A DNA stretch of 64,000 nt from positions 15,888,028 to 15,952,027 of the forward strand of contig OZ020519.1 in NCBI GenBank assembly GCA_963971425.1. The letters are read 5' to 3'. The notes beneath the pieces are model-generated. The model saw nothing but the letters and a program-made list of their open reading frames with translations. It had not been told where the DNA came from and ran no database searches. Shown here one piece after another: positions 1 to 64,000 of the stretch. The stretch's first letter is position 1. Each line of letters opens with the position of its first letter. The DNA is from Bryoerythrophyllum caledonicum (lineage: Eukaryota > Streptophyta > Bryopsida > Pottiales > Pottiaceae). The position numbers were made by a program, and so were the translations under genes.

Positions 1-661
1 CGGGATAAGAATGTATGGCAAACATCTGTAACATTAACTATGGAGTGTCACAACCCAATGTCACATTCTCCAAATTTTCACATCACATATCATTCTTTCT
101 TCATGAATTATTTACCTTTTCTGAAGTATGTCAACAGTGTGGGAGATGTTCAAAGATTGTGGACTTCAAAGACATGAAGTAAAAGTAGTGAGAATGTTTT
201 AAAAGTGTTGTTGCATTGCCATGTGTTGCATTTTAGTAGTGAGTGATTCAATTGAGCAAGTGCATTTTATTCAAGATGATCCTTTCTCATTTAGTTCTTT
301 TTCTTTTCTGAACAAGAGGAAGTGTATTTCAATGCCAATTATATTTTAATGAACCATGGTCTCAACCAATTAAGGCATCTCAACTTTTTCAAAAAATTAT
401 GATTAGATTGTAAATCACCAATTACATTTGACATTCCAATATTTTACACAAATAGGAATGTCATTAATGGTTTGATGTCTATGTATTAATGGCTTAAATT
501 AAATTGGAAATATAAGAATTTATGAACATAACGGGACATGAAGGACCCTAAAAATAGTATGTACATAAGTCAAATATAAAAACACATGGGGCTTGTAGAA
601 AAAAAACTACGATGCTTCCAAACGATGTTCAATTAAAGAAGGCTATACTTATGAAGAACCA
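1..661. other. AT-rich DNA, no feature seen
   Basis: No coding region, RNA gene or clear repeat is recognisable. The stretch is AT-rich and ends at the TTAA that borders the next element. Confidence 0.6.
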
Positions 662-665
662 TTAA

Positions 666-1471
666 CCCCTGTAGGACCAAGGCAATTTTTCCTCAAAAAC
701 ACTCCCAAACTGCCATTTTCAGCACATTAAACACAAAATGATACAAAATTATTTTTTTGAAATTTAACCGTAGGATCTTGTACTAGACTTGTATGAGGGT
801 GTGTGGTAAAAATTTTGGTAAGTTTGACCGCACAGATTGAAAGATATTAGCCTTTGAAGTGCGACATAATCTCTTTTTCAGGTCATACTATACACCTTCA
901 ACAAACTTCGACCACCTTCTATGGCAACTTTTTGCACTACGGGCCGTGAATTTATTGTGTTAACTTGAAAAGGATCATGTTAGGCACATATGCACCAAAT
1001 TTTAGAAATAGAAAAGGTGTAGAAGACGTCCTAAAAAATCCTACAATGCAACTATGTGCCGAGAATCAACAATACACTTTATATTTTGCATATATCATAT
1101 CCTTCTCAAATATATGAAACTCACAAAGCCGTACGGTAGATGCAAAGATCTCAATTTCTTTTCCAAGAGGACATTTTCTTTCTTTTAAATGGACAAAAAC
1201 TCGAATTTCTATTGAATTTAGAAGTTATTAAAGTTTGGTGACAGTATTTGTGATAAGTCACACTAAACTGCCGCACTATTTGTATATGTAAGTGAATAAA
1301 TTGTAACTTTTGAACCGTAAGTCGGAATTCTACAAAATTTGTTTCTACGCAAAGCTAATCAAAAGTTGTCCATTCAATAAAAAAATCTCAGAAAATAATG
1401 CCTAGAATTGAGAACGTGGTACCTTACTCGAACTCAAAATGTCCCCCGAGGGGACATTGGTCCTTTAGGGG
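666..1471. mobile_element. piggyBac-like non-autonomous element
   Basis: The element is bounded by TTAA at 662-665 and 1472-1475. Its ends are inverted repeats: the left end starts CCCCTGTAGGACCAA and the right end, read on the other strand, starts CCCCTAAAGGACCAA. TTAA target duplication with CCC/GGG termini is the piggyBac signature. No transposase frame is visible in the roughly 800 bp body, so it would need a transposase in trans. Internal motifs such as CCGTAGGATCTT and CAGATTGAAAGAT recur in the related elements near 36.7, 60.7 and 63.5 kb. Confidence 0.72.
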
Positions 1472-1475
1472 TTAA

Positions 1476-2085
1476 GGTAGAGGCATCCAATTCCGATTGG
1501 TCATCCAATTTGATCACTAGAGTATGCATGGAGCGGTGCATGAAAACGGGAAATGCATGAAGTGACCCAAAATCGAGAACTCAACATCTAAAAACTCCTG
1601 TCATTACCAGCATTGGCTCATGAAGTGTGCAATTTTGGGTTGCTCCACCTCAATTGAGCTCTCATTGGTTGCCTTGCCTCAAAAGTCGAACAAGGCCTTT
1701 CGGCATTGGGTACCCTCCATGAGTTGGTTATCCATGGCATGTCTTCTCTCTTTTACTCACTCTCACTTGTGGGCAATGGGTGAAGGAGGGCACCAAATCT
1801 CACCTATTCTAAAGTTTGATTATGGGCTCTAATGAGTTTTGGGCTTTTAAATTCTATATCAATTCCAAATAATTATTTGAGATTAAATTTGAAAAATATT
1901 TGCTGAGTTTTATTCCTAATTCCGCATCTTTCTACATAAATGTTTTTGACCTACAATGTCATTCGAGCCCTCAATTGGCTTAAGTGATCCGGATTGGGTG
2001 CCTCTAAGAAGAAGAAGAAGAAAAAGAAGAACGCCGGTTTCCGAAGGGGTAAGAGGGTGCCTCTACCTTATAGTGAGTATTACTT
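1476..2085. other. Intergenic DNA with a GAA microsatellite
   Basis: No gene is supported. A short purine run of GAA repeats lies at about 2006-2030. Confidence 0.5.
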
Positions 2086-2089
2086 CTTA

Positions 2090-2740
2090 AAAGATCGAGT
2101 GTCCGTTTAGTGGACAAATGAGATTTGGACAAGTTCTTAAACATCAAATTTTGAATATTTATTTTGGAAAATGTTGTTGAAAATGGAAATTTTGATAAGC
2201 TTCAGAGAGATTAAAAAAGTTATTAAGTTTTATGGATTTATAGTTATGACACTTCAAACATCAAAAGATGGACTTTTTAGCAATTAAGTAGTGTATTGTC
2301 CAATTGAATAGTACTACTATAAAGGTCAATAGTGAATTTTTTGAAGCATGTCACAATGAACAAAAGCTCATGCTAGCCCTTATTTATTTTACTCTAAACT
2401 TCATAGATATTAGGCATGTCAATTGTTTTTCACATTTAATTTTCCTACTAAGAAGATAAGGCATAATGCTTTCATTTCATTTGGATTTAGATCCAAAAAA
2501 GTTATATTGTTTTGCTCACGAAGTGATTGTAACTATGCACCTAGTCACTACAAGGGATTTTTTCTTATCATAAATCCCTCCATCAGTTGAGATGCTTAGC
2601 GTGCAATGACCTAACACATGTTAGAACATAGATCCAAAAAATATATGCAATGCATAATGGAAAATTATGCCATATGTTTTGAGTCAAAGTCGGGCACTCT
2701 GTCCATGCAAGGAAGAAAACACTACATTGTACACTTCAAA
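2090..2740. repeat. Dispersed repeat, related to 52285-52960
   Basis: This segment and 52285-52960 share the same order of recognisable blocks over about 650 bp: a phrase on repeats of CTTCAAACATCAAAAG, a block containing GGATTTTAGATCCAA-like text, and a block with ACATAGATCC followed by ATATGCAAT. The two copies are strongly diverged. The 52285 copy begins TTAACCTCTAAAGGAC, resembling a piggyBac-like end, so both may be decayed members of a transposon family. Confidence 0.5.
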
Positions 2741-3049
2741 TGCATATATTCTTTGATCCATGCTGTCAAATTTTACAACATTTTTGGATGCCTTTGCAGT
2801 GATTGACTTGAAAATCCCATGGTTGATATAAGTTAAAAGATGTTTGAATGAATTTCATAGCATCTCATCTTAGAGAGGCAATTTTGTAGTGCTTTTGAAG
2901 AAATATAGTCAGGGTCCTTTTAGAGTTTAAAATATATCTTAATAAAATTGGTTTTCTAAGAAAAAGGCAAAAAATTATGTTCACAGTTTGGATCTTGAAT
3001 TCTTAGAAGCCTATTGTATGGTGGGGTGACACTGAGATTGGCCCCTTGT

Positions 3050-3390
3050 GCAATTCTTAGGTAAGTATCCACACAACTGCCAACTTTGATACCTTTTTGA
3101 GGGCTTGAAAATTGTTATTTTACCATAAAATTTTAGACACAAAATCATCTTTATGTTGAAAACATGTGTATAAAATTTCAAGGCCAAGAGATTTATACAA
3201 AAAATGATATTCAAGGTTTACCAAGAAGTGGTAGTTGTGAGAAAAGTTTCACAAGTGCCAACTTTGACAGCCTCCCAAGGGTAGAAGAATTTTTCTTTTC
3301 CATGGAATTTTTGGAATGGAAACACTTTTATGTTAATTACACATGTGAAAAATTCAAGTCCAAAAGAACCCTTCTCAGGTAGAGAGGAGC
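3050..3390 (+). repeat. Two tandem units of a ~175 bp repeat
   Basis: Two successive units share blocks such as CAACTTTGA, TTATGTTGA or TTATGTTAA followed by ACATGTG, and AAATTTCAAG. The same unit occurs at 5540-5760 in the same orientation and at 6040-6480 in inverted orientation. A peptide read from it looks similar between copies, but only because the DNA is repeated. I treat it as non-coding transposon-arm sequence. Confidence 0.6.
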
Positions 3391-3832
3391 GCACTTTGAG
3401 AACATACGAAGTATCTAGCTGCGACTTTTAATAGTCTGCTATGGAGTTTTGTCAAATCTTGTAATCTTCTGTCTTCAGTCTTCAAACTCCTCCCCGTTGG
3501 TCTATTGTGTGGTGGCTCTAAAGGGTTAAAGGTAAGAGTGGGTGATAAGAAACCACGTCCTTGGACGAGCTAACCGTCTGAAAAATTGGCTCCTAAACTT
3601 CAAACCGACGGTGACGAGCAATCGTGCCTCACCGGTGGAAACAACATAGAAGATCAAACATGTGGGTGATCAATCTCACTTCGTTGCCACAAATATTAAA
3701 AAATGGGGCTAATAAAAAATAATCACATAACGCGCAACAGTGTTTACGATGCAAAAAATGAAAAATAACAAAAGACAACGAGCCTCCAAAGTTGGCTGGG
3801 TATAACAAAGCCACAACACACGAGTTTTCAAT

Positions 3833-3905
3833 CTTCAAGCTTCAAGCTTCAAGTGTTCAAGTGTTCAAGTGTTCAAGTGTTCAAGTCTTCAAAGTCTTCA
3901 AGAAT
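3833..3905. repeat. TTCAAG(TG) minisatellite
   Basis: Short tandem repeats of TTCAAGC and TTCAAGTG run head to tail across about 70 bp, followed by two slightly altered TCTTCAA units. Confidence 0.8.
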
Positions 3906-4963
3906 TGAAAAGAAACTCAACTCTACACTCATCCTAACCACATTCTACACGAAATAAGAAGGTAACATACCCTCTTTTGCTTCTCAACTTATAAAATTTG
4001 CAATTCTTCTTTAAATTTAGAAGTTGATAGCTTTCTGGAAATCTAACAAAATTTCCTAACTTTTTTGAAAAATTTCACTTCCAGAAAATTTTCCAAGAAA
4101 TACTCATAGCTCTACAAAGTTACGGGTTTCAAAAGAAAGAGGCAACAAACCTATCCCTAATCAAGAACCCATAACTTTTTTTCCACAACTCCAATTAACT
4201 TAAATGATAAGTTTTTAAAAAGCTAAGAAATTATTCTACAACGGCTGAAATTTCCAAAGAAAGACGCAAAAACTACAAACTTTTGTGGTCGCCCGAATCT
4301 CTGCTCCTCTTCGTTGGGTGGCAGCAAACCCTCATCCACTCATACGCTTGTAATTTTTTGTCAACAGCTCTAAATCAAGAAAAAAAGATTTTTATGAAAG
4401 CGCATTTCAGAGAAAAAAAAATCTATAAAATTTCATTCAACAATATTTTTTATAACCAGAGTTATAACCGATCAAACTTACGGCTCTCTACACCCACACA
4501 TTCACTCCAAAAGCACACTTACTCATTTTTCCCTAAAAAATCTGTCTAACAGGGAGAGAGAAGATGCCTACCTACCCTCTAGATCTCTAAGGTAGATGAA
4601 ATCAGCTCATGTGCATCTCACATGGGCCTCATAAAAACCATTGGCCCAAGGAATACTCCAAAAGGTAAGACATACTTATTTTTTAAGGTCAACAAGCCTG
4701 TAGAGTTCTAACCAGGAGATAAATTAACCTCTATCTATCATCTTTTAAATTCTAACATTCAAATGGAATACAAAATACTTACATTCAGTTCAAAGCTTCA
4801 ATAAAAATTGAGTAAAGGTGAAAACTGAAGTAAAAAAAGAGTGTTACTCCATCTGCAAGAACTTGAGGATGCGTTTGATAGTGATTGCGATGTAATCTAT
4901 ACGTTGACTATTTGTTAAAGGATTCACTGGCCCTTTTAACCAACGATGGTGGCCAGCGCTTAC

Positions 4964-5281
4964 CTCAATTGGCCTAGGTATGCAAAAATAATGGTCTTCG
5001 TTCACGCCCTCAAAACTTCCTTCAAATGTCACTTCACGAGTGTCCGGTTCAATACATTCAGTTTGAAGTAAGATTACTAAAACACGAACGTCCCTTTGAA
5101 GATTAACATGCCAATGCCGCTAAACACGAGGCTGATTGAGCGAACAAAAATATTCAACTTCATCTTGTGGGTGAAATGACAATGGTGTGGAAACCGCCGG
5201 CTGAGATGATTGAATTGGCAACTAAGAAAAGGAAAGCTCTAATTCTACCTCCGGTTCAGACTCTAGATCTTGTGACTCCAT
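4964..5281 (-). pseudogene. Possible relic coding exon, unknown protein
   Basis: Reading the minus strand from an ATG at 5281, a frame of 106 codons runs to a good splice-donor context (GAG followed by GTAAGC) at 4964/4963. It contains two in-frame stops, both TAG. Its composition is less AT-biased than its flanks and the start is acidic (MESQDLESEPEVELEL). The frame continues open for a few codons past the donor, so splicing is not proven. I do not recognise the protein. It could be a decayed exon of a host gene or of a transposon. Confidence 0.3.
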
Positions 5282-5539
5282 AAAAACCCTCCAGTTCAAC
5301 ATTTTACAGTTCGAACTTCAAATTCAAACACAAAGTCTAAGAACGTAAAGGAATACTTCAAATTGGTGAATATTATTTACGGCTTTCGCCTTTTAAACAG
5401 TTCTATGAGCAATAAGCGTCACCTTGAAGCTATTGGAAGCGTCACCAATAAGTTTCGTCCTCCTAATCAAAGATATTTTTAAAATGTAAACAAGTATATG
5501 TTTTACACACTGTAAATATTTACATCAAGACACCGCAAA

Positions 5540-6240
5540 AAAAATGATACTCCAAATCTACCAACATGGGTAGTTGTGAGAAACAAAGGGAAAAATTGAT
5601 TAACAACTTCCAACTTTGACAACCTTCCTAGGGTTGAGAATTTTTTATTTCAACATGCATTTTTTTCCACAAGATCATTGTTATGTTGATAAGATGTGGA
5701 AAAAATTTCAAGGCAAAAAGATATACACATAAATAGTTATTCAAACTTATTCAAAACTTCTAATGTTGTTAAACCTAAGGTTTTGTTAGCCTAGTTGAAG
5801 AAAGTCTAACATATTTCAGATGGCAATTTCAGATGAAATTAGTAGACATATTATGGTATGAGTGAGGGAGGGAGTATTCAAATTCAAAGTGCAGCCACTT
5901 TTGGCGTTTCCTTGAGAACAATTCAGAGGTTGGTAAAAAAATTTAGAGAAGATGGAACTTACAAGCACGAACCTTGTGGTGGAAGTCACACTACAAAACT
6001 TAGTGATAAGATGTGCGTCGTGTTTTGAATAACTATTTTTGAGTACATCATATGGCCTTGAAAATTTTTACACATGTTATCAACATAACAATGATCTCGT
6101 GAAAAAAATTCATGTTGAAATAAAAAATTCTCAGCCCCAAGGAGGTTGTCAAAGTTGGAAGTTGTGAATCAATTTTCCCCTTTGTTCCTCACAACTGCAC
6201 ATGTTGATAGATTTGGAATATCATTTTTTTGTGGGTCTTT
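5540..6240. mobile_element. Relic DNA transposon with long inverted arms
   Basis: The arm at about 5540-5760 and the arm at about 6040-6240 are inverted copies. Shared blocks include CAACTTTGACAACCTTCC in the left arm and its complement in the right arm, and a block around TTATGTTGATAA. The 280 bp between the arms contains a helix-turn-helix reading frame like those at transposase N-termini. Further inverted unit copies extend to about 6480. Exact termini and target duplication could not be placed. Confidence 0.5.
5858..6028 (+). pseudogene. Transposase N-terminal HTH fragment
   Basis: A 56-codon frame lies between the inverted arms. The core reads SAATFGVSLRTIQRLVKKF, the pattern of a helix-turn-helix where a GVS turn is followed by a T-I-Q-R recognition helix, typical of Tc1/mariner-like and related transposases. 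A second start-like segment just upstream (MAISDEISRHIMV) is in another frame, so a small deletion has probably broken the N-terminus. Nothing of a catalytic domain follows. It is best read as the stub of the transposase that once mobilised the flanking inverted arms. A fragment of an unrelated HTH protein cannot be excluded. Confidence 0.5.
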
Positions 6241-6559
6241 TGGACTTGAATTTTTCACATGTGTAATTAACATAAAAGTGTTTCCACTCCCAAAATTCCA
6301 TGGAAAAATAAATTCTTCAACCCTTGGGAGGATGTCAAAGTTAGCACTTCTGAAACTTTTCTCAGATCTACGACTTGTTGGTGAATCTTGAATATCATTT
6401 TTTGTATAAATATCCTGGCCTTTAAATTTGGTATACATGTTCTCATTATAATGTATGCTTTTGCGAGTCATTTGGATTATTAACCATGGTGTACAACCTG
6501 ACAAAGAAGAAGAAGAAAAACTTCGGTCTCTAAAGGAGATTCTCTCAAGGATAAACACT

Positions 6560-6790
6560 TTTCTACACTAAGTGCTTCGCTTCACTAATTGCCTTAGAGA
6601 CAACCGACATGTCATCTCCCCCAAGGGCTTTGTGGGTCCCCATACAATAAGGCCTTGGGACCCCCACCATAATTGGGTGGACTATGGTGGTAGGCACCAC
6701 GCCGGCAACAGGACTTGAACTCACAACCACCTCACCGGTGTGCCATGACCCAAACCACTACACCAAGGCGATGGTGCCTGGTATACAACC
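6560..6790 (-). mobile_element. tRNA-derived SINE
   Basis: On the minus strand a tRNA-like head is visible. It has a box A-type sequence TGGTGTAGTGGTTTGG (complement of about 6749-6765) and a box B-type sequence GAGTTCAAGTCC (complement of 6711-6722), spaced as in a pol III internal promoter. A non-tRNA body of about 100 bp follows, containing GGGGGTCCCAAGG. There is no intact tRNA fold beyond the two boxes, which favours a SINE over a tRNA gene. The ends are approximate. Confidence 0.65.
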
Positions 6791-7162
6791 TCATCTATCT
6801 AAGAATCAAATATGCATGGTTAATAATCCATGTCAAATATTAATCCTCAAAATTCCTTGACTAATTTCTCTACAGAATAAAACACTCAAAAATGTATTTG
6901 TTTGTGGCATGGAGGGGAAAGAAACAAAAATGTTTTTTTTCTTAGGGACGGTTTCTACACTATGGACCAAGAACTCGTCCCATGACCTTAAATTTGTGAT
7001 TGGCTCCATCAACTCGTCCCGGGATGACTTGGGTTTACACTAGGAGGAAAAAAGAAAAGTGACCAAAGGAGTTGAGGTCCTCAAAAGGCCTAGAAATAGG
7101 CCTGATGGATAATGTTGGAGGGTCCCCCGAATTTTGCGGCGAGAGAGGCTAAATGGGTTCTC

Positions 7163-7626
7163 TGTCGTGTAAAGAAAGATCGATAACCACAACAGATCGG
7201 GAGTCTTAACCAACATCAAATAAACGAAAAACATACACTAAAACAAGTATACGTAATACACCCTCAAGGAATCACATGTGTTTTCTACAAGAAGTCAAGC
7301 GACACGCACTCTACAAGGGGAGAATCAACGAGTGCAACTAAAGTAGAGAATGCGGAGCTTTCACTAATGATAAACCATCACTTACAAGCAAAGAACTCAC
7401 TAATCACTCTCTAACTTTACTCACAAAGCTTGACTTGACAAAGACGTCAAGTCAAGGACGTGTGCGGCGCTATACGCACACGCAAACAACCCTAAGTGGA
7501 TGAAAATCATCCACGGATGAAAACGGTGCGCCGCCGTTCGTCCCTAAACACACGTAGATTAGTAACAAACTAATCTACGCTAAAATCTACGATACGGAGA
7601 GACCCTCGACGCCACGTCCCGTGACA
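7163..7626 (-). repeat. Full-length LTR (464 bp), gypsy-1
   Basis: Begins TGTCGTG and ends CGTGACA, giving TG...CA ends with a short imperfect inverted repeat TGTC/GACA. It can be divided into part Y (7163-7268, 106 bp) and part X (7269-7626, 358 bp), which recur separately elsewhere in the element. A diverged stand-alone unit with the same ends at 17869-18329 supports this being the natural LTR unit. Confidence 0.85.
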
Positions 7627-7628
7627 GC

Positions 7629-7734
7629 TGTCGTGTAAAGAAAGATCGATAACCACAATAGATCGAGAGTCCTAACCAACATGAAATAAACGAAAAACAT
7701 ACACTAAAACGAGTATACGTAATACACCCTCAAG
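7629..7734 (-). repeat. Isolated LTR part Y (106 bp)
   Basis: This is a second copy of 7163-7268, differing at 5 of 106 positions, and separated from the full LTR by only the dinucleotide GC. It stops at CCCTCAAG exactly where part X would begin and is followed directly by the internal domain. Confidence 0.85.
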
Positions 7735-8049
7735 TGCCCCCTCTAGCGGATAAAGAGACCCTCTATCCAGCTAGGACCAAACAACACTAATAAGACTAAA
7801 CGCCACGTTGATGTCGCTGCAACAACTGTACGCATCGAGCCAAAGATGTCGCCGTCGTTGAATCAATAAGCATATGAAGAAGTAACAAAGAGATGGTAGG
7901 CCGGGTGCAATGTGAGCCCCATCTTTAATCGCCTTAGGCAATTTTGTTGCCAATCCCTTGGTCAATCTCCACGTTGCCTATCCCTGAATCGAAACCAGCA
8001 ACTCCAATTGGATGGCAACGCACCACACAATGACAAGTCCACTAGGAAT

Positions 8050-8310
8050 TCAAGCCGTTTCATTGGGTGAAACGTGACTCGAAAACCTCCGACAACGAGG
8101 GCAAGTCCAATCCTCGAACGGTAGAGTAGAGAGAGGCGGTATCAAGCAAGCCATATGCCAACCACGATGGCAATGGTCACAAAGCAACATAGTAGCCGCA
8201 CCCTTCTTCTCACCACACACAAAACACGGAAGACCCTGTGGCACAACGGCCAACTCAGGATGCACGGAGCCATCAATGGGCAAATGGCAGGGCGCGCAGT
8301 TCTTGGAGTG
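8050..8310 (-). pseudogene. PHD finger at the C-terminus of gypsy-1 pol
   Basis: This continues the integrase frame after a single TAG at 8311-8313. The segment opens with HSKNCAPCHLPIDG, then has a complete C4HC3 PHD zinc finger. Numbering from the codon at 8283, the ligands are Cys20, Cys23, Cys35, Cys38, His43, Cys46, Cys61 and Cys64, with the conserved Trp (EDW) just before the last pair. PHD fingers commonly bind histone H3 tails, so here it may steer integration or methylation to particular chromatin, much as the chromodomain does in chromoviruses. That role is inference. The frame ends with TGA at 8050-8052. It is separated from integrase by one stop but shows no other damage. Confidence 0.85.
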
Positions 8311-9384
8311 CTATCGACACTCCCGGCCATCTTTGCCTTCCAGCAACAAGATGCCACTCGGCAACACATCCTTCACACGAAGAATGGTGCGCCCGGCCTT
8401 GACGTCTAACGTCGTAGGCGCCTCACGTTGCAAATAAACGTAATCTCCAGTGGAAAAACGCCGCAATTGAGGTCGATAAGCGCCGCTGCGAATGCGAGCG
8501 TACCGTAACATGTCGCGATGTTGAGCGATAGATAAATTCTCCATGGCCATTGGCATGGCCCGCTTGAAGAACTCCGCCCGATCACGCAGACACTGGATCC
8601 AGACCTCTGGATCATCCAAGTCCACAACTGGGGCCAACTTCTCCCGTATAGAACTGGGTAGAATCGGCTCCCGTCCGTACAACAACTGATACGGACTGAA
8701 AGCGGCCAAAGAGGCCTGTCGGCTAAACCGGTATCCCATGGCGATCCATGGTATCATCAGATCCCAATCACGGTGGCCACCCTGAAGTAATCCATACTTC
8801 CGTAGTCCACGCTTGACAGTCTGAACCACACGCTCTGCCAAACCGTCTGCTTCCGGATGATCCCGAGAAGTGGTACGGTGGTCAATCAAAGCCTTGGTGC
8901 ACAAAGCCTGGAAAGCATCAAGGAACTCACGCCCTTGGTCAGTCAACACCTCAGCTGGGGCTCCAAAACGAGCGAGCACCCGGTCAAGAAATGCCATGGC
9001 CGCCAACTCCGAGGAGTTCTGTGGTAGTGCCACAAGCTCAATCCACTTGCTGAAGTGCTCCACCATCACCAACACGTACTTGGCTCCACGAGGGGTGACA
9101 ACAAGTGGCCCGACAAAATCCAGAGACCAACGGTAGCCCAAACCCATGATGGGCAAATGCTGCAACTGTGGTGACAAGGTGTTGAAGCTGGATCTGACCC
9201 GATCACAGACTTCACACCGTGAAACGTACGTGGCAACCTGCTGATATATGCCGGTCCACCAATATTGACTGCGCAACATCGAATGAGTCCGTCGGACGCC
9301 AAAATGACCAAGGTCTTTGCGTACCTGCCATACCAACGAAGCCCTCTGATCCGGTCTCGGAACTATGCGCCTAGTTCCATCCGG
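8311..9384 (-). pseudogene. Integrase of gypsy-1
   Basis: Ty3/gypsy integrase, which inserts the cDNA copy into host DNA. An HHCC-type zinc-binding segment is present (LGHFG, then CEVCDR). The position where the first His is normally found reads Arg in QVRKDLGHFG, possibly a damaging change. The catalytic triad is D73 (SLDFVGP), D133 (LTDQGREF) and E168 (GLAERV), numbered from the codon at 9336, giving the D,D(35)E spacing of the family. A GPY-like C-terminal part follows and leads into the PHD finger. The frame is the same as RNase H upstream, from which it is separated by a TAG at 9385-9387. Confidence 0.9.
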
Positions 9385-10311
9385 CTACAACCGAAATAGA
9401 AGGCCGTTCTCCCAACGGAACCTCGCTATCCGGTGTCCAACTCGATGGCGCTCCATGGCTGAAAGAGCGGACGGAAGTGTGCCATGTTGCAGCTTGTGCA
9501 AGACTGGAACGTCTTTCCACACGTCGCTAACAACCTCGGCCTTGTCCGGTTCCTCATCCGCTGCCATATCAGGCAACCCCGATGTGGATCCGGACATCAA
9601 TGTGAGGTAGGCTGCTGCATGCCACCCCGGGACTGACTCCTTGTCACAGTCCCCATGCCACCTGACACCAGTCAAATCCTCCTCCGATGGACTTGGATTG
9701 CGAGATAGACCATCCGCATCCAAGTTCGTGATGCCCGCTCGGTGTACAACCTCAAAATCATACTCCTGGAGCAACAAAGCCCACCTGGCAAGCTTGCCAG
9801 TAAGCTTGTCAGACTCCATGAGCCACTTCAAAGGCTGGTGGTCGGTCACCAAAGTAAAACGCTGCCCATACAAGTAGGGTCTAAAATGAGCTATGGCCCA
9901 AACCGCGGCCAAGGCCTCTCCCTTATAGGACGAATAGTTGGACTCCGCGTTGTTGTTGCTCCTAGAAGCAAACGCCACAACGTACTCCCGTCCCTCATCA
10001 TCCTTTTGAGTCAACACGGCTCCCAATCCTACCGCACTCCAATCTGTGTGCAAGTGGAAAGGTCGTGTAGCATCTGGACGCCGCAATACAGGCGCTGAAC
10101 CGAGCTTCAGCTTCAAAGTAGCAAACGCCTGCTGCTGCTCCCGTCCCCAAGTCCATGGCTGATCCTTCCCCGTGAGAATAGTCAACGGCTTGGCAATCAA
10201 GCTGAAGTTCTTGACAAACCGGCGATAGTAATTCGCCAAGCCAAGAAAAGCTCTGAGCCGTGACACGTCAATTGGGGCTGGGATCTTCTGCAGCGCGTCA
10301 ACCTTCGCCTA
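9385..10311 (-). pseudogene. RNase H and connection domain of gypsy-1
   Basis: The segment opens with the connection motif of Ty3/gypsy pol (LRAFLGLANYYRRFVKNFS). RNase H follows, with its acidic active-site positions in HTDWSAVGLGAVL, YKGEALAAVWA, LVTDHQPLKWL and NLDADGLSR. RNase H removes the RNA strand of the RNA:DNA hybrid during cDNA synthesis. It is in frame with the reverse transcriptase, separated by two consecutive TAG codons at 10309-10314, and with integrase, separated by one TAG at 9385-9387. No frameshift is apparent, so these stops look like point changes. Confidence 0.9.
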
Positions 10312-11193
10312 CTACACGCCAAGACCTCCTGGAACAATCATATGTCCCAAGTATGGCAACCGGTCATGGAAGAATTTGCATTTGCCATGGTGCAAGCGCA
10401 ATCCCCACTGCCGTAGCCTCTCGAACACCGCCTGAAGATGTCTCACATGCTCCTGTGGGCTGCTACCAAAAATGATAACATCATCAATATAGCATCGGGC
10501 AAACGGTAAACCGGTCAACACCCGGTCCATCACCCTTTGAAACTCAGCGGGTGCGTTCTTGAGGCCAAATGGAAGAAAATTCCAATGGTAGAGCTGATCT
10601 CTCCCATCCAGATCAACTCCCCAAAATGCGGTCTTCACCCGGTCTTCCACCATCAATGGTAACTGGTAGTAACCGGACCGCAAATCCAGAGTACTAAATA
10701 CTCTGGCGTGTCCCACCGCATCAAACAACTCCTCTGGCGTGGGCATGGGATATCGATCCGACTTGGTCTTGCGATTGACCGGTCTATAATCCCCACACAT
10801 CCGCTTCTCCGTCCAATTGCCAAAGATGTCCTTCTTTGATGGCATCACCGTGGCACAAGCGTACTCGCCGTTGAAGAGCTCAATCAAACTGGCGGCCAAT
10901 AACTCCTGACAACGAGTCTGAACCCTAACTTTCTCAGAGAGACTGAGCTTGTACGGTCGTCGAAAGATCGGGTGGTCATCCTCCAACTGAATGTGAATTG
11001 GTTTGCCTCTATAGCCCTCCAAATCATGGAGACTAAAGGCAAAACAACTACGATACGAACGTATAAACGCTCGTACCCTTCGTGCCTCGGCACCAATAAG
11101 ATGTGGCCCCAAGTCCAGAGGCCAATCATCAAACTCCGTGGTCTCCTTCTCCACCGTAGAAGACTCACCGCGTATCGGCACGGCCGGTGATTG
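10312..11193 (-). pseudogene. Reverse transcriptase of gypsy-1
   Basis: Reverse transcriptase palm and fingers are complete. Numbered from the codon at 11181, they include FSTLDLRSGYYQ (about 162-173) with the first catalytic Asp, FLPFGLKNAPAEFQ (about 202-215), and CYIDDVIIF with the YIDD active site at 231-234. The frame is continuous with the methyltransferase upstream across one TAG at 11194-11196, so enzyme and methyltransferase were once one polyprotein. It ends at the paired TAG codons at 10309-10314 just before the connection domain. No internal stop or frameshift is visible in the domain itself. Confidence 0.92.
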
Positions 11194-12720
11194 CTACTTG
11201 GTAGCAGAGAGGGCATTAATGCCCTCAGACCCCTCACTCACAGGATCTACAGAAAATCCCGTGTCGTGATGATAAAACTGGGAAAAGATATCCCGAGCAT
11301 CATCACGGCCAAAGTCCTCTGCCAAGGCTGCAAAGACACACTGAGCACGAAGCTCCTCAGTTGCATGCCTCTTCAAACAAAAAAGCAACTCCGCTTCCTC
11401 GATCTCTGTGAGATGTGGCACTGCTGCCCCCTGACCATCAGAGTCTGCCCCCAGCACGCGTGGATGGTCACTCGAACGGCGTTGAGCAGCGAAACAGAGG
11501 CCACATATCCAAACAAGGGTGTTGAGGTCAATGGCTTGACCCAACAAATAACGGCGCTGGCCCTCAGAAAGATCCGGTGCGGCGGTGGTGCCTGTCAAAA
11601 AGCCCATTGCCTGCTCCCTCTCATCGGCAGAAGGCTCCTCGTAAGTTTGGGAAGAAGTATCCCAAACCATGCCGGGACCACGTGTCCTGAAGGCAAAAGA
11701 GCCCGGATAGCACATCAAGGTGGGAAATGCCCCCGGAGTGAAACCAACCCAGTTGACCACCGCCAATGGTGGCTCATCCTCCTTGGTAACCTCCGTGGAT
11801 ACGCGGTGGTCATCCAAAATGTCATCGACCTGACGGCGCACGGGCCTTTTCACTTGAGCAAGTGCAGAAGTGAGCGTCGTGGATGATGCCATGTTGGTCC
11901 AAATCCAACGTGGCCGATGGGCGTAAGATCCCAACGCCGCAGCATCAACAAACGTAGGGGGACCAAGAAGGTGATGGATGTACGCCCCATCCTCACGCAC
12001 CTTCGTCCGTGTATCCCCCAATGGGGGTACATTCTCAAAAATGTACCCCGGTGGTGTAGATTGGTGGGTAATCCACCACTGGACGAGCCTGAGCAAATCC
12101 GCAAAGAGACCCGACCGTGGATCATCCAAGCCACGTCCACTGCCCGCCCGTAAATGGCCTTGGCAAGGCCATCCGGCAATCACCAAGTCCACGTGACCTA
12201 ACCGGCGAAGATCATCCTCACTGATCAACGTCACATCACGTGGCAACTTGCTAAAACACCCTCGAATCGCAGAAGATGGTAACTGCTCTGGATACAACGC
12301 CAGAAGACGCTGAATGTGATGGTGAGCGGCACGGTTGGCTGCAAAGCTACTATCCACCTGGATATATCGTCGTACCTTGAGCCCGGCCTCCAACACAGCC
12401 GTGAGCCCCGTACCGATACCGGCAAATAACTCCACAAAGGTAATACCCTCATCCGGTGGTCGCCACTGAATAGTACGAGTCAACAACGGAGTGGAAGAGT
12501 CCATTGAAGGCAGTGGAGCATCAAGAGCATCCACGATCTCTCCACTCCGACGAGTGAGCTCCAACGGTGTCCCCCACGGCGGAAGCGGATCCTTGCAATG
12601 ACGGGCAGGGATCGCCAATGGTGGGTGCTCGCGTGAATCCTCTACTGCAGACATAAATGCATGTCTCCTCCAAAAGTGAAGAAGCACACGGCAAGTCTGA
12701 TGCCAGAGCACTGCACCCAA
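11194..12720 (-). CDS. C5 cytosine DNA methyltransferase domain in pol
   Basis: A 508-residue frame with the canonical order of cytosine-5 methyltransferase motifs. Motif I (AdoMet binding) is FAGIGTG at 99-105. Motif IV is GWPCQGH at 183-189 with catalytic Cys186. Motif VI is ENV at 229-231 with the catalytic Glu. Motif VIII is HRPRW near 268-272, an MGF-containing motif IX-like stretch lies near 372, and motif X is LLGQAIDLNTL near 392-402. All key residues are present and the frame has no internal stop, unlike the rest of the element. The likely reaction is transfer of methyl from S-adenosylmethionine to cytosine C5. It sits between protease and reverse transcriptase, in frame with the latter. 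The start given is the open-frame limit; the natural protein is probably released from a polyprotein. Target site preference is not readable from sequence. Confidence 0.93.
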   Translation of the reverse strand: MGAVLWHQTCRVLLHFWRRHAFMSAVEDSREHPPLAIPARHCKDPLPPWGTPLELTRRSGEIVDALDAPLPSMDSSTPLLTRTIQWRPPDEGITFVELFAGIGTGLTAVLEAGLKVRRYIQVDSSFAANRAAHHHIQRLLALYPEQLPSSAIRGCFSKLPRDVTLISEDDLRRLGHVDLVIAGWPCQGHLRAGSGRGLDDPRSGLFADLLRLVQWWITHQSTPPGYIFENVPPLGDTRTKVREDGAYIHHLLGPPTFVDAAALGSYAHRPRWIWTNMASSTTLTSALAQVKRPVRRQVDDILDDHRVSTEVTKEDEPPLAVVNWVGFTPGAFPTLMCYPGSFAFRTRGPGMVWDTSSQTYEEPSADEREQAMGFLTGTTAAPDLSEGQRRYLLGQAIDLNTLVWICGLCFAAQRRSSDHPRVLGADSDGQGAAVPHLTEIEEAELLFCLKRHATEELRAQCVFAALAEDFGRDDARDIFSQFYHHDTGFSVDPVSEGSEGINALSATK

Positions 12721-12721
12721 A

Positions 12722-15238
12722 CATAGCGTCTGTCGTTGAAGTCACCGCGCTAGCTGCGAAGATTACGGGGATGAGCTCCTTTCTGCCATCACCGGCAGAC
12801 CACCCTGGCCTAATCCAGGCCTCCTCCGTCTAGTTATCCATACTAAATCCAAGTGGATATAGTGCTTTCTGGCCCACCAAAATATCGTAGTTGGTGGCGC
12901 CAGTAACAGCGCACTGAAGAGAGACATGGGAGAACAACGAATCAGATCCCACGCCAAACATCAACTACAACGGATGTCGGGTGTAGCCCATGGCCTTCTC
13001 CGTGCCCCCAACTGATGTAACAATCGTGAATGGACAAGGCTCGAGGTCCAAAGCACCTAGACCCAAATCTTGGGCTAGCTGCTTACCAATCATCACTGGC
13101 TGAGCTCCGGAGTCTAACATAACACGAAGGGGGGTAGCTCGAGTGGGGTTGCCGTCCGTACGACCAACCACCATGACTCCGTTATCGTTTACCAAACGCA
13201 CCACCCCTGGACGCACACTGCATCGCTCCCGTGCTGACCGAGCTGCAACGTCAGACAAATAAGCCACTCCAGAGATCAAGGCCCGATCCTCAGACGACTG
13301 CTCCATAGGTGTGGAAGTGGCATTGGCCTCAAATGCGGAAATAGCCTCCGCCGCCAACTTGGCCCGCATTGCCACCAAATCCCCCTCAGTGGGTGGAGCG
13401 GTCACTGCCTGTGACACCTCCAATGACGAAATGGGCACCTTGCCTTCCAACATACTACCCGCCAAGTGGAAAACACCGGATGGTTGAAAATCCGGTGTGA
13501 GAAAGTCCACACCAGCAAACACCGGCAATTGCAACACCTTATACGCCAAGGTGTGTGCAACATCTCCAGGACTGGAAAAAACCGGTGGGACCGGAATCGA
13601 AGTGGGAGCGGCACTAGAAGTAGCCGCATCCGCGATGCTAAACGAAAGAGGTAGCCGGGACTGACCAATGTGGTCCAGCAAACCCGCATGGCGTGAACGG
13701 CCGCTACTACCCGGCACAGTGGAAGGGGGTGCCACCGCCTGTGTAATGGTCTGAGCACGAGTGGCAACCGCTGCCACCACCTCCCCCGTAGCGCCATACA
13801 AGTAGTGATCTAAGGGTGAAGATGAGCCCTGACCCGTCACCACAGGCTGTGTGTCTGCTACTTGCTCCAAAGAAGCCATCGCGCTCATCTGCTTCTTCAA
13901 CTCCGCTAATTCAGATTGAAGTGACTTCACGGCATCCGATCCAACAGCCGAAGATCCTGGGCGCTTCTCCGGGTGAAGAGAAAAGCAGTTCTCATCATTG
14001 TGGCCAGGCTTGCCACGGTGAGAGCATGTCACAGGCTTCTTCCCCTTGCTCCCAGTCTTCTCCGTAAGCTTGGCCGCCTCGGTCTTGGGCTTGGCCTTCC
14101 TCGCCACTCCCTCCTTCTTCTTCGGACAATTGGGGTCCTCCTTGGTGTGACCGGCCTCTTCACAAGCCCAACAATACACTACCTTTTCAGGTTGTGCTTC
14201 TGCCAAGCTACCAGTCGCCGTAGCAAGCTTCTTGGGCTTCGGAGCATCCATGAGCGACGTGACCAAGTCTGTGGCCTCGCTCACACCCAATGCCCGGTCA
14301 AGCGCTTCCACCTCGGCGAACGCCTGAGCCAAGGTCGCATTGCCGTGGTACCGGAAGAGCAAATGCGGACTGATCAACTCTACCATCCGCTTGTCGAGCT
14401 TGGAGATAAAAATCTTCACAAGTTGGCGCTCCGTGAAGACATCACTAGCCTCCGCCGCCAACCGTGCCAACCGTGTGTACATGGTGCGTGGCGTCTCTTC
14501 CTTCTCACGGCGGAAGTCCTGGATGCGGTGCATCTGATCGCGCCGAAACCCCCCGCACTCCACCTCCAGATGCGCCATGAACTGCGCCAGAGGATCGAAG
14601 GCTGGCGAGTTGCCAACCGCCACCAATGCCGCACGTGTGGCTACGGCGAAACGAGACATGGCCCTCATGCCAGCTCGTTCGCCTACAATGGCAACACCCT
14701 TGCCCTTGGAGTCCGCACCGAGGAAACTCTCCTCCTCCATGGGCTCCTCGGTGGAAGTCGAGAGTTGGGCAACCGCACTCTCCTTGAGTGCAGTGACCAA
14801 CTCCACATGCTGGCGCCAATACTCCTCAACCGGGCGCAACTCTGCCTCGTGCTGCGTGGTCCACCTCCCATATGTCTGAAGTGCCTCCAGCTCCAAATGC
14901 TGGGGCAAAAGCTCGAACGCGTACCAATCGTTGAACGACGGCGTCCGCTGGCGCTTCTCCTTCATCCAAGTTTGGAATCGGAGACGCCAATCGGGTAGGG
15001 AGATGCCCCCAGCCCGTCCCGAGAACCTGTCTCGCACGACATGACGGTGATCGTCCTCCATGTCGTCAAACGTGCCCACACTCCAGACCCGAAGCCTACG
15101 GTCGGTATCCAAGGCCGAAACAGGCTCAAAAGCCTCGTCGGTATCCGACCCTGGCCCAAAGTCTGTGGTGGAAGCACTCTCCGAGTGGTTTGGTGAGGGA
15201 GAACGGTAATACCGACTCCGGGTACTCACCATAAACAA
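12722..15238 (-). pseudogene. Gag and aspartic protease of gypsy-1
   Basis: A long frame of 757 residues from ATG at 15238, then a TAG at 12965-12967, continuing in frame to a second TAG at 12830-12832 and beyond to about 12722. The Gag part has a retrotransposon capsid-like region (about 50-320). A CCHC zinc knuckle follows (Cys356, Cys359, His364, Cys371). A second knuckle has lost its second Cys (CSHRGKPGHNDENC, Arg at that position). A short coiled-coil-like stretch lies near 437-456. The protease active site is LDSGA at 708-712. The post-stop segment includes NYDILVGQKAL, normal for the protease C-terminus. The frame differs from the methyltransferase frame, so a frameshift lies near 12.65-12.75 kb; whether programmed or mutational is unknown. 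Confidence 0.88.
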
Positions 15239-16453
15239 AAACCACCTCCGGATCTATCTACGGGTACTATCTAAAGGGTAAGGGTACGAACGGGCAACCT
15301 GCACCTGCAAAATCACCAAGCTGTGTGGATCACCGGTCATCACCTCCGGCTACCACATGTACAACCACATCCCCCTACATAGAAAGGTCTTGCCGGCCAT
15401 AAATCCGACTTCACCCCTACGGTACCCTATCACAAACTGGAACAACATGAAATGTGGCCACCGGAAAACACCGGCAACAAGCCCGCAACACGGGGGAGGT
15501 ACCGCATAAGAATCCAGAAATCAAAACCGGTTCCTCTCCCCCAACAACATAAAAGCAGGAAAATGAAAGAGACAGCGCCACTGGCACACGCCTGCAGTAG
15601 ATGCCTCAAAGTCGCAAAACCTGCAAATCAAAGAGAAACACCGCAAGATGTTCCTCCAATGTCTAAAAACTAAGGAGGTAATAGAATCCTATGGTCACGG
15701 TGTTCAAAAACACTAGTCCCCCAACGAAATTCAAACCATGGGAGACAAACGTGCCAAAACGTCAATCCAATACTAGAATTGGATAAATGACGAGATTCCT
15801 TAACTATAAACGCAAGTTTCACTCAAAACTAGAGTAAAAATGCACTAGCTAATTACCTCCGAAGTTAGACACTAAACACTACTTTTTTTTTTATAGGTCA
15901 CATAAACATGTGATTGTTTTGAAGACACCTAAAAAATGTCGGGTTTTGAAAGTCCTACAAACCTAAATTTTACTACACCATAAGGCTTATAATTCCTCTG
16001 CAAACTCAAATCCGCAATCGGAATCCAGAAATAATCAAAATTGCAAAAGTTAAAATTTTGATGTTTTGGTCCAGGGATGTGCTGAAATTTCAGCCCAAAA
16101 GTGACGGTTTTAGGAACTTCGACACGGTTTAGGGTCCCTAACGGAAATACATACCCAACGGATTTGCGACCCAGCGGATGAAAACTACCGCAGTGGATGA
16201 AAAACCACCGTGGATGAAAAATCGCGCGGCGGATGAAAAATTCGCACAGCAGGTCCAGAAGCTGATCCACCTTGCTCCAATCTTCTACCGCTCACAACTT
16301 CTTCAAAAATTGTCCAAATTGCACGCCGTTTGTCGCATTAGCTTCCTCTAAACGCGCTCTACGACATCATGCTAAGTACCCATAAGTTTTTCTCACAATT
16401 TCTAGCTCCATAAAACGAGATCTAATTGTAGAAAATGGAGGTCTTTGTCAAGT
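15239..16453 (-). other. Gypsy-1 5' leader, no gene seen
   Basis: About 1.2 kb lies between part X of the terminal repeat and the gag start. No protein domain is recognised. Four copies of GGATGAAAA lie around 16170-16245, echoing similar text inside the LTR. A standard tRNA primer-binding site starting TGG is not visible next to part X, which is odd for an LTR retrotransposon. Confidence 0.6.
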
Positions 16454-16811
16454 GAATCACATGTATTTTCCACAAGAAGTCAAGCGACACGCACTCCACA
16501 AGGGGAGAATCAACGAGTGCAACTAATGTAGAGAATGCGGAGCTTTCACTAATGATAAACCATCACTTACAAGCAAAGAACTCACTAATCACTCTCTAAC
16601 CTTACTCGCAAAGCTTGACTTGACAATGACGTCAAGTCAAGGACGTGTGCGGCGCTATACGCACACGCAAACAACCCTAAGTGGATGAAAATCATCCACG
16701 GATGAAAACGGTGCGCCGCCGTTCGTCCCTAAACACACGTAGATTAGTAACAAACTAATCTACGCTAAAATCTACGATATGGAGAGACCCTCGACGCCAC
16801 GTCTCGTGACA
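16454..16811 (-). repeat. Isolated LTR part X (358 bp)
   Basis: This matches 7269-7626 over the same 358 bp with few differences and ends CGTGACA. The expected part Y is absent from its left side. Instead the internal domain abuts, with TCAAG at 16448-16452 matching TCAAG at 7730-7734 on the far side. Confidence 0.85.
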
Positions 16812-17204
16812 TCTCTCGTTGGTGAAACGAGGAGACCCTGGGCCTGAAATGCTGTTTTATTATTTTTAAATTGATTTTTTTTTTGGTTTTTGAGAGGGGG
16901 CTCAACGTTACTATAGATACAATGGCGGCCACCCTTTTTGTCTTTATGGCTTGTTTTATTTTCATTGTTATTTTAGGAAATAGTGCCATTTTTAGGCATT
17001 CATTAAAAAAATCAGCACGCCCACTTTTTAGTACATGGTCATTCCTCCCGGTCCAAGTTCAGCTTACACTTAGTGAGAGGCCCAAGGGTTTTAAAAATGA
17101 CATTTTTATGAAGTGTGACCATGGAAGTGTGACCATGAAGTGTGACCATGGAATTAATCCATTTTCCTTGGTCACGGTTCTTGGTCTATAGTGTAAACCG
17201 CCCC

Positions 17205-17868
17205 TTTGCTACCTTTTAATGCAGGATCTTACTCTACATCATGAAAAAAGCATACAATACCTTTCATTCACTAGTAAGACTGGACTTTCCAAAGAATATC
17301 ATATAAAATTAACAATCAATATTCATGAACTTCTAAGAATATCAAATTCCAACAATTTTTTTTAAAACAAGAACATAATTAAAAATATGCTTTAAAACTT
17401 GAGATGACAAAATTGTGGGAAAATTGATGAGAAAATTGATCTCAAAATGTATAAATAGTCTTCAAGTTAACTCAAGATTGACTTGCAAAAGTACTAACAA
17501 TCATTAATATTCAAAGCCACTTTCATGGAAATCTAAAAATCACAAAGTTTATGTTGTGAATATGTTTTATAAGTTCACAAACTTCAATGCAAATTTTCAT
17601 TATAATATTTTAGATAAGTTTCAAGAAACCCTACAAGAATATAATTTTATGTAAAAGATTAATTGAATTGTACATCCTAAATGATAAAGTCCCAAGGTGG
17701 GCTTTTTTAAATCTTGGGCATGTTCCCATGGATGCAGTTTATGTTTACAATTCTTGAATTTTTTTTCAAAGATGTGAGAAGACAAGAGGACATGGTGATA
17801 TAAATTTTATTCTCATTGACCCTCTTGGAAATAGTTATGCCATCTTAAATAAAAACATCTAAAGTGGC
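17205..17868. other. AT-rich DNA, no feature seen
   Basis: No gene, RNA or repeat could be supported here. Confidence 0.5.
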
Positions 17869-18329
17869 TGTCGTGCAAAGGAAGATCGCTAAACTCAATA
17901 GATCAAGAACCACAACCAACACCATAAAAGCAAGAAACATACCTAAAGACAAGTATGATTAGTACACCCTCGAGAATAGAGATGCGAATTACTCACAAAG
18001 TCTAGCATCTTGCACTCCACAAGGAGAGAATCATCAAATCCAAGTAGATTAGAAAGCGGGACGTCTTTACTAATGAGAACCCATCACTTAAAAGTAAGAC
18101 AATCACTAACCACTCTCTAAATATACTTTCAAAATTAGACTTGACAAAAGATGTCAAGTTAAAGACGCACACGCACTAGACTTAAATCCTATGCGGATGA
18201 AAGTCATCATCCGGATGAATGTGGTAAATAGGCCCCATGTCCCACACATACACACTCGTAGATAACTACAACTAGTCTATAGGTGCAACTAAAGACGTGG
18301 TGGGGCCCCCAATGCCACATCCCATGACA
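17869..18329 (-). repeat. Solo LTR related to gypsy-1
   Basis: The unit begins TGTCGTG and ends CATGACA. It follows the gypsy-1 LTR along its whole length in the same order (parts Y then X), with clear divergence. There is no internal domain or second LTR beside it and no matching target duplication, so it is an old solo LTR or a remnant of a related family. Confidence 0.75.
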
Positions 18330-19000
18330 TTGGACACATTGAGCAACTCCAATTTTTTTGCTAGGACACTTTATTAAATGTGAGATTTTTCATATCATCA
18401 AGTGATATGTTTTTTTCAATATTGTCAAAAAAAGTCTTCTCTTTACTGAAAAATAACATTTCAACCCAAGTCAAACATTTTTACACATTGTCACACATTG
18501 TTGGGCAAGGTACCAAAAAAACTTCTTGCTTTCCACATAAAATTTAGAGATCTTCATAATTTTCACCCTTTTTTTTCACTACAATATGTGGTGTAAACCT
18601 TCATATTGATTGTTTGGGTTCTTATTTCAAAACATAATAAGTCCACAAATAAACAGAATGTGAATTGCCAAATTCTGCACTAGAATCAATACAATTGAAG
18701 TGTTTTTGGTGTGAAATTGTCAAAGAAAATTTAGGGATTAATAAGGTTTGTATTTGATAAGTTATACTTGATTCCAAGCGAAGTGACCATGGTTACCATT
18801 CAATACATGTTAGAGAAATGAGACAATCGAAGTTGTATTTCAAAATTGGCTTCAACCTATGAATCTTGTTCTTGCAAAAGTGGTAACAATTTTTGTTAAG
18901 ACGATGGGCTCTTCTATGGTAAAACTTGCCAATATCTTAAACTACCGTAGGTGGAAGGTAGGCTTGGCAGTTACATGCCAAATAATTAACTACAGTCCAA
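18330..19000. other. AT-rich DNA, no feature seen
   Basis: No coding or repeat feature is supported. Confidence 0.5.
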
Positions 19001-19005
19001 AAAGT

Positions 19006-19189
19006 TGATTAGATCCAACTTTGTTGACGCTCTCATTCCATGTGATCTAAAAAGCTATTGTATTAACAAAATGTTGAGTGAGAGACAAGCCTCTCTCACG
19101 AGGCTTTAAGGAGATAAATGGGATAATTGTTATTGTACCCTTAAATGAAAGTCATTAGTAAGTCCATCTGTTACGAGGTACTCGTAACA
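19006..19189 (-). repeat. 3' LTR of gypsy-2
   Basis: Begins TGATTAGATCC and ends CTCGTAACA on the plus strand. It matches 24453-24636 block by block, including the shared phrase GAGAGACAAGCCTCTCTCAC. The target duplication AAAGT lies immediately outside. Confidence 0.88.
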
Positions 19190-19207
19190 TTACCCCCCCC
19201 CCTTCTA
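19190..19207 (-). promoter_or_regulatory. Polypurine tract of gypsy-2
   Basis: A run of C on the plus strand (AAGGGGGGGGGG on the element strand) lies directly inside the 3' LTR, where plus-strand cDNA priming occurs. Confidence 0.8.
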
Positions 19208-19269
19208 GAGCCTAGTGTTTTTGTTATTTATTAGGGTCAACTTTGACGTTGATTAGGTCCTATTACATC

Positions 19270-20733
19270 AAGGTGGAGGTAGTGGAAGTCTTTAACTGCA
19301 TGAGACGCATTTCGTAAATTTTCCACCGCTTTCCAGGAATTTTTTTCTGGACCGTAGCCCTCCCATCATCCATGATATTGTAGATTTTTCCAACGACCAT
19401 GAAGCCGAGAATCTAATACTGCATGCACCTTCCATTGAATATCTCTTTGTGGCATTACAATTAGAGGAGGTGGTTGGTGCTGGCGGCGTTCAATAGTGTC
19501 TTAAATATATCTTTGAAGTAGAGACACATGGAACACGTCATGATTGCAAAGATGTCACGGTAACTTTAGCATGTAAACCACCTCCAATAACTTAGTTGTA
19601 ATAGAAAAAGGTCCTAGAAATTTTGATGCTAATTTCTTGGAGGGTGTTGTGGTAGAAATTTTGTTGTGGCAAAGGAATACTTTGTCACCGATCTTGAAGT
19701 TCGGTTGTAATTGTACACCTTGGTCATAATATCGCTTTGCCCGATTATCTGCAATATCAATCATGGTTTTCACCTCATCGTGGACCTCTTGTAGATGTTT
19801 AATCCTTAGTTTTGTTGCTGAGACTGTGGAACTTGTCGGGGTTGTGAATGATAATGACGAGTGGTAGCCGTATGTAGCATAAAACACTAAAAATCTGGTT
19901 GCCAGATGTTTTGAGTTGTTAAACACAAATTCTGCTAAGGGTAAGAGATCCACCCAATCATTTTGTTGATGTGTTGTAAACATACGCAAAAATTGCTCCA
20001 ATATTTGGTTGATTCTCTCTATTTGGCCGTTTGATTGAGGATGGACCGCCGTCATTGTTGATGGTTGAATACATAGAAGTTGGCATAGGCATTTCGTAAA
20101 CTTTGAAACAAACACGGCGCCATGATCGGATATTATTTCTTGAGGTGTTCCATGAAGTTTCCAAACATAATATAAATATAATGTTGCGGTGGCATTAGCA
20201 CCAATTGATTCATTTGTGGGGATGAAGTGAGCTAGTTTTGTGTTTTTATCCACCAACACTAAAATGGAGTCGTGTCCTTTAGTTTTGGATAGCTTTACGA
20301 TAAAATCAATTGTAACGCGTTTCCATGGGGACTTAGCAGCAGGTATTGGTTGTAATAACCCATAACGAGCGTGATGTGTCGGCTTAGAACGTTGGCACAC
20401 GTTGCATCCATCAATGTATCGATGAACATATCGGCACAATGTTGGCCAGTAAAAATCTCCCGCCACCAAATCTAGCGTCTTTGCTTGTCCTTGATGTCTT
20501 GCTGCTGGCGCATCATGCCTCGATCGCACGATATGTCTCCGGAGTTCTTCATCATTTGGGACAATTGTAGTATCCTCAAATCGTAGGAGTCCATCCTTAA
20601 AACCATAGGCTTTAAAACGACGTCGAACATCTGCGGATGCCATTTTTGGATTATTTTTAAAAAAATGCCAAGATTGGCTTGAGTTTGACGTCCTCCCAAA
20701 CAAGGGCCTTAATATGGTCCAAGATGTGTGCAT
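19270..20733 (-). pseudogene. Integrase with C-terminal chromodomain, gypsy-2
   Basis: A 392-residue frame contains the zinc-binding segment (ending CNVCQRSK), the catalytic core with the first Asp in WKRVTIDFI, the second in IISDHGAVF and the Glu in NGQIERINQ, then the GPF/Y-type C-terminus (KFLGPFSI). It stops at 19555. Beyond it, still on the minus strand, decayed reading shows a chromodomain. An HVSLLQ-like link is followed by EGYGPEKNSW and AVENLRNA, interrupted by stops. Chromodomains guide chromovirus integration to marked heterochromatin. The N-terminal tail of the frame joins RNase H sequence in another frame. This contrasts with gypsy-1, which carries a PHD finger in the comparable position. 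Confidence 0.88.
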
Positions 20734-20839
20734 CTATCCAGACTGAGGTCACGGCTTCTAGTGTTGCTAATCTAAGCAATGTCTTGGAGTTGTTCTCTAG
20801 GCCGTCACTAACGTCCACTCGCCGTGAGAGGACGTCCAC

Positions 20840-21329
20840 TCTTTTGTTTAATGAAACAATTTTTGTGATCGGAGATTACATGCACATGGTGTGGAGATCC
20901 TTCTAAATAAACCCGCCAATATTTGAAATGCCAACACAATGCTTAAAAGTTCCTTATCATATATATCATAATTTTTCTTTGCCGGAATCATTTTAGAAGT
21001 TCGATATGCACAGGGGTGCAAGTGCCCATTTTCACCTTTTTGTGAAAGAATCCCACTAGTAGTTGTGTCTGATGCATCTGTCTCCACAACAAATGGTTGA
21101 TCGAATCTAGGATGGATCAATACTGGTGCTTGAAAAAAACGGGAGCGAAGATCTTTAATAGAGGTATCTACCATCGTTGTCAAGCCAAATCTTTGACCTT
21201 TTCCTATGGGCATATTTAGCAGAATTGCAATTCTTGAATAATTCTCTATAAACCGACGGTAGAAATTTAGGAATCCGAGAAATGCTTGAAGTTCTTTGAC
21301 CGTAGTTGGTGTTGGCCAGTCTTCAAGAA
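20840..21329 (-). pseudogene. RNase H and connection remnant, gypsy-2
   Basis: RNase H motifs are recognisable in ETDASDTTTSGILSQKG and AKKNYDIYDKELLSIVLAF. The connection segment upstream (ELQAFLGFLNFYRRFIENYS) is readable only in a different frame. Multiple frame changes and stops make it non-functional. It lies between the truncated reverse transcriptase and the integrase frame. Confidence 0.85.
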
Positions 21330-22511
21330 CTATGTATGAGTCTCGATGAAATTTGCACTTTCAAGCTTTAGCGTAAAGGCCGTGCTTGTGCAACCTCTGT
21401 AATACCTCTCAAACCACCTGTTGGTGTCAAGTTTTGTGAATATCTTGGCACCAGTCAACCGGTCAGTGAACTTTGGAATCAACGGCAACGGGTAGCGGTT
21501 CCGTACCATGACTATATTGAGATTCTGGTAATCCACACAAAATCGAATGGAACCGTCCTTCTTTTTAACAAAGACAATTGGGGCCGAATCGGGTGATTTC
21601 GATCGACGAATCCATCCTTTGCCTAAATTTTCTTCCAAATATCGTCAAATCTCCTCCAATTCCATTGAGAACATGGGTCGTAATCCTGTATTGCGAGGTT
21701 CTTGACCCTCCTTGAATTCAATTTTCATATCAGATGGTCCATGGTCTGGGAGCTCATTTAACACCTCTTCACTGAATGCTTTGTGCAAGTCCTTGTACTT
21801 GTTAGGAATTGATCCTACATCTATAGAGGAAAATTCGCAAATTTCCAAGGAATAGACCGCCGCCCATTTTGTTAACAACCAAAAAGCCGCCGACAATACT
21901 GGAACAGGTGTAGGAGGTGCCCATGACACGGCCGCTTGTGCCTTTCCTTGTTTGGAATTACCTGTAAAAGTTAGTTTATTTAAAGGTTGACATAATTTTG
22001 GAACTTCGATTTGTGGCCTTGTCATGACATAATTTGGAGTGTGGTCCTTAGATGGCGACAATAAACAAGTCTGTCGACAATAGGCGGATTCAAAGAACAC
22101 TTTCTTTGGGGACCACTTAATGGTAGGATCATGGCGGACTAACCACAGGGTGCCAACAATACAATGATAGCGCCCCGTGTTTGTGATATCTGCCACGAGT
22201 ATTTCACGGTGGTCTCCCACTACTAGTTTGACGGTTGCTTCTTGAGTGATGAGCCCTGAATTCATTATTCGGCCGTCGATGACTCAAACTTTTAGTAGGG
22301 TGGGTTTGACTTTGATGTCTCCCTTACATTCCTGAGCAAACTTGGAATGCATAAACACGCCGGTTGCATCGGAATCAACGAGGGTGATAGCTGACAATAA
22401 GTTTATTTGAAAATTTATGGTTAAATGTGTTTCTGGATTAATAGTGGCATGGATACATAAAGCTGTAGCACAATTTTTGTATTTATAAGGATCATTACGT
22501 TTTTCAATCAT
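21330..22511 (-). pseudogene. Protease and truncated reverse transcriptase, gypsy-2
   Basis: The protease segment (22284-22511) shows the aspartic protease site as VDSDATG, so the usual Gly of DSG is replaced by Asp. The reverse transcriptase begins near 21700 and shows [16 protein letters not shown] and [10 protein letters not shown] motifs, then TKLDTN. Immediately after that, the sequence jumps to the region that normally follows the YxDD box (readable in another frame as [13 protein letters not shown]). The catalytic YxDD block has been lost by an internal deletion. Two further frame breaks divide the segment at about 22270 and 21640. Confidence 0.85.
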
Positions 22512-22672
22512 TGCACATAGAGATGTTGTAACACGTGCGATCTTACTAGTGCATGGGCACTACCTCCCTGCCTTCAATCCCAGGCCATATCTTTCCCCAA
22601 TTCCTTTGATCCTCCTGCTTCTTCCGAAACTACCAACATGAGGGGTTTTGAAGGATTTGTGGGACACCTAGC

Positions 22673-23647
22673 TCAAATGTGCCCTTGTTTACTGCAACCC
22701 CAACACTTCCCTTGTGGTTGATACTCCACGCATTTGGCAGCTGTCCTTGCAAATGGAGGTGTGATATTGATGGCATCAAGCTCCATCAGGGTTGGCCATG
22801 ATGTGCCAGACGTGGCTTGGAATCGACTTATAAAATCTCTTGGGGTAGATGAGGTTCCTAGGCGTTGTTGATTTTGATGCCGTGACCATAACCGATCGTC
22901 AATGCGCGAGGTTGTTGCCATCGAGTCCTAAAGTCGATGAGGCTGCATTTCTGGGGTGGCTATGGAGTCAAGAATTTTGTCTTTGAGGCCTCCCCGGAAT
23001 CTTGCTATCAAACTTGACTCGTTCCAGTCCACCTGTGCTGCATTTTCATTAAACGTGGATATATAACCAGCAACTGACCTTGTTTGCTTAATCTTAGCAA
23101 GGCGGTCCTCTGCATTACTTCACCAGTCCATCTCTCCATAAACGACAACCATGGCTTCTCAAAACCTATTATAATTCACCAAAAGGTCGTGATGGCGTCC
23201 TTCATCCAACGCTTGCAAGAGAGGCATTGCCCAGTTTTGCGCGGCACCCATAGGTAGGAAAGTGCAAATGCAATTTTATCCTCATCACAATGATAATCAC
23301 GTGAATTACCTGGGAAACCAAGCAAAGCTGGCAAACCATTTGTACACCTCTCCTCCCTTCTTGTCGGAAAATTTCTTAGGCTTCACTACTCTCAACTCTT
23401 TGCTGCCAGCGTCGTCGCCATGATACTGGTTCGTCCCATGTGATGCTGGAGCAGCTGTCTGCATGACGATCGATTGGGAAATTGGAGGTGGTTGTACTGG
23501 GATTTGTTCCGATATTTGTTGTACAATATGTGGAATTGTTGCTTGGAAAATTGATTGAATTTGTTGTTGAATAAAAGCAGCCCATTTGGACCCCATCCCT
23601 CCTGGCATTGGCGGTCCTCTTTCTTCGGCGGGTCTTTTTTTATCCAT
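22673..23647 (-). pseudogene. Gag remnant of gypsy-2
   Basis: The start is a Met at 23647 followed by a 113-residue frame with a Gln/Pro-rich N-terminus and the capsid-type motif KPKKFSDKKGGEVYKWF. The rest of the capsid lies in broken frames. A second frame (22673-22921) ends in a zinc knuckle CWGCSKQGHI, where a TGA interrupts the CCHC motif before its last Cys. The 800 bp between this gene and the 5' LTR hold no recognisable domain. Confidence 0.82.
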
Positions 23648-24452
23648 TTAATTGTGGAGAATGTTGTTCGGCTTTTCTTTTCCTCACACCTCACAAATAT
23701 CGCACCTGGGATCTTCACTCAGACATTGGGAATCACCTTTGCCCTAGAAACCGTCCATAATATCGTTACCATTCCAACGTTGCGCATCGTCATTGCACAC
23801 CCCCCTCCAAACCAAAATCGACCTTTGCTTGTGGTAATCATAATTTGAAACACCCATGCGCTCATCGCCATTATCTTTCATATAAGTTTTGCATTCCAAC
23901 ATAGGATCATTTCCCAAAAAACCACCCAAACTTGTTGGCGGGCTTTTTGCATCCTCATAACTTTTCCAACCCATCGCTTCATTTTGCCATGGTTATCACA
24001 ACGGCTTTTCTAAACAAAGTCGTTTAATACTATCTATGAGCTGAAACTCTTCACAAACCCTACTAACCAGATCATATTCCTTTCCATTATCATATCATAG
24101 CAGTGACGGTGACATCAAAACCAAAAGCCCAGAGACTACATGTCGACCACCAAGAACCCTACTAAGACAACGCTGCACCCACACTCTTCTAAGCAACATG
24201 GATCAGCCTATAAAATTACAAAGTAGAAGAAAATTCTATAGAGAATCTTCCTACCATTCCATTAAAGAAAATCTTGCAAACATCACTGGCACACGAAAAG
24301 AAAATCGCTCCAACTCCATCCATAGTCAAATACAAATCCATGATCCTAGTTCGAACAACAAACCTCGAGACCTTTGTTGGCTTCCGATTTCTCTTGACAC
24401 ATATAACCTAATCATCTTTTGCGTGAGCGCGGACAATTTGGACTCAACATTA

Positions 24453-24636
24453 TATTAAGATCCAACTTTGTCGACGCTCTCATTCCATGTGATTTGAAAG
24501 GCTATTGTATCAACAAAATGTCTAGTGAGAGACAAGCCTCTCTCACAAGGCTTCACGGAGATAACTGGGATAACCGTTATTGTACCCGTCACTGAAAAAC
24601 ATTAGTAAGTCCAGCTATTACGGGGTACTTGTAACA
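24453..24636 (-). repeat. 5' LTR of gypsy-2
   Basis: Matches 19006-19189. It ends TACTTGTAACA on the plus strand and is followed by the target duplication AAAGT. The inner end has lost the clear TG. Confidence 0.85.
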
Positions 24637-24641
24637 AAAGT

Positions 24642-27600
24642 AGGTTTGATAAATTTTGTCACTGTAACAAAAATTTCTACTTTTATCTCCAAAAAAATAA
24701 GTAAAATTCAACTTTTTGGATGGATGTCATTGATTTGGTGGCGGATGGAGGTTAAATTTTTTGCAACTCATGTTGATGAATACTCTAACTAATTGGTGGC
24801 TATCATAATTGACACATTATTTGGTCTTTGAACATTGCAAAGAACATTAGATGTTTTGGTGCATGTTTTGGTGCATGTTTTTGTTGCATTTTGGTGTTTT
24901 GGTGTATGTTTTAAGTTAATTGAGCAAAAGATGGCAGGACTAAAGACATTTTCAAGTAAGATTAAGTCGATTTGCAAAAAAGAGAGAAAAAAAGTGTACA
25001 ATATGAATTTGCATCCCTAAAGGAGAAACTTATGGAGGTGATGAAGCGACCCGTAGGGAAGCCCAACCGTGCAATTGAACCAATATGGTTATCTTCAATC
25101 GAAGAGGGCAAGGCAACATCAAACAAAAAGGTATGAGGCTCTTATGACAATTGGTTCGCACCATCTCTTTGAGGTCCAATTCACATTGCAATAAGAAAGC
25201 ATAAGTCTATTACTGGTGCTTGGAATTACCTAATGAGTTGTAGAGCCATTTTATAGTTTTTGGCTTTTTTGGAGAGTTTAAGAGAAGAAAGGGATTGATA
25301 ACGATTCAAATTAGATATTTAGAAAAGAAAATTATACTAAAACTTAGAAGACATGAAATAGACTAATTACACCCAAATAGTGTAAATGAAGGCAAAAGTA
25401 CACATTTTGGGAAGAGGTACACCTTTATGGAAGGGCGTGACCACTAGATGCAACCTAAATGGAAGGTTGCATTGAAAGGTTGTAAGAAAATTGATTGGTA
25501 GACAAAAGGAAACATTTCCTTCCAAATAGTCATACCTCTTTAGAAAATGAACTATAAAAAGAATGAAAATTTGTAACAATTTACCACATCAATACAAGAC
25601 AGTATGCGTCCTAGCTTGGAGCAAAGCTAGTTGGTGTTTCTAGAATGCTCCGTCAATAGAGCTGTAAGAGTATTCTTGTGCATTTGTAGTCTTTGTGTTT
25701 TGCTTTTGTTTTGTCTTTGTTTTTTTTTACTTGGATTGCATTTTTTACATTTGGGATGAGTGAAGGCATGCAAAAGTCATCATCATAAATTTTTTTTAAA
25801 ATATAAAATAATTATTCATTGGAAACATCAAGGAAACATCTTGATAGTAACATCTTATGAAAATAACATACAATTAAATTAAATTTATAAGTGAGATACT
25901 ATCATTCAAATCAAAATTGATAAGTAACTTAGTTGATAAATCTTGTGAGTGACAAGCATAAGATTATCTAATGAAATTGTGGAGGATTTAAATTAAATAA
26001 AAGACAAGAGTGTGACTTGATCTTTTGTTTATGAGACAATAATGTTGTGCATAATGAGTGGCATTGCATAAATCATTGCATGCAAACACAATTTAGATCC
26101 TTATAACATTTAGGTTGCTAGACATATTAAATTGCATGCTAGAGAATGTCACTACCGGAAATCCGGAGAGTAAAGAAAGGAGTAAAGCTAGAGATTCCAT
26201 GAGGTAAGATTTGATTTATAAAATGAAAATAATCAATGAACCGACAATGAGTGATGCAATGGCTAGTTCCATTGGTGAGTGAACTAGGCAACATGGTGGG
26301 CACTGGCACAGTTGGTCAAGAGAGAGTCTCTTACACACGATAGGATCCTTAGGCTTTGTCTTTGACATTCTTTCACGCGTATTACCAACAGTCCTAAATA
26401 GCAAATAAACTTGTCAAATGAAACTAACTTCTATATTGCAATCTACTCCTAAATATGTAACATTAGATGAACTTCATCCTCCCTTGAACAAGCCTATAAC
26501 TGCGAGTAATCCTGGGTATTTTATTTGCACCTGATTTTTCATCCTACGTGAGTGTTTATAAGAAATTAGGAAAGTAACATGGTTCTTACCAAAATCTATC
26601 AAGATATTCAATGTATGAATGATTCAACACATCTACATGGAAAGTAAACAAATAATACAAAAAATACATAGAGAAAGGCTCTTTCCATTTTAGTGGAAAT
26701 TATCAACATTGTCCCATCCTTTCCAAGCACCCTACGTGTCAAGAAAGAATCATTAGAGCTTTTAAGTCACATAGACAAGCATGACAATCCTTGTTTGTTA
26801 GAAACATAAGAAATCTAATTCGTCCTATCATCAAGGCAAAATAATCGTTAATTTTAGGTCAAGATGGTTTAAGTGTGGAATGTGGCACTAAAATGAGTTA
26901 GATTATTTGTAAAAGATGAATTGAATTGGACAATTAGAAAGACAACTACAGCTCCAAGCAGACTTCCAAATGATTGGAAGTTGCAAAGACCAAGAATGAC
27001 ACAACGTATGGCCTATTTGGCCAAGTGTTATCCATTTAAAAAGAGTTAGTGTTTAATAATGAGTAAATCCGAATACACTTTGCACCGACTTGTGGAACAA
27101 GGACATGGGAGGGAAAACAAAGCAAACATGTGACAGTTCTAGGATTGAGCAAAGACACTCCACTCATTTTGCTCATCGATTGTTGGACATTGTACACCTC
27201 TCAAACCTTATAATATGATTACATGAAACTTACCCACAACTAAAGACACAATATTACACAATATTTAAGACATTGTGAACATTCATTGCAACTTTGATAG
27301 TTCTTAAATAGTAAAATTCATCTTGTATTTGCAATTCACAACCAAACTCATGTTTTCACTTTGTTGCTTTTAAACTTTATTAAGGATATTATCTAACGGA
27401 GTTTCAAGGAACAACTACACATTTTTCGTAGAAAATTATAAAAAAAATCAAAATACATGTATCATCATACTCCAACCTCTTTAATATCAACCTCTACAAT
27501 GTCACAAAATCCAAAATCCAAAACGTATGTACTAATAGTGGTGATATTCAAAAACATCACACTCATACCCACTAAGTTCAAATTTGTTTATCTTTGTATT

Positions 27601-27904
27601 GAAAGGACATCTTTTCATTGGAAATATGTGATATCTACCCTTTAGGCTAAAGAGCTCTTTTAGCTTGGAAGAATCTAAAAGTATTCTAGGTTATGCAGAA
27701 CAACATCTACGCACATGATACATTTCGACGCAATGCCACTTTACAAAAATTACTAAAGCTTGCCAATGCTCGTACTGATTTTTGTGGCACGAGTCTTAAT
27801 AGATGCCCATCTTCCTCCACCTCTTTATCATAATTTTAAGTCATTCATGGAGGTGGCTTATAGCCCTTGAATTCCAAGCCAGTGATAATAAATGGGTTTC
27901 AATG
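24642..27904. other. AT-rich DNA; possible promoter or old LTR near 25.55 kb
   Basis: No gene is supported. Around 25550-25760 a TATA-like ACTATAAAAAG is followed by ACATCAATACAAGAC and a T-rich stretch, the kind of layout seen in LTRs and promoters. No second copy is present in this window, so this remains a guess. Confidence 0.35.
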
Positions 27905-28222
27905 TACCATACACATTGGTTGCTTTCAAAAGATAGGTGTTGAACTAATTATATTTTCAAAACACAATGGTTCAAACACATTGGGTACCAACTAGGCAAT
28001 ACATGGATAACACATAGGCATCACATGAATAACACATTGGGTATCAACTAGGCAATCCATGGATAACACATAGGCATCACATGAATAACACAGGCATTGT
28101 ACAGGTATCACCTCTACACAAATACATGGATATCTACTAGACAAATCACTTGAGTTTTCCAAAAAATTCAGACATTCTCTTTAGGATTCAATTATGTACA
28201 AAAGTGACCACTGCATAGGGTA
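27905..28222. mobile_element. MITE with internal minisatellite (copy 1)
   Basis: The ends are inverted: the left starts TACCATACACATTGG and the right ends CCACTGCATAGGGTA. Inside, two direct copies of a roughly 60 bp unit (containing ACATGGATAACACATAGGC, with one substitution in the second) lie at about 27983-28100. The right half, AAGTGACCACTGCATAGGG preceded by GAGTTTTCCAAAAAATT, matches the right half of the element ending at 48710. Both are members of one family. Confidence 0.6.
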
Positions 28223-28533
28223 TGTGCAAAAGCACTGATCTCCACAGAATATACAATTCTATGGCTGAACAAGGTAAAATTACAAATAAAATTTGTGAGG
28301 AACACCTCAAGAAATTGAAAGGAGCTTCAGCACAATTGCAAGCACCTTTTAGGCAATGGAATAATCCTCTCCTGCCTTGGAGCTATGTAATTCCCCACTC
28401 TCATTTTCATTCATCAATGTACCCAAATGCACAGGTAAAAAGAAAAACATAAATGTGCTCAACTGGTCAAAACTAGGTTGCATTCACCTATAGCAATAAA
28501 TTCTCGTCCCATCTTAAAGAGACCAGAGTTTAA

Positions 28534-28605
28534 CCCTTTAACGCCGGAGAGGCCCAAAATGGGCTTGTGTAGCACTATCTCCAGAAATCCCGTGGCGTTA
28601 AAGGG
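28534..28605. mobile_element. 72-bp piggyBac-like MITE
   Basis: It is flanked by TTAA at 28530-28533 and 28606-28609. The twelve terminal bases CCCTTTAACGCC are a perfect inverted repeat with the other end. The body is too short for any gene. Related ends occur at 48887-49659. Confidence 0.8.
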
Positions 28606-29485
28606 TTAAGGTGCAAGGTTTCAGGAGTCAAAATGCTAATAAAAAATAATCATCACCGCTAAGAGCCATGTCAACAAAGGAAATGGTCATTGGATGACCC
28701 CACTCAAATGAATGTATGGGAGATGATCTATCTCCATCAATTTTTAGAGTCTAAATACAATAAATAAAAATCATAAACACTAACCTTTGAGGACGACGGG
28801 CAACTATGGCCAGCCAAGAAAAGGGTTGAACTGTACACAGAGACAGTTCAATTCAGCCAGCCAAAACCAAATCCGGAAAGGTGGATGGATGATTCCACTC
28901 ACACGAAAAAGCTGCAAATACTTTGACAGGATGAAGCGCTGACCATGAGGGGTGTGAGCAACCTGCTCGTATTGTGATGGTTGATCACATGCTCAAACAA
29001 GCACAACGAAGTTCGTTCCAGGGACAAACGAAATATTCTCAAACACCGGTGCAGGAAAACCATCAGCAATTGGATCCGCCGCGGCGCTTTTCTTATTGAG
29101 CACTTTTATAGCCATGTCCCAATCTGATACAGAAAAAAAAACACAGCAATCAGAACTCTATAATGTCCAAAATAGGAGGTGCTGTTAGCAAATCTAAGAA
29201 AAGAAAAAGAAGGATGAAATCTGGCATAAATAAAGTGTATCTTCGAGGATAGACACTCTGAAAATCAGGTGAATGTATATGAATTAGTAGATAGAACTAA
29301 AGCATGGCAAGAGTAGACACTCTAAACCTAAGACAGATAGAAAAAACTCATTGAGCAATTTCCAACCGAGGAGGATCACTCTACCACCACAACCAAAGCA
29401 AGTCCTCTGCAGAGAAAGCACATCCACATCCACTGAAAACAACAGAATCCTTATTCCATTCAGATACATTTAAAGGTCCATGCAT

Positions 29486-30561
29486 TCATGATTCCTCACC
29501 TTCGTCTTCATCGGAGGGACAGTCCTTTATGTTGTAACGCTCGGAACCAAGGGGCTGCGCCACGCTCTCGAGAATCCTCTCGTCAAAATCCCTTCCCATG
29601 TTGAACCCAAACGCTGCAACAGATGCACCCTGAGAGCTAGAAGCCAACTGAACGACCATCGCCACGCCATCGGAATCCTCTTCGAAGGGCATCTCACACT
29701 CGTCGAGAGAGGAAGAATCCGCGGCAACCTCGTCTGCAGGGCGGGGCGGAAGAGGCGCGGCCTCGTGTGCGGGGCGCGGCGGAACAGGTGCGGCCTCGTG
29801 TACAGGGCGGGGCGGAACGGGTGCTACCTCCTCGTCCCCAATCCTGAGGAACCTGTTTCCCATCGCAATAAAGCCGGGGCTATCGATCACGTCCATCACC
29901 TCTTTTATAAAAGCTGCTCCCTCGTCACCGAAGTCCCTGCCAGCGATGGCTCGCACGTAGTCGGAGCGCTCCTCCGGGGTTGTGCGCTCCAGCGACTCGA
30001 GAGGCGGAAAAGTGAACGGCACCTCGACTCCATAGTGGCAGCGCTCCTTGCCGCAGTAGTGAAAGATCGCGTCCGCGACAAGCTTGGCAAACCCCGGGTG
30101 ACGGATCCTGCCCTTCCAGAACTTTTTTTTCCAATTTTGAGGACGGATTTCGACGTAGCAGGACTGCCCATTGCGAGCATATCGGACTCCTGGCCCCAGT
30201 GGTTCTCCACTGCCAAACCTAAAAACTGAAAATGTTCAAAAAGAATTCGATCCGGACTTTACATGCTTCTCAGATCTTCGCAGAACCAATTGAAGATAGA
30301 GGGTACTACTATAATTTCCACCTAAAATCAAAATAGCTGTACATAATCGCCACATATTAGCACCTCACATTTGAAACAATCGACAAGTCTAGGGGTAAGC
30401 TTCACTACTTTGCAGATACAATCCTTGTGCTACTTGTCTGTAAAAAATGTAAAACTTCTACTAAAGCAACTCCTTAGACAACCAAGAAAACTCCGGTTCA
30501 AGAAAACTCACGGCTGGGCCGCATAACGCTGGAGGTCGTCACGCACACGCTGGTGGTTCAT
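29486..30561 (-). CDS. AP2/ERF-like domain gene, copy A (two exons)
   Basis: Exon 1 is 30512-30561 (ATG at 30561, ending before GTGAGT) and exon 2 is 29486-30209 (after TTTGGCAG), together 257 residues. The splice phase joins correctly and is the same in copies B and C. The conserved N-terminal part reads GPGVRYA, then YVEIRPQ, FWKGRIRH, FAKLVADAIFHYCGK and FTFPPLESLER, which resembles the AP2/ERF DNA-binding pattern (GVR, EIR, W-G, A--AD, FP). A Pro-Arg-Pro repeat region and an acidic tail (ending DEDEGEES) follow. A transcription-factor role is inference from that resemblance. Exon 2 has no ATG before the domain, which supports the short first exon. No stop or frameshift was found. Confidence 0.62.
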
Positions 30562-31399
30562 GTCCGAGCGAACTTCGTCACGCGGCGCACTACACTTGGC
30601 GAAGCTTAAACTCCTTGGCAACAACTATCTAATGTATCTCGTTCACAACCCGTCCGCCGGATGCTCTCGGGAAGCGCAGCTCATACACACACTCGTGGAC
30701 GAAGCTAGAGCCCGGTTTTCCCATTCTCAAAACAAGTACAATCTCTAGCAATGGATTTCTCTCAATGTTTCGGTGCTAGAAACTGAGAACTGGAAGCAGG
30801 AGACGGCCTCGGCCGCCGAGATGCAACAAGCGTGTACAAGGAAACTCCGGTCCAGGGAAACCGGCTTTTCGATAAAACCCATGGCCAGCGAGAAATCTGA
30901 ACCATCCAAGAATCGACCCAGTTGTATCGAACGGCTCGGATTGCTTGGAAGGACCTTCCTCGGCAGCGGCGAAATCCTAACACTTGGCACCAGCCACGTA
31001 CAGGCTACTCTAAGAATTATACAGTGTCTAGTGTAACCACACTGCAGTAATTGATTTGGAAATGCCATAAGGTAAGTCCCCCTAAATCCGACAAGTTAAG
31101 GAATGTGCATATATGGAGAGAGGAGATAATTATACTATTATTTTTCAGAGATAGCCAATTGAATTACAATTCCAACCCAAGTGATTTCATATTTTTCCAA
31201 TAAAAACTGAATTAGTTATGAGTTTTCAAACTGTGCAGCCATGTTTAGTGGGTGGCCAGCAGTAGGTACCCCCCTACATAGCCCAACAAGTAGAAAACAC
31301 CACCAACATGGCAAACACTTACAAACCTGGCATCCAGTTGGACACACCTGGACTCAAAGTGACCTGAATCAACATGTCAAGTTCACAAACCTAAGTTAG

Positions 31400-32030
31400 A
31401 AGAAAGTATATAACACAACATTATAGAGAAGAATTTGGCAAACACGCCACGTTATACATAGATGCCGCCATGCACCAACTCGAAGAGTTAGTCCAGTGCA
31501 TTCTCGAGATGTTAGAAAAGCCCGAATAATCATACAACGCTTCACGTTGCTCATACTCTAGCATTGGTCTCCCAATTTGCACAACTAGAAAGATGGTCGC
31601 AAATTGCACTTTCTTCTTTTAACGCATGGCTTCATTCATGTGATTCACTTGTTGTTGAGTTGTCTCCAGTTGGCGTTTTGCAAAAAGAATAGAATATTTC
31701 TGATGCCAACAATCTTTCGCAAGAAAGGTGTCACCTTCTTCACTCCCTTGTACAAATCATCTTTTTCAGCTTGTGCAAGACACCAAGAATATGAGAAAAT
31801 AGAGTTGACTATCTCTAAAGGAAATGAAAAAATAGAACTATATAGCAACTTACCTTGCAATGCCCCTCTTGCTTGATGAGGATGTCCCTCTTTGTTGCTA
31901 GCAGCTTTGGGAGTCCGTTGATTGTAGAGCAAATAATGCTCCTCACAAAATGTACACCTCTTTCAACAGTACCCTCCGCCGACGCAAACCGCACCGACCA
32001 TTCACGATGGTAACGGCGGTTCATGTCATA
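31400..32030 (-). pseudogene. hAT-type transposase N-terminus, copy B
   Basis: An exon (about 31863-32020) encodes a zinc-finger-like stretch SIICSTINGLPKLLATKRD, ending with GHCK at a clean donor AAG/GTAAGT. After an intron of about 245 bp, the next exon (ending near 31421) reads KKVQFATIFLVVQIGRPMLEY and then HWTNSSSWCMAASMYNV. This order matches the N-terminal part of hAT-superfamily proteins of the ZNF862/DUF4371 kind. Splicing would join the two exons in phase. The intron also contains coding-like text (DDLYKGVKKVTPFLRKIVG), so the true exon may once have been longer. The catalytic part found at 53.2-54.0 kb is absent here. The piece is a fragment. Confidence 0.6.
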
Positions 32031-32049
32031 CCGGCCGCGTCTGTCGCTT

Positions 32050-33130
32050 GCCTCTAAAGGAACACGTTCATAGTCACTGTGACTAGACTCGCTACCCTCG
32101 TCCTCGGAAATAAGTTGTAATTAAACACAACAGAGAAAGTTAGTTCCATCTTCACTCTAAACTTGAGCATCATGGCCACCACTTAACAAGAGACCTGCGC
32201 CTACAATTGCTGCCTAACACCATAACAGCACATACTGTGGTTTGGCAATCTGCAAATTACTATGGAGTTGCATAAGAAACTACAAAATATGTTCCACTAA
32301 ACCCCAAACCCCTGAAATCAACACCAACCTGGACTGAGAAAGAGTTGATTCCACTTGCTAATCTACAACTTTCTACTTCTCTTCTTGGCTAACTTCTCAT
32401 AGGAAAAGGTCTACACGAGTGATTGCGTAATTCACGCCATCATTTCAATCTTGATAATTTTCTAAGAAAATTTAGGCAAAAAACTAATCGTTTCACATTG
32501 AAAATTGAATTTGAGAACAAAGACAACAAGTCTAGGGTCAATGAAAGATATACATTGTAGAGACCATTTTGCCTTTCTATTATAAATCGTCAGCTATACT
32601 ACTATAGGCTAGTACTGCTACTCACACTATCTATCTATTCAATGTACCATGAATATTCTTCACAATAGCAATGATATTAATGAAGTTACAGCCATAGACA
32701 CAACCTCTTGGATCAAACAATCTTACATTAAAACACAATAACGTATGACAAGCACAACAGAAGGAAATAAAAAGCACAAGCACAACACATGCACAACAGA
32801 AGCCCATTCATGGACATTTAGATATTCACACACATTCACATAGAAGTGGAAATTATTGGACAAATTTGAAGGCGCGTGCACAAGTATAAGCCTGAACACA
32901 CCTCAATCGGAGACGGTAGCACGGATGTGGAATCTCTTGAAGAGGTTACCATCTTATTCTCTTCACTTGAAGCAGGGGGCGCTTCTCCTTTCCGCTCGAC
33001 TAGCCTTGGACAAGCCACACGACATGATTGCTCCATAGCAAAGAAACTCTTAGCAACATTGTATCATCACCTTATACAACAGTTGCGTCCAACTCCGTGG
33101 CCCTATCCACGCCCGTCTAAGAAATTGGTT
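32050..33130. other. Copy B block, no gene recognised
   Basis: This aligns with about 54600-55755 of copy C. It is AT-rich, with only short frames not preserved between copies. Confidence 0.5.
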
Positions 33131-33136
33131 GGCTGC

Positions 33137-33720
33137 TCAATGTGTTTCTTGACAACTACAGGTACATGTTGAGCGTGACACTGACTTTAACTGTCGTCCT
33201 GGCAACCTGATCACAAGATTGCATTTGCCTTCTGTTGTTAGAGGCCTCCTTCCAAAACTGCTTGTGGATTCGACATTGCTCTCTACCGACACGTTTTTGT
33301 GCTCTACATTGGACCGGATAATGGTCGCAACATCAACGCCGCCTTTGCGTCCTCCCTCAACTTCATCATCGACACTCACGACATAAGCGGCGCCCATGTC
33401 TCCATTGCCATCAATTGCGTCACTTAGGACATCCGCAACACCTAAGATTCTCCTTCCATCAACTCCACAAGTGAAAGCATCGGAGGCAACCAACAGTCCT
33501 CTTTGTTGTGCACCACCGGCAATCACAACATGCCCGGGTGCAAATTTGCCCACAACCATGTCTAAAGGAGTGTTGTTGGCTTCTACAGCTCGCACTGCTC
33601 AGTTGTCGCCGCCTTTTGGGTCCTTACGTGGATCACCTTCAAGTGAGCATCCTCGAGAGACACCCCCGCACTTTGCCAGTGGCCGATCTTCAATGTCCAC
33701 CCTCTCTGTTGATTCCTGAT
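33137..33720 (-). pseudogene. Conserved unknown ORF, copy B
   Basis: A GC-richer island in which the minus-strand frame matches the 193-residue frame at 55763-56344. Shared stretches include HVVIAGGAQQRGLL, GRRILGVADVLSDA, GDMGAAYVVS and GGVDVATIIRSN. A two-codon indel between copies keeps the frame. Copy B has one in-frame TGA where C has CGA, a likely CpG change, and its 3' end differs. The protein is not recognised. An opposite-strand coding sense is possible, but there the frame is broken between copies. Function is unknown. Confidence 0.45.
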
Positions 33721-34216
33721 GCAAATTATCCCTCCCTTGTCGCTCTGTCCAAATTGAGCCGTCTCTCCCAACTCAAAGGAGTTTAGGAAACATAGCACGC
33801 TCCATGTTCGAGCAGCCCCCTATGATGCGTGCGGATGAGTACAAGGTCTAGCTCGGCAGAAACAAGAATCAATGACTCATAGAAAGGAAGATCAAAACTA
33901 AGCACAACGTAATTGCAAGCACGATTCCACACAATCTAAGTATAAACGACTTAAAACAAATGCACAAAAGCAACATCCTAGGACCTATAAAGCACGTATC
34001 TAGAGAGTGGAGTATGAATTCTGACACACCAAAAGCAACCTAAAACAAACGCGTAGATTCAGAAGCGTGTATTGTATAGAAGCGTGCAACCTAAGACAAA
34101 CGCGCAGATTCAGACACATCAAAAGCAACGCCGTAGGACCTATTTGGCACAGATCTACAAAATGGATTATGAATTCTGAGAATTTCTTAAAGCGCCATTT
34201 GCAAGTGACCGCGCCT

Positions 34217-34785
34217 ACAGGCTCCCACGACGCCATGATCTCCATCGTAAAGTACCCCATATCCACCAAAACTAAACCTCGCACTCGGGATTTTCACAAG
34301 CAACAAATGCACTGGACTCTAGATTGAAAGCGATCAGTAGAGTGGTTGGTGGCTCATAAAGATGCCAAACGCTGAAAGCAGGAAGCGAGCATCTAAGAGA
34401 GAATCATTAGGCGAGAGCAGCTTCGCAAGGTGCAGTGAGGGAGGTCAGGAGACAAGTGAGAGGAGGACAACACGCTTTGGCTCCATCGCCACGACAACGG
34501 TAACAAGGTCAGGCGATTACTAAACCTGGATCCGGCGCAAGAGGTGGCAAATCCCCATATTAAAGAAAGGGGGAGTGCATGACTATCAGATGTTGAATGT
34601 CGCTCTTTGGCGCGCCTAGATGTAGACTTCCTCAAAAGACTGCAAAGACGCGACGGCCGGCCATGTTGCACCGCTGCCAGTCAGTTCAAGTTTGTCCAAC
34701 CTGAAACCCATGCATCGCCATCAGGCACCCGTCACATGTCCCATACCTAGCATTTGGCTATTATTTTAAAAATTCCCCTTTATTT
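34217..34785. repeat. Near-identical tract shared with copy C
   Basis: Over about 570 bp this matches 56837-57404 with only a handful of differences, whereas the 100 bp just before (34120-34216) differs at roughly a quarter of positions. A minus-strand frame of 92 codons (34393-34671) is present in both copies but has no recognisable domain, so it is not evidence of coding on its own. Confidence 0.75.
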
Positions 34786-36085
34786 AACAAAGGCCCATTG
34801 AACACGTCATTTTATTTTTTTGCTTTTAGGCCACATGTTGCCAAAAAAAAAAGCTATGGTGTTTAGTATGACCTCTAAAAAGGTTTATACCTCATTCCAA
34901 AGGCTAATATCTTTCAATCAGTGTTGTCAAACTGTCTATGTAGTACATGATTAGATATGTAAAAAAATGTGTTTATTTGCATTTCATCTTGAATGCATTG
35001 AAATTGGCAATTTTCAATGAGTTTGGGAGCTAAAATATCAAAGAAATTAGGGATTAAATTAGTCTTGTGATGTCTCATCTTAGAGAGGCAATTTTGGGGT
35101 GGTTTTGGTGAAACATAGTCTATATGCATTAAGGGTCAATCATGTCATAGAACTTGTAATAAACTTTGTGTAAAAAGTTCTCATTTTTTATGATATCACA
35201 TGAAATAAAAGGAATGCTAATTAGAATTGGTCATCTCCATTTGTTCCCGACAGGACATTTGTATAACAAGTGACATGGAGTGTAGACCAAGAACAGAATC
35301 TAACAGATTGAGGATAAGAACCCAGATGAGATGTGCACTTAAAGAATCGTATTCAGAGAAGGCATTGGATGGTGCACGGCATTCTAAAGTATGTAAGAAT
35401 GTAACAGGAGAAAAGTATGTATCATATGAGTGTTTTCCATGTCACAGGTGAGATGATCAAATTTCCCCTTTTTTCATGGGGCCATTCAACATCGACCAAT
35501 GACCTGTATCACTTCAGATGGAATTTTACTGTGTTTCTGGGTGAAAAAACCAGAGTTAAAATTGCAAAAAGAAACATGAGGCACATACAGAAATGTGCCA
35601 AACCAGCCACATTGTACTCAACCCTAAACAACACCAATTGGTGTCAATGCAGGCAAAGGCTTCAGTCTTGCTTTTCTCTGAACTAGCCAATCAAGCCCTA
35701 ATGGACCAAGTGCATGATTGGAGAACAAATTCTTTCACTTTGACTTCAATTACCTTCCAATCCAGTTCATCAAAATTCACAATTTTTTACCACATCATCT
35801 CATATAAGATTTAAGGGATACGTCAAGAAATTGAAGGGTGCTTCAGCACAATTACAAGCACACAGTAGGCAATGAATAATCCCCTCTTGCCTCGGAGCTA
35901 TGAAACTCTCCACTCCCATAAGCGGTAAGAGCAAGCTGCTTCACTTCTGAGATGACGGAAGAGATCACATGCTCAACCAAGCACAACGATGTTCGTTCCG
36001 GGAACGAACGAAATATTCTCAAACACCTGTGCAAAAACATCAAACAGCATTTGGAGTAGATTCAGCCAGCTGATGATCCGCCACG

Positions 36086-36321
36086 CCGCTTCTCTTGTTG
36101 AGCTCTTTTATAACCATATCCCAATCTTTTATAGCCATGTCCCAATCTGATTCAGGAAAAAAAAACACAGCAGTCAATACTCTATAATGTCCAAAATAGG
36201 TGGCCGCTTCTCTTGTTGAGCTCTTTTATAACCATATCCCAATCTTTTATAGCCATGTCCCAATCTGATTCAGGAAAAAAAAAACACAGCAGTCAGTACT
36301 CTATAATGTCCAAAATAGGTG
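36086..36321. repeat. 118-bp tandem duplication in copy B
   Basis: The segment starting CCGCTTCTCTTGTTGAG at 36086 is repeated at 36204 with period 118 bp, differing mainly in the length of an A run. Copies A and C have a single unit. Confidence 0.85.
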
Positions 36322-36681
36322 GTACTGTTAGCAAATCTAAGAAAGGAAAAAGAAGGATGAAATCTGGCATAAATAAAGTGTATCTTCGAGGATAGACACT
36401 CTGAAAATCAGGTGAATGTATATGAATTAGTAGATAGAACTAAAGCATGGCAAGAGTAGACACTCTAAACCTAAGACAGGTAGAAAAAACTCATTGTTCG
36501 AAACAAGCATTTTCCAACAGAGGAGGATCACTCCACCACCACAACCAAAGCAAGTCCTCTGCAGAGAAAGCACATCCACATCCACCGAAAACAACAGAAT
36601 CCTTACTCCATTCATATACATTTAAAGGTCCATGCATTCATGATTCCTCACCTTTGTCTTCGACCGAGGGACAGTCCTTAA

Positions 36682-38327
36682 CCCCTAAAGTTCCTTGACA
36701 ATTTCTGTCAAAAACTAGTCGAAAACTGCCATTGTCAAACATGGCCGCAATAATCACATTTTTGAGAAGAATTCTCAACTTTTAACCGTAAGATCTTAAA
36801 AACGACTAATGTATAATAATCCTGTAAAATTATGGTTGCAATCCACCACACGGATGTGAAGATTATAGTGTTAAAAGTGCAAGAAATAGTTTTATTTCCC
36901 TCTTGCCCGGAAAGTCAACTCACTTTAACTAAGCATATCTTCTAGTATTTACACTACATTGTGTTGGAGACCATTACCAATGCAAAGAATATGATGTTAG
37001 CTAAGTGTGTGCAAAATTTGAGGTCATATTGAGGGGTACATCATGCTCAAATAAATACTTTAGTGAAAGGGGGTATAAAACAATGCAAATTACTACAAAT
37101 GAAGTGACAAATTATTTGCTACCTACAAATTTACAAATTCGGAAATCCATATAGTTGAAATGTGGAATTTAGTTTTTTACTTATTTTAGAGAAAAAATTC
37201 TAAAACGGGTAAAATATCTAATTTTAGTGAATTTATTGCATTATTCAAATATTTTAGGTGAGGGCAAGGCTTCAAAATGGGGACCCTTCAAGAAATGAAG
37301 GGCCACGTCATTCACCCACTCCCCTGTGCGGGACCCGCGCAGCTCCTCGGGGGTGGCCCACCACTACAGGACGACGTTTTTTTTTTTTTTTTGACACATG
37401 CCATCTTTTTCATTACCCGGGCCCCGCGCTAGCCCCTGCCATGAGCTGCCGAGCCCGCCGCAAGGCATTTTCTGCTATTTTTTTTAATTTCTATTTATCC
37501 CTTTTCTTGGAATTCGTGGGGTCTTCCCTTCCACCATTCTTCCCCTTGATTTGGGCTGCCCCACCCTCCCTCCACCCTTTGAGCCCCTACTTACTGCCCC
37601 TCTTTCACACATGTGTTTCATTGGTTCCCAGGGGTGCCTTGACTGCCCAGCGTCCCCACTTTTGAGAATAGGTGGTACTAACTTTCAAACCATAAATCCA
37701 AAAAATATTTAAAATACCTCCACGAAGCTCTTATCAGGGGCGATCTAGAATAAAAAAATTTTAAAAAATGATTTTTTTTTCGAATTTTAGGAACCTGCCC
37801 AAAATTAGAAATCCCCCGAAGGAGACTCTGGTCCTTTAGAGCATCTCCACCCTGCCACAACATTCCACCAAAGAGGATAGTTTGTCATGGCGAAGTGGAG
37901 GGCAACCCCCACAGCAGGCCCCAGAACGGGGGAGCGGGGCAGGGATTCCCCGGGACAGGGCCCTGTCGACGGGGAGCTACAGCACTTCCCCGGGGCCCCA
38001 ATTTATTCCACCTGGTGGCCACCCACTCAAAGCCTGCCACGTCGCATGCCGTGAGTGGCCCAGTCGGAAATTTTATTTTCTTATTTTATTTTTTTGAAAA
38101 ACAAAAAAAGACACTAGAAAAAAAATTAGAAATTATTTATTAAAAAAAATTATGTTTTTTTTTTAAATCTTTAAATTTTTTAAATTTTTGTTTTTTTGCT
38201 GCTAGCCGCACCCTCGCCGCAGGTGCGGGGAGAGGAGGATAACTCCTCCCCCGTCCTCTTCCTCCCACAGGGTAATCTCCATTTGGCGTGGGAGTTTCCC
38301 CGCCAGGGGTGGAGATGCTCTTAGGGG
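36682..38327. mobile_element. piggyBac-like element interrupting the copy B gene
   Basis: TTAA flanks lie at 36678-36681 and 38328-38331. The ends are CCCCTAAAG on the left and TTAGGGG on the right. The same site in copies A and C is uninterrupted (ACAGTCCTTTATG and close variants), which proves insertion. The right end near 37826 (GGTCCTTTA) matches the element at 666-1471. A second element is nested within its last few bases. The interior shares a C-rich block with 51150-51560. No transposase frame was found. Confidence 0.8.
37839..38320. mobile_element. PIF/Harbinger-like element nested in piggyBac-like DNA
   Basis: Terminal inverted repeats start GAGCATCTCCACCC at both ends, and a three-base target duplication TTA lies at 37836-37838 and 38321-38323. 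TTA duplication with this terminal sequence is typical of PIF/Harbinger-type MITEs in plants. At 482 bp it has no transposase. Confidence 0.82.
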
Positions 38328-39369
38328 TTAATGTTGTCATGCTCAGAACCAAGGGGCTGCGCCACGCTCTCGAGAATCCTCTCGTCAAAATCCCTTCCCA
38401 TGTTGAACCCAAACGCTGCAACAGATGCACCCTGAGAGCTAGAAGCCAACTGAACGATCATCGCCATGCCATCGGAATCCTCTTCGAAGGGCATTTTACA
38501 CTCCTCGAGAGGAGAAGAAGAATCCGCGGCAATCTCGACTGCAGGGCGGGGCGGACGAGGTGCGGCCCCGTGTGCAGGGCGGGGCGGAACAAGTGCGGCC
38601 TCGTGTACAAGGCGGGGCGGAACGGGTGCTACCTCCTCGTCCGCAATCCTGAGGAACCTGTTTCCCATCGCAATAAAGTCGGGGCTATCGATCACGTCCA
38701 TCACCTCTTTTATAAAAGCTGCTCCCTCGTCACCGAAGTCCCTGCCAGCGATGGCTCGCACGTAGTCGGAGCGCTCCTCCGGGGTTGTGCGCTCCAGCGA
38801 CTCGAGAGGCGGAAAAGTGAACGGCACCTCGACTCCATAGTGGCAACGCTCCTTGCCGCAGTAGTGAAAGATCGCGTCCGCGACAAGCTTGGCAAACCCC
38901 GGGTGACGGATCCTGCCCTTCCAGAACTTTTTTTTCCAATTTTGAGGACGGATTTCGACGTAGCAGGATTGCCCATTGCGAGCATATCGGACTCCTGGCC
39001 CCAGTGGTTCTCCACTGCCAAACCTAAAAACTGAAAATGTTCAAAAAGAATTCGATCCGGACGTTACATGCTTCTCAGATCTTCGCAGAACCAATTGAAG
39101 ATAGAGGGTACTACTATAATTTCCACCTAAAATCAAAATAGTTGTACATAATCGCCACATATTAGCACCTCACATTTGAAACAATCGACAAGTCTGGGGT
39201 AAGCTTCCACTACTTCACAGATACAATCCTGGTGGTACTTGTCTTTAAAAAATGTAAAACTTCTACTAAAGCAACTCCTAAGACAACCAAGAAAACTCCG
39301 GTTCAAGAAAACTCACGGCGGGCCCGCATAACGCTCGAGGTCGTCCTTACACTCACGCTGGTGGTTCAT
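38321..39369 (-). CDS. AP2/ERF-like domain gene, copy B (end altered)
   Basis: Exon 1 is 39317-39369 (one codon longer than copy A) and exon 2 is 38321-39014, with the same donor GTGAGT, the same acceptor TTTGGCAG and the same phase. The AP2-like region is almost identical to copy A (GPGVRYA, YVEIRPQ, FHYCGKERCHYG, FTFPPLESLER). The Pro/Arg repeat region and acidic segment differ by substitutions. The last residues are provided by the piggyBac-like insertion. After GSEHDNI the frame reads NP and stops, so the KDCPS...EES tail of copies A and C is lost. The predicted product is 248 residues. Whether the shortened protein works is unknown; I treat it as a gene with a transposon-altered end. Confidence 0.55.
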
Positions 39370-39725
39370 GTCCGGGCAAACTTCGTCACGCGGCGCACTA
39401 CACTTGGCGAAGCTTAAACTCCTTGGCAACAACTATCTAATGTATCTCGTTCACAACCCGTCCGCCGGATGCTCTCGGGAAGCGTAGCTCATACACACAC
39501 TCGTGGACGACGCTAGAGCCCGGTTTTCCCATTCTCAAAACATGTACAGTCTCTAGCGATGGATTTCTCTGAATGTTTCGGTGCTAGAAACTGAGAACTG
39601 GAAGCAGGAGACGGCCTCGGCCGCCGAGATGCTACACACGTGTAGAAGGATGTTAGTATTCTCTGTCCATAACATACATTAGTCACTATTTCATCCTCGG
39701 TCCCCATTGGACCGCTTCTAGTGTA

Positions 39726-41447
39726 CAGTACCCGGAAGAAATGTTGCGGGATTTTTACTTTACTCCAATTACACTAGATTGCAGATATTGAACTTCAAGT
39801 GACCACTAGGAGTTCAATTTGTGAGCAATTGCCTTGGGATTTTCACCTATTTGTAGGACTAAGAGTAATGTTGTGAAAAGTAACTTGTATGTGGATAATT
39901 ATCTAAAAAACCCATGTAAAGTTATAGTTCTCCATTGCCCTATCCAAACTGTGTCCACACGTTTTTCATGCACCGGCTTGCATTGGACCTCATTGCGGCA
40001 TGACAATGTTTTGGATCACTGTTTTTTAAGAAGATATGTATGTGATATTGTGTTGTGATTGCATTGTAAGTTGTGGGGGTAACTTTTGACATGATTGTAT
40101 ATGAATTTGTGACTTGGTTTAGAGTGAGGTGTATTATTTTTGTTGAAACAAGTTTGTTTGGTGTTGCGGGTAGGTTGAGTGGCATAATCTGTTGAGAAAG
40201 ATGAAGACTAGAGCGTTGACAGATGCTGAGAAAGGAGAAGTGGTTGGAATGCATAAAGGTGGAATGAGAGGTGCGCAGATAGCAAGAGAGTTAGGGATGC
40301 CATCTTCCACTGTTTATGGTGTTTTAGGAAGTTTCAAGAAACGAGGAACTGTAGTGTCACCAAAGTCACCGGGTAGGCCTCGAAAGTTTACACAGCGTAG
40401 ACTGAGACACTTAGAATGCCTCCTTAATAATGATCGTTGTTCATCACTCACAGAGATTACAAATCAGATGGCAAGTATTGCACATGTTAGTACTCATATT
40501 GTAAGGAACGCTTTGAAAACCCTTGGTTACAGAAACCGTGTTGCAGCAAAAAAACCTTTTTCTCAATGAGAAGCACAAAGCAGATAGGCTAGAATTTGCT
40601 AGAAAGTATAAAAACTGGAGTGAGGAAGATTGGAAGAAGGTTATCAGGACCGATGAATCATCTTTTGAAATTGGAAGGAATTCTAGACAAATTAGAGTGT
40701 GGCGAAAGGCATATGAGAGATATTCATCTAAATGTCTAGCACCTATTTTAAAGTCCGGACGTACTTCAGTGATGGTTTGGGGTGCTTTTAGTGGCTTTGA
40801 TAAGTCTCCTTCAGTAATCATACCTCCACATAGTAGAAGTGCAAGCGATTTTGTTGATCTTATTTACAAAGGCACTTTAAGTGGGTTTTATTTTCTCCAT
40901 GATCATTGAGAAGACATTATACTTATGGAGGATGGCGCTCCGGTTCACTGCAGCAAGTTGCCAGAGTTGTGGAGAGAAGCTCATGGCATAAAGAAGTTGA
41001 AATGGCCAACCAACTCTCTAGATCTAAACCCAATAGAGAACTTATGGAAGATAGTGAAAGACAGAGTTCAGAGTACATCCCGGCCACACAATAAAGAATA
41101 ATTGGTGGAATCTCTTCATAGAGTATGAGAAGAGATACCTTTAGACATTTTGCAAACCCTTATTGCTACCATGCTTGCACGTATGAAGGAAGTAATTAGT
41201 GCAAAAGGTGGTAGTACTGGATTTTGAATACTATATAGGAGAAAGCAAATTGTGTGTTGATTTTGGATTTTTTTCTATGTAAGCAAATTTGATTATTGAA
41301 ATAGAGTCCAAAAGCTTTCAATTGCAAGTTTTTGTATAAAATTCCATGAATTTTTGAGTTTGTATGAGCTTACTAAAGTAGCTCTTTAGTACATGTTTTT
41401 GGAAAATTACTAGAAATCCCGTATCATTTCTTCCGGGTACATTACTG
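39726..41447 (+). mobile_element. Tc1-type DNA transposon in the copia LTR
   Basis: It is flanked by TA at 39724-39725 and 41448-41449. The left end starts CAGTACCCGGAAGAAATG. The right end, read in reverse, starts CAGTAATGTACCCGGAAG, so the inverted repeats match apart from a short internal difference. It contains one transposase pseudogene. Confidence 0.92.
40201..41227 (+). pseudogene. Tc1-family transposase (DD34E), inactivated
   Basis: Starts MKTRALTDAEKGEVVGMHK with a paired-type helix-turn-helix (IARELGMPSSTVYGVL), a GRPRK AT-hook and a second DNA-binding helix. The catalytic domain has the first Asp in RTDESSFEI, the second in MEDGAPVHC and the Glu in DLNPIENLW. Thirty-four residues separate the second Asp and the Glu, the DD34E spacing of Tc1. 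The frame is broken by one extra T in a T run at about 40556-40561, a TGA at about 40907-40909 and a TAA near 41092, so it is dead. DD34E elements are common in animals and protists and rare in seed plants. Confidence 0.92.
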
Positions 41448-41546
41448 TAGCGACAAGGTCACACTTGTGTATATGTGAGCCTCCTTTGCTCTTTCTCTCT
41501 CTCTCTCTCTCAATATGAACACACTCATCTGAGTGTTATTCTCACA

Positions 41547-41560
41547 TGGTATCATAGCGA
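41547..41560 (+). promoter_or_regulatory. Copia primer-binding site
   Basis: TGGTATCATAGCGA lies directly after the 5' LTR and resembles the initiator-Met tRNA primer site TGGTATCAGAGC used by many plant copia elements. Confidence 0.85.
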
Positions 41561-42217
41561 ACCTCTGATCCTTCACAATCACTCATCTGAGTGACACTTT
41601 TGCCCATCATGGCTACACTACCTATCACGAGTAATCCTACTCACACCGACAAGCTAAATGGTTGGTTCAACCGCCTCAGCTACTCCTCTGCACACACTCA
41701 CTTGACAAAGCTTAACGGCAGGTTCCACCGCCACCAACTTAGTCTAACACAGATTATATCTCGCACTTACTAATCATGTCGTTCACTGTTGATCCAAGGT
41801 TCAAATGCTAAACAAGCGAGGCAGAGTCCGCCTGACCACGGCATATAATGCATGCAAGTTGTATCGTGAACAGGTTTTTTTCCAGACTCGTCCACGCGTG
41901 CCGAGTGTAAGAAGATCTGAAGTCATTCCAGTACTGAGAAGACTCTGAGGATTGGACTTCAACCTTGAAGGTCCAAGACATGATATTTACAATAGCGTCA
42001 TATTCCCAAAAACCACAGTCAACAGTTCTGATTAACCAAGCTTGTAGCTAGTCCCCAGCAGACCTTATAGTTTGCAGAATCCAGTTTGTTTATTCCCGCT
42101 GACTACAAGTCAAAGGTCCACTTCAACGTCGTATATAGCACCTACAACACCTCTGTCTAATATCTGTGACGATGATATAGCTGATACGGTTGTTTTTTGT
42201 TATCAACTACGACAATC

Positions 42218-43236
42218 ATGGAGTCAACACTTACAAATAGAGAACTGCAGGAGAGAAGAAAGCTACGAGGAGCCAACAGCTACAGACTCTGGTCCTTTAG
42301 GGTTGAAATGACTCTATGCGGAGAACGCATCTGGCACCTCATAGAGACTGATACCAGTCTTCAAGCATTATCGTTGGATGATTCAGACGTGGGAGAATCA
42401 TCAGCTGCTATCAACACAAGCTCAGAAGAACTACGCGGGAAGAGCAAGATAAATCAAACTGCCACAATAGATCCGCAACAATCGGAGGACCAGAAGACCA
42501 AAACAATGCGAATTATTGTCTCTACAGTTAAGGACTCCATACTTCCTCACATCATGCCTCTTAGAGATCCTAGAGAGATGTGGAACAAACTCCGTACTCT
42601 CTATGAATCAACGTCGATCAATAGGAAGTTAACCCTAAAGACTCAGGTGTATAACTTGCGAATGTCTGACAAAATGAGCATCGATGATCACCTGAGAAAC
42701 ATCAGCTCCCTTGTAGCACAATTAGCAAACATCAACGTAGTTCTACCCAATGAAGAACTCGTAGAAAGAATTCTCATGAGTCTCCCAGAATCATGGTCCT
42801 TCTACTGCCAATTTATAACAGCTAGGGAAAATCAAGTTTCATACACAACATTAGAATCATTGCTTCTACAAGGAGATGAACGCAGGTCGCACTATAAGAA
42901 TCGCAACACTACTGAAGAGGCACTCTATACAAAAGGCACCTACAGACCTCGTGGAAGAGGAAACAGAGGTTGAGGTTCAGGGAGGACATTCTGCGGCCGT
43001 TCATACAACAGCGCGACTGCAAGAGGCGGCAGCAACAGCGTGGCTCGTGGCGGCAACTCGGCAGCTCGCGGCGTCCATTGCACGGCATCCGGCGGCAAAC
43101 TCGCGGCGGCGGACCTCGAGCTTGCGGCAGCACATCTACTGAAAGCAAAAATTCTAGTCAGTTCTCAGACACAGAATCATCACACTATTCTCATGATGAG
43201 GGAGTTTGTCATGAGTGTGGAAACCCCGATCACTGA
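42218..43236 (+). pseudogene. Copia Gag
   Basis: Starts MESTLTNRELQERRKLRG and carries the UBN2-type Gag region, with REMWNKLRTLYES and SLPESWSFY blocks. The first frame ends with TGA at 42971-42973 after an Arg/Gly stretch. Coding then resumes in another frame with the zinc knuckle CHECGNPDH, where a further TGA (43234-43236) sits inside the CCHC motif before its last Cys. The region at 42980-43130 is unusually rich in GCGGC-type repeats, which may have promoted slippage. At least one frameshift and two nonsense codons are present. Confidence 0.9.
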
Positions 43237-46200
43237 GCCGACACCTGCCCAATCCGCTACCACAAGAACAAACTCACGGAACTGCAAAGTGAAGGATCAA
43301 CTTGGAGGAAGAACTCACAAGCAAATATAGCAGAAGCTGAAGAAGAAGTTGAGGAGATTCAAACGAACAACGACACCGATGAAGAACATGAGGTATATGC
43401 TACTGAATTTACTACCTATCCTTCCTCCAACAACTGGTATCTAGATAGTGGTGCCACTACTCATGTCACAGGCAACAAGAATCTACTCACAGATATAAGG
43501 AGAGGACCAAATTTGCAGATTATTACTGCCAACGGACGTTCTCTCCGTGTAAACTCTCAAGGGATAGTCATTCTTCCTGGAAATAAACGGATTACCAAAG
43601 TTCTTTACATCCCTGGCCTATGCAAGAATCTCTTATCAGTAGGCAAATTTGCCGATCATGATCATTTTACGCTTTTTGGCCCAATAAATTGTTGGGTATT
43701 TCATAGGCATGATCCAAACAAGGTTATGCTACTTGGCACACGAACTCATTCCAACAGTCTATATAGACTCAACACTTCATTAGCAGGAAGGACGCACAAG
43801 CTTTCCTCATTTTCCTCACTAAACCTCGCCTCTCTCACCCCACCAGGGCTTACTGAACTATGGCACAAACAATTAGGGCATCTAAACTATCAAACAATGC
43901 ACAATTTCTCACGTCAAGGATTAGTGACAGGATTACCACCTCTGAAAAATGTTCATCCTACTTGCAAATCTTGCATCCTAGGCAAGCAACATATTCATCC
44001 TATCCCTCGACAAAGTCTCACCCAAACATCAAGACCTTTAGAACTTGTACACTCAGACCTCTGTGGGCCATTTCCACATACTTCTCTTATAGGCTCCCGT
44101 TACGTCCTAACATTTATAGATGACTACTCTAGGCGTACATGGGCATTTTTTATTTCTGCCAAGAGTGACACCTTCATAGTTTTTCAAAATTTTCAACGCA
44201 TGGTTGAAAAACAAACCTCTCTTTCTATTGCACGACTCCGTACAGAGCGTGATGGTGAATATCTGCCAACCGACTTCAACCATTACCGCACTCAACAAGG
44301 GATTACACGCCACCTGACCACTGCTCATACACCACAACAAAACGGCATCGTTGAACGGAAGAATCGTCACCTATGCGAAACCATGTGTACCTTATTTTTT
44401 GGAGCGAATTTACCGACAACACTATGGGAGGAGGCACTTCGAGCCGCCACATATATATCTAACCAAATGCCTCACCGAGCTCTCTCTATGACAACTCCCC
44501 ACGAAATATACACTGGCAACATTCCAGACATCTCACATTTACAAATCTATGGCTGTCGCGCATACATTCACCTCAAAACAGGTAACAAACTTCAACCAAA
44601 ATCCTTGGTTTCTACACTTATAGGGTATGATGACCAATCCAAGGCCTACAGATGCTTTGACCCCTCTCATACCAAAATCCTGATCTCTAGAGATCTCATG
44701 TTTGATGAAAACATTCTGGGTCTTCCCTCTCCCAATCCATCCAATGTCTCAGATTACGAGAATATAGAGGATTTTTTACTCCAACATTTTCCAACATCAT
44801 CACCTCATAATGATGATCCCAGTCGCAGAAAGCTCTAGCAACCCAGCCTTGCCTCGACGCCATCCCCTGCGAATGACAGTATGGATTTAGAACTACCCAG
44901 TTCCACGTCAGTCCAACCCCAGTCCCTCGCACCTACCCCCCGAGACCCAGATACTCACCTCACCCAATCCAGTAACCCCAGTAACCTCCCGGGTCTCCTC
45001 CAGCCAGGTATCTCCTCGGGTCTTATCACGACCTCACCTACTCCATCTACCTCCCTAGAAACCTATACCGGTTCTCAACCCAAGCAACAGACTTCTTCTT
45101 CCGGGCAGTCCTCGCGGGTTCTGGGTAGTTCAACATCACCAAGTTGTCCCTCTCTTGGCCAGTTCTCTCCGATTCCAAGCATACAGATGACGCCAAGCTC
45201 CTCTGCCGCAGCATCACCGCTGCTACTTATCACCCCACCAGCAGTATCTACCAATGATATCCATGACCAAATCAACTATGACGTCTCACAACATCCTCTA
45301 CGCCGCTCAACAAGATTCAGAAAGCAAAGCATCAAGCTAGATGACTATATTCTCTCTGTGACCCCATAAAACTTTGACATCTGCTTCACTGAAGTTGATA
45401 TCAACATCACTGGTGATAATATCACCTATCATCAAGCATCACAACACTCCAGATGGATTGATGCCATGCGCAATGAAATGAACTCCATCCACAAGAATTA
45501 CACTTGGAACCTAGTTCCTTTACCACCCAACAAACAACCAATTACAGCCAAGTGGATATACAAAACCGAACCTGCATTACCCGGAGAACCACCCCGACTC
45601 AAAGCACACCTTGTGGCTCGCAGCTTTCAGCAAAGACATGGCATTGATTTTGAAGAGGTCTTTGCTCCTGTTGTCAAATGGTCCACCACTAGGACAATTA
45701 CAGCCCGCGCAACTCAACTCGGGCATGACATTCACCATCTCAATATCAAAACCGCATTTCTATACAGAAATTTAGAAGAGGAAGTATACCTGGAACAACC
45801 ACAAGGCTTTGTAGAACCCGGCCAGGAACATCTTGTCTGCAAGTTTAAAAAGGCACTATATGGCCTAAAACAAAGCCCCAGGGCATGGTACGCATGCATC
45901 AACGCATATCTAATTTCACAAGGCTTCACACGCAGTGACAGTGACAATAATCTCTACTACAAAGGTTTAGGCGACAACAAAAACCTCTTAGTTGTCTACG
46001 TAGATGATCTATTCATCACCGGCGGTGACAAAGAAGCAATTCAATGGTTAAAACAACAACTCAAAACTGAATTTGCTATCACCGATCTTGGCATAGTCAA
46101 TAAATACTTAGGGGTAGAATTGAAGCATCTTCCAACCGGCATTTTTCTAAATCAATCCGAATATGCCATTCAAATCCTAACCGAAAGCGGTATGTTGGAA

Positions 46201-46640
46201 TGCAAACCTGAGCATGTTCTTCTTCCCTGTGGTCTTCATCTTCTTACTGACATGGGATCACCACAAGTTGACTCCACCTCTTATTGTCAACTAGTTGGAA
46301 AATTGATCTTTCTCACCACCACACGTCCAGATCTAGCCTTCTCTGTCGGCCTTGTCTCAAGATACATGACTGCACCACAACAAACTCACCTGGATGTTGT
46401 TCACCACATTCTCCGCTATTTGAAGAAAACCTCCTCCTATAGCTTATTTTATGCCCGAACCATCACAACCCCCATCCATGGCTATACCGACACCGATTGG
46501 GCTACATGCCATGAAACCCGTCGGTCCATCGGGGGTTACTGCTTCATCCTCGCCGGAGCTGCCATTACCTCGCAATCCAAGCGTCAACCCACAGTAGCCA
46601 AGTCTTCCACAGAATCAGAATATGTCTCTCTCTCTCTATT
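43237..46640 (+). pseudogene. Copia Pol: protease, integrase, RT, RNase H start
   Basis: One frame runs from the end of the knuckle through pol. Protease is WYLDSGATTHVTG. The pre-integrase zinc segment is LWHKQLGHLN then CKSCILGK. The integrase core has HSDLCGP, TERDGEY and NGIVERKN. Reverse transcriptase has NIKTAFLY and the active site VYVDDLFI. The RNase H start has YTDTDWA. The frame is interrupted by TAG at 44836-44838 and TAA at 45367-45369 and then shifts within a TCTCTCTC run at about 46623-46637. The RNase H remainder continues in another frame to 47024. Apart from these lesions the domains look complete, so the copy is not very old. Confidence 0.93.
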
Positions 46641-47024
46641 GGTGCCTCTGAGGCCACCTGGCTCCGACGCCTCATCTTTGAAATTCCTTCCTCTCCCATT
46701 TTCCCACACTCCTCTCTCCCTCTTACCATCACAAGCCAACAAATCCGGGGAGACCTTGACACCTACTCCCCTATTCCTATTTACTCTGACAACCAATCTG
46801 CTATAAAACTAGCAAAAAACCCAGTTTTTCATGCTAGGACTAAACACATAGAAGTTACACATCACTTTGTGCGCGAACGCATTTCGAAAGGGGAAATCGA
46901 GCTTCATTATATTTCAACAGATGCACAACCCGCATACATCTTCACTAAACCCCTATCACGTACAAAATTCGAACTACACCGATCCACTCTAGGTATTACC
47001 TGCCCCACCTCCTCTCCAACCTAG
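46635..47024 (+). pseudogene. Copia RNase H C-terminal part (shifted frame)
   Basis: After the CT-run frameshift, the frame reads LRRLIFEIPS, IYSDNQSAIKLAKNPVFH, ARTKHIEVTHHFVRE and IFTKPLS, the standard end of copia Pol, and ends with TAG at 47022-47024. The domain is complete apart from the shift. Confidence 0.9.
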
Positions 47025-47453
47025 ATACCATTTAAATACTCCAAAGCCCTATCCAAGTCCTTAAAACTCTGGGCACCACTATAACCTTTCACTTGAACTT
47101 CACACTCCTGCCAAGAGTAGAATAGACCACAAGTGAAACCCCGTCTTATCGCATACACCTTTGAACCACCTCCTCTAAGAGAAGATAGACACACTCTATC
47201 ACTTCCAATCTCCTGTTGCCTACTACAAACTTCACATTTCTCCTTCCTTCCCGCTGTACGAACGATGCTCACTGCAGACGAAACCTCTGCACCTATACCA
47301 CCACACGAGTATATCAACACCACCAATAGAAACACAAAACAAACCCCACCCAACCTCTTATTAGTCTCCAAACCCTCCCCTGCATGATCACAATATTGGG
47401 CTGCGAGCACCTTACAGTCTCGAACCTCCACCGCTGCCGCTAACCTGACCGCC
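47021..47453 (-). CDS. Antisense ORF with RNase H1-type hybrid-binding domain
   Basis: A minus-strand frame, antisense to the copia element and overlapping the last codons of pol, stays open for over 135 codons. Its C-terminus reads KVYAIRRGFTCGLFYSWQEC then VQVKGYSGAQSFKDL and ALEYL, the pattern of the Caulimovirus viroplasmin / RNase H1 N-terminal family (PF01693), which binds RNA:DNA hybrids. Upstream are a hydrophobic segment (VCFVFLLVVLIYSC) and a CEVC pair. There is no ATG before the domain. The frame begins after TAG near 47454, so an upstream exon or a non-standard start would be needed. It could be a captured host gene piece or an antisense accessory gene. No RNase H catalytic part follows. 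Confidence 0.65.
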
Positions 47454-47702
47454 TACTCGCCGAGCCACATCAGCACCTGCCACAGCACCAGCAACGCCAC
47501 AAGCAACAACGTCCACAGCAACACACTCTGCACCGACACAGAAACAACTCAGTAGACTACACTCCCGAACCACTACACAACAAAACACTTGTTCACCAGT
47601 TCACGCCCGCAACTCATGGTTCAAACGCTCCTCTGGCTCTTCGCCCGCGCTCACTTGCCCTGCCCTCTCGACCTTCACCTACGACGTTAGGACACAGACC
47701 TC

Positions 47703-47711
47703 GGGGAGGGC
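47703..47711 (+). promoter_or_regulatory. Copia polypurine tract
   Basis: GGGGAGGG lies directly before the 3' LTR. Confidence 0.75.
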
Positions 47712-47884
47712 TGTTGGTATTCTTTGTCTGTAACATACATTAGTCATTGTTTCATCCTCGGTCCCCATTGGACCGCTTCTACTGAACTGAAGCCACTAGG
47801 TTACACCTATATATATGTGAGCCTCCTTCGCTCATTCTCTCTCTCTCTCAATATGAACACACTCATCTAAGTGTTATTCTCACA
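47712..47884 (+). repeat. 3' LTR of copia (173 bp)
   Basis: Starts TGTTGGTATTC and ends TTCTCACA. It contains a TATA-like TATATATATG at about 47808 and a CT-rich stretch. The target duplication AAGGA follows. Confidence 0.92.
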
Positions 47885-48114
47885 AAGGAAACTCCGGCCA
47901 GGGAAACCGGATTTTTGATAAAACCCATGACCGGTGAGAAATCTGAACCATGCAAGAATCGATCCAGTTGTGTTGAACGGCTCGGATTGCTTGGAAGGAC
48001 CTTCCTCGGCAGCGGCGAAATCCTAATACTTGGCACCAGCAACATAAAGGCTACTCTAAGAATTATATAGTCCCCATTGTAACCATACTGTAGTAATTGA
48101 TTTGGAAATGCCAT

Positions 48115-48710
48115 TCCATACGCAGTGGTCACTTTCGGTGCCTATCTGCACAACGAGTTGATTTTCTTCAACTCAGTAGTTCGGACACAATGGGTATCAC
48201 GAACATGGGTATCACCTATTACGTGTTACATGGGTATCACCTATTACCTATTACATGGGTATCGCCTAGGGATTTTATGGGTATGACCTATCACCTACTA
48301 TATGGGTATCATCTATCACCTATTACACGGGTATCACCTATCACCTACTACATGGGTATCGCCTATCACCTATTACATGGGGACACCTAGGTATTCTATA
48401 AATATCGCTTAGGGATTCAATGGCTATCACCTAGGGATACAATGGATATTAACTAGGTATGCTATGGATATCATCCAAGGATTCTATGGGTATCACCTTG
48501 GCATTACATGGTATCACCAATTACATGGGTAACACCTAGGTATTATATGGATATCATCTTTGCATTTCATGCGTACCACCTAGGTATTCTATGGATGTTA
48601 CATTGGCATTACATGGGTATTACTGTGACAAATATCTTGAATTTTCCAAAAAATTTGGACACTCTCCACTTTGAATTAATCATGTCCGTAAGTGACCATT
48701 GCGTAGGGTA
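48115..48710. mobile_element. MITE with internal minisatellite (copy 2)
   Basis: The left end reads TTCCATACGCAGTGGTCACTT. Its reverse complement is matched at the right end by AAGTGACCATTGCGTAGGG. Between them lies a long minisatellite of units related to ACATGGGTATCACCTATTAC (about 48185-48625). The right half matches the element at 27905-28222. It marks the end of block copy B. No target duplication is clear. Confidence 0.65.
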
Positions 48711-48886
48711 CTTTTTCACCTTTGATGAAGTTTTTTATCTGGATTATGTATTTTATTGTTATTACTATTAGTTTTATTATTGTTATTGTAGTAGTGACAA
48801 CACATTTCAAAGAGGGGGCATAGTTTGGTGAAAATATGAGAGTAAAAAAAAAAATATCATCATGTTTTGTGAACATTTGGTCTTAA

Positions 48887-49659
48887 CCCTTTAGTGCCCA
48901 CAAGACCCAAAATAAGACTTTAGAGGTGTTAAAACTCATTTTGCATGAAACCCATGGGGAATTAGGCTGTGAAATATAAAGTTTAGATTTGCATACACAT
49001 TACATGAACACTCTGCAAAAATCAAATCATGATTTGCAGTTATAGATTTCACAGAAAAGCCTGTAATACAACAAAAAATACATCAAATACACTTAAATAC
49101 ATTGAATACCATGTTGCATATTGTGTTGTATTTCTTACACATGTGAAATGATTTTGGTCTTGAATTTGTCTTTCATAGATTCTTAATTGTTTTGTGAATG
49201 TTGATCTCTTTCATTGCATTCAAAATTTCCATTTTGAATTTGTGAAAGTATGGAAAATTTTCATATACAACTAAATATACAAAAGTGAAAAAAAAATGAA
49301 TCATCAATAATCATGTATAAATGTTTTCTTCACATAGGATATGTCAAAAGCTATCAACCTAGCGCACATGTGAACCTCTTTTATTCAAAGTATTCAAATT
49401 CATGCAAGAATCTATTAACGGATAAAGTAGTATACCCTCCACAATCCACAATTTTTATTACCAATAATTTTTAACACTATAATCTAATCCATCAATTGTG
49501 AACTAAATTTTCCCCAAAGATTAGTTCAATCATAGTTTGAGTTCAATTTTGTAAGATTGGATACTAAAATTAGGCATTATATTTCCATCAAAGTTAGTTC
49601 AAAGAAAAAAATCAGCACATATCTTGGTTTTGTAGAAACATGACCTGGGCGCTAAAAGG
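48887..49659. mobile_element. piggyBac-like non-autonomous element
   Basis: TTAA flanks lie at 48883-48886 and 49660-49663. The left end starts CCCTTTAGTGCCCA. The right end in reverse starts CCTTTTAGCGCCCA. The body of 773 bp has no gene and is AT-rich. Confidence 0.75.
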
Positions 49660-49663
49660 TTAA

Positions 49664-50735
49664 CAATGTGGTGTGATGGAACGGTGCTCATTTGACTTTG
49701 TTGTGGATTGCTTGTGGAGTTGAATGAACTGAAATTGCAATGGTCAGTCCAAGATGACCCTAAACTACCCAAATGATAGTGTGAGATACTCAAAGACATG
49801 AGATTGCAATTTCGGTTCCTTGTTGTAAAATCTTCTCACTTGACAAGTTTTCCGCAAGTTAACAAAATAGCAACTTGTGACTGCCAATTTTTTTTAAATA
49901 AATAATAATAAATAATTATATTGCAATGGAACATTTGGTCGGAAATTGTTACCAAGATACAAGGAGAAATTGATGGCTATGTCCTAATTATGGTGTTTAG
50001 TGTTTGGCAAACACAAAATACAAATACAAATACTATATGTCCAATATGTCTAATATGTCCTTGAATGTGGCTAACAAAAAATATAAACCCAACAATACTT
50101 GTCAAATTTAGTAATTTTCTAGAGTAGAGAAAAGTTAGTGTACATATGCACATTTAGTGTTGAGGTATTGGAAGCCCTTGACTTACTTAATATTTATTAT
50201 AATTTACCTTACTACATAGTCCACTCTAAATTTTAAATTTAGCATGAGCTGTGTAGTGAGGTAAGTTACAATAAATGTCAAGCCACACCTAATATCTTTG
50301 TTAGTGTACACCATAAATTCTAATTAACATGCATTTACTTTCCATTTACTCGAGATTGAGCAGTTTTACTCAAATGAAAACTTTCCTCAAGCATGTGCAC
50401 AAATCCAACGACGAGGTTACTATCTTCACAACAGGGTAAAAAATTTGGCTTTGGATAGCATGCTAGATCCTTGGATAGATAAGAAGTAAAACCACAGTAA
50501 TTAAGAATTTGGGTGTGGGTTTGAGGTTTGAGGGTTTAGGGTGCAAGAAATTGCACTCATCCTGTATTCAAGTATAAGATGTGAAAACATGTGAGAATCT
50601 ATTATCTTGCAACCATAACCAATGGACTTAGAAAAAGACCAAAGTCCGGCCTTGTCTTCTAAAAATCCTCTAAATTCCTTGCGTGACAAAAGAATTGTGT
50701 CTTTTTAGTCGAAGGCCACCTCAATTTAGTTGTGA
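49664..50735. other. AT-rich DNA, no feature seen
   Basis: No gene or clear repeat is supported. Confidence 0.5.
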
Positions 50736-50738
50736 TTT

Positions 50739-50900
50739 TAAGGGGGTGGGATAAAACTTGGCTCCTGTTTTTTTTAATGGAGAACTATTTAAAGAAAAGG
50801 GGGTCTTCTAGGATAATTTGGGGCCACAAGCCCTAAATTTTTCAAAACAATTTCTAAAAGAAGCCTCTAGATCTGGACCCTCTAAAATGAGAGGGCCCAC
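50739..50900. repeat. MITE-like repeat, inverted copy near 60.9-61.08 kb
   Basis: Text such as GGGGGTGGGATAAAACTTGG at one end and TAAAATGAGAGGGCCC at the other has inverted counterparts at about 60890-61078 (TTTTAGGGCCCTCTCGTTTTA and the complement of GTGGGGGTGGACT). Both are short and diverged. Confidence 0.4.
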
Positions 50901-51149
50901 TTCCTTGAAGAAGCTACATTAAAATTGAGAATTAGTGTAACCACACTAATTAATTTGTAAATGCTATAAGTTTGTACTGTAGGTGAAGGTTTTTACTGTG
51001 AGCACAACTATTGATACTATTCAACAAGGGGAATCAATGTAAACATCGTCGGTAAAAACATTCGTTATGAGTAAAAAATTATTAACATTTTAGATCATTT
51101 ACTATGCTTATCACTAATTTTCAATTTTAGTGTAGTAACCTAAAATTAT

Positions 51150-51560
51150 AGAGATCCCACCCTCATTGTTGTTGGGCCCCAACCTGCCTCTAACACACAA
51201 TAGTTGTACATGTGTTGTTGGGCGTCTTGGAGGGCCACCTACAATTCAATTTTCATTTATTTGGTTCTTCTTTGTGCACTTCGTGAGGTCTTCCCAAACC
51301 ATAATTTGGGTTGCCCCACCCTTCCTTCACCCTTTGTGCCCGTACTTACTACCTTTCTTTGACACTTGCATTTTATTGGTACACATGGCTGTCTAGGCCA
51401 CCTAGCGTTCTGAATTTTGACTTTAAAGGCTTATAACTTTCAAACTATAAATCCAAAATAAAAATAAAAATATTTTTATGATGCTCTTCTCAAGGACAAT
51501 CTAGTGTAAAAGTTTGATAAAAAAAATTCTAGAGCAAGCACACTAGGCATTAGATGTGAG
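51150..51560. repeat. Dispersed repeat shared with 37320-37790
   Basis: Shared blocks in the same order include CGTGGGGTCTTCCC against CGTGAGGTCTTCCC, TTTGGGCTGCCCCACCC against TTTGGGTTGCCCCACCC, and TAACTTTCAAACCATAAATCC against a one-base variant. The other copy lies inside the piggyBac-like element at 36682-38327, so this is probably a remnant of the same family. Confidence 0.6.
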
Positions 51561-51564
51561 GTTT

Positions 51565-52284
51565 TTTTTATTTCACTTCGGTAACAACTTTATAGATTTT
51601 GAAAAGCATTCCATGATGTGAAACATTCACTTTGGGGCAAGGACAAAGTTTCGTCACCTTTTGGGCAAGGTGTTAAAATTTGATACAATCATTTCTTTGT
51701 TAAATTAGGGACCATCGATTTTCTCATTCAATTTTATTTGTTTCATGAAGAAGCATGAGTCATGTCTATTGACTCTTTAAACACATAGAAGAAGAAAAAC
51801 CTTTTGTTTTATTTAAAGTGGTATATTCTTTCAATGTGTGTGGTCAAAGTCTATGAAAGTTAGAGAGCATGTGTTACTAGTAGTATGAGTTAAAATCTCA
51901 CGATTTCAGATTGGAACAATAACTTTTCTTCTCTTTTTCACTTACCAAACTATAATGACCTTACAAGGAGAATTTGAGGTTATCAATGAAAAATTAAATT
52001 GATTTTAAATAATATCCTCTATGTTTATATCCAACAAGCTCAACACACCGCCACATCACAGTATTTATTCTTTTAACGTTTTATTCAAATGAGTTGATAA
52101 TATTCATATTTCAATTCAATTTTAATCCAACTCTGCTATGTTCATTTGATCATGTGATGACTTCTCCCATGCAACTACGTTAAAAAAAAACCTGATTTAT
52201 GTGATCATACTTTTTATAGTTTATCCCTAGGTTTAGCATTCCATTAAAAGTGATTTTGTACCTGAGATCCTATGAAGATATTAA
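51565..52284. other. AT-rich DNA, no feature seen
   Basis: No coding or repeat feature is supported. Confidence 0.5.
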
Positions 52285-52960
52285 CCTCTAAAGGACAATT
52301 TGTACCTGTAGGGTACAAATCAATTTTGGGCAGGCTCCCAAAAAAATTAATTTGAAGATAATTTTTTCAAATTTTAGTGAGAATAGCGATACGAGTTATC
52401 TTTAAGAGGATTTTTTAATTTTTTGGGGACTTACATGAAATAGTTATGGTGCTTCAAACATCAAAAGCTTGAGTTTGGAGCAGCTCGGCTAGGTACTATA
52501 GAGATGAATTGTGGAACTTTAGAGTCAACTTTTGCACTTTTTTGATGTGCGTAGGAGTAAAGGAAAGTTCTTGGCAATCTTCTTTATTTATACTTAAACA
52601 TGCATAGAAATTAAGGAATTAATTTATTTAAATATATTTTCTTGTATTAGAATAAGACATGATGATACTATTGACCATTTGGATTTTAGATCCAACAACT
52701 ATTTCTCTGTATTGAAAATAAAATTGTTTTTTTATGAAAAGAACTACTTTCTATACCTTAGTCATTGCAAGTCCATTTCTCTTATCCTAAACATCTCGAT
52801 TACTTTTGATTTTTGGCAAGAAATTACCTAACACGACATGAACATAGATCCGTAAAAATTATGCAATGTGTCGTAAAAAAATATGCAATTAATTGGAGTC
52901 AAAGTACATTGATCTTGTATGGGCAAGGAAGAAAGAAAGTCTAGAATGTATACATTCTGT
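52285..52960. repeat. Dispersed repeat, related to 2090-2740
   Basis: Starts TTAACCTCTAAAGGAC, like the ends of the TTAA elements in this window. No partner end was found to the right. The body aligns in block order with 2090-2740. Confidence 0.5.
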
Positions 52961-53187
52961 TTTTAAGCAAAAGAGATCAAAACATCAATTGTTTCAATCA
53001 TTGGGATCATGGCGACCATCCCAAAGATGATGCTCCACAAATACAATGCATAAAGTTTTGAAAAGAAACAATCACAGTAAAGGCATCAAGTCACAATTCA
53101 GCCCATGTAGTACTCCACAAGAACATTGCATGAAGATTACAAAAAAAAAAACAATAGAGGCACCAAGGCACCATTCCACCTATGTAG

Positions 53188-54600
53188 TTACAACACTCTA
53201 AAGACTATATATAAAGGAAAAGAGAAAAGGGAACACAATAGGGGCACCTTTGCAGTTGCCTCAAACTCCTTTGATTGGTATATATTTCTTAAAACCGCAC
53301 GATACTGCAAAACCAACCGGCGGAGGAGATCAAGCAAGCTGATCCATCTTGTTTGAACATTTCGCAGCAACTTCAAACTACAATAGTTCATTGTCTCTGC
53401 CAACTCTTTAGAATCATGTACTATCCTTGAACTATTACTAAAATATAGATAAGTAGAAGCTAATAGCCTCTCAATGCCTTCCATTACCTTCAACTCGCTC
53501 AGGCTTTTGAAGGCCAAATTGCACATGTGTGCAAAACAATGCATGGATGGTGCAAAAGGCCCATATTGAGTCCAACTCTGGGTGGATACTCTAAAAACCT
53601 TGCATTGCATCATTGTTGCACTCTCGACTCCGAAGCTCACCAAGTGGCGTTGAATGTCCAAAAATCCTAAATTGCCACGTTTCTTCGAGACCCCAATCAA
53701 CACAACAACGAGGTCATTGGCCTTCGTCCCATCTACAACTTTGTGGACCTTCAACAGCACTGAGATGCATTGTCAATTTTGCACAACACAAGCATGGATT
53801 GAGATCCAAGAAATTGTGACTATGGCTATAACTTCATCGCAACTTAGGGCCACAAAGCTAGACGACTTTACTCTCAACTTCACGTGGTCTTTCAATTGCA
53901 AATCATTAGCAGAATATCAGGACAGCCAGAAACATGATGTGGACAATAACCTCAGCTAAATTACACATCCGAAAACACAATAGACCTAGCCCACAACCCA
54001 CCCACAAGCACCCGCAGCCCATCTTCTAGCAGCCCTACTTCATCTCAGAAATTCCAACACCCCACAAGGCCACATACATAGCCCAACAAGTAGAAAACAC
54101 CACCAACATGGTAAACACTTACAAACCTGGCATCCATATGGACACACCTGAACTCAAAGAGACCTGAATCAACATGTGAAGTTCACAAATCCAAGTTAGA
54201 AGAAAGTATATAACACAACATTTTAAAGAAAAATTTGGCAAACACACCACATTATACATAGATGCCGTCATGCACCAACTCGAGGAGCCACTAAAATGCA
54301 TTCTTAGTATGTCAGGAAAGCCCAAATAACTATACAAAGCTTCACGTTGCTTATATTCTAGCGTTGGTCTTCCAATTTGCAGAGCTTGAAAGATGGTCTC
54401 AAATTGCACTTTCTTCTTTTGAAAAATAGAACTATATAGCAGTTTACCTTGCAATGCCCCCCATGCTTGACGAGGATGTCCGTCTTTGCTGCTAGCAGCT
54501 TTGGCAGTCTGTTGATTGTGGAGCAAATTATGCACCTCACAAAATGTACACCTCCTTTAATAACTTCCTCCGCCGACGCAAAGCGCGCCGATCATTTTCA
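53188..54600 (-). pseudogene. hAT-type transposase (ZNF862-like), copy C
   Basis: Minus strand. An N-terminal zinc-finger-like exon (CIICSTINRLPKLLAAKTD, ending GHCK) is followed by KKVQFETIFQALQIGRP and GSSSWCMTASMYNVV. The catalytic region at 53188-53960 shows SSSFVALSCDEV, containing the first acidic residue of hAT transposases, then SMHCFAHMCNLAFKSLSE and LLRNVQTRWISLLD, all typical of the DUF4371/ZNF862-like hAT lineage. The first intron here is only about 32 bp, against about 245 bp in copy B. A stop in the middle and lack of the C-terminal dimerisation domain show it is dead. The host-like intron structure leaves domestication before decay as a possibility. Confidence 0.72.
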
Positions 54601-54609
54601 ATGGTAACG

Positions 54610-55755
54610 GCGGTTCCTGTTGTACCGGCCCCGTCTGTCGCTTGCGCTTTAAAGGAACACGTCTAAAGTCATTGTCACTAGATTCATTGCCCTCTTCTTG
54701 AGAAATAACTTGTAATTAAACACAACAGAGAAAGTTAGTTCCATTTTCACTCTAAACTTGAGCATCATGGCACCACTTAACAACAAGACCTGTGCCTACA
54801 GTTGCTGCCCAACACCATAACACATATTGTGGTTTGGCAATTTGCAAATTACAATGGAGTTGCATAAGAAACTACAAATCATGTTCCACTAAACCCCAAA
54901 CCCCTGAAATCAACACCAACCTGGACTGAGAAAAAGTTGATGCCACTTGCTAATCTATACCTTTCCACTTCTCTCCTAGGCTAACCTCTCATAGGAAAAG
55001 GTCTATACAAGTGATTGTATAATTCACGCCATCATTTCAATCTTGATATAGTTTTCTATAAAAAATTAGGCAAAAAACTAATCGTTTCACATTGAAAATT
55101 GAATTTGAGAACAAAGACAACAAGTCTAGGGTCAATGAGAGATATACATTGTAGAGACCGTTTTGCCTTTCTATTATAAATTGTCAGCTATACTACTATA
55201 GGCTAGTACTGCTACTCACACTATCTATCTATTCAATGTACCATGAATATTCTTTACAATAGCAATGATATTAATGAAGTTACAGCCATAGACACAACCT
55301 CTTGGATCAAACACTCTCTCATTCAAACACGATAGTATATGACAAGCACAACAGAAGGAAACTAAAAGCACAAGCACAACACATGCACAACACAAGCACA
55401 TTCACGGACATTTAGATATTCACACACATTTACATAGAAGTGGAAATTATTGTACAAATTTGGAGGCCCATGCACAAGTATAAGCGTGAATATACCTCAA
55501 TCGGAGGCAATACCACGGAAGTGGAATCTCCTGAAGAGGCTGCCACCTTCTTCCTCTTCACTATTGCAGGCACATGAAGCAGGGGTCGCTTTCCCTTTCC
55601 ACTTGACTAGCCTTGGACAAGCCGCACGGCATGATTGCCCTACGGCGAGGTAACTCTTAGCAACATTGTATCATCACCTTATACAACAATTGCTTTCAGC
55701 TCCGTGGCCCTGTCCACGCCCGTCCAAGAAATTGGTTTGTTGCTCAATGTATTTC
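54610..55755. other. Copy C block, no gene recognised
   Basis: This is the counterpart of 32050-33130, AT-rich, with no preserved frame. Confidence 0.5.
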
Positions 55756-55762
55756 TTGACAA

Positions 55763-56344
55763 CTACAAGTACATGTTGAGCATGACACCGGCTTTGACCG
55801 TCGTCCTAGCAACCTGATCAAGAGATCGCATTTGCCTTTTGTTATTAGAGGCCTCCTTCAACAACTGCTTGTGGATTTGATGTTGCTCTCTGCCGAGAAC
55901 GTTTTCGTGTTTTGCATTGGACCGGATAATGGTCACAACATCAACACCGCCTTTGCGTCCTCCTCCCTCAACTTCATCACCATTACTCACGAAATAAGCC
56001 GCGCCCATGTCTCCATCGCCATGAGCTGCGTCGCTTAGGACATCTGCAACGCCTAAGACTTTTCTTCCATCAACTTCGCAGCTGAAAGCATTGCGAGCAA
56101 CCAAGGGTCCTCTTTGTTGCGCGCCACCGGTAATCACAACATGCCTGGGTGCAGATTTGCCCACAGCCATGTCTGAAGGAGCGACGCTGGCTTCTACAGC
56201 CCACACTACTCGATTGTCGCCGCCTTTTGGGGCCTCACGTGGATCACCTTCATGTTCTTCAAGTGAGCATCCTCGAGAGACACCCGCACACTTTGACGGT
56301 GGCCGATCTTCAATGTCCACCCGCTCCGTTGATTCCTGATGCAA
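55763..56344 (-). CDS. Conserved unknown ORF, copy C (193 aa)
   Basis: An open frame with an acidic, Gly/Val-rich composition. Recognisable shared stretches with copy B are HVVITGGAQQRGPLV, GRKVLGVADVLSDA, GDMGAAYFVS and KGGVDVVTIIRSN. Compared with B there is one in-frame two-codon indel and no frameshift over about 150 codons, which favours real coding on this strand at some time in the past. The first residues (MHQESTERVDIEDRPPSK) may not be the true start, as splicing from an upstream exon is possible. No family is recognised and no membrane segment or signal peptide is evident. Its neighbour downstream on the strand is the hAT relic. Confidence 0.45.
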   Translation of the reverse strand: MHQESTERVDIEDRPPSKCAGVSRGCSLEEHEGDPREAPKGGDNRVVWAVEASVAPSDMAVGKSAPRHVVITGGAQQRGPLVARNAFSCEVDGRKVLGVADVLSDAAHGDGDMGAAYFVSNGDEVEGGGRKGGVDVVTIIRSNAKHENVLGREQHQIHKQLLKEASNNKRQMRSLDQVARTTVKAGVMLNMYL

Positions 56345-56836
56345 ATCATCCCTCCCTCATAGCTCTCTCCAAATTGAGTCGTCTCCCCCAGCACAATCAA
56401 GTTCAGGAAACATAGCGCGCTCCATGGTCGAGCAGCCCCCCATGATGCGTGCGGATGAGTACAAGGTCTAGCTCGGCAGAAACATGATTCAATGACTCAC
56501 AGAAACGAAGATCAGGATCGAGCACAATGTAATTGCAAGCAGGATTCCATACAATCTAAGCATAATCGACTTAAAACAAATGCGCAAAAGCAACATCCTA
56601 GGACCTATAAAGCATAGATCTAGAGAGTGGAGTATGAATTCTGACACACCAAAAGCAAGCTAAAACAAACGCGTAGATTCAGAAGCGTGTATTGTATAAA
56701 AGCGTGCAACCTAAGACAAACGCGCAGATTTAGACACTTCGAAAGCAACGTCGTAGGACGTATTCGGCTCAGATCTAGAGAGTGGATTACATATTTTGAG
56801 AACCTCTTGAAGCCCCGTCTGTAAGTGGCCGCGCCT

Positions 56837-57404
56837 ACAGGCTCCCACGACGCCATGATCTCCATCGTAAAGTACCCCATATCCACCAAAACTAAACCTC
56901 GCACTCGGGATTTTCACAAGCAACAAATGCACTGGACTCTAGATTGAAAGCGATCAGTAGAGTGGTTGGTGGCTCATAAAGATGCCAAACGCTGAAAGCA
57001 GGAAGCGAGCATCTAAGAGAGAATCATTAGGCGAAAGCAGCTTCGCAAGGTGCAGAGAGGGAGGTCAGGAGACAAGTGAGAGGAGGACAACACGCTTTGG
57101 CTCCATCGCCACGACAACGGTAACAAGGTCAGGCGATTACTAAACCTGGATCCGGCGCAAGAGGTGGCAAATCCCCATATTAAAGAAAGGGGGAGTGCAT
57201 GACTATCAGATGTTGAATGTCGTTCTTTGGCGCGCCTAGATGTAGACTTCCTCAAAAGACTGCAAAGACGCGACGGCCGACCATGTTGCACCGCTGCCAG
57301 TCAGTTCAAGTTTGTCCAACCTGAAACCCATGCATCGCCATCAGGCACCCGTCACATGTCCCATACCTAGCATTTGGCTATTATTTTAAAAATTCCCTTT
57401 ATTT
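56837..57404. repeat. Near-identical tract shared with copy B
   Basis: This matches 34217-34785 at almost every position, with sharp drops in similarity at both edges. Confidence 0.75.
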
Positions 57405-58058
57405 AACAAAGGCCCATTCAACGTCAAATTTTTTTTTGCTTCTAGGCCACATGTTGCCAAAAAAAAAAGCTATGGTTTTAGTATGACCTCAAAATAGGTT
57501 TATGCCTCATTCCAAAGGCTAATATCTTTCAATCAGTGTTGTCTATGTAGTACATGATTAGATATGTAAAAAATGTGTTTATTTGCATTTTGTCTTCAAT
57601 GCAGAAACTGGCATTTTCAATGAGTTTGGATGCTAAATTATTAAAGAAATTAGTGTTAAATTAGTCTTACCATGTCTCATCTTAGAGGCAATTTTGGGGT
57701 GGTTTTGGTGAAACATAGTCTATATGCATTAAGGGTCAATCATGTCATAGAACGTGTAATACACTTGATGTAAAAAGTTCTCATTTTGGAGGTATTACAT
57801 GAAAATAAAGGAATGCTAATTAGAATCAGTCGTCTCCATTTGTTCACGACAGAACATTTGTATGACAAGTGACATGGAGTGTAGACCAAGAACAGAATCT
57901 AACAGATTGAAGATAAGAATCATCCCAGATAAAATGTACACTTGAGATAATCATATTCAGAGAAGGCATTGGATGGTGCACAGCATTCTTAAGTATGTAA
58001 GAATGTAACAGGAGAAAAGTATGTATCATATGAGTCTGTTTTCCATGTCACAGGTGAG

Positions 58059-58421
58059 ATGATCAAATTCCCCCTTTTTTCATGGGGCCATTCAACATCG
58101 ACCAATGACCTGTATCACTTCAGATGGAATTTTACTGTGTTTCTGGGTGAAAAAACCGGAGTTAAAATTGCAGAAAGAAACATGAGGCACATAAAGAAAT
58201 ATGCCAAAACCAGCCACATAGTACTCAACCCTAAACAACACCAATTGGTGTCAATGCAGGCAAAGGCTTCAGTCTTGCTTTTCTCTGAACTAGCCAATCA
58301 AGCCCTAATGAACCAAGTGTATGATTGGAGAACAAATTCTTTCAATTTGACTACAATTACCTTCCAATCCGGTTCATCAAAATTCACAATTTTTTACCAC
58401 ATCGTCTCATATAAGATTTAA
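58059..58421 (+). CDS. Unknown 120-aa ORF, conserved in copies B and C
   Basis: Starts MIKFPLFSWGHSTSTNDLYH and runs to SKFTIFYHIVSYKI. Copy B (about 35453-35812) carries nearly the same sequence but lacks one A in an A run near 35600, which shifts its frame. Downstream of that, the same peptide continues in another frame. No domain is recognised. It may be an exon or just a well-preserved stretch of the duplicated block. Confidence 0.35.
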   Translation: MIKFPLFSWGHSTSTNDLYHFRWNFTVFLGEKTGVKIAERNMRHIKKYAKTSHIVLNPKQHQLVSMQAKASVLLFSELANQALMNQVYDWRTNSFNLTTITFQSGSSKFTIFYHIVSYKI

Positions 58422-59126
58422 GGGATACCTCAAGAAATTGAAAGGTAATTCAGCACAATTACAAGCACATAGTAGGCAATGGAATAATCCCCTCTTGCCT
58501 CGGAGCTATGAAACTCTCCACTCCCATAAGCGGTAAGAGCAAGCTGCTTCACTTCTGAGATGGCGGAAGAGATCACATGCTCAACCAAGCACAACGATGT
58601 TCGCTCCGGGAACGAACGAAATATTCTCAAACACCGGTGCAAAAACATCAAACAGCATTTGGAGTAGATACAGCCATCTGAGGATCCGCCACGCCGCTTC
58701 TCTTATTGAGCTCTTTTATAGCCATATCCCAATCTTTTATAGCCATGTCCCAACCTGATACAGAAGGAAAAAAACACAGCAGTCAGAACTCTATAATGTC
58801 CAAAATAGGTGGTACTGTTAGCAAATCTAAGAAAGGAAAAGAAGGATGAAATCTGGCATAAATAAAGTGTATCTTCGAGGATAGACACTCTGAAAATCAG
58901 GTGAATGTATATAAACTAGTAGATAGAACTAAAGCATGGCAAGAGTAGACACTCTAAACCTAAGACAGGTAGAAAAAACTCATTGTTCGAAACAAGCATT
59001 TTCCAACAGAGGAGGATCACTCCACCACCACAACCAAAGCAAGTCCTCTGCAGAGAGAGCACATCCACATCCACCAAAAACAACAGAATCCTTACTCCAT
59101 TCAGATACATCGAAAGGTCCAAGCAT

Positions 59127-60185
59127 TCATGATTCCTCACCTTCGTCTTCAACGGAGGGACAATCCTTTATGTTGTAACGCTCGGAACCAAGGTGCTCGG
59201 CGACGCTCTCGAAGATCCACTCGTCAAAACCCCTTCCCTTTTTGAGCCCAAACACTGCAACAGATGCACCCTGAGAGCTAGAAGCAAACTGAGCGACCAT
59301 CGCCGCGCCATCCTTATCCTCTTCGAAGGGCATCTCACAGTCTTCAAGAGAAGAATCCGCGGCGTCCCCATCTACAGGTGCAACATCGGTTGCAGGAGGG
59401 GGCAGAACAGGTGCAACCTCGGTTGCAGGAGGGGGCAGAACAGGCGCGGGAGGGGTGATCCTGAGGAACCTGTATCCCTGCAGAATAAATTCTTTGTCGC
59501 TCTCGATGACTCTCATCACCTGATCGATAAAACCTTGTCTCTGGTCACGGTAGTCGTTGCCAGCGATGGCTCGCACGTACCGCAAGCGCTCCGCCGGGGT
59601 CGAGCGCTCCAGCGACTTGAGAGGCGGGAAACTGAAACCCGCGGTTCCAAAGTGGCACCGCGGCTTGCCGCAATAGTGCAAGATCGTGTCCGCGTAGTAC
59701 TTGGCTAACCCCCGGTGACTAATCTTGCCCTTCCAGACCTTGCAAGGTAAGTTCTTGTTCTTCCATCCAGGAGGACGGATTTCGACGATGTAGGACTGCT
59801 TGTTGGGAGCTTGTCGGACTCCAAACCCCAGTGATCCTCTGTGACTGCCAAAACAAAACCTGAAAATGTTAAGAAAAGTTCGACCCGGAATTTACATACT
59901 TCTCAGGTCTTCGCAGAACCAATTGAACCAATTAGAAAACATTCCTTACAAAGAAACTCCGGGTCATCGTTTGTAACAATCGACAAGTCTGGGGTTAGCT
60001 CACTACTTCGCAGATACGATCATTGTGCTAGTGGCTGCAAAAAATGTGAAACGAACATCTTCTACGAACAACTTCTTAGACAACCAGTCCTAGCGAAAGA
60101 AACTCCGGTGCAAGAGAACTCACGCGCCGGCCGCATAACGCTCAAGGCGGTCCTCACGCTCACGCTCGAAGCTCCTGTCCGGCAT
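59127..60185 (-). CDS. AP2/ERF-like domain gene, copy C (two exons)
   Basis: Exon 1 is 60124-60185 (MPDRSFERERED...) and exon 2 is 59127-59844, together 259 residues. Donor GTGAGT, acceptor TTTGGCAG and phase are the same as in copies A and B. The AP2-like region is the most complete of the three: HRGSLGFGVRQAPNKQSY, VEIRPPGWK, KVWKGKISH, LAKYYADTILHYCGK, then FGTAGFSFPPLKSLER. Where copies A and B have Pro-Arg-Pro repeats, C has VLPPPATEVAP repeats. The acidic tail ends DEGEES as in A. It is clearly diverged from A and B at the protein level yet has no stop or frameshift, and its indels are multiples of three. It is the likeliest functional member; a role as transcription factor is inferred. 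Confidence 0.65.
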
Positions 60186-60596
60186 CTCGTCACGCGGCGC
60201 TTCTTCAATTCTCTAAGCTTGAACTCCGAAGCAACAAACTTTTCAGAATATCTGGCTCACAACTCGTCCGCTTGACGCTCTCGGAAAGCGCAGCTCATAC
60301 ACACACTCGTGCACGGCACCCGAGCGCGGCTTCCCCATTCTCAAAACATGTAGAATCTCTAGCTACAAATTTCCTGCAATGCGGAGGTGGTCGCAACAAA
60401 GAACTGCGAGAAAATACTTGGGGTTCGGAGAGTAAACACTTGGGTTTTGGGGTTTACAGGTGGTAGTGGATGAAGTGTGGATGAATTCATGATGTGAAGA
60501 CTATTTTCATTCGTTGAGGAAAAGTTTGTGGCTTGTTTCTGGAAGGCCATGCCACTGATATTTCTGGATGGTGCCTAGGCAGCCGCCACCCGTTGA

Positions 60597-60836
60597 GCCC
60601 CTACAGGCCCAAGGCATTTTAGATGAATCTCTACTCCATTGATTAAAAATTAACTTTTTGAGAATATAACCGTATTTTTGAGAATGTAACTGTATTTTTG
60701 AGAATGTAACCTTAGGATCTTCTTATGACCTTACGTGAGATGATGCGGTCAAAATTTTGACCGTACGGATTGAAAGATAATTGGAGTCAAGGTAAAAAAA
60801 ATTGTGCCCTCTAGGTATACTTGGGCCTTCAGTGGA
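60597..60836. mobile_element. Decayed piggyBac-like element
   Basis: The left end CCCCTACAGGCCCAAG after TTGAG and the right end CTTGGGCCTTCAGTGG before TTAA (60837-60840) form inverted repeats. The internal motifs TAACCTTAGGATCTT and GGATTGAAAGATAA match other members. The left TTAA has mutated. Confidence 0.6.
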
Positions 60837-61229
60837 TTAAAACGAACTCCAATATTTTGGTCACAGAGGTGGGGTCTTGATTTTTAATTGGAGGGGGTCA
60901 TTTTTAGGGCCCTCTCGTTTTAGGGGATCTAGAGCATTTAGAATTTATTAGATTTTTTATTGGCAAATTTCGGGCTTGCGGATCCAATTTTCACTTGGAT
61001 GCCCCTAATTGTTTGAAATAGGTCCCTCGTTGAGAAATAAAATAGGGCCTAGTTTTTAGTCCACCCCCACTTCCTCCATAAGCTCGTGTGACTATATTAT
61101 AGAGATTCATTTCAAACATGGAAAAGTACCTTACATTTATGAAAGAAGCAAGTCTTTTAAATAGAGCTTCAGGAAGATGAAAAAAAATCCAAAGTCTGCC
61201 TATCAGGTGAACACTTTTTTAATCGCAAG

Positions 61230-61420
61230 TACTGGATTACTTCACCCTTACATGACCAAGGCATTTTAGAGTATCTTTACTTCATTGATTAAAAATTGTC
61301 CTGACGAACTTTTTGAGAATATAACCACACAATCTTCGTCTCACTTTATGTGAGATGATGTGGCAAAAATTTGTGACTGCTAACCTTACGGATCTTTTAT
61401 CCATTTGTGGACAATTGGTA
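61230..61420. repeat. Second fragment of the same TTAA element family
   Basis: ACATGACCAAGGCATTTTAGA and a later phrase TTTTTGAGAATATAACC repeat the left half of 60597-60836. Confidence 0.5.
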
Positions 61421-61424
61421 GACT

Positions 61425-62490
61425 TTTTAAGGATCAACAATGTGCAATAACGTAACCTACTGCTTCGGAAAGACCAGATCCCTTACATTCCAACACAAGT
61501 TGAGCGCATTTAAGTTGAAAATTTGTGTAGAAAGGTATCATGCTTTTTAAAAATCTATTGAAGTGAGGACACAAGTGAATAGATTTTCACATGCAAGTAA
61601 GCAAGGAAGTGAATTTTGCAACAACCTAATCCTTAAACGTCATAAGGTGTCATAGGTGGCCACAATACTCTACATGTATGGTGTCGTATGTGAACATGAT
61701 AAGGTTCAGATAGTGAAATGACCTCCAAATGAAAGATGTTAGTTGAAGAATCTTCAATGTGAAGGTGTAAGTCTTCCTAGACTTTAGTACTTTTTTGGTA
61801 TCTAGAGAGTAAAATACGTCCCTATATACATAGTTCCAGACTGTTGTTATGGGTTAATTCTTTAGGGACTTTAAGGATGAGAGGTCCGTAGGTGGTCACT
61901 TTTGGAGGAATTTGCGGATTTGGTGAACCAATATTCTTTCTATGTTTGACCCATGGCCCAAGTTAAGTTTTGGGGATCCGTGCGCTTCCAACGAATGCGG
62001 TGAGAATGTGCACCGGAATCTAATAGGAAACTATAACAATTTCCGTGAAGTGGGTTGTAATGAAATGTACTCATCGTGAAAATGATGTTCTACATGATCT
62101 ATTCTACTCTTAAAATTCTCCTAATCCTACTCACCCTCATAGGCTTTTAAGGGATAAGCCTTCTTAGTATTAGAATGAATTAATATGGTCAACATGTGAA
62201 GGTTAAGGATATGACAAATCCACAACATAAACTGATTTTCCCAACACAGATGCAATTGCAGATGCTGTTGAGTGAACAGTGACAAAAAAAGGTATCGAGA
62301 GCTATTGTTTGGACACGTGGCATGCGTATGTGTCTTGAGTGGCACTCAAGGGAAATTTTACACCAGTTTCAATGGTTGTCCTTTTGCAAGCTGCTGGAAC
62401 AGTAGAGACATGTTACCTATGCAACTGCAGTAGGCCAAATTCCCAGGCTTTCCACAACCATCCATAGAACATGTCAAAACTACATATCTA
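61425..62490. other. AT-rich DNA, no feature seen
   Basis: No gene or repeat is supported. Confidence 0.5.
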
Positions 62491-62495
62491 ACTTA

Positions 62496-63410
62496 GGGCC
62501 GGGTTACCTGGGGTCATATGGAAGGCTGGCCGGATTTGCCATCAATTCGGCCTTCAATCCGGTCGCAATTCTTCCATCATGCCCCAAATAATGTAAAGCA
62601 TTGAGGCCGGATTCTAGGGCTGGATTTCAAATTCATCATCTTGGCCCCAGTCAATGTAAAGTGTTGGGGCCGGATTCTAAGGCCAAATTTCCAATTTTTA
62701 TGTGTTTAAGATTTTCATAAGGCTCAACTAAAAATTATTGAAGCACATATGTCAAGCCTTTGTCTCTGTTTCTTTCCTAGTTTAAAGAAAAATAGGTTTC
62801 ATATATTTACTTTATATGTTTTCTTTCCTTACTACATTTAATTTTTTTAAATAAATAAGAGTATTTCTTCTATTTTCATAATTTTTTCCTTTTTCTCTTA
62901 TTTTTGATAGGTCTAAAATAAAAGAGAGTTTTCTTTCATATTTATGCAACTTTAAATTCCTCTTCCTATTTTGACTATTGGAAAAAACAATTTACTTTAT
63001 TTGACCAAATCCCTTTTTCTAGGTGCATATCCAAAAGGAAGGAGTAATTTTACTTTTTCAAAAAATTTAAAAAAATAAAAATTTAAAAAAATTACTTTTT
63101 CAAATTTTAAATCAAAAATTGAAAATTTATTAATTGACGGTAGCGATTTGAAGGATTGAACGGAGGAACCGAATTCGGCCCTAGATGGGCGTTTGGGCCA
63201 CCTCAAACCTCGTCCCGATTGCTCCCTTGGAGCCGGAAGGTTTGGCGCCAAAACCATGCCACCTAAGGCGACATGTAGGATGAAATGTAGTTCCGGCTGG
63301 CCCAAGTATAAAGCTCTTGGATTGGATTTTGAGAGATTGAAAGACCCTATTGGTTGAAACTTGGAGAGTTTTGGCCGGCCCTCAATCCAGCCCCAAGTAT
63401 AAACCGGCCC
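62496..63410. mobile_element. PIF/Harbinger-like non-autonomous element
   Basis: Target duplication TTA lies at 62493-62495 and 63411-63413. Inverted termini begin GGGCCGGGTTACCTGGGG on the left and GGGCCGGTTTATACTTGGGG on the right (reverse). GGGCCGG-type ends and TTA are typical of Tourist/PIF-like elements. The left part carries repeated GGGGCCGGATTCTA motifs. It is 915 bp with no transposase. Confidence 0.75.
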
Positions 63411-63413
63411 TTA

Positions 63414-64000
63414 GAAGAGAAGGGATTTCCTGAACCCCAAACATACCGTGACAGTTTCACACCAAAAACACTTCAAAATTGTTGGATTCTAGTGCAATGA
63501 ATAAAGAAGGAAACAAAAACTTTGATTTCTAGTTTTGACCATAGGATCTCAGTTGAGACTTATTAAGTTATATACTCACAAAATTTCATAAACTTTGACC
63601 GCATGGATTGAAAGATTATGTTGTTAAAGCCAAACAAATGGTTCATTTTCTTCCTTACATTCATTTTCTTCCCAGCATTCAGTGGATCAACAGACCTTGA
63701 CTTCATTTGGTGCCATATTTTTGCACTACACAAGGTCTAAATCCATTACCATTGTGTTAAGCATGATGTTAGCTCCTTACACACAAAATTTTAGAGGTAG
63801 AAGAGGGGTATAGCGTATTCAAAACAATTGTGCAAGGAGTAGAGGTTCAAAAATTGCTAATTTTTGTTTATATTTTTTTTGTGAATTTAATATGTTTTAG
63901 ATTGATAACTCCATTGGCCAATAAGTAAATTTACACTACACATTGTTGTGGAACAAAAAAAAAAAATTAATATGAAGATCTCTAAGTTTTATGTGGAAAA
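63414..64000. other. Partial copy of the TTAA element family
   Basis: CATAGGATCTCAG and CATGGATTGAAAGAT recall the interior of 666-1471, and TTCAGTGGATCAA recalls the right end of the 60.6 kb copy. The window ends before boundaries can be set. Confidence 0.4.

Follow-up and report, generated by a model that had tools for sequence, protein, structure and literature searches.

Organization of the element

The window analyzed here is 64,000 nucleotides of the moss Bryoerythrophyllum caledonicum (contig OZ020519.1, positions 15,888,028 to 15,952,027), and it holds on its minus strand a retrotransposon running from 16811 down to 7163, with the ends TGTCACG...ACGACA. The element encodes Gag-protease-methyltransferase (MT), an in-frame UAG CAAUCA, and reverse transcriptase (RT)-RNase H-integrase-PHD finger, all within split direct repeats of the plan B-coding-A-B-A and flanked by 4-bp target duplications. 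L001 (CADCWO010000201.1), used for comparison below, is a relative with 88% identity whose contig was assigned to a cyanobacterial (Synechococcales) bin.

16454..16811, minus: 5' terminal repeat B, beginning TGTCACG, 97% identical to internal B
15233..16453, minus: non-coding leader, from repeat B to the first ATG of the Gag frame
13136..15232, minus: Gag and spacer up to the protease, open frame, two zinc-knuckle-like motifs
12830..13135, minus: aspartic protease (Pfam PF13650, E 2.9e-4, under its curated cutoff; L001 alignment)
11479..12456, minus: DNMT3-type C5 cytosine methyltransferase domain, open in the window copy
11197..11478, minus: MT C-terminal tail, ending ...ALSATK (matching SATK/AATK ends in P0001-P0004, P0008 and P0079)
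11188..11196, minus: in-frame TAG CAATCA between MT and RT
10336..10812, minus: reverse transcriptase (Pfam RVT_1, 2e-30; L001, 4e-31)
9760..10149, minus: RNase H (Pfam RT_RNaseH, 8e-39)
8854..9354, minus: integrase, H2C2 zinc finger and rve core (Pfam, 8e-15 and 7e-16)
8092..8226, minus: PHD finger at the integrase C-terminus (equivalent in L001: Pfam PHD, 4e-10)
7737..7744, minus: polypurine tract AGAGGGGG, read from the sequence; a similar G-rich tract lies in L001
7628..7734, minus: internal repeat A, 95% identical to terminal A
7269..7626, minus: internal repeat B
7163..7268, minus: 3' terminal repeat A, element end ACGACA

The zinc knuckles of Gag are visible by reading the sequence, with no Pfam match for them. 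The 5' and internal B repeats differ at 9 of 358 positions, and GAGA stands directly outside both ends (16812-16815 and 7159-7162). To check the ends, we took pieces expected to contain them from six other genomic copies. Five of the six begin with B at the same start as the window, and repeat B was not found at the 5' end in the piece from the C11 copy. At the 3' end, the copies on C11, C6 and C14 have A-B-A, with partial alignment of the second A in C14; only one A is present in the C9 copy, the C4 piece begins within B and continues into A, and the C8 piece yielded no A. Duplications of 4 bp surround the TG...CA ends in four of the five copies with both ends read, window included (GAGA, AGGT, TCTA, TTTT); the C4 copy, also read at both ends, has none. 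The ends are therefore real, and the duplications are those expected of a DDE integrase, despite the DIRS-like repeats. The C9 copy (G000:C9:25234262-25244831; L059, L060) has a 5' B and only one 3' A, yet carries a 4-bp duplication, and its single A perhaps arose by recombination between two A repeats. About 1 kb upstream of the element lies an older relic, repeat B then A, at 17868-18167 on the minus strand (73% identical).

The methyltransferase is DNMT3-like

A first-pass annotation made from the sequence alone had proposed a Ty3/gypsy element carrying its own C5 methyltransferase, and this is borne out by the Pfam match (DNA_methylase, 1e-10), by sequence profile and predicted fold, and by 84 matches in the host genome. 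The family match is strong, and the closest solved relatives by both profile and predicted fold are DNMT3A and DNMT3B. All six motifs that had been named were located in canonical order, from 12432 to 11521:

12432-12406, minus: motif I
12171-12157, minus: motif IV (PCQ)
12039-12025, minus: motif VI (ENV)
11922-11905, minus: motif VIII
11628-11599, minus: motif IX-like
11541-11521, minus: motif X

The element enzyme shares with DNMT3A/3B the AHRxRxxWxN motif VIII and the same motif order, but identity over the fold is only about 23-25%, motif IV reads PCQG rather than PCND, and neither ADD nor PWWP is among the Pfam matches beside the MT; a PHD finger stands on the integrase instead. The unpermuted motif order rules out a DRM-type enzyme, and the best profile and fold match is DNMT3.

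The reading frame lies on the minus strand, where it spans 515 codons (12741..11197) or, as first described, 508 codons (12720..11197), and the plus strand over it contains seven stops. Although the 508-codon frame is real, about its first 19 codons are not, because a small frameshift puts the sequence upstream of about 12663 out of register with relatives. The MT was rightly placed between protease and RT and in frame with RT, but a TAG at 11196 separates the two; as this stop is common to relatives, the MT belongs to the Gag-protease frame. The further claim that no other long part of pol is free of stops goes too far, since there are also open stretches of 293 codons in RT, 307 in RNase H and 357 in the integrase. 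The predicted PHD finger is present, identified by Pfam on its L001 equivalent.

Genomic copies and selective constraint

The MT of the window copy is open. Elsewhere, relative to L001, this copy has one small frameshift upstream of the MT and six additional in-frame stops: two fall in the protease, two lie side by side close to the junction of RT and RNase H, a fifth precedes the integrase and a sixth the PHD finger. L001 is open from within Gag across the MT to the TAG and again through the end of the PHD finger, with the MT in one frame with Gag-protease and RT across the TAG in the same frame. In the host genome (437 Mb, 894 contigs), the 84 scored MT matches, counting that of the window, came from 2800 first-look candidates and are 83-100% identical; 49 of them have no stop within the match and 35 do, and several genomic copies retain an open frame of 1353 residues.

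Between the window and L001, dN/dS is 0.107 for the MT, 0.041 for RT-RNase H, 0.054 for the integrase and 0.11 for the PHD tail, the MT value being read with a dS that is biased low because L001 and the genomic copies were chosen by MT similarity. Pooled pN/pS is 0.37 for the MT and 0.17 for RT among 30 genomic copies, the best 30 of the 84 by MT score, and is raised by decaying copies. In an alignment of 180 rows, with seven bacterial rows kept apart, 142 of the 149 transposon rows that span the catalytic Cys column retain this residue, and 144 of the 157 that span the Glu column retain the catalytic Glu, so the loss of these residues from all copies, which would have spoken against the first-pass annotation, is not what we see. 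Purifying selection together with the retained catalytic residues argues for the MT being an active enzyme, as far as sequence can tell.

A conserved stop between methyltransferase and reverse transcriptase

We compared the stop in 31 sequences: L001 and 30 genomic copies, one of which is the window copy. TAGCAATCA (TAG then CAATCA) is found in 29 of them, with one TAACAATCA and one TTGCAATCA. The junction matches the type I readthrough consensus, UAG CAR YYA, as stated in PMC3542737, and the random chance of the CARYYA hexamer class is 8/4096. Predicted metagenome MT proteins have matching C-terminal ends inside several subclades, and 11 of the 32 RT frames without an MT start 86-107 residues ahead of RT (110 in L001), while in P0100, P0145 and P0240 MT and RT share a single uninterrupted frame. 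We infer that in the window's clade the MT is translated at the level of Gag, with RT-integrase reached via readthrough.

Relatives, two methyltransferase positions and trees

Protein searches extended the family beyond the moss. One gave 41 matches, seven of bacterial type; a second gave 177, and among the 120 of these listed and examined is a 329-residue MT annotated in the liverwort Calypogeia fissa (49% identity). The integrase-PHD query from L001 gave 306 matches, and the 120 listed and examined include two proteins of Haematococcus lacustris, in neither of which an MT was detected, and proteins of Volvox reticuliferus and Tetrabaena socialis, in both of which the MT is degenerate. In Volvox, Tetrabaena and the metagenome protein P0179, the motif IV Cys and the catalytic Glu are lost and the rest of the MT domain is retained. 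The volvocine-type proteins P0170, P0252 and P0179 carry such a domain, lacking catalytic Cys and Glu, ahead of the integrase. In P0174, P0180, P0192 and others with the MT between RNase H and integrase, EC replaces the near-universal PC of motif IV and the ENV Glu is kept. One protein named as a DNA cytosine methyltransferase of Candidatus Obscuribacterales (P0006) sits on a contig of the same element kind, and certain database entries for "bacterial" MTs look like contaminating retrotransposons, so that metagenome bins would owe some of their supposed bacterial methyltransferases to this family.

The PHD finger is present in 119 of 121 integrase proteins (the 120 of 306 listed plus L001), a count biased by a query that contained the finger. 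Its nearest solved relatives are those of CHD4, PHF12, KMT2D, UHRF1, KDM5A/B, PHF21A, ATXR5 and AIRE, several of which read the unmodified H3 tail.

Among the same 120 integrase proteins, 51 carry an MT, and its position varies. Three of the 51 have it ahead of RT; 25, in which RNase H is visible, have it between that domain and the integrase; and in the remaining 23 the MT is followed by the integrase, with RNase H undetected. The gap between RNase H and integrase measures 553-778 residues with an MT inside versus 102-333 without.

MT and integrase trees were quick searches with SH-aLRT support only. The MT tree comprises 100 MTs, 91 transposon rows plus the window among them, and was limited to rows with about 256 MT residues or more. 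It contains a second-position clade of 38 rows (36 of that type and 2 of unknown position; 98, starred), a window-type clade of 37 rows (98, starred) and a third clade of 13 (100, starred) made up of one protease-MT protein and 12 of unknown position. The transposon MTs and DNMT3A fall together against DNMT1, DNMT2, HhaI and four bacterial MTs (99, starred), a grouping to be read with a long-branch warning; DNMT3A is itself unplaced, on a very long branch. In the integrase tree (123 proteins), all 48 second-position proteins fall inside a 77-row clade (99, starred), and the window, L001, P0145 and P0240 are in another group of 37 rows (92, unstarred), with P0232 unplaced. Taken together, these groupings indicate that the two MT positions largely match two integrase groups.

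P0145 departs from this pattern. Its integrase lies within the window's 15-row clade (99, starred) and is 58% identical to that of the window, and its MT, ahead of RT, is very different, sitting on a long branch and belonging to none of the three MT clades. This conflict between placements opposes simple co-descent, so that the MT was either replaced or changed fast in P0145; the sequences hint at replacement within the group.

One possible but doubtful history is that this is a Ty3/gypsy group spanning the green lineage, in which a DNMT3-type MT was captured once, early, along with an H3-reading integrase PHD finger. The MT would then have moved between two positions, one before RT under dosage control by readthrough and one between RNase H and integrase, and would have become catalytically dead and DNMT3L-like in volvocine algae, with the Klebsormidium element described below as one leaf rather than an independent local capture. 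We hold this reading only tentatively because the branch joining the 92 transposon MTs has no support. If it is true, the chromatin-reader and methyltransferase logic of DNMT3 has been split over two arms of a polyprotein.

Comparison with known elements

The element kind is already known, from de Mendoza et al. 2018 (PMC5890265) and restated in PMC12344493, which names LTR Copia and DIRS families for these cases. KnitGypsy-Dnmt3 of Klebsormidium nitens is described in PMC5890265 as having Gypsy domains, a DNMT3-related MT in the polyprotein and DIRS-like repeats of the plan A-coding-B-A-B, with key residues retained and purifying selection. Going by that published description, the best explanation for the window element is a Ty3/gypsy retrotransposon of the same kind: the window and L001 share a Gypsy-type pol (RT-RNase H-DDE integrase, by Pfam) and a DNMT3-related MT in the polyprotein frame, and the window has split repeats of the same type (B...A-B-A). 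Unlike KnitGypsy-Dnmt3 as described, this element has its MT ahead of a UAG CAAUCA, together with Gag, and its integrase terminates in a PHD finger; neither "PHD" nor "readthrough" occurs in the main text of PMC5890265. The Gypsy case there comes from one alga, whereas the relatives here include a liverwort MT and volvocine elements. In the open-access titles and abstract openings that we searched, there was no description of a PHD finger, a readthrough stop or a second MT position in such elements, nor of liverwort or volvocine members.

SymbioDIRS-Dnmt3 and SymbioLINE-Dnmt of Symbiodinium, as presented in PMC5890265, are likewise retrotransposon-borne cytosine MTs, and the former also combines DNMT3 with split repeats, but they rely on a tyrosine recombinase and on LINE machinery, respectively, in contrast to the DDE integrase and 4-bp duplications found here. 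A SymbioDIRS-type element was ruled out, given the rve integrase, the 4-bp target duplications and the lack of a tyrosine recombinase among the Pfam matches. In that study two SymbioDIRS DNMT3s produced de novo CG methylation in yeast, and the Klebsormidium Gypsy MT gave no methylation, a result termed inconclusive there (PMC5890265).

Possible functions of the methyltransferase

Transposons are usually silenced by DNA methylation, and DNMT3 is the enzyme type by which animals and plants establish new methylation. That an element keeps its own de novo MT under selection, in green hosts and at two polyprotein positions, is thus a puzzle. Our main reading, which we consider about evenly balanced between right and wrong, is that in this KnitGypsy-kind element an MT made in Gag-like excess through UAG readthrough marks new copies, and the PHD finger guides insertion toward silent chromatin. 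Readthrough of the UAG by a small fraction of ribosomes would leave the MT in excess over RT and integrase and packaged with Gag. The DNMT3-type enzyme would add 5-methylcytosine de novo to new element DNA, either inside the particle or where the element inserts, and a PHD finger of a kind that recognizes the unmodified H3 tail may direct the integrase to silent, H3K4-unmethylated chromatin. New copies would arrive pre-marked, doing little harm and shielded from attack as unmarked DNA. Other relatives fuse MT and RT without a stop or carry the MT after RNase H, so an excess of MT is not a family-wide need. We found no methylation footprint: CG is not depleted (observed/expected 0.82 in the element versus 0.62 in the rest of the window), and singleton C-to-T changes exceed T-to-C (0.106 per site) but are nearly equal across CG (0.201), CHH (0.175) and CHG (0.166).

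The readthrough step could be questioned if the UAG were an ordinary frame end, with RT-INT-PHD expressed by re-initiation or from a spliced or separate mRNA and the stop context coincidental. RT frames of metagenome relatives are indeed predicted with their own start codons, conservation of the junction in 30 young copies partly reflects common descent, and RNA folds just past the stop have only modest stability (z -1.6 and -2.7), which we count against the main reading. However, the frame is identical on either side, the near-invariant junction falls in a rare hexamer class, and three relatives run uninterrupted from MT to RT, all of which makes an ordinary stop unlikely in our estimation. 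It also seems improbable, to a similar degree, that the MT acts in trans on the host genome, at insertion sites or on chromatin at large, rather than on its own cDNA, shifting the silencing landscape of the host in the element's favor. The presumed excess of MT and the chromatin contact suggested by the PHD finger would fit such a role, and host-wide effects of element MTs were proposed for Symbiodinium, but the methylome of Klebsormidium is described as land-plant-like despite such elements (both PMC5890265).

The absence of CG depletion would also suit an MT that is non-catalytic and, much as DNMT3L does for DNMT3A, serves the particle as a scaffold or as a module that binds DNA or RNA, or else an MT that acts on RNA. 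Retention of the domain without motif IV and catalytic Glu in Volvox, Tetrabaena and P0179, and the inactivity of the Klebsormidium enzyme in the yeast assay (PMC5890265), point the same way. Nevertheless, a pure scaffold does not need the catalytic Cys and Glu that nearly all rows keep, and with an MT dN/dS of 0.107 we regard this possibility as distinctly unlikely. Finally, decay of the window copy and the stops in 35 of the 84 scored MT matches could describe a functionless captured passenger retained only through the youth of the family, but an MT with its catalytic motifs persists in relatives of less than 40% identity and is under purifying selection, which makes a passenger highly improbable.

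The main reading, excess MT through readthrough, yields a concrete prediction from a stop common to the copies in a readthrough context, namely that MT exceeds RT. The catalytically dead volvocine versions are a natural test of catalytic versus structural roles, and related elements in green algae, environmental samples and a liverwort (MT only) offer a way to ask why mobile elements mark DNA.

Other features of the window

Other mobile sequences lie nearby. We take 19558-23647 (minus strand) to be another Gypsy element from reading its frames, with its RT and INT also supported by tblastn; by frame reading, 42185-47021 (plus strand) is presumably a Copia element and 40174-40906 (plus strand) presumably a Tc1/mariner-like transposase. 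Three related long frames of 249, 239 and 254 codons are repeated within the window on the minus strand (29489-30235, 38324-39040 and 59130-59891), and 3151-6451 holds long imperfect inverted repeats, with four arm pairs of 80-148 nt that are 86-94% complementary.
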